Virus record (IMG/VR): IMGVR_UViG_3300031857_001033
Location: 1 to 28,490 of that record
From: a virus
Strand: one strand, 5' to 3'
Length of the DNA: 28,490 nucleotides
Part shown: positions 1 to 28,490 of the stretch, piece after piece
Numbering within the stretch: the stretch's first letter is position 1
How the letters are laid out: each line of letters begins with the position of its first letter
The notes under the pieces: model-generated
Seen by the model: the letters and a program-made list of their open reading frames with translations, nothing else
Databases searched by the model: none
Told to the model about the DNA's origin: nothing
Position numbers and translations under genes: made by a program

Positions 1-99
1 GACTGTTTAAGGAGCCTTGCATCAAGCGATGCTGGGCCCATTTTGTAAGTAAGGTTCTGGGACCTCAACACCCTGCTCACAGACTTACGACTTATTCGT
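1..99. other. Upstream junction, possible end of a preceding gene
   Basis: This short leader precedes the scaffold gene. Two forward frames close here (stops at 8-10 and 46-48), so the 3' end of an upstream gene, plausibly the portal by phage gene order, may lie here, but the frame cannot be chosen. A small inverted repeat (GCATC, four-base loop, GATGC, about 19-32) is visible. It is not followed by a T-run, so I do not call it a terminator. No Shine-Dalgarno sequence is visible before the ATG at 100. Confidence 0.2.
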
Positions 100-1119
100 A
101 TGGAAAACCAAAACGCCAACCCGGGTTCGGCTCAAAACACCCCGGAAACGCCCAAGTTCTCTGGGCTGACCGTAGACGACATCGCTAACCAGTTTAGCAC
201 CTCTTTCCTGAGTGAACCCGGAAAGACGGACCTCGAAGGGTCCGAGAACAAGCCTGAGGAAGAAACGGCCGACTTTGAAGCGACGGCCGAAAGTGAACAA
301 GAGGTTCTTTCACAGGACGAAACGAATGAAACCACGGAGGGTGAAACCGAATCCGAGGAAGACGCCGAACAGGCTGAATCCGAAGGCGAAGGCGAAACCG
401 AACGTGGCCTCCCCAAAGGAGTTAAGAAACGCATCGACAAGTTGACCGCCAAACGGCGTGAGGCTGAGGCTGAGGTAGAACGACTTAGGTCGGAAATGGA
501 GAATCTGCGGCAGGAGGCTTCTAAGAAGCCAGTCCAGAACCATGACCCCAAGAACCCCTACTCTTACCTGACGAGCATGGACCTAGTCCAAAAGGAAGCG
601 GAACAGGCTCGACAGATTCGGCGATGGTGCGAGATGAACCCCGACGGGGCGACGGTAAAGGACAAGGAAGGGAATGAGACTGATTATTCCGCCGAGGATG
701 TCCGTAGTATCAAACTCAAGGCCATGGATGCCATCGAGGAACACCTGCCTAAACAGGCCCGGTACCTTGAACAGGTCAATCACATGGACCAGATTGCTAC
801 GAAGGAGTATCCATGGTGGAAGGATAAAGCGGCCAAGGAGCGAGTAATCGCAGAAAAGTTCTTGGAGGCTTTCCCCGAAATCAAGCGTTTCCCGGACTAC
901 AAGGTGGTCGTGGGTGACTACCTTCGAGGCATCAAAGCCCGAGAATCGGCTTCTCGTACCAACACGGTACAGCGAGCCCCTGTCCAGCCCAGACCCGGTG
1001 TTGCCCCGGCCCAGCGTTCCGAAAGGGATGCGAAGACCGACGGTGCTAAGGCTCGTTTCATGAAAACTACGTCCCGTGACGACCTTGCGGACATCATCGC
1101 ATCTAAGTTCCTCACCTAA
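100..1119 (+). CDS. Capsid assembly scaffold-like protein
   Basis: The 339-residue product is very acidic in its first 110 residues (dense Glu, Asp, Ser, Thr) and then becomes a charged, probably coiled-coil helix (about 105-145, rich in Lys, Arg, Glu). A mixed alpha-helical part follows, and the C-terminus is short and basic. An acidic, helical protein directly upstream of the major capsid gene is the usual position and look of a podovirus scaffold (T7 gp9 is about 307 residues). Scaffolds fill the procapsid interior and are lost on maturation. The assignment rests on composition and gene order, since I recognise no sequence motif. The ATG at 100 is the first in frame and lacks a Shine-Dalgarno sequence. 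The basic tail might contact the capsid protein, which is inference. Confidence 0.65.
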   Translation: MENQNANPGSAQNTPETPKFSGLTVDDIANQFSTSFLSEPGKTDLEGSENKPEEETADFEATAESEQEVLSQDETNETTEGETESEEDAEQAESEGEGETERGLPKGVKKRIDKLTAKRREAEAEVERLRSEMENLRQEASKKPVQNHDPKNPYSYLTSMDLVQKEAEQARQIRRWCEMNPDGATVKDKEGNETDYSAEDVRSIKLKAMDAIEEHLPKQARYLEQVNHMDQIATKEYPWWKDKAAKERVIAEKFLEAFPEIKRFPDYKVVVGDYLRGIKARESASRTNTVQRAPVQPRPGVAPAQRSERDAKTDGAKARFMKTTSRDDLADIIASKFLT

Positions 1120-1144
1120 AAACTCCTAACTAAAGTCTACTACT

Positions 1145-2173
1145 ATGGCTCTACTTACTGAACCCGGGTTCTCCAGCGGCAAGCGGGAAGAACTCGCTGA
1201 CCTCATCGCCCTTGTCGACGCTAAGGACACCCCCTTCACCTCCATGGCGAAGAAGGGCTCCAAGCCCGGCAACACCCAGTTCCGCTGGCAGGTCGATTCC
1301 CTCCCGACTCCCAAGACCACGGGCGTCGTCGATGGTACCGATGTCTCGACCTACGAGAACTACGTCAAGGACGGTGCCACCGTGTACCGTGCTGAACTGA
1401 GCAACTACATCCAGATTTTCCGCCGTTCCGTGCGTGTGTCTCCTCTCACGGAGTCCATCGCTACCGTCGCTGGCGTTAAGTCGGAACTCGCCAACAACGT
1501 CGCCAAGGGGATTCAGGGCCTCAAGCGTGACATGGAAGCGACGCTCTGCTCGAACAACGGTGCCCAGTTGGACAACGGTACCAACCCGTATCTGACCCGT
1601 GGCCTCCACAAGTGGCTCCAGCCTATCGCTTCCAAGGATGCGACCCTCGCTGTTCCGGATGCTTTCTGCACCCCGACGGCTAATCGCTCCACGGTCGGCA
1701 CGGCCGCCCTCACCGAATCTGTCGTTCAGGGTGTCCTGACCGGCATCTACAACCAGACCGGTCAGTTCAAGGACTACGACGCTCTCGTCGGCACCGCCCT
1801 CAAGCGAGCCTTCACGAACCTCGTCTTCACGACCCCGTCGTCTGGCTCGGCCAACACCCAGACCGCTATCCGCACCTTCAACCGTGAAGCCAACGCCTCG
1901 GCGTACATCTCCTCGGTCGACGTGTTCGAGGGCGACTTCGGCAAACTCCGTCTCCACCCCTCGCACTTCCTGAACTTCTCGGCTGGTGCGGGTAGCACGA
2001 CCCACGGCTACGTCATCCCGTTCAACATGGTCGAAGTCCGCTACGGCGGTAACGTCGCTCAGGTCACGGAACTGACGAACAACGGCGGTGGCGAAGCCCG
2101 AATGATTGAAGCGGTTGCTGGCCTCTGCGTCTACAACCCGCTGGCGTTCGGCGTGTTCGACTTCGCCTCCTAA
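1145..2173 (+). CDS. Major capsid protein, SU10/DUF5309-like
   Basis: The 342-residue product forms the icosahedral shell. Near the N-terminus it has the arrangement typical of SU10-like (DUF5309) HK97-fold capsid proteins: an Asp-Thr-Pro-Phe turn at about residue 29 (DAKDTPFTSM), then an NTQFRWQVDSL strand at about 43-53. The length suits the family. Codons are strongly biased toward C-ending forms (GCC, AAC, CTC, TCC), more than in neighbouring genes, as expected for the most abundant virion protein. It follows the scaffold gene by 25 bases and precedes head-tail joining genes. The upstream spacer (aactcctaactaaagtctactact) has no Shine-Dalgarno sequence, which is odd for a gene that must be highly translated. 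I see no protease gene or obvious cleavage site. Confidence 0.85.
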   Translation: MALLTEPGFSSGKREELADLIALVDAKDTPFTSMAKKGSKPGNTQFRWQVDSLPTPKTTGVVDGTDVSTYENYVKDGATVYRAELSNYIQIFRRSVRVSPLTESIATVAGVKSELANNVAKGIQGLKRDMEATLCSNNGAQLDNGTNPYLTRGLHKWLQPIASKDATLAVPDAFCTPTANRSTVGTAALTESVVQGVLTGIYNQTGQFKDYDALVGTALKRAFTNLVFTTPSSGSANTQTAIRTFNREANASAYISSVDVFEGDFGKLRLHPSHFLNFSAGAGSTTHGYVIPFNMVEVRYGGNVAQVTELTNNGGGEARMIEAVAGLCVYNPLAFGVFDFAS

Positions 2174-2181
2174 TCCGAGGC

Positions 2182-2544
2182 GTGTCGGACTTCGTTCAAA
2201 GTCTGGCTGACGTGATTCCCTCCCACCTCCGAAACGAGGTGGAGAGGGAACTTCGTCTGGGCTTTAACGCTATGCGAATCAAGGCGGCCGCTGAAGCCAA
2301 GCAGACTGCCATTTTTCAAAATGCCCGGGATGCCAACAGCATCGAGGGCGTAGGCCAGAAACTCGGGTCCATCCCGGGTGACGCCTATCATTACTGGGGT
2401 CAGCGTCTCGGCTATGAATGCTGGAGCGATGACCAATTCGTCAAGGAGTTCTTCCGAGACAACCCAGAAACCGCCGTCCGGAACCGTGTAAAGCGGGCCA
2501 CCGTGAACGGTGCAATTTTCACCGCAGACGGATACCTGACGTGA
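2182..2544 (+). CDS. Small head/neck-region protein, function unknown
   Basis: This 120-residue product lies between the capsid protein and the adaptor-like protein. It starts with GTG eight bases after the capsid stop. A GAGG element sits only one base before the GTG, too close to act as a normal ribosome binding site. The protein appears mostly helical: an amphipathic N-terminal half (about 1-45) and an aromatic-rich part (AYHYWGQRLGYECW, about 68-81). No membrane segment or known motif is visible. Its stop overlaps the GTG start of the next gene, so translation is probably coupled. By position it may join head and tail or decorate the capsid, but that is only context. Confidence 0.6.
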   Translation: MSDFVQSLADVIPSHLRNEVERELRLGFNAMRIKAAAEAKQTAIFQNARDANSIEGVGQKLGSIPGDAYHYWGQRLGYECWSDDQFVKEFFRDNPETAVRNRVKRATVNGAIFTADGYLT

Positions 2545-3311
2545 GGACCATCGACTTCTCCAATGTTCTGTTCGAGGCCCTGCAATATGCAGGTCAGGAC
2601 CGACACAACATCCGTCCTGAGACGTTCGCTCAGTTCAGGGACTTCTGCAACGCCCGGCTTCGTTCCGTATGGGAACTGGCCAACTGGCCTGAGGTCATCA
2701 GGCTTTCCGCCTTCACGACCGTCACCGACCCGGTGACTCAAGTACCCTACTTCACCCCTGCGGCCAATGTCGGAGAGGTGCTTAACGTCTACAATAAGAA
2801 CCCTCAGGTCACGACCCGTGGAATCGACGTAGGCTATGAACTTTACAGCGACGGGACCAACGACAGGGTCATCCTAGGCCAGAAACTGCTTGATAGCGGC
2901 TTTTACAGGTACCGTATCAAACTAACTCCGTTTAACGGCGACCTCTATTCCAGCACGACCGTCTACTATGTAGGTTCTCAGGCTTACTTCGACTCCGGGT
3001 CCAATAGCGGAACGTTTGTCCCGGTTGCTGGACGTCCTCATTCTGGCAACTTCTATGCGTGTGTAGCGACTACCAACGCAGGAGAAAACCCCACGACGCA
3101 TCCTGCAAAGTGGTCCAAGATTGAGATTCCTTACACTTTCGGGCCCTACATGGCTTGGGGTTCTGCCGCCGACTGGATGGTTTCCGAAGGGAACGTCGAA
3201 GGTGCATCTGTCCTAGAACAGAAAGCCAACGGAATCATTGACCTCGAACTCGACAAGGTCTTGCGTCAGCAGGGTCAGTTCGACAGAATCAACATGACCA
3301 AGACTTACTAA
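2541..3311 (+). CDS. Head-tail adaptor-like protein (T7 gp11 position)
   Basis: The 256-residue product starts with GTG inside the stop of the previous gene (GTGA). The N-terminal third is helical (FEALQYAGQDR, then QFRDFCNARLRSVWELANWP) and resembles the four-helix base of podovirus adaptors and gp11-like tail tubular proteins. The middle is beta-rich (about 70-190), and the C-terminus returns to a helix (about 200-245). The order helix bundle, beta insert, C-terminal helix, together with its position between capsid and nozzle genes, suggests a ring under the portal. T7 gp11 has 196 residues, so this protein is somewhat longer, and the beta insert may be extra. The assignment rests on position and predicted fold, not on a diagnostic motif. 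Confidence 0.55.
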   Translation: MRTIDFSNVLFEALQYAGQDRHNIRPETFAQFRDFCNARLRSVWELANWPEVIRLSAFTTVTDPVTQVPYFTPAANVGEVLNVYNKNPQVTTRGIDVGYELYSDGTNDRVILGQKLLDSGFYRYRIKLTPFNGDLYSSTTVYYVGSQAYFDSGSNSGTFVPVAGRPHSGNFYACVATTNAGENPTTHPAKWSKIEIPYTFGPYMAWGSAADWMVSEGNVEGASVLEQKANGIIDLELDKVLRQQGQFDRINMTKTY

Positions 3312-3313
3312 CC

Positions 3314-3613
3314 ATGGCAAACATCTCCTTCTCATCTCCCTTTATCCGTTCGTTCACGCACACGGATGCAACGGTCGGCACTTCCGTTTCTACGGCCCTT
3401 GTCGCCGCTACGACCCCGGAAAGGCGTGTCAGCGTCATCATTCAGAACCAACACGCCTCTGCGGTCGTTACCGTGATTTTTGCGGATACTGGTTCGACTG
3501 GTCTGAAGGTCAAGGCTGGCGAAAGCATCTCCCTTGATAACTACAACGGCATCGTCCGTTGTATCTCCGACACCGCCTCTACCCCTGTCCACATCGCCTA
3601 CGCTGTCTGCTGA
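3314..3613 (+). CDS. Small beta-rich virion protein, possible decoration protein
   Basis: The 99-residue product begins two bases after the preceding stop. Its pattern is all-beta: alternating hydrophobic strands (RVSVIIQNQ, VVTVIFAD, LKVKAGESISL, GIVRCISD, VHIAYAV) separated by small polar turns, with no long helix. Small beta-sandwich proteins of this type are often capsid decoration or spike-base proteins. No family motif is recognised. The stop (TGA 3611-3613) shares its A with the ATG of the next gene, so the two are probably translated together. Confidence 0.6.
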   Translation: MANISFSSPFIRSFTHTDATVGTSVSTALVAATTPERRVSVIIQNQHASAVVTVIFADTGSTGLKVKAGESISLDNYNGIVRCISDTASTPVHIAYAVC

Positions 3614-4176
3614 TGGGCGTTGACCTCAATAGGATTGGGTTAGGCATCTCGTCTGGCACTAGCCGTAACGGGTTTGGGACTATCGTGTCGTTCCCTAGCG
3701 TGGTTGTTTCGTACCCTGCCGCTGGGACTTTTAACAGTTGGCTATACGATGTTGCATACCCTATTGCTGAAGGCGGGGCTTCTGTTAGTCCTAATGGAAC
3801 GACATTCTATCCAAGCCAATTCTGTGATGTTCAAGTAAAAAACAATGGTTCTGGAGGGACTTACACAGATTGGGCAACCGCTACGGATGTTCAATATTAT
3901 GCTTGGGGTGTTGAGATTTACTCTGAGACTTTTAATGCGTATATCAGCGTTACCACATCTTGTAACGGAACTCAAAGTATAGTTGGAGGCACATCCACTA
4001 CTCTTTACAATCACGATGGAACTGGAGGGTATGCAATGACTGGAGGAAACAACTGGTATAGCAACGGAACATTTCTTTATAACGAAACTTGCGTTTATGA
4101 TGACGGGACTGGAAGCACAATTGAATACAACTTTAATTACTCCGCTGATGGCTCTGGAGGATATTACTCCTACTAA
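3613..4176 (+). CDS. Gly/Tyr/Thr-rich beta protein, candidate receptor-binding or spike protein
   Basis: The start chosen is the ATG at 3613, which overlaps the previous stop as TGATG, giving 187 residues. A longer frame from 3559 would run 55 bases into the preceding gene. The protein is rich in Gly, Ser, Thr, Asn and Tyr, with short repeated turns such as DGTGGY, DGTGS and DGSGGYYSY, as seen in phage spike tips and adhesin-like decoration proteins. From about 3750 the DNA is clearly richer in A and T than its neighbours and uses codons such as AAT, GTT, ACT and GGA. That suggests an exchanged module. The function is inferred from composition and location. Confidence 0.6.
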   Translation: MGVDLNRIGLGISSGTSRNGFGTIVSFPSVVVSYPAAGTFNSWLYDVAYPIAEGGASVSPNGTTFYPSQFCDVQVKNNGSGGTYTDWATATDVQYYAWGVEIYSETFNAYISVTTSCNGTQSIVGGTSTTLYNHDGTGGYAMTGGNNWYSNGTFLYNETCVYDDGTGSTIEYNFNYSADGSGGYYSY

Positions 4177-4181
4177 ACTTT

Positions 4182-4367
4182 ATGGCTACTGAACCTACCG
4201 CCATCCCTGTCTCTTGGACTGCCTTTGTTAAGGATAAGTCCTGCCTTGGCTATCGTGAGTTCCCCGCTGGCGGAAAGTACTTCGGCACTCTGACGCTCAT
4301 CTCTAAGCCGACCGAGGCTGAACTAAAGGCCGAACTTACCCGTCTCAAAATCTCTCTCCCTGCCTAA
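4182..4367 (+). CDS. Small hypothetical protein
   Basis: This 61-residue product starts five bases after the previous stop. It has a beta-like N-terminal half with aromatic residues (PVSWTAFVKD, KYFGTLTLI) and ends in a short amphipathic helix (EAELKAELTRLKISL). Codon use returns to the C-rich pattern of the structural genes. The stop lies one base before the ATG of the next tiny gene. A role with the preceding spike-like protein is possible because the two are always co-transcribed here, but nothing in the sequence proves it. Confidence 0.5.
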   Translation: MATEPTAIPVSWTAFVKDKSCLGYREFPAGGKYFGTLTLISKPTEAELKAELTRLKISLPA

Positions 4368-4368
4368 T

Positions 4369-4494
4369 ATGCTCATCGCTATCATCGTCTCGCTCGTTCT
4401 TGGTTTTGCTGGCGGCTTCTACGCTGGCCTTAAGAACGCCAACTCGTCTAAGGTCGCCAAGGCCAAGAGCATCTTCGAGGAAATCCACAAGTAA
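4369..4494 (+). CDS. 41-residue single-pass membrane peptide
   Basis: This short frame begins one base after the previous stop, and its TAA shares a base with the ATG of the nozzle gene (TAATG). It therefore fills the only gap in a row of abutting genes. The peptide has one hydrophobic segment (about residues 2-21: LIAIIVSLVLGFAGGFYAGL, with a Gly-rich end) and a basic amphipathic tail ending in SIFEEIHK. The precise fit between neighbours is the main support that it is translated. It may be a small virion or membrane protein. The function is unknown. Confidence 0.55.
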   Translation: MLIAIIVSLVLGFAGGFYAGLKNANSSKVAKAKSIFEEIHK

Positions 4495-6089
4495 TGCCCC
4501 CTGCCCCGCTATTTGCGGGCGATAAGGCGTTCATTGGACTCAACTCCCGTGACAACCCAATCGCCCTTCCGGCCGGGTTCGTGTCACGGTCAGAGAACAT
4601 GCGTATCGACCGGGGCACCCTCACGGTACGCAAGGGACTTGAACGCCTTACTGACGGCGGCCTGATTAACCAGACCGTCTATGGTAGCGGCGTGTACATC
4701 AACGGGTCTGGTCAGGAAACCATTGTGGTTTGCCTTACGTCCAGCCTATACACCTTTAACCCTGACACCAACGTACTAGTAGGGCCCATCAACTATCCAG
4801 CAGGACAGACCATCACGGACCCTGACGTCGTGACCGTCTTTCAGGCGATGGACAAGGTCTACATCACCCGTGGTTTCTCCCTGCGTCCGTTTCAGTTCGA
4901 CTACACGACCGGGACCATCATCTCGCTTCCGACCGTTGGTCATCAGTTTCCCAATGCCGTCTATGGCATCTACTACGGAAACCGTATCATCGTTCAGGAC
5001 TCTATCGACTCGGTTGCGGTTAGCCATTACCTAGACGCTTCGTCGTTCAACCAAACTGACATCTTCAAGATTAACGACGGCGGCAACGACCGTCTGGTCA
5101 GCGTCTGTGCTTGGACCCTGAATGAGTTCGTCGTAATGATGCGTAACAGCATCTTCTACGTCTCCGTCGGTTCTGGCAGTTACGACACCGGGGACAACAT
5201 CGCCGCCGATGCCTATGTGAAGTCGCTTGCTACCGACGTGGGTTGTGCGGCAAAGCGTAGCGTAGTTCAGGCTGGTGGGAGCATCCTGTTCCTGTCGGAC
5301 AACGGTGTCTACGCCCTCAATCCTCAGGCCGCCGGAGCCGGAAACACCAATACTCCTGAAGGCATGCGTCTCCTTACTGTGGCTGAACCTCTTTCTGCCC
5401 CCATTGATGACGTCATCCTGCGAATCAACAGGACCTACGCTCACCGTTCCGCAGGAATCTACTGGAACAACAGGTACTATCTGGCCGTTCCGCTGGACGC
5501 CAACACCAAGAACAGCCACATCCTAGTCTACAACTTCATCAACAAGGCTTGGGAGTCTGTTGACAGTTTCCCTTCCGGTTTTGACGTTCAGAACTTCGTG
5601 GTAGCCAAGAAGGGTTCTCAGCGTCGTCTGTTTGCTTTGGATGACACTCAGGGCTTATTTTTGATGGAGGAACTTGATGCTGATGAATACGGTCAGGCTA
5701 CGGGAACCCCCATTCTCCCATTCTATCTTCCTGAAACACTTAGTGCGGCAAGTTTCCGTGAAAACCTGATTGCAGGTGTATGCGATACAAGGACTTACAT
5801 ATTCGACATTATGGAGTCCAAACGCTACGCCAGCCTTGAGTACGACTTGGCAATTCCTTCCGGGTCCGCAATTCGTGCGTCTGCCGTAACCATAAATCCG
5901 GACAAAGTCAGGGTTCTGGATGAGTACGGAGCAAACGCTGACGGACAAGATGCTACTAGGCGTGTTCCTATTCGCATGACGGCATACGGTATCCGGATTC
6001 GGTTTAACAACCTAAGCAAACGCCCGACGATTCGAGGAGTTCTAGTTGACGCCATCGTACCCGGTAGGAATACTAAGAGTACAGACTAA
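4494..6089 (+). CDS. Tail nozzle-like protein (T7 gp12 position)
   Basis: The 531-residue product opens with the signature common to podovirus nozzle or stabilisation beta-propellers: an N-S-R-D-N-P-I-A-L-P-A-G run (18-29), then the pattern S-E-N-M-R-I-D-R-G and R-K-G (34-48). Repeated beta-rich blocks follow (for example VYITRGFSLRPFQFDY, VYGIYYGNRIIVQD, FVVMMRNSIFYVSVGSG, SILFLSDNGVYAL, IYWNNRYYLAVPL), suiting a propeller. It should extend the tail tube below the adaptor ring. T7 gp12 is larger (794 residues). The 3' third (about 5640-5980) has more A and T than the 5' part. The ATG overlaps the upstream stop. Confidence 0.7.
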   Translation: MPPAPLFAGDKAFIGLNSRDNPIALPAGFVSRSENMRIDRGTLTVRKGLERLTDGGLINQTVYGSGVYINGSGQETIVVCLTSSLYTFNPDTNVLVGPINYPAGQTITDPDVVTVFQAMDKVYITRGFSLRPFQFDYTTGTIISLPTVGHQFPNAVYGIYYGNRIIVQDSIDSVAVSHYLDASSFNQTDIFKINDGGNDRLVSVCAWTLNEFVVMMRNSIFYVSVGSGSYDTGDNIAADAYVKSLATDVGCAAKRSVVQAGGSILFLSDNGVYALNPQAAGAGNTNTPEGMRLLTVAEPLSAPIDDVILRINRTYAHRSAGIYWNNRYYLAVPLDANTKNSHILVYNFINKAWESVDSFPSGFDVQNFVVAKKGSQRRLFALDDTQGLFLMEELDADEYGQATGTPILPFYLPETLSAASFRENLIAGVCDTRTYIFDIMESKRYASLEYDLAIPSGSAIRASAVTINPDKVRVLDEYGANADGQDATRRVPIRMTAYGIRIRFNNLSKRPTIRGVLVDAIVPGRNTKSTD

Positions 6090-6090
6090 C

Positions 6091-7029
6091 ATGCCTCAAC
6101 TTAGCAAAGGAGATACTTTCTCGGACGGACAACAGGTTACTGGAGTTCGACTTAACGGCCTTGTCGATGGGGCTACCCTTCTCGTCGGTGCCATTACAGA
6201 CCAGCCCAACATCACGGCTAACACTCTTGAGGCTACCGACAGCACCATCGTCAATGATGCCGGGACCTTAAAGGAGGCGACTATTGGTGACATCCTAAAC
6301 TCCAACCTTCCCATTACCACCTCTGCTATCAGCGGTGTTTCTGGGTCTGACATCGCCGTAACCCCTGCATCCGGACAAAAGGTTGATGTAGCGGGCCCGT
6401 TTGAAGCCGATAGCATCAACTCTACTGGTGCTTTGACCGTTGGAGGTAATGCTACGATTACCGGAAACCTTGCTGTTACTGGAAATGTGACCGGAAACAT
6501 CAATGCCAGCGGAAACTTCACGAACAGCGGTACGGTCAATTTGACGGGTGCCTTTCAGGTCAATGGACAGGTTGGCTATGTCCTGACAGATATTGTTGAT
6601 GAGGTTATTCCTCATTACGGAGCCATCAACGCTGGAGTTACCAATTCGCTTCATACTACTGCTTCGTTTACCAAGCCAGCGGGTGAAATCTGGATTATGG
6701 AGATTTCCCTAAGATACTATGGGGCCGCTGGATACGTCTACGAGTTTGCTGGCAGGTATGGAAGTCAGACTCCACAAACAGGTTCTTATCTGTTTTATGA
6801 ACGCCGCCATGATGGACAAGGTGGAGGAGCAGTTGAAAATGAACTTTATACTTGTCGATGGATACTTACTGCGGCTGAAACATTGACTGCTGAAACCATC
6901 AAGATTGACACAAATGCTGGCTCTGGAAGCGGACTTCAACTTGGTATGCAAACTGGTCTTGCTGGTTCTGTTTGTTCTGGCCCTGTTTACTCCTCCAGAT
7001 TTCGCATCTACAAGTACAAGACGGCCTAA
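6091..7029 (+). CDS. Tail fibre-like protein
   Basis: The start is the ATG at 6091, one base after the nozzle stop, giving 312 residues. The N-terminal 100 residues may attach to the tail. Residues about 110-160 form short Gly/Asn/Thr repeats (TVGGNATITGNLAVTGNV and on), as in beta-helical or triple-beta-spiral fibre shafts. Residues about 165-312 form a compact beta-rich end with many aromatics, a likely receptor-binding tip. The DNA for this tip (about 6580-7000) is richer in A and T than the shaft, suggesting a swapped domain. The stop overlaps the ATG of the next gene (TAATG). Confidence 0.7.
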   Translation: MPQLSKGDTFSDGQQVTGVRLNGLVDGATLLVGAITDQPNITANTLEATDSTIVNDAGTLKEATIGDILNSNLPITTSAISGVSGSDIAVTPASGQKVDVAGPFEADSINSTGALTVGGNATITGNLAVTGNVTGNINASGNFTNSGTVNLTGAFQVNGQVGYVLTDIVDEVIPHYGAINAGVTNSLHTTASFTKPAGEIWIMEISLRYYGAAGYVYEFAGRYGSQTPQTGSYLFYERRHDGQGGGAVENELYTCRWILTAAETLTAETIKIDTNAGSGSGLQLGMQTGLAGSVCSGPVYSSRFRIYKYKTA

Positions 7030-7463
7030 TGCTCCTGACCAAACTGGTCACGTTCATCCGTCAGACCCACGAACATAAGGAAGGAACAGCCTTCCCGTGG
7101 GCCGACGATTCGCTAGGGCATTATCTGGCTTGGGCCATGAGCAAAGACTACCTATTTGTGTCCTTGGACGTAGGAGAGCCTACCGGAGTATCCGTAGTCT
7201 ACCCCCTGCCTAAACCATACGACGGCAAGTTCAGTCAAGTCCTGCCTTATGACGAGGACGTTCCGAAAGCGGAAGAAGCATCCAAAGACCTAGTTATCAT
7301 GGATAGCATCTTTTCCAACGAGGCCGCCCGTAAGGCCCTTACCGGGCAGTTCATGGAACGATACCCTAATTGGAAAGAGCAACGCAAGTTTGCCACTAGA
7401 AAAGGGGTTGTATCGTTACTAGAGAACCGCTACTTTGAACTTACAAAAGGACTGAAAACATGA
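7029..7463 (+). CDS. T7 gp13-like core-associated protein candidate, possibly GNAT-derived
   Basis: The start at 7029 overlaps the fibre stop and gives 144 residues, close to T7 gp13 (138). The C-terminal half (DLVIMDSIFSNEAARKAL, then FMERYPNWKEQRKFATRKG) has the helix-strand look of the small degenerate acetyltransferase-like proteins often found at this position in podoviruses. Gene order supports this: nozzle, fibre, this gene, then three proteins in the gp14, gp15 and gp16 positions. I do not see a full acetyl-CoA binding motif, so enzymatic activity is doubtful. It may act in assembly of the internal core. Confidence 0.45.
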   Translation: MLLTKLVTFIRQTHEHKEGTAFPWADDSLGHYLAWAMSKDYLFVSLDVGEPTGVSVVYPLPKPYDGKFSQVLPYDEDVPKAEEASKDLVIMDSIFSNEAARKALTGQFMERYPNWKEQRKFATRKGVVSLLENRYFELTKGLKT

Positions 7464-8446
7464 GTATGCCCGCAATCTTTAACATGCCTTCCCGCCTTGG
7501 CTGTTGCGGGCCCCTCGCAGTAATCGGTGCTGTTGCTGGCGGAACCGGTGCCCTTGGTGCTGGCGTAGGTGCCCTTGCAGGTGCTGGTCTTGGTATGGCT
7601 GGCGATTCCATCATGGGAGCAAAGAAAGCCGCCAAGGGCATTTCTGCTCCTAACGCCCGGTCTTACTACGGTGAAATGTCTGGTGCCCTAGAAGCACAGC
7701 GTCGTGTCCTTCCTGACATCGCCGAAGCAGAACGTGAAGCGATGCCGATGTACCGGCAGTTGCAGGAAGAATCCCTCATGGGCCAGTTGGGAACCATGGG
7801 CAATCTTTACGAAAAGTATGCTCCCGCTGGTGCCGCCATTAGCCAATACAATTTGGGCTATATGGCTCCCGTCTATCAACAGGCGGCTGGCATGTCCCGT
7901 GACGCCTACATGGCCGGAATGGCTCCGGGCTCTGCGAATCTTCTCTCTACGATGACCCAACAGGCCCAAGCCGGGCTTGCCGCAGGTCGTACTCTTACCC
8001 CTGAGATGCAGACGCTTGCCCAGCAAGCATCCCGGGCCGCTATGTCCGCCCGTGGCCTTACCGGCAATCAGGCTGTGGCTCAGGAAGTGCTTAACTCTTA
8101 TCGCCTAGGAACCGAGCGTGAGAATCAGGCCCGCCAATACGCTTCCGGCGTCTATGGTCTTGGTGCCTCTGTTTCCGACCGTGCCGCCGCCACCTACGGT
8201 GCCCCCATGCTTTCCAATGTGATGAGCCCGGGTAGTCTTCTTGGAGCCGCCTCCGGCATGGTCGGGGCTCAGGGTCCGCAGTTCGTCCAGCCGGAATCGC
8301 AGTACATGGCCGGTGTCATGGGACAGCAGTACAGCACTCAGGCTCAGGTCAACATCGCCCGGGCTCAGGCTCAGGCTGGTCTGCAAAGCGGTATCCTCTC
8401 CGGCCTTGGCCAGATTGGTGCCGCCTACGTCGGTCGTACCACCTAA
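7460..8446 (+). CDS. Internal virion protein, T7 gp14 position
   Basis: The 328-residue product overlaps the previous stop (ATGA) and is one of the few genes with a good Shine-Dalgarno sequence (AAAGGA, eight bases before ATG). An alternative ATG lies two codons later. The N-terminus has a long Gly/Ala-rich hydrophobic stretch (about 14-55: LAVIGAVAGGTGALGAGVG and on), a likely membrane-inserting segment. The rest is helical and rich in Ala, Gln, Met and Gly. This fits ejected proteins that form a pore in the host envelope, the role of T7 gp14 (196 residues) in the outer membrane. The role is inferred from order and hydrophobicity. Confidence 0.55.
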   Translation: MSMPAIFNMPSRLGCCGPLAVIGAVAGGTGALGAGVGALAGAGLGMAGDSIMGAKKAAKGISAPNARSYYGEMSGALEAQRRVLPDIAEAEREAMPMYRQLQEESLMGQLGTMGNLYEKYAPAGAAISQYNLGYMAPVYQQAAGMSRDAYMAGMAPGSANLLSTMTQQAQAGLAAGRTLTPEMQTLAQQASRAAMSARGLTGNQAVAQEVLNSYRLGTERENQARQYASGVYGLGASVSDRAAATYGAPMLSNVMSPGSLLGAASGMVGAQGPQFVQPESQYMAGVMGQQYSTQAQVNIARAQAQAGLQSGILSGLGQIGAAYVGRTT

Positions 8447-8452
8447 CTTACA

Positions 8453-10861
8453 ATGGCAAACCCCTTCCAACGCTATCAGTCCGGGGGCTTCGAGGCTGTT
8501 CCGGGTATCGCACAAGCCGGTGCGAACATCGGCCAGATGCTCGGCTCCGGATTTTCCAACTTTGGTTCCGCCATCGGTAGCGGCATCAAACAGTACTATG
8601 AGAACAAGGCCAAGTCCACGGCGGCCATGCAGGAGATTGAGGTCCTCGGTCCTCAGTTGCTTGCTCGCCGTAATGCTTACCTTGAAGCGTCCGGCATCGA
8701 CCCGGCCACGCTTGACCGCTACATGCAGGACGACCCGTCCGAAGGCACGGACGATGAGATGTTCAAGTCTGTCGCCTCAAATCCGATGGTTCAGTTGGCT
8801 AAGACCTTAGACCCAGCCATTGAAGCCCTAAAGAACGCTCCGACCAAGGGCCTATCCGCACAGTTGGCCGCACTTAACTCCGGCAAAGCCGCTATCGGCA
8901 TGGTTGACGAACAGATTAAGTTGCAGGACTTTGTCTCTAAGTACCGCCTTGAACAGGTGACTAATGACCTTCCTGACTCCGTTGCTACGGAACAGAACGT
9001 AGTCACTCCGGATGCCTTGTTTGACCCGAACAATCCCTTGTTTGCCAATCTTGGCGAAGTTCGCAAGGCCCTTGAAGAAACCTATCCTAACAATCCTGAG
9101 TTTGTTGAACGAGGCGTTAAACAGTATCTTGACAAGGCTGGTGCCAAGATTCGTGCCGATGAGTCTATCGGTACTCCTGAACAGCGAGCAGGTCTTATTG
9201 ACGCTCTTAACCGCTACGCCGAAGGCAAGTTGGACATTAAGGGTGAACTGACTCCAACGGGAGAAAGTTACGAATACCAAGAGGAGTCGGCCCGCCAAGA
9301 TAAGTTTCGTAAGGAAGCCCTTGCGGAAGCCAAGGCAAAGGCAGAAGGCAAGACCGGCGGCAAGCCGCAGAGTGCTGAAGTTCAGGCTCTTATCAAGAAG
9401 CGTGACGAAAAACTCAAGTATGCCGCTGGCTTTGACGACCCAAAGAACGTCGAGAAAGACCCTACTCTCCGCAAGGAGCAGGAACGTATGCGTGACAAGG
9501 CGAAAGCAGAAGCCGACGCACTCGATGCTCAACTTCGCAACCTTGGAGTAGGCGTCGATGTGGAAGAAGGTCTTAAGAAACTCGCAGGAAGGGCCGCCGC
9601 TGAACGGAAGAAGCCACTTGAACTCAAGGAACAACTTAATGTTCTTGGTTCAGAAATCCTTAGCGAAGTTACGGATAGGAACCTTGCTCGCATCGCAAAC
9701 GGTGAAACCGTCACCGGACTCGATGTCCTCAGGGAGATTACTGGACAAGAAATTAGTCGTAATCCTACTTCGACTCTAGTTGCTCCAGTTCCGGGTTCTT
9801 ATTCGTATGTTCCGCAGAAACTTCCGTCTCAATACACTCCTGCTCGCAAGTTGATGGAAGAAGCCATGAGCAAACTTAAAATTAAACCCGGAGAGCCGCT
9901 TACAGCCGACCAGTTCCTGCAACTTAAGGAAGCGGCTAACGCTGGTATCCAGACCCAGAAAGATACCGCCGTTAAGACTGCCGAAGAAGCGGCAAAGATT
10001 ACCCCTGAATCCGTCGCCAAGGCCGCCACGGAAGCCGCAAAGAAAGCCACGACTCCTGCAACTCCGGCCGTCAAGTCCAAGACCTTCAATGTCGGAGAAC
10101 TTGAACTCGGAACCGAAATCGTCGACCGACGCCTCAATGCCGCCGAGAAGGAAACGGCCGCCCGTGAGTTCTACGCCAAGCGGTTCGGGTCTGTTCCTCC
10201 GGGCTTTACTCAGATGTACCGTCAGATGTTCCCTGAGGCCACGGTTCGCACGACTGAGGTCAATGGCATCCCTGTTATGGTCGACGGCAAGGGCAACGTC
10301 ACAGCCCTCACCAGCAACAAGGAGCAGGATAACACCAAGATTGCCGAGAACAAGGCCGTCACGTTCCAGAACACGGAGATTGCCGATGGCGTCGTCCTTA
10401 ACGGAATCTTCTCTGGTACCGTAGCCGGTGCCATGAACTTCCGAAAGGATTACTCGCACATGGCTAACGTCCGGTCGGCTGTCGACGAACTCATCAAGAT
10501 TAACGAGATGGGTTACGAAACGCTGTCTCCGACGGCCCGTGCCCGTGCTGACCAGTTGCAGTCTGAAATCATCGCCGCCATGCGTATCCCCATCGTGGGT
10601 CCGGGTCAGGTCGCTATTCCCGAACAGCAGATTCTCGAACGCATCATCCAGAAGGGTACCGGCTTCTTCACCCTCGAATCCGGCGAACGTGCCGCCCTCA
10701 AGGGCCTCAAGGACCGAATGGAGCGTGAACTTGTCAACTGGCCCAAGTCCATGGGACTTGAGGTTAAGATTGGCGGCAAGTCTTCCGACACTATCAAAGC
10801 ACTTCGTATGCAGAAACTTCGTTCGTCGAGGAACCTTAAACCCATCGGAGAAGCCAAGTAA
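8453..10861 (+). CDS. Internal virion protein, T7 gp15 position
   Basis: The 802-residue product is large and helical (T7 gp15 has 747). Residues 10-50 contain a Gly-rich amphipathic segment (GANIGQMLGSGFSNFGSAIG). Residues about 270-380 are highly charged and probably coiled-coil (Lys/Glu/Ala-rich). Residues about 505-545 form an Ala/Thr/Pro/Lys-rich hinge (EEAAKITPESVAKAATEAAK). The end is basic. No enzyme motif was found. It lies directly upstream of the giant polyvalent protein, whose ATG follows the stop with no gap, so both are likely parts of one ejected complex. Codon use shifts toward A/T-ending codons at about 9600-9990. Confidence 0.55.
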   Translation: MANPFQRYQSGGFEAVPGIAQAGANIGQMLGSGFSNFGSAIGSGIKQYYENKAKSTAAMQEIEVLGPQLLARRNAYLEASGIDPATLDRYMQDDPSEGTDDEMFKSVASNPMVQLAKTLDPAIEALKNAPTKGLSAQLAALNSGKAAIGMVDEQIKLQDFVSKYRLEQVTNDLPDSVATEQNVVTPDALFDPNNPLFANLGEVRKALEETYPNNPEFVERGVKQYLDKAGAKIRADESIGTPEQRAGLIDALNRYAEGKLDIKGELTPTGESYEYQEESARQDKFRKEALAEAKAKAEGKTGGKPQSAEVQALIKKRDEKLKYAAGFDDPKNVEKDPTLRKEQERMRDKAKAEADALDAQLRNLGVGVDVEEGLKKLAGRAAAERKKPLELKEQLNVLGSEILSEVTDRNLARIANGETVTGLDVLREITGQEISRNPTSTLVAPVPGSYSYVPQKLPSQYTPARKLMEEAMSKLKIKPGEPLTADQFLQLKEAANAGIQTQKDTAVKTAEEAAKITPESVAKAATEAAKKATTPATPAVKSKTFNVGELELGTEIVDRRLNAAEKETAAREFYAKRFGSVPPGFTQMYRQMFPEATVRTTEVNGIPVMVDGKGNVTALTSNKEQDNTKIAENKAVTFQNTEIADGVVLNGIFSGTVAGAMNFRKDYSHMANVRSAVDELIKINEMGYETLSPTARARADQLQSEIIAAMRIPIVGPGQVAIPEQQILERIIQKGTGFFTLESGERAALKGLKDRMERELVNWPKSMGLEVKIGGKSSDTIKALRMQKLRSSRNLKPIGEAK

Positions 10862-13800
10862 ATGGCCGACCTAATCAAGCGTAAGGTCATGGCACCCGTT
10901 CAGGGAGCCATGTTCGGGAACTCGGCTGAGATGGACGAGGAACAGCAGTTCCTTGCCACTCTTGCTCCGGAAGAACGAGAGATGGCCGAGTTGGAACTTG
11001 CGGGACCTATCACCGGAGATGAGTTGGCTCAACTCATGGCCGAGGACTCCAAGTACATGCCGACGAAGGATGAGTACGACGTCTACAAACAATGGATGAA
11101 GACCCGTGAGGTCGACGTCATTGACGCTTTTACCAATGGTTTTGGTCAGGTCCTTAGCGACCTTGGCACCGCCATTGATGCCGGATGGGAAGCCGACGAC
11201 AAGATGGCCAAGGCCCTACCTACTCTCTTTGAAGGCTTTGCCCGTGGTACCCGTGACTTCTACGGCATGCTGGCCCAGTCTCAGGACCCAAACAGCGTCC
11301 TGTTCAAGTTCAAGAACGTGCTGGCCGGTGACGGCTCTGACCCTGAAGCCGAATACCAGCAGTTCTTAGCGGCACGTCAATTTAACGCCGTGACCATGGA
11401 CATCATGGAGAACAAGACCACCGGGTCCAAGGAGTTCTTCGGCGTCGAAATTGACAAGGACTTGCTTATCCCCGAGGTGGCTCAAGCCGTTTCCTACATC
11501 GCTGACCCTACCCTTTTCATTCCTTCCGGTGCCTTTGGTGCCGTCGCCAAGGCCGGTGCCAAGGCTATCGGTGCTGGACACTTCGCCGAGAAAATCATCG
11601 CCGCCGCCGGAAAGGCTCAGGCTTTCAAGGATTTGGCCCTTGCTGGCACCCTGCGTATTGCCGGTATGCCCCTTGAACTCGTAGGTCGTGCTACCAGCAG
11701 TACCATTGACGGGGCTGTTGCCCGTGGCTCTGCCTTGTTTGGTGACGTTATCGGCATGAGTCCGGAAACCTTTAACGCCACCCTTCGTGGGGCTGGCCTT
11801 ACGACTACTGCCCTTCAGGTCCCCGGATGGTCTACCGTCTCTGACGCTTACTTTGCCGCCAACGTAATCGGTGGCATCGGCGAAACTCTTGGTGCCGTTG
11901 GCCGTCAGGTCGGCGGACAACAGCGAGGCATCCTTTCTTACGCCAAGCGAGCCTTGCTTGCCGAAGGTGATAAACTCACCCCTCAGGCCAAGCGGATGCT
12001 CCAAATCATCGACACCGCTGACCCGCTGTTTGGCTATGCCTATGCGGCTGGTGAAGGTGCCCTTGAAGGTGCGGCTATTGGTGGTTTCTTGGGTAGCCTT
12101 GCTGGTGGCCTTGAAGGTGCCGCCGCCGGTGCTGGTTCCGGTTCCGCCCTTGGTGCTATTGGTGGAGCCGTAGGTCGTGGCGTCACGGACATTCACAAGG
12201 AACGTACCCGCATCCAAGCGGACATGGTCATCGAAGGACTCAAAGATACTGACACGGTCCAATACGATGCCATGAACACCCTTCGTGCCTTGGGCCGCAA
12301 GCACGACAAGTCCTACGACCACATCATTGTCGGACTTGATACAGTAGCCCCCGGAGCCCGTCTGCACATGCACGATGGGGCTTCTTTCGAGGCTTACCTT
12401 CAGAAGAACAAGTTGGTCGATACCTTTGACCCTGACCGTCCGGGCCGTGTGCTTCGTGGAGAAGACCCTGCCAACCCGCTGATGTACCATCGCTGGGAAG
12501 GTTTCGTGATTCAGAAGGATAAGGATGGTCATACCGAAATCTTCATCAATACGGATTGGGCCCTAGAGAACGCCATGGGACACGAACTGTTCCACGGCAT
12601 CATGCGTTCTTCCGTCTACGCCAAGAACTTTACCGACGCCGTCACTAACAGCATCATCGGTACCCGTGGCCCGAAAGGAGAACTCATCCGAGCCGGTGAG
12701 GTTCCTCCGGCTGAAGCCTATGAGATGTTCAAGCGGTACATTGACATCGAGTACAAGGACCCTGTGGCCAAGAAAGCCAAGATGGACCAGTTGGACGTCG
12801 CCATCAAGGAATGGGAAACCAACGGAAAACTCATCTCTGAGTCCGGATTGGAAGGTCGTGCCATCCTTGAAGACCTTTCTGAGGAGTTCGGTGCTTACTA
12901 CTTCAACCATTGGCTAGACGATAAGTCTCCCGACTACCTTTTCTTCGGCGGTAAACTGCCCGGCATCCGTGGTCTGTTTGACGACATGAAGATGGGCTGG
13001 CTGTCGTTCACCGAGGCCCGACTCAAGAAGTCGATGCCCGGATTCAACTTTTCGGAAACCGTCATTGACCCACGCACCGGCAAGCCTCGTCAGGCTTACA
13101 TTGACGAAGCCTTCCGTCGTCCTAGCGGCCGCACTCGTTTCTCCGCCCTTGACTACCTGATGCGTGATTTGGTCCGTGCCGCATCCGGGGTAAACACCAA
13201 CGACAACATCATCCTGCGTAACATGACTCCGGAGCAACGTGCCCGGTTCATGGATGCTCATGGCCTCGACGGCCTTTTCCGTCGTGACGTCACCGGTGGT
13301 GCCCGTGAGACTTCCGAGGCTCAGATGCGTCGGGAAAATCAGACCCGAGTCAAAGGCATCATCGACACAGTCAATACTATCCCCGCCAACGAGCGTGGGA
13401 CCCAGACCATCGTCGATGTAAACGGAGACACCGCCATCATCGGTACCCTTTCGGACCGTGAACTTGAGGTCATCGTCAAGAACGGCCACATGAGTCAGGC
13501 CCTTGCCGACAAGTACAAGACCATCCGTGAGGTGTCCGGCAACAAGGGCAAGGGTGCCAACGTCCTTCAGTCCAACTACTGGGGCGAATCCATCGAGACT
13601 GGTTCCGGAGTCAACGCTCCCCGTGTGGTCAATACCGGCGGCACTCGCTCGGTTCCGATGACCCGCCGTGTGTTCGTCCCGCACTCGCTTGAGACGGTCA
13701 TTACCCTCAAGAAGAACGGAGATGCCAATTTCGGCGTCCTCGCCCACTCCCTAGACTACGACAACCTTGGTCGCCGCAGTCAGGCCGTGTACGGCATGCC

Positions 13801-16800
13801 CGAAGCCCGGGCCCTGTACAACAACGACTACAACTCGTTCCAAGCGGACTTCTACCGCTACCTCCAGAATCTCAGCGACCCGAACGCCATCCCCTCTGCC
13901 GACCTGTTCGGCGGCGGCGACATTGGTGCCAAGAAGCGTAACTTCTTTCACGAAATCGTGGGCTCCGCCCTTCGTCAGGGTGAAACCTACATCAATCCTC
14001 CCCGTGCTGGCTACGCCGGTCCTGCCGGTCGTGGCGAGTTCTTCGTCTACCAGACCCTGCGTATTGACCGCATGAGCCATGTGGCCGTTCGTCCGGACAT
14101 CGTCCCTTACGACCATTCTCAGGTCTACGACCGCACCCGCCGTAACTACAAGCCGAGCGAACTTGCCGTCGAAGAAGTGCAGGGCGGCCTAATTTACAAG
14201 CACCCGCAGGGGTACAACATCATCAAGCGTGGTTCGATGGCCCGTGCTTACGACCTTGATGGCAAGGAAATCGGCACCTTCTCTGATGCCGAGTCGGCGT
14301 CCCGGGCAATAACCCGTGACCTGAAGCGTCGTGATAACGAGGGCTATGTGGCCACAGTCAGAAAGACCAAGGCAGAACAGCGTATGTTCAAGCCGGTCGA
14401 GTCGAACGAAGCCATGGAAGCCCGACAGAAAGGCGATTTGTTCATGACCGACGCCATGCGTACCTTTGCCGGTACTCACGGAATCATCCGCCAGACCGCA
14501 GACGAATCCTACTCCGACTACTCCAAGAGCATCGTCGAAGGCGTCGTCACCAAGGCTCAGGCCGAACGCATCCTGATGATGGCCGAGGGTGCCTTCAAAG
14601 GTGAGTTGCGTATCCAGCAACTTCAACAGCGACTCGACCTGCTTGAAAGTCAGGGCTCGAACGGAGCCCGTCTTGGCAAGTACAGCAAAGGCATCGAGGA
14701 CGTCATCAACAAGCACTTCAATCCTACGAACGACGCTTTTCTTGCCAGTCGCCCAATGGCGTTCCTTGGAGGTACCGACGCACTTCTGAAGGCCGCCAAG
14801 GATGCACAGTCTCTGGACGAAGTCCTCACCGGATTCGTTTTTGAGTTGGCAGGAAAGAAAAAGGGCGGAACTGGAATGGACATGCGTAGGGCCCGTGAGA
14901 TTACCGCTGAACTGGCTCCTCATGCCAACGAACTGTTCAATCAGGTAAAGATGTTCGGAGAGCGTGAGGCCATACAGAAGGAACTCAAGCGTCCTCAGGT
15001 CGGGCACCATGACTACTACTATGGCCGGGACCGTGCCAATCTTCAGGAAGACGCCCGTCGTGTTTCTCAGGTCCGTGAATACATCGACACGCTTGACCCG
15101 AACAAGAACGTCGAAGGTCTTGGCCAGTACCTTATCGACAATCTTCCGCTTCGACGCATCTACCAGAACGAAGTCTATCTCCAACAGTTCGACACCGGAG
15201 TTCCTTTCGTCGCTACTGTTGTCCATGGCACTCCGAACGTGGACCTAGTCAAGTCCCGTGAGTTTGACCCGTCCCGTGGCGGAGAGACTACCGGTGCCGT
15301 TTCCGCCGCTAAGGCCGTGTTCTTTGCCGCCTCGGACGAGACTGCGATGGCTCCTCTCTATCAGATTGGAAAGCAGACCAACCCTGAGTTCAATCCGGAC
15401 GGCACGGTGGCCAAAGTGAACATGCTCAAGGTCGCCATCAAATCGGACAATCCGTTTGTTGCTGACCTGTCCATGATTCCTCCGGACAAGAAGGTCGGCT
15501 ACCTAGGCATCCGTGGCGTCGTTGAAGAAGCGTTCGCCAAGGGCCATGACGTAGCCGTCATTCACAACGTCCGGGACGGCGGCGACTTCGACACCGTGTT
15601 CGCCATCCGCAACGACCGGGTCAAGGACCTTCATCGTGTCATTGAGACGACGCTGGACAAGGCCGCCGGTCAGACTCCCCTCCCCCGTGGCGACGGAGTC
15701 ACCGTAGGTACCAAGAATCTCAAGCCAGCAGAAGGTGACGCTATCCCTGACTGGCAGACTCAGAGGGCTCAGGATGCTCGGGCAAACCAGCCCCGAGAAC
15801 TCTGGTCCTATCCTGACACCCCCCAGTTCCGTAAGTGGGCCGGTAGACTTCCGTTCATTAAGAGTGAAGATGCCGCAACGAAAACGGCAAACTACGACAA
15901 AGGGTTCGTAACTACCGTATTTAAGGGTGTTAATGTTCGTTCATTCGACAAGTTTTCCGAAAGAAGCGTCGTTGACCCTAATGAACGGTCACTAAAAACT
16001 GACCCTAACTTCTTTATCGGCGATGAGACTGCGGCTGAACGCTATGCCGGTGGAGGTTACACGGACATTAGCGGGTTGAACGAAGATGCCCAAAAGGTGG
16101 CAAGCAGAGGAAAGGCCGACATGTACTATGTCAGGAGTCAAAACCCAGCGAATCTACTTGGGGCACATAAACTAGAACTCAAGAACCCGAAGTTGGCTGA
16201 AGTCATTAGGAAGTACTGGGAGCAGAACATCAGGAAAGAAGGCGGTGACATCCTAGACCCACAGTCCCGTTTCGATAGATTCCTGCTGGAGATTTCCATG
16301 GGTGACTGGCTCAGGCCCAGAAATGAAATGACCACCATGAGCCCATTTGGTAAGTCTTGGAGGATGAGCAACTGGGTTGATTTCCATGAGTACTTGCTCC
16401 AGAACGGCTATGACAGCGTAGTCATTCAAGACAACTCAGTTAGCCTGAAGACACCTACCATCATTGTCGGCCAAGAGACGGCCAACGTAAAGGCTTCCAG
16501 CAACTACGGCGAGTTCTCCCGGAAAGACACCCGGTACAACTTCAAGCCAGCCGAAGGCGACATGCCTAGCGGCCCGCTTCGTGACTTCGAGAGCGTCAAA
16601 GAAGACCGCAACTTCAAGAAGTTCGCAAGGGGCACGGAGATTGTCGACCCTATCGACGATTTCAGCGGCCCGGCAAACTACATTGAAAAGCACGGCGTAG
16701 ACATGAACGGACCGTATGTCCTCATCTGGGACAAGACAGCAAACGCTTGGTTACAGCCGTCTAACGCCACCGGAACGACCATGAGTTTCAAGAAGGGTGC

Positions 16801-19800
16801 TACCTTCTTGGCCTACCATGGCTCTACCAGCAGGGAGCGATTCCAGTTCCTGCGTTCAGACTTGAAGGCCGATGAGTCTTATTGGGCCCGCATGGGTAGC
16901 CCTGACTCGGCCATGGGCACCCACTTCACAAACGACGAGGTACTTGCCAAGAACTTCACCTATCGTGAGATTGACAGGGTCGCCGAAGACTTCCGCCAAG
17001 AAGGCGAATCGTTCAGTTGGCGTGTCAATGAAGACCTTGAGTATGAGAAGCCCGGCCCTCAGGGACCCGGTGGACAGTTGTACGCTGTCGCTGTCCGCAT
17101 GGACAAGCCTATCTACTTCGACTCCGAGGTTCAGTTCCAAGCGGAAATCAGGAACGCCGGTGGTGCCGAACAACTGAAGGCCCGCCTCAAGAAGGACGGA
17201 TACGACGGCATCATCTACAAGATTTACGCCGAGGTTCTGGACCAGAAGAAGAAATTGTCTGGCTACCCGGGCTTTGAACTTACTCCAGACTTCGCCAATC
17301 AGTTCCTTGGCGACAACGTCTTCGGCTACATTCCGTTCGATGCCAAGAAGGTCAAGGACGTCGAGTACAACCGTGGCTCCTTCGACAAGACCAAGAAGGA
17401 CATTCGGATGAAGCCGGTCGAAGGCGACATGGAGCCTACCGGAAAGACTTATGACGTGAACTCTAAACTGTTTACGTCCAAGTTCTTGGGAAGATACGCC
17501 AAAGAAAACCCGGGCATTTTAGATGGTCTTACTATCAAGGTAGACTATGACACGCAAAGTTCTCCATTCAAGGACGAGCAAAGTCCTTATGGAATGGTCA
17601 TCAGGATAGATAACCCATGGGAAGGCGGCGGCAAAGACCCAATCGCACAAATTGGAATCAGGTTTGAACACGACTATGGAGGTTCCCTGTACGGAAAGCA
17701 TGCCTATGTAACCCGTGTTGATGTTCGTAGCGACATGCGAGGCAAGGGGTATGGGAAACTAATCTATTCCGAAGCGGGAGAGCGTGTTCGCTCGCTTGGC
17801 TCAGAAAACATCCTTGGTAGCGTAATCAACAGGGACAACATCCCATTCTACATCAGGGAGGAAATCTTTGGCAAAGGTTCAACCGAACAACCTGACGGCA
17901 AGGGTGGAAGGACCGTAACCAGAATCGACAAGAACGCCTACTACAAGCCAGTCGAAGGCGAAGGCCAGCCTCCTCGCCCCCTCAAGGAGTACCTTGCCGA
18001 AAGAGGTGCTGACTTCAACCCTGAGGAACTCGTTGGTGCCATCGTCAGATACCGCAAGGACGCCGACGACGAGCCTGATAACTTCTGGCGTATCTTGGGA
18101 TACGGTAAGGGCAAGAACGGTCATTTCCTGAAGTACATCAAGGAAAACGAGTACAAGGAAATCATGGATTCCGGGGCTTCTGGCATGCTATTGCAGATGA
18201 AACTCCGGGACGCCACTCAACAATTCGGCGGAACCAAGTACGACAACTACAAGGAAGTCTCCGACCTCACCAAGTGGTTCGGACGAATCTATGACCAGAT
18301 TGAGTTCCCTGCCGGGGAGCAGAAGGTCGAGTTGCCTAAGCCCAAAGCAATCGACACGGGCACCTTCCGTGGCATCCTTGAGGATGTCGAGGCTGGCATC
18401 GACGCCGTGCAGTTCACCAAGGACCACACGACCCAGTTGTACGGAAACAAGTCTGGCACCAAGAAGGGCATCATGAAGGAAGCCGCCGCCGCCTTGGAAG
18501 CCTACGACAAGGCTACGACCCCGGAAGCCAAGGAAGCCGCCATCTCGGAACTCATGGACTCCATCGAGTCGCTCAGGGAAATCCTGAACGAACTAGAGGA
18601 CATTCAATCCAACTCCGAAGCCTTCGAGAACACCGAAGGATACCAGCGTCGTGAGGAACAAATTGAGGCCCTGACCGAGGCTGTCGACGCATTGGATGAC
18701 GCTATTAAGCCGGACGAAACGGGCGGCGATTCCCCTCAGGTCAACATGAAGCCGTATGAGGGTGAGACTAATAATGCCATTGTCCCTGACCGTGGCGTAT
18801 CGACTCCGGTAGGTCACACCTTCATCAAGATTCCTAGAGGTGAGACGCCTGACCCCAAGAAGCACACCTTTGAGCAGTTCCTTGAATGGAAGTCTCGCCC
18901 GGGGAACGGCGGTCAAGTCATTATCCGTGACGCACTAGACTTTATCATCGGTCAGGGTGGCTACATGTCTGCTACGGCGGAGATGCTCAAGACCCTCATC
19001 GAGGATACCAAGTCTGTCTATCGTGGCGACCCTGCTAACAGAATCAGCCTACTTGATAGGTATGTGAATCTTGTAAAGGACGGTGGTCAGGGCGGACCTG
19101 AACGGACCGAAATCCCGAAACCGGGAAGCGACCAATCTCAAAACCAGCCTATGATGGGGACGCTCCTTGACCTCATCGACGAATACAAACAGGTCTGGGC
19201 TACTGGTCGCCGTAAAACCAACTCGCTACCGGCCGAGGGAATCCAAGGTCGTGGATTCGAGGGCGTGTTCTTCGAGGAGGTGATGCACACATTCCACGGA
19301 GAGGCACTAGGGGCCAACTCCGTTCTAGGCGGAGTGCCGTCAGGATTCGAGTCTAGCACCGGGGCACAGGCTGTTCGCAGACTGTTCAAGAGGGTAAGAG
19401 GAGGAAACCTCAACGTAAGCGGAACCCAATGGATTGCCGAGCGAAACAACTTCATCACGGATGTCGGCATGCGTATCAAGAAGTACGAGCGTCAGTTGGC
19501 CTCCGGGACGATTACTCAGGTAGACTTTGACGCCAAGATAGACGGCATGCGTATAGAGATTGCCGCCGCCCGTGTGCTTAGGGTGCATGAACATGCACTC
19601 AACAACATCGACGTAGACGTCCGCAAGACGACCTATGACAAGAAGGGCAACGTATCCAAGGTCGACACAAAGCGTGTCAAACTCATCGACCTGATTAAGA
19701 ACAAGTTGAACTTGGTAGACCCGCTTCAGAACTTCGGCGGTGAGAAGCCGTTTGAGTACGGCAAGCACAACCTAGCAGATGGTTCTTACGTCAAAGTTGA

Positions 19801-20665
19801 AAGCACTATTGTAAGGCACGATGCGAAGTACGACCTTCTAAAGAGCGACGCAGAGAGGTTTGGCAGTAACGTCAACAAGGGTATCTACCGGTTCCAGAAT
19901 CCGATGGAGTTCATGATTATGGCCTTCTCGGACCCATACACGACCGCACTTCTTCGTGACATTCCTGCGGTGGACATGGGCAACCTTGACGTCTATGAGC
20001 GTGGCAAGTCTTCGTTCCCCAAGGACCCGAACGACCCTCTTGGCCAACCAATCCGCCCGAGTTCTCAGCGTGGACTTACTCGCTGGTTCAAGAATCTTGG
20101 CGGCGTAATCGCTCAGTTCTTCGATGCCATCACTAGGTTCTATGACATCAGCAACAGGGGCAAGACTCTGCTTGAACAGAACGTCGAGGAATCGCTCCGT
20201 CTCATCTCTGCTCACCGAGATAAGGACATAAAGCCCCGTCAGGCAAAGCCTACGCCACCGGCTCCACCGCCTACCCCGGCTCCGCCTCCCACGCCGCCTA
20301 CGCCGCCTACGCCGCCTACGCCGCCTACGCCACCCACTCCCCCTACTCCGCCTACGCCGCCTACGCCGCCCACTCCCCCGACGCCGCCCACTCCCCCGAC
20401 GCCGACCCCTACTCCTCCGACGCCGCCGCCGAAGCCTACGCCTAGTCCGCTTCCTGCTCCGGTTAAGCAACCGGCTATCATCTGGAGGTCGTGGACCAAT
20501 AGTACGACCGAAAACGGCTCCATGTGGCGTAATGCCGTGGGTTACAGCATCGTGTACTTGGCTGGCCGTAAGTTCCGTCTCTACAATCCGCAGAACGCCC
20601 TCGTCGGAATCTACAACGACATTGAGGAAGCCAAGCGGCGTGTCAGACGAGACGAACCCAAATGA
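10862..20665 (+). CDS. Giant polyvalent virion protein with protease, ART and GNAT modules
   Basis: The 3267-residue product occupies the T7 gp16 position (gp16 has 1318). Residues 1-460 are helical with hydrophobic Ala/Gly stretches, including a glycine zipper at about 399-440. A zincin-like site follows: H574-E575-L-F-H578, with a candidate third ligand in EEFGA (674-678). Three ADP-ribosyltransferase-like modules start near H1455, about 1680 and H1986. A GNAT-like motif R2293-G-K-G-Y-G-K lies at about 2190-2360. A K-P-x-E motif recurs at 1177, 1621, 1895, 2184, 2362 and 2630, between modules. A Pro/Thr repeat (about 3130-3200) and a small beta-beta-alpha module (3225-3267, resembling 1108-1163) end the protein. 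I infer injection into the host, like T7 gp16 or P1 DarB. No lytic transglycosylase motif was seen in it. Confidence 0.8.
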   Translation: MADLIKRKVMAPVQGAMFGNSAEMDEEQQFLATLAPEEREMAELELAGPITGDELAQLMAEDSKYMPTKDEYDVYKQWMKTREVDVIDAFTNGFGQVLSDLGTAIDAGWEADDKMAKALPTLFEGFARGTRDFYGMLAQSQDPNSVLFKFKNVLAGDGSDPEAEYQQFLAARQFNAVTMDIMENKTTGSKEFFGVEIDKDLLIPEVAQAVSYIADPTLFIPSGAFGAVAKAGAKAIGAGHFAEKIIAAAGKAQAFKDLALAGTLRIAGMPLELVGRATSSTIDGAVARGSALFGDVIGMSPETFNATLRGAGLTTTALQVPGWSTVSDAYFAANVIGGIGETLGAVGRQVGGQQRGILSYAKRALLAEGDKLTPQAKRMLQIIDTADPLFGYAYAAGEGALEGAAIGGFLGSLAGGLEGAAAGAGSGSALGAIGGAVGRGVTDIHKERTRIQADMVIEGLKDTDTVQYDAMNTLRALGRKHDKSYDHIIVGLDTVAPGARLHMHDGASFEAYLQKNKLVDTFDPDRPGRVLRGEDPANPLMYHRWEGFVIQKDKDGHTEIFINTDWALENAMGHELFHGIMRSSVYAKNFTDAVTNSIIGTRGPKGELIRAGEVPPAEAYEMFKRYIDIEYKDPVAKKAKMDQLDVAIKEWETNGKLISESGLEGRAILEDLSEEFGAYYFNHWLDDKSPDYLFFGGKLPGIRGLFDDMKMGWLSFTEARLKKSMPGFNFSETVIDPRTGKPRQAYIDEAFRRPSGRTRFSALDYLMRDLVRAASGVNTNDNIILRNMTPEQRARFMDAHGLDGLFRRDVTGGARETSEAQMRRENQTRVKGIIDTVNTIPANERGTQTIVDVNGDTAIIGTLSDRELEVIVKNGHMSQALADKYKTIREVSGNKGKGANVLQSNYWGESIETGSGVNAPRVVNTGGTRSVPMTRRVFVPHSLETVITLKKNGDANFGVLAHSLDYDNLGRRSQAVYGMPEARALYNNDYNSFQADFYRYLQNLSDPNAIPSADLFGGGDIGAKKRNFFHEIVGSALRQGETYINPPRAGYAGPAGRGEFFVYQTLRIDRMSHVAVRPDIVPYDHSQVYDRTRRNYKPSELAVEEVQGGLIYKHPQGYNIIKRGSMARAYDLDGKEIGTFSDAESASRAITRDLKRRDNEGYVATVRKTKAEQRMFKPVESNEAMEARQKGDLFMTDAMRTFAGTHGIIRQTADESYSDYSKSIVEGVVTKAQAERILMMAEGAFKGELRIQQLQQRLDLLESQGSNGARLGKYSKGIEDVINKHFNPTNDAFLASRPMAFLGGTDALLKAAKDAQSLDEVLTGFVFELAGKKKGGTGMDMRRAREITAELAPHANELFNQVKMFGEREAIQKELKRPQVGHHDYYYGRDRANLQEDARRVSQVREYIDTLDPNKNVEGLGQYLIDNLPLRRIYQNEVYLQQFDTGVPFVATVVHGTPNVDLVKSREFDPSRGGETTGAVSAAKAVFFAASDETAMAPLYQIGKQTNPEFNPDGTVAKVNMLKVAIKSDNPFVADLSMIPPDKKVGYLGIRGVVEEAFAKGHDVAVIHNVRDGGDFDTVFAIRNDRVKDLHRVIETTLDKAAGQTPLPRGDGVTVGTKNLKPAEGDAIPDWQTQRAQDARANQPRELWSYPDTPQFRKWAGRLPFIKSEDAATKTANYDKGFVTTVFKGVNVRSFDKFSERSVVDPNERSLKTDPNFFIGDETAAERYAGGGYTDISGLNEDAQKVASRGKADMYYVRSQNPANLLGAHKLELKNPKLAEVIRKYWEQNIRKEGGDILDPQSRFDRFLLEISMGDWLRPRNEMTTMSPFGKSWRMSNWVDFHEYLLQNGYDSVVIQDNSVSLKTPTIIVGQETANVKASSNYGEFSRKDTRYNFKPAEGDMPSGPLRDFESVKEDRNFKKFARGTEIVDPIDDFSGPANYIEKHGVDMNGPYVLIWDKTANAWLQPSNATGTTMSFKKGATFLAYHGSTSRERFQFLRSDLKADESYWARMGSPDSAMGTHFTNDEVLAKNFTYREIDRVAEDFRQEGESFSWRVNEDLEYEKPGPQGPGGQLYAVAVRMDKPIYFDSEVQFQAEIRNAGGAEQLKARLKKDGYDGIIYKIYAEVLDQKKKLSGYPGFELTPDFANQFLGDNVFGYIPFDAKKVKDVEYNRGSFDKTKKDIRMKPVEGDMEPTGKTYDVNSKLFTSKFLGRYAKENPGILDGLTIKVDYDTQSSPFKDEQSPYGMVIRIDNPWEGGGKDPIAQIGIRFEHDYGGSLYGKHAYVTRVDVRSDMRGKGYGKLIYSEAGERVRSLGSENILGSVINRDNIPFYIREEIFGKGSTEQPDGKGGRTVTRIDKNAYYKPVEGEGQPPRPLKEYLAERGADFNPEELVGAIVRYRKDADDEPDNFWRILGYGKGKNGHFLKYIKENEYKEIMDSGASGMLLQMKLRDATQQFGGTKYDNYKEVSDLTKWFGRIYDQIEFPAGEQKVELPKPKAIDTGTFRGILEDVEAGIDAVQFTKDHTTQLYGNKSGTKKGIMKEAAAALEAYDKATTPEAKEAAISELMDSIESLREILNELEDIQSNSEAFENTEGYQRREEQIEALTEAVDALDDAIKPDETGGDSPQVNMKPYEGETNNAIVPDRGVSTPVGHTFIKIPRGETPDPKKHTFEQFLEWKSRPGNGGQVIIRDALDFIIGQGGYMSATAEMLKTLIEDTKSVYRGDPANRISLLDRYVNLVKDGGQGGPERTEIPKPGSDQSQNQPMMGTLLDLIDEYKQVWATGRRKTNSLPAEGIQGRGFEGVFFEEVMHTFHGEALGANSVLGGVPSGFESSTGAQAVRRLFKRVRGGNLNVSGTQWIAERNNFITDVGMRIKKYERQLASGTITQVDFDAKIDGMRIEIAAARVLRVHEHALNNIDVDVRKTTYDKKGNVSKVDTKRVKLIDLIKNKLNLVDPLQNFGGEKPFEYGKHNLADGSYVKVESTIVRHDAKYDLLKSDAERFGSNVNKGIYRFQNPMEFMIMAFSDPYTTALLRDIPAVDMGNLDVYERGKSSFPKDPNDPLGQPIRPSSQRGLTRWFKNLGGVIAQFFDAITRFYDISNRGKTLLEQNVEESLRLISAHRDKDIKPRQAKPTPPAPPPTPAPPPTPPTPPTPPTPPTPPTPPTPPTPPTPPTPPTPPTPPTPTPTPPTPPPKPTPSPLPAPVKQPAIIWRSWTNSTTENGSMWRNAVGYSIVYLAGRKFRLYNPQNALVGIYNDIEEAKRRVRRDEPK
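20245..20470 (+). repeat. Pro-Pro-Thr coding tandem repeat in the giant gene
   Basis: A nine-base unit (consensus ccgcctacg) is repeated with drift and encodes a Pro-Pro-Thr tract of roughly 50-60 residues including flanks. The most regular copies are at about 20289-20330. Later copies vary at third positions (acg, act; ccg, ccc) while keeping the amino acids, so selection seems to act on the protein. It is likely an extended polyproline linker holding the last small module away from the body. The array may expand or contract by slippage. Confidence 0.85.
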
Positions 20666-20997
20666 GCAACATCCCCGACTACGAGGCCGCCATGCAAGAC
20701 TTCAAGAGAGGTGGTTGGATTACGGCCTTGTTCGGGGGTGCTGGCATGCTTGCCCGTCTTCTCATCACCGATGAAGCCCACCCAGCAATCTGGTGGACTC
20801 GTCGCATCTTGGCTTCCGTCATTATCGGAGTGCTTTCATACTTTGCCATCTGGCCCATGGAGTTAGCCGGTATCTACAAGTCCGTCATCCTGACCTTCTC
20901 AGGCATGGCTGGCCCTGAACTGGTAGACTGGGTCATTAGGCAGTTCCGCAACGCACCTGACCTCAATGCAAAAAAGCCCAAAAAGAAGCGTCGTTGA
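20662..20997 (+). CDS. Holin-like membrane protein
   Basis: The 111-residue product starts with an ATG overlapping the giant gene's stop (ATGA). It has three hydrophobic segments (about 18-36 WITALFGGAGMLARLLI, 47-68 and 72-92), a Gly-rich turn, and a strongly basic tail (KKPKKKRR). This size, topology and charge match class I phage holins of the LydA/S type, which make inner-membrane holes to time lysis. The next genes are a second small membrane protein and a spanin candidate, which supports a lysis cassette. No endolysin sits in this cassette. A lysozyme-like gene lies on the other strand at 23834-24349. Confidence 0.65.
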   Translation: MSNIPDYEAAMQDFKRGGWITALFGGAGMLARLLITDEAHPAIWWTRRILASVIIGVLSYFAIWPMELAGIYKSVILTFSGMAGPELVDWVIRQFRNAPDLNAKKPKKKRR

Positions 20998-21280
20998 GAG
21001 TATCATCCTGATGCAATCCATGTTCCTGATGGCCTTTGGCCTAGCGGGTTACATGGCATCCAGTACGGTGGTAGCCGGTATGCAAGCACTCACGGACGCA
21101 AACTCGGCAGTAGCCTTGATTGCCGACGGCGGCCTAGTGACAGAGAGCAAGAACATCAGCGTGGCAGAAGCATCCCGTATCGTATCTAACTTTGAAATCG
21201 TATGCACAAGTGCCCTCGCAATCGGAAGCGTAATCATCGTGGCAAGCGTCATCAGGCTCGCCCTTCGTCGAAACAAATAG
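20966..21280 (+). CDS. Small two-pass membrane protein, possible antiholin
   Basis: The frame opens at 20966, 32 bases inside the holin gene, giving 104 residues. An internal ATG at 21011, just after the holin stop, would give 89 residues and avoid the overlap. Two hydrophobic segments (about 12-38 and 80-100) flank a polar loop, and the ends are basic (MQKSPKRS at the start, RLALRRNK at the end). Two possible starts differing by a short basic segment recall holin/antiholin dual starts, but here the gene is separate from the holin. No family motif was recognised. Confidence 0.55.
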   Translation: MQKSPKRSVVESIILMQSMFLMAFGLAGYMASSTVVAGMQALTDANSAVALIADGGLVTESKNISVAEASRIVSNFEIVCTSALAIGSVIIVASVIRLALRRNK

Positions 21281-21284
21281 AACA

Positions 21285-22076
21285 ATGGCTCCGACGAATC
21301 TGGGACTTCTTTGCCTCTCGCTTCTTGCGGTCACGCTGACCGGATGCTCCTCGACCCCGGAACCAAAGTCCGAGGTCAAAGAGGTGGTCAAGGTGGTCGA
21401 CAACCCTGAGAAGGATAAGTTCATTGACCGGATAGAGCATGAGGCTTCCGAGGCGGCCGCCGCCTTGATAGCCGCAAGGCCGGGCGTAACCCCTCCGCAC
21501 TCCAAGTTAGTAGAACTGACCACGGAGCGTATGTCCGGGCTCAAAAAGCCGTCGGCCGAACAGGTCAAGAAGTACGAGGACGCCTTGAAGAACGAGGCCA
21601 AGATGAAGGACGAGAAGGACAAGGCAAAGGCCGTAGACACCGAGACTACCGAACTTTACAACCGGGTCGAGAAGGTCGACTCCGAGAACAAGGACATGAA
21701 GGAGAAGATTCGCCTACTCGAAGAACAGCGTCAGGCTGAAATCAAGGCCGAGGCTTACGAGGACCTCCGGGACACCTGTCTCCTGCTCTGCACTATCCTA
21801 GTCATCGCCGGTGTAGGCATAGCCCTCATCGGTTATTGGATGGGCAAGGGCGTCAAGGCTGGGGTGCTTATCTCCCTAGCCGGGCTTACGGTAGGAGCCG
21901 CCCCGCTGGTCATTCAAGACATCGTTGAGGCCGTTTGGTTCAAGTGGACTGTGGGCGTCGTCGTAGTCCTAGGCATCGCCTATGGCATCTACGAACTGTT
22001 CGACACCGACGTCAAGGTAAGGCGGAAAAAGGCCAGCGAGCAACCCGGTGCAGTTCCTGAACAGGAACAAGGATAA
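21285..22076 (+). CDS. Lipoprotein with coiled coil and C-terminal membrane segments, spanin candidate
   Basis: The 263-residue product starts with a lipoprotein signal: hydrophobic LGLLCLSLLAVTLTG followed by C21 (lipobox L-T-G-C). Residues about 25-155 are charged and largely coiled-coil. The C-terminal half has three hydrophobic segments (about 162-184, 190-208 and 216-238) and a basic end. An outer-membrane lipid anchor joined by a coiled coil to an inner-membrane anchor is the plan of unimolecular spanins (phage T1 gp11), which fuse the two membranes at lysis. Those usually have a single C-terminal membrane segment, so three is unusual. The gene follows the holin-like genes. Its last 65 bases overlap the convergent gene at 22012-22428. 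Confidence 0.55.
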   Translation: MAPTNLGLLCLSLLAVTLTGCSSTPEPKSEVKEVVKVVDNPEKDKFIDRIEHEASEAAAALIAARPGVTPPHSKLVELTTERMSGLKKPSAEQVKKYEDALKNEAKMKDEKDKAKAVDTETTELYNRVEKVDSENKDMKEKIRLLEEQRQAEIKAEAYEDLRDTCLLLCTILVIAGVGIALIGYWMGKGVKAGVLISLAGLTVGAAPLVIQDIVEAVWFKWTVGVVVVLGIAYGIYELFDTDVKVRRKKASEQPGAVPEQEQG

Positions 22077-22428
22077 CCTCCGACCTGTTGTCGTCGCCGC
22101 CTCGGCACACCCTAGCCCCGTACTTGTCCGGGTCCTTGTAGACGGCCCGTAGGAACTGCTTGAGTTCTTCGACCCGGAACAGGAAGGCCATGACCGCTTG
22201 GCCTCTCTCGCTGAAGATGTGCAACCAATAGTCCGACTGCGTCGTCGTGATGCCGGACGGTTTGTCTCGGCAACGGAACTCAAACACGGCGTTCTTGGTG
22301 TTCATCCAAGTGTCACGCTCGGTCTTTACCTCTACCTTTGCTTGGTCAGTCCCTAGCCACATCAGCCATCGTTCGCCTTGCTGGCCGAACTGAAGGTCTG
22401 CGTCGAACTTGGGATTGAAGCCCGACAT
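22012..22428 (-). CDS. PD-(D/E)XK nuclease-like protein
   Basis: The 138-residue product has the arrangement of a small phage PD-(D/E)XK family: F-D-A-D-L-Q-F-G (8-15), E19, then V-E33-V-K35-T-E (the E-x-K catalytic strand). A segment with EFRCRDKPSGITTTQSDYW (about 49-67) follows, matching the family pattern in which a glycine or Pro-Ser-Gly turn precedes a Thr-rich strand. The role may be Holliday-junction or end processing during replication or recombination. It is the last gene of the minus-strand operon. Its ATG overlaps the stop of the upstream gene, and its 3' end overlaps the spanin-like gene on the other strand by 65 bases. The family assignment is by eye. Confidence 0.65.
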   Translation of the reverse strand: MSGFNPKFDADLQFGQQGERWLMWLGTDQAKVEVKTERDTWMNTKNAVFEFRCRDKPSGITTTQSDYWLHIFSERGQAVMAFLFRVEELKQFLRAVYKDPDKYGARVCRGGDDNRSEVILVPVQELHRVARWPFSALP

Positions 22429-22622
22429 TACTTCTTGGAGTATTCCTCAACTAGGGCCCGGATTCGTTCCTCTCGTCGCTCCAACTCTGCCCGGAGGAAG
22501 GCTACCCTAGATTCGGACAGCCGAAGTTCTGCCACCAACTCGTCGTGCAAAGGCTTGGCCACGAACTCGATGGTCTTGCCTTCATGGTCTAGGACAAGAC
22601 GCCGAAAGAACAGGTCGCTCAT
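22428..22622 (-). CDS. Small coiled-coil protein
   Basis: The 64-residue product starts at an ATG overlapping the stop of the 93-residue gene (ATGA), and its stop overlaps the next ATG (TAATG). Residues about 25-62 form a highly charged heptad-type helix (LHDELVAELRLSESRVAFL, then more Arg/Glu/Leu repeats), so it probably dimerises or binds a partner. No known family was recognised. Confidence 0.6.
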   Translation of the reverse strand: MSDLFFRRLVLDHEGKTIEFVAKPLHDELVAELRLSESRVAFLRAELERREERIRALVEEYSKK

Positions 22623-22900
22623 CGGTCCATGACAGGCTTGAAGTGCCGGTCGACATAGACCGGAGTCCGGTCGCCGACGTAGGCGTTCTGGATGTTGTAC
22701 AGGAAGTACTCGTCGGATTCCTCGAACGACATTTGCTTGGACAGTTCGATGAGCATCTTGGACTTGTCGTAGATTACCTTGTAGACGCCGTTGTAAAGGG
22801 CGTAGCCTATGATGCAGGAATCAAACCCGTCGGCAAACAGGAGATTTTCATCTCCCGTCTGCTCGACGAGTTCTTTCCGAATGTCCCGCTTCCGTCCCAT
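22619..22900 (-). CDS. Conserved small phage protein of unknown function
   Basis: The 93-residue product resembles a small conserved family common in phage replication operons. Its recognisable parts are TGDENLLFADGFDSCIIGYA (about 15-34), a V-I-Y-D strand, a helix with FEESDEYFLYNI, and AYVGDRTPVYVDR near the end. I know no proven function for this family. Both ends overlap neighbouring genes by one to four bases, placing it firmly in the recombination operon just downstream of the ERF gene. Confidence 0.7.
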   Translation of the reverse strand: MGRKRDIRKELVEQTGDENLLFADGFDSCIIGYALYNGVYKVIYDKSKMLIELSKQMSFEESDEYFLYNIQNAYVGDRTPVYVDRHFKPVMDR

Positions 22901-23640
22901 TAGAACGGGACGTCGTCAGGAGCGACGTCGCTGGCGGCAGGAGCCCCGGTGGCGGCGGCGTAGAGGGCCACGGCGGTACGCTTCAGTTTGAGGTCCTTTT
23001 CGGAGACACGGCCGGTCTTCTCGAACGGACGGGGCTCCCAAGTGTTCGCCCAATAGCCGAGGTCGTCAGCGGTCAGGGAGCCAATCTGCTGGCCCTTGTT
23101 GCGGCCGAACGGAAGGACCATGGACGGGTCGCTGTCGCCAGCCGGGATGACCACCTTGGCGGCAGGAGCCGGGGCGGCGGCGAGCATAGCCCGGGCACCA
23201 GCCACGGCGGCGGCGGCCTTGGCGGCAGGAGCCGGGGCGGCGGTGCGGACGATGCGGTCAGCCTCGGCGTCGTCGTCCGTAGTAGCCAGACCAGCCACGG
23301 CGGCGATGGCATAGCGGCGAAGGTACGAGAACAGGGAACCGGCGTCCTGACCCTTCACGGTTTCACCGACGGGCAGGGTGACGTAGTTCTGGATGTAGCC
23401 GCCATCCTTGTGAATGACCATGGTATTGACGCCGACCTGATTGCCGTCGCCGTGCGGGAACTGCACGATGGCAAGGCCGTGCTTGGCGAAGACTTCCTTG
23501 GTCGCCGACAGGTGAGCCCCGAGGGTGGCGTAGGAGTTCTTGTGAAACGGGTTCTGGGCGTCAGCGACGACGCTCGTTCCGGCTTCGTTGATGGCGGCCA
23601 CCAAAGCGGCGGCGAGTTCGGGGGTGATGTTATTAGTCAT
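22900..23640 (-). CDS. erf: ERF-type single-strand annealing protein with extra C-terminal parts
   Basis: The 246-residue product belongs to the ERF family of phage annealing proteins, which pair complementary single strands during recombination. The family features are NPFHKNSYATL (30-40), the block G-Q-D-A-G-S-L-F-S-Y-L-R-R-Y-A (97-111) and TTDDDAEADR (120-129). An Ala/Pro linker (about 134-165) follows and contains an exact DNA duplication. Next is an LPFGRNKGQ motif (177-185), as in small FGKxKG-type domains. The protein ends in DVAPDDVPF, very like the acidic tip by which SSB proteins recruit partners. The likely exonuclease partner is at 27221-28069 on the other strand. No Shine-Dalgarno sequence was seen. 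The ATG lies 26 bases from the upstream gene's stop. Confidence 0.88.
   Translation of the reverse strand: MTNNITPELAAALVAAINEAGTSVVADAQNPFHKNSYATLGAHLSATKEVFAKHGLAIVQFPHGDGNQVGVNTMVIHKDGGYIQNYVTLPVGETVKGQDAGSLFSYLRRYAIAAVAGLATTDDDAEADRIVRTAAPAPAAKAAAAVAGARAMLAAAPAPAAKVVIPAGDSDPSMVLPFGRNKGQQIGSLTADDLGYWANTWEPRPFEKTGRVSEKDLKLKRTAVALYAAATGAPAASDVAPDDVPF
23154..23243 (-). repeat. 27-bp direct repeat encoding the Ala/Pro linker
   Basis: Two identical 27-base copies lie at 23154-23180 and 23217-23243, 63 bases apart, so the duplication stays in frame (21 codons). They encode the APAPAAK-containing linker of the ERF protein. A third, imperfect copy lies at about 22932-22957, near the C-terminal Ala-rich part. 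This looks like linker growth by duplication in a GC-rich segment, not a regulatory array. Confidence 0.8.
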
Positions 23641-23666
23641 GTCTGTATCTGGGTTGGGAGAGTGGG

Positions 23667-23837
23667 TTAAGCGGCGGCACGTTCAAGTGCGGACCTCACG
23701 AAGTCCGAGCGAGACAGACCTTGCTTCTTCGACAAGGCGTTCAGCGACTTCATGAGCCAGTTCGGTACACGGACGGTCAACATCTGCTCGGAGATGACTT
23801 CCTTCGTGGAGGGTTTGGATTTCTTGGTTTTGTTCAT
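23667..23837 (-). CDS. Ribbon-helix-helix DNA-binding protein
   Basis: The 56-residue product has a basic N-terminal arm (MNKTKKSKPSTK) and then the ribbon-helix-helix pattern: a short strand EQMLTVRVP (17-25), helix A WLMKSLNALSKKQG (27-40) and helix B SRSDFVRSALERA (42-54). RHH proteins dimerise and bind operators through the paired strand, so it is probably a repressor or copy regulator for this phage. The ATG at 23837 overlaps the stop of the lysozyme-like gene (ATGA), which supports translation. The stop lies 26 bases before the ERF start. It could regulate its own operon, but no operator was identified. Confidence 0.75.
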   Translation of the reverse strand: MNKTKKSKPSTKEVISEQMLTVRVPNWLMKSLNALSKKQGLSRSDFVRSALERAAA

Positions 23838-24349
23838 GGAGAAAAAATGCGTTCGGCCCTTTGCAGTATGGCCTTTCGTTCGTCAGCAAGCGTCGGGTGT
23901 CGGTGATTGTGTGCATAGCGTTCGGCCATGTTGATACCCATGTTGTAAGACATGTAAAGCGAAATCTTCGTCGGCTTGTATCCTTCCTTGGTGAGGGTCC
24001 TCTCAATCCAAAGAAGGTGGTCCCGGGCAACCCGGCGGGACTTCTCCGGGTCAAAGCAGTTGGCCCGGCAGTAGGCATAGGACGCCGGGATGCGGCCGTA
24101 CATCCTACGGACTGCGTCGTCCCAAGCGGCCCGCTTAATCTGGTAAGCACCTAACTCCCCGGCCCTGCCTACCGCAGTAGCCCGGCCGTCGCTCTCGACT
24201 ACGGCAAGCCTGTCGAGGTAAGTCTCGTCGACGATGCTGGCTTGCAAGGTAAGGGGTGCCAGCCACACGGCTGACACCCCGGTTGTATTTGCTATGCAAC
24301 CCGCAAGACCCAACAACCACGCCTTGCAGAAGTTAAGATGCCTAGTCAT
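23834..24349 (-). CDS. Exported lysozyme/transglycosylase-like protein
   Basis: The 171-residue product has a hydrophobic N-terminal segment after a basic start (CKAWLLGLAGCIANTTGVSA, about 8-27), a signal peptide or signal-anchor. It then shows a lysozyme-fold pattern: LDRLAVVESDGR with E52 as candidate catalytic acid, AVGRAGELGAYQIKRAAW (59-76), and later ISLYMSYNMGIN. This E-S-x-G ... G-x-x-G-x-x-Q-I/L pattern is that of SLT-like lytic transglycosylases and phage lysozymes. It could be the endolysin, since the lysis cassette lacks one. It lies in the replication operon, nine bases after the DnaC-like gene, and overlaps the RHH gene. A possible lipobox (L-A-G-C18) is noted but uncertain. 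Confidence 0.7.
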   Translation of the reverse strand: MTRHLNFCKAWLLGLAGCIANTTGVSAVWLAPLTLQASIVDETYLDRLAVVESDGRATAVGRAGELGAYQIKRAAWDDAVRRMYGRIPASYAYCRANCFDPEKSRRVARDHLLWIERTLTKEGYKPTKISLYMSYNMGINMAERYAHNHRHPTLADERKAILQRAERIFSP

Positions 24350-24358
24350 CGGCGTATG

Positions 24359-25030
24359 TCAAGCCCCAGCCCCGACGAGGGTGTAGTAATCCCGGAACCG
24401 CCGGACCAAGGCGGCCGACATTTCCTTGTCGTCGAAGCGGTCGACGAGGGCCTGACCATTGAAGTTGGTCGTGATGATGGTAGGCCGCATGGCCGTGGAC
24501 CTTTCGTCTAGGACGGCAAACAGGTCGGAGACGAGCCGGGCGGTCCCCCTCTCCTTCCCGAGGTCGTCAAAGACCAGCAGGTCCACCTTGATGAGGTCTT
24601 CCAGCATCTTGCTGTGGGACTTCTCGGTGAAGGATTCCTCGATGAGCCCCTCAAACTTACGCATGGTCAGGAACCGGTAAGGCATATTCTGGTCCTTGCT
24701 TGCCCGGTCCAGCCACAGCCGGTTGACGACGTGCCAAGCCAGCCGGGTCTTACCTACGCCCGTTGTGCCGTGGAGCAAAAGCCCGGACTTCTGTTCGTTC
24801 GGAACCCACTCCGACGCCGCTTGCAATCGGGGATGCAACTTGCTCACCTCCGTTCCACGGAACAGTAGCGGATAGGACGGGACGAACTTCGGGTCTTCAA
24901 GCCCGTCGTGCCGCACACGCTCCGGGTCAAGATGCTCTCGGCACCTGTGGTAGCGGGTCAACTTGCCTTCGGCGTTCACCAGAAGGGCACAGCGTTTGCC
25001 ACAATGGCAAGCCACATCAAAACTGCTCAT
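24359..25030 (-). CDS. DnaC/IstB-like AAA+ helicase loader
   Basis: The 223-residue product has a small Cys/His cluster at its N-terminus (C8, C10, C14, C30, H33), a possible zinc site. An AAA+ ATPase core follows: Walker A G88-T-T-G-V-G-K-T95, Walker B DLLVFDDLGKE, a sensor-1 strand PTIITTNFNG and a C-terminal arginine-rich segment (AALVRRFRDY). This matches DnaC-type loaders, which place the replicative helicase at an origin. The upstream gene is a lambda-O-like origin-binding candidate and overlaps this ATG by 14 bases, the O/P-type pairing. The helicase itself is not in the window, so the phage may recruit the host enzyme or encode it elsewhere. Confidence 0.85.
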   Translation of the reverse strand: MSSFDVACHCGKRCALLVNAEGKLTRYHRCREHLDPERVRHDGLEDPKFVPSYPLLFRGTEVSKLHPRLQAASEWVPNEQKSGLLLHGTTGVGKTRLAWHVVNRLWLDRASKDQNMPYRFLTMRKFEGLIEESFTEKSHSKMLEDLIKVDLLVFDDLGKERGTARLVSDLFAVLDERSTAMRPTIITTNFNGQALVDRFDDKEMSAALVRRFRDYYTLVGAGA

Positions 25031-25688
25031 GGTCGTTCTTGGTTAGGGGTTTGGTTTGCTTCGTAGATTTGCGGACAGGGAACAAGCCCTTCCATCCGTT
25101 GCGGATAGAAGTCTCGATGCACTCGATGGCTTCCTCGGCGGTCATCTTGTTGAGGAACTCCAACTGACCGATGTAGGTGAGATAGGGAACCTTCTTCTTC
25201 GGGAAGGCATACTGAACCCAGCGATGCCATGCCGCCGAGAACTCGGGGACGGTCATGTGTGCTGGTTGCTGGGTCAACATGAAGTCAGGTCCCTTTGTAT
25301 CTCTATTCTCTTTCTTATTATCTTTTCTATTGGACGAAGTGGGGTTCGTCCCCCCCACGAACTGTGGTTCGCCCCCCCCACGAACTGTGGTTCGTCCCCC
25401 CTCCCGGGCAAAAGACGCCGTGCTGATAGTCGTGATAACCCTTTCATACTCGGTGACTTGCTTGCGGATGATAAGGGAATGTTGCTCCAACTCTTGCAGG
25501 AGATTCTGCACATGGCGTTCGGAGCATCCCACAATCTTGGAGAAGTAATCGTTGCTGGCCGTGCATCCGCTGGCATCCAAGGCCATGATGATGGAGTACA
25601 GGACCTTGGCCGTAGGCGTCAGGTCAGGGTTGAGGATGACCTCACGGGGAATCCACACCCCGCAGAAGGCGTCGGGAATCTTGCTCAT
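25017..25688 (-). CDS. Lambda O-like winged-helix replication initiator
   Basis: I chose the ATG at 25688, which overlaps the stop of the small upstream gene (ATGA), giving 223 residues. A longer frame from 25724 would overlap that gene by 40 bases. Residues about 20-90 form a winged helix-turn-helix (VLYSIIMALDASG, SNDYFSKIVGCSERHVQNLL, then a wing), as in phage replication proteins of the O type. A low-complexity linker (about 95-135) carries DNA repeats and an AT-rich tract read as charged residues. The C-terminal part (about 140-223; TVPEFSAAWHRWVQYAFP) may bind the loader encoded next door. The likely role is binding the origin located inside its own gene and bringing in the DnaC-like protein. 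Confidence 0.75.
   Translation of the reverse strand: MSKIPDAFCGVWIPREVILNPDLTPTAKVLYSIIMALDASGCTASNDYFSKIVGCSERHVQNLLQELEQHSLIIRKQVTEYERVITTISTASFAREGGRTTVRGGGEPQFVGGTNPTSSNRKDNKKENRDTKGPDFMLTQQPAHMTVPEFSAAWHRWVQYAFPKKKVPYLTYIGQLEFLNKMTAEEAIECIETSIRNGWKGLFPVRKSTKQTKPLTKNDHEQF
25293..25401. other. Candidate replication origin inside the O-like gene
   Basis: The iterons at 25343-25401 lie next to an AT-rich, strand-asymmetric tract at about 25293-25332, where the + strand is almost all pyrimidine (ctattctctttcttattatc and flanks). Iterons beside an AT-rich duplex-unwinding tract, within the linker-coding part of the initiator gene, is the plan of the lambda origin in gene O. The next gene is a helicase loader. 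This is a positional and structural argument, and no origin activity can be shown from sequence alone. Confidence 0.6.
25343..25401. repeat. 23-bp palindromic iterons in the replication gene
   Basis: Two full copies of a 23-base unit start at 25357 and 25380, with a partial copy before them (25343-25356). Each has the palindrome CGAAC-TGTG-GTTCG (25358-25371 and 25381-25394) followed by a C-run of six to eight. On the coding strand the runs are G-tracts. The period is not a multiple of three, so the copies are read in different frames (RTTVRGG, then EPQFVGG). The repeats are therefore kept as DNA, not as peptide. Protein-binding iterons are the simplest reading. Confidence 0.8.
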
Positions 25689-25834
25689 CGGTTGCACTTG
25701 TTGAGAGAGAACAGGACCTTCCATCGTTCCCTGATGGCGGCCATGGTTTCCTTGACGACCCGCCTTTCGGTAGGCGTCAGTTGTTTGAGTCCGGGTTTCA
25801 TTATCTCTGGTCTACGTTTCTGCTTCTTCTTCAT
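25685..25834 (-). CDS. 49-residue basic protein
   Basis: This short frame links its neighbours. The ATG at 25834 overlaps the stop of the upstream 100-codon frame (ATGA), and its TGA overlaps the ATG chosen for the O-like protein (ATGA). The product is basic (MKKKQKRRPEIMKPG at the start) and then forms one helix (TERRVVKETMAAIRERWKV). An internal ATG at 25801 is possible. The double overlap suggests a translated coupling peptide or small nucleic-acid-binding protein. No family was recognised. Confidence 0.55.
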   Translation of the reverse strand: MKKKQKRRPEIMKPGLKQLTPTERRVVKETMAAIRERWKVLFSLNKCNR

Positions 25835-26103
25835 TGTCCGAACGAGTGCTTGTGATGGTAGGAGTCGCCCCCGTCGTCATCCTCGTCGTCGGGTTCTTCC
25901 GGGTCCCATTCGGTGCGGATGCCGAAAGTGTCGTTGCGGACGAACTTGAATTGGTCCGAGGTGAAGTGTCGAAGGACGCCGTCCTTGTCCAGCACGATGG
26001 CGAACACGTCGTTGGAGAACGTGCCGCCGTCCCGGACATAGATAAGCATCCCGTAGCCGAGAGGTGTCTCGACGGGCATTGGGTTGTTGAACTCGTGAAT
26101 CAT
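25831..26103 (-). CDS. Conserved small phage protein of unknown function
   Basis: I chose the first ATG (26103), giving 90 residues beginning MIHEFNNPMPVETPLG. A GTG at 26133 would add ten residues. The protein has the look of a small conserved phage family: PMPVETPLGYGMLIYVRDGG, then NDVFAIVLDKDGVLRHF and NDTFGIRTEW, apparently a small beta barrel. It ends in a very acidic tail with His residues (DDEDDDGGDSYHHKH). The barrel and acidic tail could mimic DNA or bind a partner, but the function is unknown. It follows the HTH gene in the same operon. Confidence 0.65.
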   Translation of the reverse strand: MIHEFNNPMPVETPLGYGMLIYVRDGGTFSNDVFAIVLDKDGVLRHFTSDQFKFVRNDTFGIRTEWDPEEPDDEDDDGGDSYHHKHSFGQ

Positions 26104-26137
26104 AGCGGGCCTTGTGATACAAGGCACCGCCACCCTG

Positions 26138-26614
26138 TCAAGTGCCTTCGTTCGGGAGACTCGGGGGAAGGTCGATGACGTCGCCCCGAATCATCTTGTT
26201 GATGTCTTCGTGGCTGACCCGTAGGCGATGCTCGACCACGACCGCAGGGGCGTCCTGCAAGGCTAGGACCTTGTCGGTCATAATGGCCAAGGCCAGCGGC
26301 AACTGCCCGGCCGGGATGTTCTCGATTTCAGCAAGAAGCCGGGTGCTACCCTTGGCAACGATGGCGGCCATCGTGGCGGCGGTGGTCTTCTTCCAAGTGT
26401 TGAGGTTGAGTCCACCGGCGGCGTCTTCACGGGCCCTGCGGACGGCTAGGACTGTGTGCTTCGAGTGCCCTAGTTGGTTGGCAATCTCGGCCGTGCCGAC
26501 TCCGTCGTCGAGCAGGGTGTGGATGGCTTTGCGTTGTTCGTCGGTGAGATTGTTGCCGGTGTGTTCGTTGTTCGGGTCGGTGGGCAGTCGTCCCTCGTCG
26601 CTCTTGTATTCCAT
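26138..26614 (-). CDS. Helix-turn-helix DNA-binding protein, first gene of the minus operon
   Basis: The 158-residue product contains a resolvase-like helix-turn-helix at about 28-62 (AIHTLLDDGVGTAEIANQLG, then SKHTVLAVRR). A helical region and a conserved-looking C-terminal part follow (LPLALAIMTDKVLALQDAP, VVEHRLRVSHEDINKMI). It may be a transcription regulator. A small terminase subunit is an alternative, because these also pair an HTH with a helical oligomerisation region, but no large terminase lies nearby. Its start is 57 bases from the divergent + strand gene at 26672, so it could control the shared intergenic region. No clear operator was found. Confidence 0.6.
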   Translation of the reverse strand: MEYKSDEGRLPTDPNNEHTGNNLTDEQRKAIHTLLDDGVGTAEIANQLGHSKHTVLAVRRAREDAAGGLNLNTWKKTTAATMAAIVAKGSTRLLAEIENIPAGQLPLALAIMTDKVLALQDAPAVVVEHRLRVSHEDINKMIRGDVIDLPPSLPNEGT

Positions 26615-26671
26615 ACTCCATACGTTATCGGACTTGACACGACTTACAAACTCAATCTCCTCGCCGCCGCT
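26615..26671. promoter_or_regulatory. Divergent intergenic region, probable early control region
   Basis: This is the only place where two operons start back to back: the HTH gene to the left and the membrane ORF/RusA operon to the right. A consensus-like TTGACA lies at 26634-26639 on the + strand, but no good -10 box follows at 16-18 bases. On the minus strand the elements TTGTAA and GATAAC are present with poor spacing. Promoters are expected here from layout, but exact sites cannot be fixed. Confidence 0.35.
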
Positions 26672-26872
26672 ATGGAAATACTCGTAATGCTAGGACTATG
26701 CTTTGTGGCCGTCGGAGTGCCTATCTACATAGTCTGTCATCTGGCGGCCCTATTCGGGCCGGATTCGTTTATCAAGAAGAACCCCCCCGGGCCACACATC
26801 AATCATCTTCACAGATTCTACGAACGAGGGACGGCCGCTGGTTCGTCGGCAAGAAAAGGTCGGCGAAAATAA
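26672..26872 (+). CDS. Small membrane ORF overlapping RusA-like gene
   Basis: The ATG at 26672 gives 66 residues with one strong hydrophobic segment (MEILVMLGLCFVAVGVPIYI, extending to about 27) and a basic, Pro/Gly-containing tail ending KGRRK. It begins just after the divergent intergenic region. It overlaps the RusA-like frame by 175 bases in another reading frame. Only one of the two may be fully used in this stretch, because RusA proteins usually start close to the conserved domain. Translation is plausible but unproven. Confidence 0.4.
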   Translation: MEILVMLGLCFVAVGVPIYIVCHLAALFGPDSFIKKNPPGPHINHLHRFYERGTAAGSSARKGRRK

Positions 26873-27186
26873 GACCCTTCCTCGAAGCGTTCACCGCTGT
26901 CGCACGGGCACACCGGCCCCCGGAACCTTTGTCCGGCCCGGTGTGCCTGTCCGTGCATTGGGTGTTCCGGATGGCCCAGCGAAGGAGAAAGGGCAAGACC
27001 CACAAGGGAATGATTGAGGTCCCTTGCACAGTCCGGCCCGACCTCGACAACCTAGCCAAGTCGGTAATCGACTGCCTCGCCGCCGCTGGATGGTTCACCA
27101 ACGACTCGGTCATCACCCGGCTGGTCTTGGCCAAGTCCGAGGGCGACGTCCCCCGGCTCGAAGTGGAAGCACAAGATGACGCTTGA
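26698..27186 (+). CDS. rusA: RusA-like Holliday junction resolvase
   Basis: The frame gives 162 residues, and the RusA-like part covers roughly residues 50-150. The key block is V-R-P-D115-L-D117-N-L-A-K121, followed by a helix and W-F-T-N-D136-S-V-I. This matches the Asp residues and Lys that cleave four-way junctions in RusA. RusA enzymes resolve recombination or replication intermediates, fitting the nearby exonuclease and annealing genes. The first 45 residues look unlike the family, and the only ATG in frame is 26698, inside the membrane ORF. The true start may be a later non-standard codon. A seven-C run at about 26784-26790 is a possible slippage site. The stop overlaps the next promoter-like element. 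Confidence 0.8.
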   Translation: MLCGRRSAYLHSLSSGGPIRAGFVYQEEPPRATHQSSSQILRTRDGRWFVGKKRSAKIRPFLEAFTAVARAHRPPEPLSGPVCLSVHWVFRMAQRRRKGKTHKGMIEVPCTVRPDLDNLAKSVIDCLAAAGWFTNDSVITRLVLAKSEGDVPRLEVEAQDDA

Positions 27187-27210
27187 CGGCTGAAAACAAA
27201 ATGGTATTAC
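27183..27210 (+). promoter_or_regulatory. Promoter-like element before the exonuclease gene
   Basis: A -35-like TTGACG (27183-27188), 16-base A-rich spacer and -10-like TATTAC (27205-27210) lie just before the ATG at 27221. The predicted transcript would start within about five bases of the ATG, leaving almost no leader and no room for a Shine-Dalgarno sequence. The first 13 bases (CTTGACGGCTGAA) and the A-rich spacer recur at 28294. The -35 overlaps the stop of the RusA-like gene. Confidence 0.45.
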
Positions 27211-27220
27211 AGAGGGCGAA

Positions 27221-28069
27221 ATGAATCCCTCCATCATCCATTCGTTCAGCAATACCAAGGTCCATCGCAACATCCCGGACGCCGACTATCGGGCCATCCG
27301 AGCCCTGTCGAAGTCCTCCCTCACCGAGTTCCTGCGGAGCCCGGCCCACTACCTCGCCAGCACCGAGAAGCCGAAGGAGACGACCGAGGCGATGATGTTC
27401 GGCACGGCCTACCACTCCTACATCCTGACGCCCAGCCGCTTCGACGAAGCCGTCGTGATGAAGCCGGATTGGGATGCCCGCACCAAGGAAGGCAAAGCCA
27501 TCAAGGCCGAGTTCGAGGCGTCCCTCGGCCGCAAAGTCTACATCAACGAAAAGCAACTCGACGCCATCAAGGCGATGAAGGCCGCCCTTATGGAACACAA
27601 GGTGGCCTCGAAGATTCTGGCCGGGCTGACCGACACCGAGTTGGCTATCGAGTGCGACTTCCACGTTAATCACCCCAAGCCCGAGACTCTCCGCATCAAG
27701 GGACTCCTTGACGGCTGGGACCACAAGACGGGAACCATCATCGACCTGAAAACCTGCAAGGACGCCAGCCCCGAGGGCTTCAAGTGGGCGGTCAAGGACT
27801 TCCGTTATGACCTGCAAGAAGTGCAGTATCGTGCCCTCATCAACGCCGCCTTCAAGCCCGAGGGGCACCCCGGCGTCGACCGCTTCGTCTGGATTGCCCA
27901 AGAGAAGGAACCGCCCTATGCCGTGGCCGTCTATGTCCTGTCGCACCGGACCCTGATGACCGCCTACGACGAGTGGCACATTTCCCTCCGCAACTTCCAT
28001 TCCTGTCAGTTGTCGAATGTCTGGCCCGGCTACGCAACCGAGGTCGTCGAATTGGAGGTCGTCCGGTGA
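27221..28069 (+). CDS. RecE-like PD-(D/E)XK exonuclease
   Basis: The 282-residue product resembles phage and RecE/ExoVIII-type exonucleases that resect double-stranded ends. The N-terminal part has DADYRAIRALSKSSLTEFL (20-38), SPAHYL, then MMFGTAYHSYIL (58-69). The catalytic part has RIKGLLDGWD with D164 and TIIDLKTCKDAS with D175-L-K177 (the D-x-K strand), and then YDLQEVQYRAL. Its natural partner is the ERF annealing protein at 22900-23640, as in RecE/RecT and lambda Exo/Beta pairs, but here the two are in different operons on opposite strands. A promoter-like element lies directly upstream. The stop overlaps the GTG start of the next gene (GTGA). Confidence 0.85.
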   Translation: MNPSIIHSFSNTKVHRNIPDADYRAIRALSKSSLTEFLRSPAHYLASTEKPKETTEAMMFGTAYHSYILTPSRFDEAVVMKPDWDARTKEGKAIKAEFEASLGRKVYINEKQLDAIKAMKAALMEHKVASKILAGLTDTELAIECDFHVNHPKPETLRIKGLLDGWDHKTGTIIDLKTCKDASPEGFKWAVKDFRYDLQEVQYRALINAAFKPEGHPGVDRFVWIAQEKEPPYAVAVYVLSHRTLMTAYDEWHISLRNFHSCQLSNVWPGYATEVVELEVVR

Positions 28070-28305
28070 GCGACGACGCCCGCCGCTTCGAGGAAGACCT
28101 CGCCGCCGTGGCCATCGAGATGGAACGGCACCGGAAGTCGGCCGCCATCCTCCGGAACGAGGTCCTCCCGCTGGTGGAGGGCCTCGTCGTCCTGCTCGAA
28201 GGCGAACTCCGGTCCTGCGGCGAACGCAAGGCCAAGGAACTGACCCGCTATGTCCAGCCCATCCGGGCGATTCAATACATCTTGCACAACAGACTTGACG
28301 GCTGA
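28066..28305 (+). CDS. Small helical protein
   Basis: The GTG at 28066 overlaps the exonuclease stop (GTGA), giving 79 residues. A longer frame from 27973 would lie inside the exonuclease gene. The product is highly charged and helical (DDARRFEEDLAAVAIEMERH, a middle hydrophobic helix LPLVEGLVVLLEGEL, then a basic helix), with no known motif. Translational coupling to the exonuclease suggests a helper role, which is inference. The last codons form part of the next promoter-like element. Confidence 0.6.
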   Translation: MSDDARRFEEDLAAVAIEMERHRKSAAILRNEVLPLVEGLVVLLEGELRSCGERKAKELTRYVQPIRAIQYILHNRLDG

Positions 28306-28324
28306 ACAAAAAGTGTAATACATT
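28295..28324 (+). promoter_or_regulatory. Second promoter-like element
   Basis: TTGACG (28295-28300) is followed by an A-rich spacer and a -10 candidate (TAATAC at 28316-28321, or TACATT at 28319-28324 with an 18-base spacer). The start of this element matches the one at 27183 over 13 bases. It overlaps the 3' end of the preceding gene in a different reading phase from the first copy, so the shared sequence is not explained by coding. The next gene starts at 28348. Confidence 0.42.
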
Positions 28325-28347
28325 AGCAATCCCAACCCAGCACACCA

Positions 28348-28490
28348 ATGCCCTCACCCAATAAAACCAAGGCGATTCACATCCGGCCTCTCGCCTCCGG
28401 ACTCTGGACCATCGACCCCGTCGAACTCCCGGCGACTGTCGACGGCAAGGTCGAAACCATCCAGCGACTTGTCGGCGGCTACTTCGAGGT
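28348..28490 (+). CDS. DUF3846-like protein, truncated by window end
   Basis: Only the first 47 codons are present. The segment after the start (TIDPVELPATVDGKVETIQR, then LVGGYFEV) has the pattern of the DUF3846 family: a strand, a short helix and the L-V-G-G-Y-x-E motif. The family is frequent in phages and has unknown function. The ATG lies downstream of a promoter-like element. No Shine-Dalgarno sequence was seen. Confidence 0.6.
   Translation, partial: MPSPNKTKAIHIRPLASGLWTIDPVELPATVDGKVETIQRLVGGYFE

Follow-up and report, generated by a model that had tools for sequence, protein, structure and literature searches.

Matched linkers and a constant zincin-like domain in a family of giant phage proteins suggest a self-processing effector polyprotein

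A single open reading frame takes up about a third of an IMG/VR virus record of 28,490 bases (here called the window, meaning the whole stretch of DNA that was analysed), and it raises the question of what a phage would do with one chain of 3267 residues that joins several unrelated enzyme domains. As the first-pass annotation had described it, the frame (10862..20665, + strand) is open and intact, with 3267 codons followed by a stop. It sits inside a structural-gene block, downstream of a scaffold-like gene (100-1119), an SU10-type major capsid protein (1145-2173, E 1e-49) and a tail/head-closure-like gene (4494-6089), and its start abuts the end of an 802-residue neighbor (8453..10861, + strand) with a weak match to Phage_lysozyme (E 0.008). 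In all loci that can be read there, the gene immediately before the giant is likewise a long open reading frame. Downstream of the structural block are an ERF recombinase (22900-23640, - strand), an SLT transglycosylase (23834-24349, - strand), a DnaC/IstB-like ATPase (24359-25030, - strand) and a RusA resolvase (26698-27186, + strand). Position among these genes, taken by itself, points to a virion protein; together with the polyvalent architecture described below and the adjoining long upstream gene, it suggests that the giant is probably delivered into the bacterium along with the phage DNA. As a separate observation, the upstream gene is much longer (1200-1400 residues) in the S and H lineages, named below after a linker residue, and in one locus (L155, 4788-8648) it bears a LysM domain.

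After further scans and dereplication, the giant was found to belong to a family of about 50 non-redundant proteins, all from environmental phage, most of which have 2200-3500 residues (2258-3467 where a main-family member is complete). These are proteins of uncultured aquatic phages: relatives are encoded in 28 of 36 related virus records, none was detected among 50,697 phage records, and the core used as a query against 84,980 bacterial genomes gave no match, hence no prophage or host from that source. Relatives of the major capsid protein are common in IMG/VR (216 loci, many on contigs of about 40 kb). Two distant capsid relatives considered as further carriers, Phage C75C1 and Ochrobactrum phage OH, lack the giant family. 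The combination of modules in the window had been called unusual; the particular set of effectors is indeed one variant, but it is a variant within a large family whose core is fixed and whose choice of effectors varies between phages, and the description therefore needs rewording. The designation as a polyvalent protein holds good: with its zincin-like domain, a GNAT domain above the curated cut-off, ART-PolyVal-like domains and a place in a block of virion genes, the giant agrees with the polyvalent proteins that Iyer et al. 2017 describe, and it likely acts on several host targets at entry.

The constant part of the protein consists of a fixed core, residues 1-1160, and a C-terminal module of 60 residues, which together bracket a region of shuffled effectors. 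Within the core, iterated profiles define three blocks, N1, the zincin and M2, which are present in all giants whose start is covered, with one exception (L144, for M2). N1 (residues 1-435; 10862..12166, + strand) is conserved, contains Gly/Ala-rich hydrophobic stretches and possibly serves in ejection. The proposal of a gp16-like base was not confirmed: profile comparison with the PDB detected no homology between N1 and gp16 or other solved ejection proteins, and a weak match to the tape-measure family PHROG 167 appeared in two of 14 N-terminal members (best E 4e-4). M2 (residues 791-1096; 13232..14149, + strand) is followed at the end of the core by an internal copy of the C module (residues 1097-1156; 14150..14329, + strand), and the terminal copy (residues 3207-3267; 20480..20662, + strand) forms the C-terminus. 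The two copies are related to each other when separately built profiles are compared (hhalign probability 98%, E 5e-14, 31% identity). The terminal module ends all complete main-family giants and is among their most conserved elements, and no C module was detected in any other open reading frame of the loci or in other phage proteins; a packaging or ejection signal would be our guess at its role. In the window it is preceded by a Pro/Thr-rich tandem repeat linker (20255..20479, + strand); at that place a linker of the type XPAEGWRDW occurs in several other lineages.

The zincin-like metallopeptidase domain (residues 484-712; 12311..12997, + strand), supported by conservation and a structure model, carries the zinc motif H574-E575-L-F-H578 (12581..12595, + strand) exactly as first noted. 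Across the family H574 is conserved in 47 of 48 giants and E575 and H578 in 48 of 48, more than expected by chance, and a pair of glutamates, E674-E675 (12881..12886, + strand), a candidate third zinc ligand, is invariant in all 49 giants in which it was scored. An AlphaFold2 model built from 38 sequences (pLDDT 77, pTM 0.71) places strands before the HExxH helix (model residues 89-100), with E674/E675 on a later helix (185-202). The best PDB folds for this model are the zincin-like domains of two Bacillus toxins, at E-values of 0.02-0.3 that make the similarity suggestive only; a first structure model, covering residues 436-1165, gave no significant PDB fold, and the alignments of zincin and ART, run as profiles against the sequences of the PDB, gave no match. 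In a viral library the domain matches proteins of uncultured phages with E-values down to 4e-13, one of them annotated with a large polyvalent protein domain. Among Pfam families, five of 38 zincins match a putative zinc peptidase family weakly (best E 6e-4). Many relatives, among them L130, L131, L132, L137, L139 and L142, have about 50-220 extra residues inserted within the zincin block, ahead of a strand beginning near residue 547. One divergent giant of 3467 residues (L144, 1386-11789) reads EELFH and is the only member to have lost the first zinc histidine; recognized linkers and a recognizable M2 are absent there too, while the terminal C module is kept.

Between the ends of this frame lie the effector modules. 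Three ART-like modules had been proposed, two of which are supported. ART1 (residues 1431-1621; 15152..15724, + strand) has a family of about 30 proteins and gave no direct match to Pfam; it is related to ART3 by profile comparison (probability 93%, E 4e-7, against 0.1% for a reversed control). ART3 (residues 1965-2184; 16754..17413, + strand) resembles ART-PolyVal (PF18760), with 22.6 bits and E 2e-4 against a curated cut-off of 31.2 bits, and its relatives match the same family at up to 8e-19. The intervening module, residues 1660-1895 (15839..16546, + strand), for which we keep the label ART2, shows no detectable relation to ARTs: the hhalign probability to the ART modules is 2-4%, VFKG stands where the others read HGT or HGS, and no family was found. 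Homology to ART-PolyVal and the strand-1 histidine were both looked for in this module without success; its assignment as an ART is unsupported. The GNAT acetyltransferase (residues 2190-2362; 17429..17947, + strand) is confirmed by PF00583 at 23.0 and 28.3 bits against a cut-off of 20.7 (E 2e-6 for the piece searched), with the motif RGKGYG at residue 2293. The remaining modules, X1 and X2 (residues 2363-2630; 17948..18751, + strand) and X3/X4 (residues 2634-3110; 18761..20191, + strand), have no family that we could find. These modules behave as cassettes. GNAT occurs in 32 of the 50 giants as 46 copies, up to three per protein, and ART1-type modules in 31 of 50, the others being rarer and their order changing. 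With a near-identical relative, L149 (the same contig as L002), the window shares 97% of its bases through nucleotide 5003 of the gene and all of the last 61 residues of the protein, against 30-60% identity in ART2, ART3, GNAT, X3 and X4; sharp breakpoints are seen at residues 1898 and 2631. Among members of the window's clade dN/dS is mostly 0.05-0.4, which shows the modules to be constrained.

What joins the cassettes is a short motif. Most modules end in [FYML]-X-P-x-E-G, in which the first position is aromatic or hydrophobic and the glutamate is usually followed by glycine, and the motif is repeated up to nine times per protein. A position-specific linker profile recovers 181 sites of at least 10 bits from the giants, where shuffled sequences give 0.7. 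The window has seven such sites, all on the + strand: the core linker YKPSE with K1097 (14147..14161), FKPVES with K1177 (14387..14404), LKPAEG with K1621 (15719..15736), FKPAEG with K1895 (16541..16558, beside the breakpoint at 1898), MKPVEG with K2184 (17408..17425), YKPVEG with K2362 (17942..17959) and MKPYEG with K2630 (18746..18763, beside the breakpoint at 2631). A further linker-like site, at residue 1965, scored low and was taken as chance. The residue at X is set by lineage: it is K in the window's clade and Q, M, S or H in others, and is the same across unlike modules. In 117 of 127 cases the X of a linker in the variable region equals that of the core linker, against a mean of 31 and a maximum of 71 when core residues were permuted among proteins in 10,000 rounds, and in the tree of the core K, Q, M and S each occur in two or more separate clades. 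The code can extend beyond X, one clade of six proteins reading K-V-x-D at 36 of 45 linker sites, with positions +1 and +3 changed as well. Near-identical modules (90-94%) carry the X of whichever phage houses them: a module shared by L165 and L192 (94% identical over 260 residues) ends in WQPAEG in one and WMPAEG in the other, one shared by L130 and L168 (92% over 203 residues) in FQPTEG and YKPVEA, and one shared by L172 and L205 (90% over 183 residues) in YQPTEG and YMPAEG. None of this, neither the linkers nor the pair of C modules around the effectors nor the swapping of cassettes, was noticed in the first-pass annotation.

Each of 959 core columns was compared with X across 15 lineages, with lineage labels permuted and the best column taken in every permutation, a procedure that models phylogeny incompletely; the lineages are not fully independent. 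The best column is residue 546 (E546 in the window, 12497..12499, + strand), which lies in the zincin, ahead of the last-but-one strand before the HExxH helix; p(max) is 0.021 in the general test and 0.0015 in a test of acidic residues with K, the latter post hoc, having been devised after column 546 had been seen in what was an exploratory scan. In earlier scans the same residue ranked third, not significantly, with 11 lineages, and reached p 0.045 with 15. The second-best column of the general test, 618, is likewise in the zincin. Four neighboring phage proteins gave p-values of 0.60, 0.62, 0.78 and 0.087, none significant, in the general test and of 0.054, 0.92, 0.91 and 0.038 in the acidic one. 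By lineage, the five with K at X all have E at residue 546 and the two with Q both have K; the M lineages have A or S there, and S1 and H1 have N. E546 is found in every one of the 16 giants whose core linker has K. Counted by single linkers, E546 goes with 34 K and 2 S, K546 with 39 Q, 2 S, 1 K and 1 M, A546 with 19 M and 12 Q, and N546 with 12 S and 2 H. Within one clade the tree order of linker and zincin residue is M/A, then Q/A (L165), then Q/K. Two lineages found after the rule had been formed fit it, namely L243 (K/E) and the distant L370 (M/A). Lineages S2 (S with E or D) and S3 (S with K) break it in its simple form. The distant members L319, L321, L323/L324 and L372-L374, which have the zincin and few or no linkers, do not fit it; two of these proteins, in L319 (7070-20491, running off the end of the record) and L321 (6977-20212), exceed 4400 residues and retain an HExxH zincin. 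The scan thus suggests, at p = 0.021, that the linker motif and one zincin residue change together between phage lineages.

The agreement of linkers with the core linker, the co-variation at residue 546 and the re-lettering of near-identical modules lead us to read the zincin as a predicted processing protease, constant in the family, rather than as one more host-directed effector, the role first proposed for it. We consider it reasonably probable that the giant is a virion-delivered polyvalent effector polyprotein that cleaves itself at the linkers by means of its own zincin. In such a scheme, N1, the zincin, M2 and the C-terminal module would make up the constant frame, and the ART-like, GNAT and other modules between its ends would be interchangeable units, each closed by a linker. 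The zincin would recognize the linkers and most likely cut the chain there; proteases cut poorly at an X-P bond, and the cleavage point would therefore have to be next to it. Cutting could take place before packaging, inside the head or after entry, and would yield from the window's protein a core (residues 1-1096), the internal C copy and pieces with ART1, ART2, ART3, GNAT, X1+X2 and X3+X4+C. The freed ADP-ribosyltransferases, acetyltransferases and other enzymes would then modify host targets. As the specificity of the zincin drifts between lineages, the linkers would have to match it, even those on newly acquired modules. The fuller picture, in which the in-chain zincin of an injected polyprotein reads punctuation marks that are specific to the lineage and stand between exchangeable effectors, and in which modules taken over from other phages have to be re-punctuated before they can work, seems to us somewhat likelier to be right than wrong.

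The same observations can be read differently. The chain might be ejected whole and stay uncut, its zincin docking the linkers or attacking host proteins, and the linkers serving as hinges or binding motifs. The virion RNA polymerase of N4, which is reported in PMC5512222 to be packaged unprocessed, would be a precedent, and co-variation between linker and zincin indicates contact at most, not cutting. Yet the near-invariance of HExxH and E674 suggests catalysis, under docking it is hard to see why every module should end in a matched linker, and a protease directed at the host is not expected to co-vary with the linkers of its own protein; we regard an uncut chain as unlikely, if still a serious competitor.

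Two further readings take the zincin out of the explanation. One holds that the linkers are recombination seams, short stretches of conserved DNA for module exchange that gene conversion keeps alike, and it draws on the breakpoints at residues 1898 and 2631, which adjoin the linkers at 1895 and 2630, and on the synonymous codons of the linker glycine, whose agreement exceeds expectation (0.51 observed against 0.32 expected). The codons of P (0.39 against 0.34) and E (0.56 against 0.53), however, agree hardly more than expected gene-wide, which places the sameness of the linkers at the level of protein and argues against DNA homogenization as its cause, and gene conversion explains neither the co-variation with a zincin residue nor the changed linkers on near-identical modules. 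Seams may well arise as a side effect of the linkers; as their explanation we hold them to be improbable. The other reading assigns the cutting to a separate enzyme, a protease of the phage prohead or one supplied by the host. The prohead protease of T4 cuts T4 internal proteins, and the conserved acidic residue at linker +3 recalls the sites of prohead proteases; the portal/terminase side of the genome lies outside the window. No prohead protease of the S78 or Clp type, the two types covered, was found in 13 large relatives, and the best co-varying column sits in the giant's own zincin, for which reasons a separate enzyme appears to us very improbable.

Processing by the in-chain zincin would have consequences beyond this locus. 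Self-cutting of polyvalent proteins has so far been a proposal, put forward without sites in the available text of PMC5512222, to which the giant family may add candidate cut sites and a candidate specificity residue; because the family offers natural changes of specificity, the open question becomes testable with peptides and a single protease domain. If the scheme is right, a phage keeps a large, exchangeable arsenal that can be delivered via one conserved carrier, and protease specificity and linkers co-evolve; the giant would then be the phage equivalent of a multi-effector toxin that processes itself. The linkers also provide a handle for delimiting uncharacterized effector modules in environmental phages.

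Such toxins offer a parallel in logic. Like the giant, MARTX toxins have conserved ends, central interchangeable effector domains and an in-chain protease, which in MARTX cuts between the effectors and frees them in the target cell (PMC6315884) and for which we infer a similar action in the giant. The MARTX enzyme, in contrast, is a cysteine protease activated by InsP6, in a toxin secreted by bacteria (PMC6315884), and homology is not claimed. In its late position within the structural block, after a long virion-type gene, the giant resembles T7 gp16 and other podovirus ejection proteins (PMC8954989), from which it differs in an N1 block without detectable homology to them. It also recalls the virion RNA polymerases of N4 type, which PMC5512222 and PMC12633501 describe as chains of about 3,500 residues that are encapsidated and ejected and have a zincin-like domain; no RNA polymerase module was found in the giant, and the N4 enzyme, with no effector cassette known, is reported as packaged uncut. 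The nearest relatives in kind are the polyvalent proteins themselves. As set out in PMC5512222, these too combine several unrelated enzyme domains in a chain with a zincin-like metallopeptidase hub, have ART-PolyVal beside GNAT and are encoded among late virion genes. Iyer et al. 2017 propose there that the peptidase may free the other domains by autoproteolysis, and their examples include both a cut protein (DdrB of P1) and an uncut one (the N4 polymerase). The zincin of the giant has no match to a curated Pfam family of polyvalent-protein peptidases. Within the limited open-access literature, the available portion of PMC5512222 gives no inter-module linker motif and does not use the word "linker"; as compared with the polyvalent proteins presented there, the giants are set apart by a lineage code of sites and by the pair of C modules that brackets their effectors.

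Follow-up and report, generated by a model that had tools for sequence, protein, structure and literature searches.

A probable lambda-style replication origin within the linker-coding part of a phage initiator gene

The replication origin of phage lambda comprises O-binding iterons and an AT-rich tract located in the middle of gene O (PMC7466680). In pSK41, a staphylococcal RepA_N plasmid, the origin lies in the middle of rep and encodes a linker that is dispensable; in the hybrid plasmid pPR9, both the pSK41 domain and the origin region are replaced, the N-terminal part being one that carries a pfam13730 HTH and resembles a phage protein (PMC5703833). Here we describe a locus in 28,490 nucleotides of viral DNA (IMG/VR record IMGVR_UViG_3300031857_001033; hereafter the window), for which an earlier note had proposed a lambda-style origin inside a lambda-O-like gene.

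As in lambda, the candidate origin lies within the initiator gene, between the parts coding for the DNA-binding and the C-terminal regions; dyad iterons (20–24 bp in lambda) are followed by an AT tract, and a replication gene (P in lambda) is directly downstream. As a positive control, the annotated iterons of lambda were recovered at 20/24/23 bp in gene O, with the P gene then downstream. Unlike lambda, which has four iterons, the window has three, and the dyad sequences are unrelated. The G-tracts of lambda are within the iterons, whereas those of the window are between the dyads; the window initiator scores with HTH_36 rather than with the Phage_rep_O/TIGR01610 models of lambda O, and the loader is a DnaC-like AAA+ protein, unlike that of lambda. 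The locus shares with pSK41 an in-gene origin coding for a linker, and with pPR9 a pfam13730 HTH in the N-terminal part. However, pSK41 and pPR9 are plasmids and the window is from a phage, and the RepA_N binding sites and the contact between C-terminal domain and DnaG primase are particular to the plasmids.

Four isolated phages that matched in the initiator protein search, Lactobacillus PL-1, Pseudomonas HU1 and Cruim01, and Flavonifractor Cormatin, also carry in-gene repeats with A-rich centres at 20–24 bp, and in PL-1, HU1 and Cormatin a helicase gene follows the initiator gene. A C-rich spacer (CCCCTCC) was present in Cormatin only, the units shown for PL-1, HU1 and Cruim01 being without homopolymer spacers. 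The window joins this known class of in-gene origins and belongs to a branch combining HTH_36 initiators, DnaC-like loaders and G:C-tract spacers.

Anatomy of the initiator gene, iterons and AT tract

The initiator gene (25017..25724, minus strand) encodes a 235-residue O-like protein recognized by Pfam HTH_36 and by PHROG 270, 678 and 345. The match to HTH_36 (PF13730) has an E-value of 1.6e-11 and 44.2 bits, against a Pfam gathering score of 25, and the domain was found in 51/51 aligned family members. Among the O-like PHROGs, 678 was matched at 1.3e-12 (and by 51/51 members of the alignment) and 345 at 3.8e-4; the corresponding values for lambda O are 1.7e-35 and 5.2e-17. At an E-value of 0.1 the window initiator matched neither Phage_rep_O (PF04492) nor TIGR01610, which lambda O does match, and PF04492 is absent from the 25 families listed for the 51 relatives. 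Likewise, no RepA_N domain was matched in Pfam at E 0.1, nor does one appear among the families listed for the relatives. Judged by its domain matches, the window initiator is an HTH_36 initiator outside the Pfam/NCBIfam domain family of lambda O itself; "lambda-O-like" is apt at the PHROG level and does not extend to the domain models of lambda O.

An AlphaFold2 model built from the 51-sequence alignment displayed a confident winged-helix DNA-binding domain (residues 27–99; 25428..25646, minus strand; pLDDT mostly >90) with its recognition helix at residues 69–81 (25482..25520, minus strand), a low-confidence stretch at residues 109–138, and a helical C-terminal domain (residues 146–235; 25020..25289, minus strand) that may contact the loader or the helicase and in which W166, W169, S206, I207, G210 and W211 are conserved in the alignment. 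Among solved structures, the winged helix matched plasmid RepA N-terminal domains best, with Z about 10 (4pql, Z 10.6), barely above the Z of 8–9.8 reached by many unrelated winged helices; 5kbj, among the RepA-type matches, is a Rep–DNA complex. A PDB sequence search with the initiator family profile returned no relative, and no solved structure of lambda O was found by sequence.

The next gene (24359..25030, minus strand), whose start shares 14 nt with the end of the initiator gene, encodes the DnaC-like AAA+ helicase loader expected from the earlier note (PHROG_50, 4.3e-27; an IstB/DnaC-type ATPase). An Erf-type annealing protein, a RusA resolvase and an exonuclease VIII-like protein are encoded near the initiator gene. 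Elsewhere in the window, a single reading frame of 3267 amino acids (10862–20665) closes with a long repeat of Pro-Pro-Thr and a short tail that is conserved; in L001, the nearest relative, this tail stands after an Ala-Pro repeat.

Repeat and dyad scans located three tandem units at 25334–25356, 25357–25379 and 25380–25402, at spacings of 23 and 23 bp, with 86–91% identity to the reference copy. The repeats had been described as 23-base palindromes; the 23-bp periodicity is correct, but the palindrome occupies only the inner 16 bp of each unit (plus strand ACGAACTGTGGTTCGT, arms 6-4-6). The dyads, which have no strand, are ACGAAGTGGGGTTCGT in the AT-tract-adjacent iteron (25334..25349), ACGAACTGTGGTTCGC in the middle one (25357..25372) and ACGAACTGTGGTTCGT in the AT-tract-distal one (25380..25395). 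Their core is ACGAAC-N4-GTTCGT, from which two copies differ by 1 mismatch and one by 0. Within the window, ten sites match the dyad with up to two mismatches (1.5 expected), a count reached by no shuffle, and the three-dyad score of the linker was reached by 0/40 linker shuffles. As had been noted from the letters, the copies lie in linker-coding DNA and are translated in different frames (1, 0 and 2): the units encode residues 108–131, in the low-confidence, predicted disordered stretch at 109–138.

Seven degenerate dyad copies, each with 2 mismatches, were observed outside the origin (24783, 24882, 25940, 26831, 6520, 10938 and 15894). Their count was the highest among 60 permuted arms, and four lie within 1.5 kb of the origin, a mild excess; they are possibly weak extra binding sites or an effect of base composition.

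The pyrimidine-rich AT tract that the earlier note placed beside the repeats was localized to 25291..25332 (no strand assigned), on the C-terminal-coding side of the iterons. It is 71% AT and pyrimidine-rich on the plus strand, and the 40-mer with the highest AT content in the whole window (28,490 bases) falls within it. Among codons specifying N, D, K, E, Y or I, 481/565 within the tract ended in A/T, as opposed to 1521/3594 elsewhere in the genes (p 5e-86, counted over 57 anchored genes of which many are related, such that the value is not independent per gene); in the window alone, the figures were 7/9 and 16/63 (p 0.004). This codon bias indicates that base composition is under selection over and above the encoded amino acids. 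An unwinding element, the role we propose for the tract, would be expected to show this. GC skew, suggested earlier as a check, was uninformative as an origin marker: its cumulative minimum at 21.4 kb follows the switch in gene orientation and not the iterons.

Conserved architecture and varying sequence among relatives

Relatives were gathered by a loader search and then by an initiator-family search, resulting in >80 viral contigs, and reduction to distinct origins with an AT-tract anchor left 56. The repeats were registered by their sequence identity to each other, not by symmetry, and the AT-proximal iteron was placed solely by how far it lies from the AT tract. A first dyad scan considered even centres only, which misses the odd-centred iterons of lambda and mis-registers a few relatives; the anchored analysis was used instead.

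A layout of mostly three dyads at 22–23 bp followed by an AT tract is shared by about 56 distinct origins, with spacings of 22/23 bp in 33 and 23/23 bp in 21 (54/56). The cores are lineage-specific: GGCAA-N4-TTGCC, TGCAG-N4-CTGCA, TGCGG-N4-CCGCA, GCCGA-N4-TCGGC, GGAAG-N4-CTTCC, GGATG-N4-CATCC and ATGCAC-N4-GTGCAT, besides ACGAAC-N4-GTTCGT in the window. Across the 36 distinct sequences of the AT-proximal iteron, 154/180 arm cells pair, as compared with a mean of 103 and a maximum of 123 in 2000 column shuffles. The same dyad, GGCAAAAAATTGCC, read in different frames encodes the unrelated peptides GKKLP, RQKIA and VAKNC. Since identical dyads specify unrelated peptides while the arms pair, it is the symmetry at the DNA level that is kept. 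The earlier statement that the DNA itself is conserved therefore applies to the architecture, but not to the iteron sequence, which changes between lineages together with the protein.

Two relatives, L004 (2564–3011, the same as L030) and L021 (1229–1586, the same as L089), have one iteron each and an initiator gene split by a frame break. Relative to L023, L021 is missing exactly two 23-bp units, with a 21-nt exact repeat at the junction; these cases may represent real loss or assembly collapse.

Mutual information between half-site bases and HTH residues associated the outer base with residue 73 (z 18) and the next base with residue 70 (z 23), both of which are in the recognition helix. Gln73 occurs with a T/C outer base in 22/22 cases and Arg/Lys73 with G in 26/27 (p 5e-13). 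Between HTH domains of high similarity (L007/L012/L015 versus L008/L062), E-to-V and R-to-Q substitutions accompany a change of the iterons from GG to TG. The first iteron of L008 and L062 is a hybrid, GGCAA...TTGCA, composed of a GGCAA half and a TGCAA half, their other iterons being of the TG type; it is apparently a leftover of the old type and marks an intermediate step in switching specificity. The tree implies 11 changes of residue 73, but only 4 independent pairs are on well-supported branches; these pairs were concordant with few exceptions and in no case opposed (sign test, p 0.125). With about 100 bp between them, the HTH and the iterons can be exchanged as one block, and the association is partly due to shared ancestry and linkage. 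Since the dyad sequence follows residues 70 and 73 across lineages, the repeats are very probably the binding sites of the initiator.

The capsids of several related phages are 74–84% identical to that of the window, whereas their initiators are about 35–38% identical, and between the window and L001 the C-terminal DNA is 81% identical and the HTH DNA 57%. Both contrasts would fit an exchange of replication modules. No close relative was found in the named phage collection (best initiator match 29%, best capsid match 34%), and bacterial genome contigs searched for a host yielded only remote initiators. One relative, L010 (record G007, 88,287 bases), contains two major capsid genes like that of the window, 84% and 59% identical, and may be two phages or prophages joined.

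G:C-tract spacers between the dyads

The coding-strand G-runs of six to eight reported previously are present, as plus-strand C6, C8 and C7 starting at 25396, 25372 and 25350. On the coding (minus) strand, the G6 run (25396..25401) flanks the distal iteron and precedes the first dyad, and the G8 (25372..25379) and G7 (25350..25356) spacers separate the dyads. Among 112 spacers, 66 possess a G-run and 32 a C-run (≥4), leaving 14 with neither, half of which are GGGAGGG-like; the background rate of such runs in other 7-nt gene windows is 2.1%. A further C7 run was observed in the window outside the origin, at 26782–26788, near the start of the RusA reading frame.

The earlier note had remarked that the G-runs might form G-quadruplexes, and a coding-strand quadruplex, or an R-loop stabilized by the G-runs, could in principle aid opening or regulate initiation: runs of 6–8 recur, and the G4Hunter score peaks at 1.44 in the window and reaches about 2 in some relatives. 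Yet both spacers are coding-strand C-runs in 14 origins and five more have one C-spacer and one G-spacer; on the tree, the strand has switched at least three times in the AT-proximal spacer and six in the second spacer; G4Hunter is negative where the runs are C on the coding strand; and neither run is present in L093 or L097. Given these changes of strand between relatives, a strand-specific quadruplex is unlikely as the conserved function, and we regard this explanation as improbable.

The conserved trait is a G:C-rich duplex between the dyads, and the runs are better read as G:C duplex spacers. No description of such spacers as a conserved trait was found, and our literature search on G-rich iteron spacers, or on a phage iteron with a G-quadruplex, returned nothing. 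A possible rationale for homopolymers is that G- or C-runs translate as Gly or Pro in any frame, and a possible physical role is that of a stiff or melting-resistant duplex. We tentatively suggest, as a proposal somewhat short of an even chance, that in-gene origins with such spacers form a distinct class in which the spacers are functional, serving as a stiff duplex clamp, indifferent to strand, which phases initiator dimers and is neutral to translation because Gly or Pro linkers result in every frame.

Proposed origin and alternative explanations

We consider it highly likely that the locus is the phage's own replication origin, embedded lambda-style in the linker-coding part of the initiator gene. 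The proposal made from the letters is thereby upheld by the anatomy, the about 56 relatives, the dyad co-variation, the AT-biased codons and the co-variation of helix and half-site. Anatomy, conservation, dyad co-variation, codon bias and helix/half-site co-variation were computed here; binding, opening, helicase loading and replication are argued by analogy with lambda and the in-gene plasmid origins. By that analogy, the winged-helix domains of the initiator would bind the three dyads with one subunit per half-site, and the bound initiators would form a nucleoprotein complex whose strain on the neighbouring AT tract opens it. The C-terminal domain of the initiator, together with the DnaC-like loader, would then bring the replicative helicase of the host to this opened region. 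As duplex spacers, the G:C runs would lie roughly one helical turn away from the centre of each dyad and be read as a Gly or Pro linker whatever the frame.

The dyads might instead be operators through which the initiator represses or tunes its own operon, the origin being elsewhere. The winged-helix fold resembles MarR-type repressors, the sites are within a transcribed operon, and the mild local excess of degenerate dyads (24783, 24882, 25940 and 26831) would suit such a role. However, the sites are about 320 bp inside the gene and not at its start, the adjoining AT tract with its selected AT-ending codons is unneeded by an operator, the neighbouring gene encodes a helicase loader, and lambda and pSK41/pPR9-type replicons use the same layout as an origin. 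We therefore judge the operator explanation to have only a slim chance.

Slippage on the homopolymers, producing a truncated initiator that binds iterons, lacks the loader function and damps replication, is less probable again. The frame-broken relatives L004 and L021 would be in line with it, as would the frame shift that a change in unit number brings about, 23 not being divisible by 3; but nearly all other relatives are in frame, and for the broken cases a loss of repeat units or a collapse in assembly is a better fit than programmed slippage. That the repeats are a protein feature only, a low-complexity Gly/Pro linker maintained by tandem duplication with no DNA role, is almost certainly wrong: the encoded stretch is predicted to be disordered and G- or C-runs give Gly or Pro in every frame, but the frame and co-variation tests contradict it, the copies lying in different frames with differing peptides while the dyad is kept, the arms co-varying and the half-sites following the recognition helix.

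Read as an origin, the locus carries the lambda layout over to a large set of uncultured phages whose initiators belong to another family, and it raises the question of what role conserved G:C-tract spacers play at origins. The >50 natural pairs of origin and initiator, in which the site and the helix that reads it change together, make replication specificity and compatibility directly testable. If the clamp reading is true, and together with the correspondence between half-site and helix, the family would constitute a natural series of re-specified, mutually compatible replicons.
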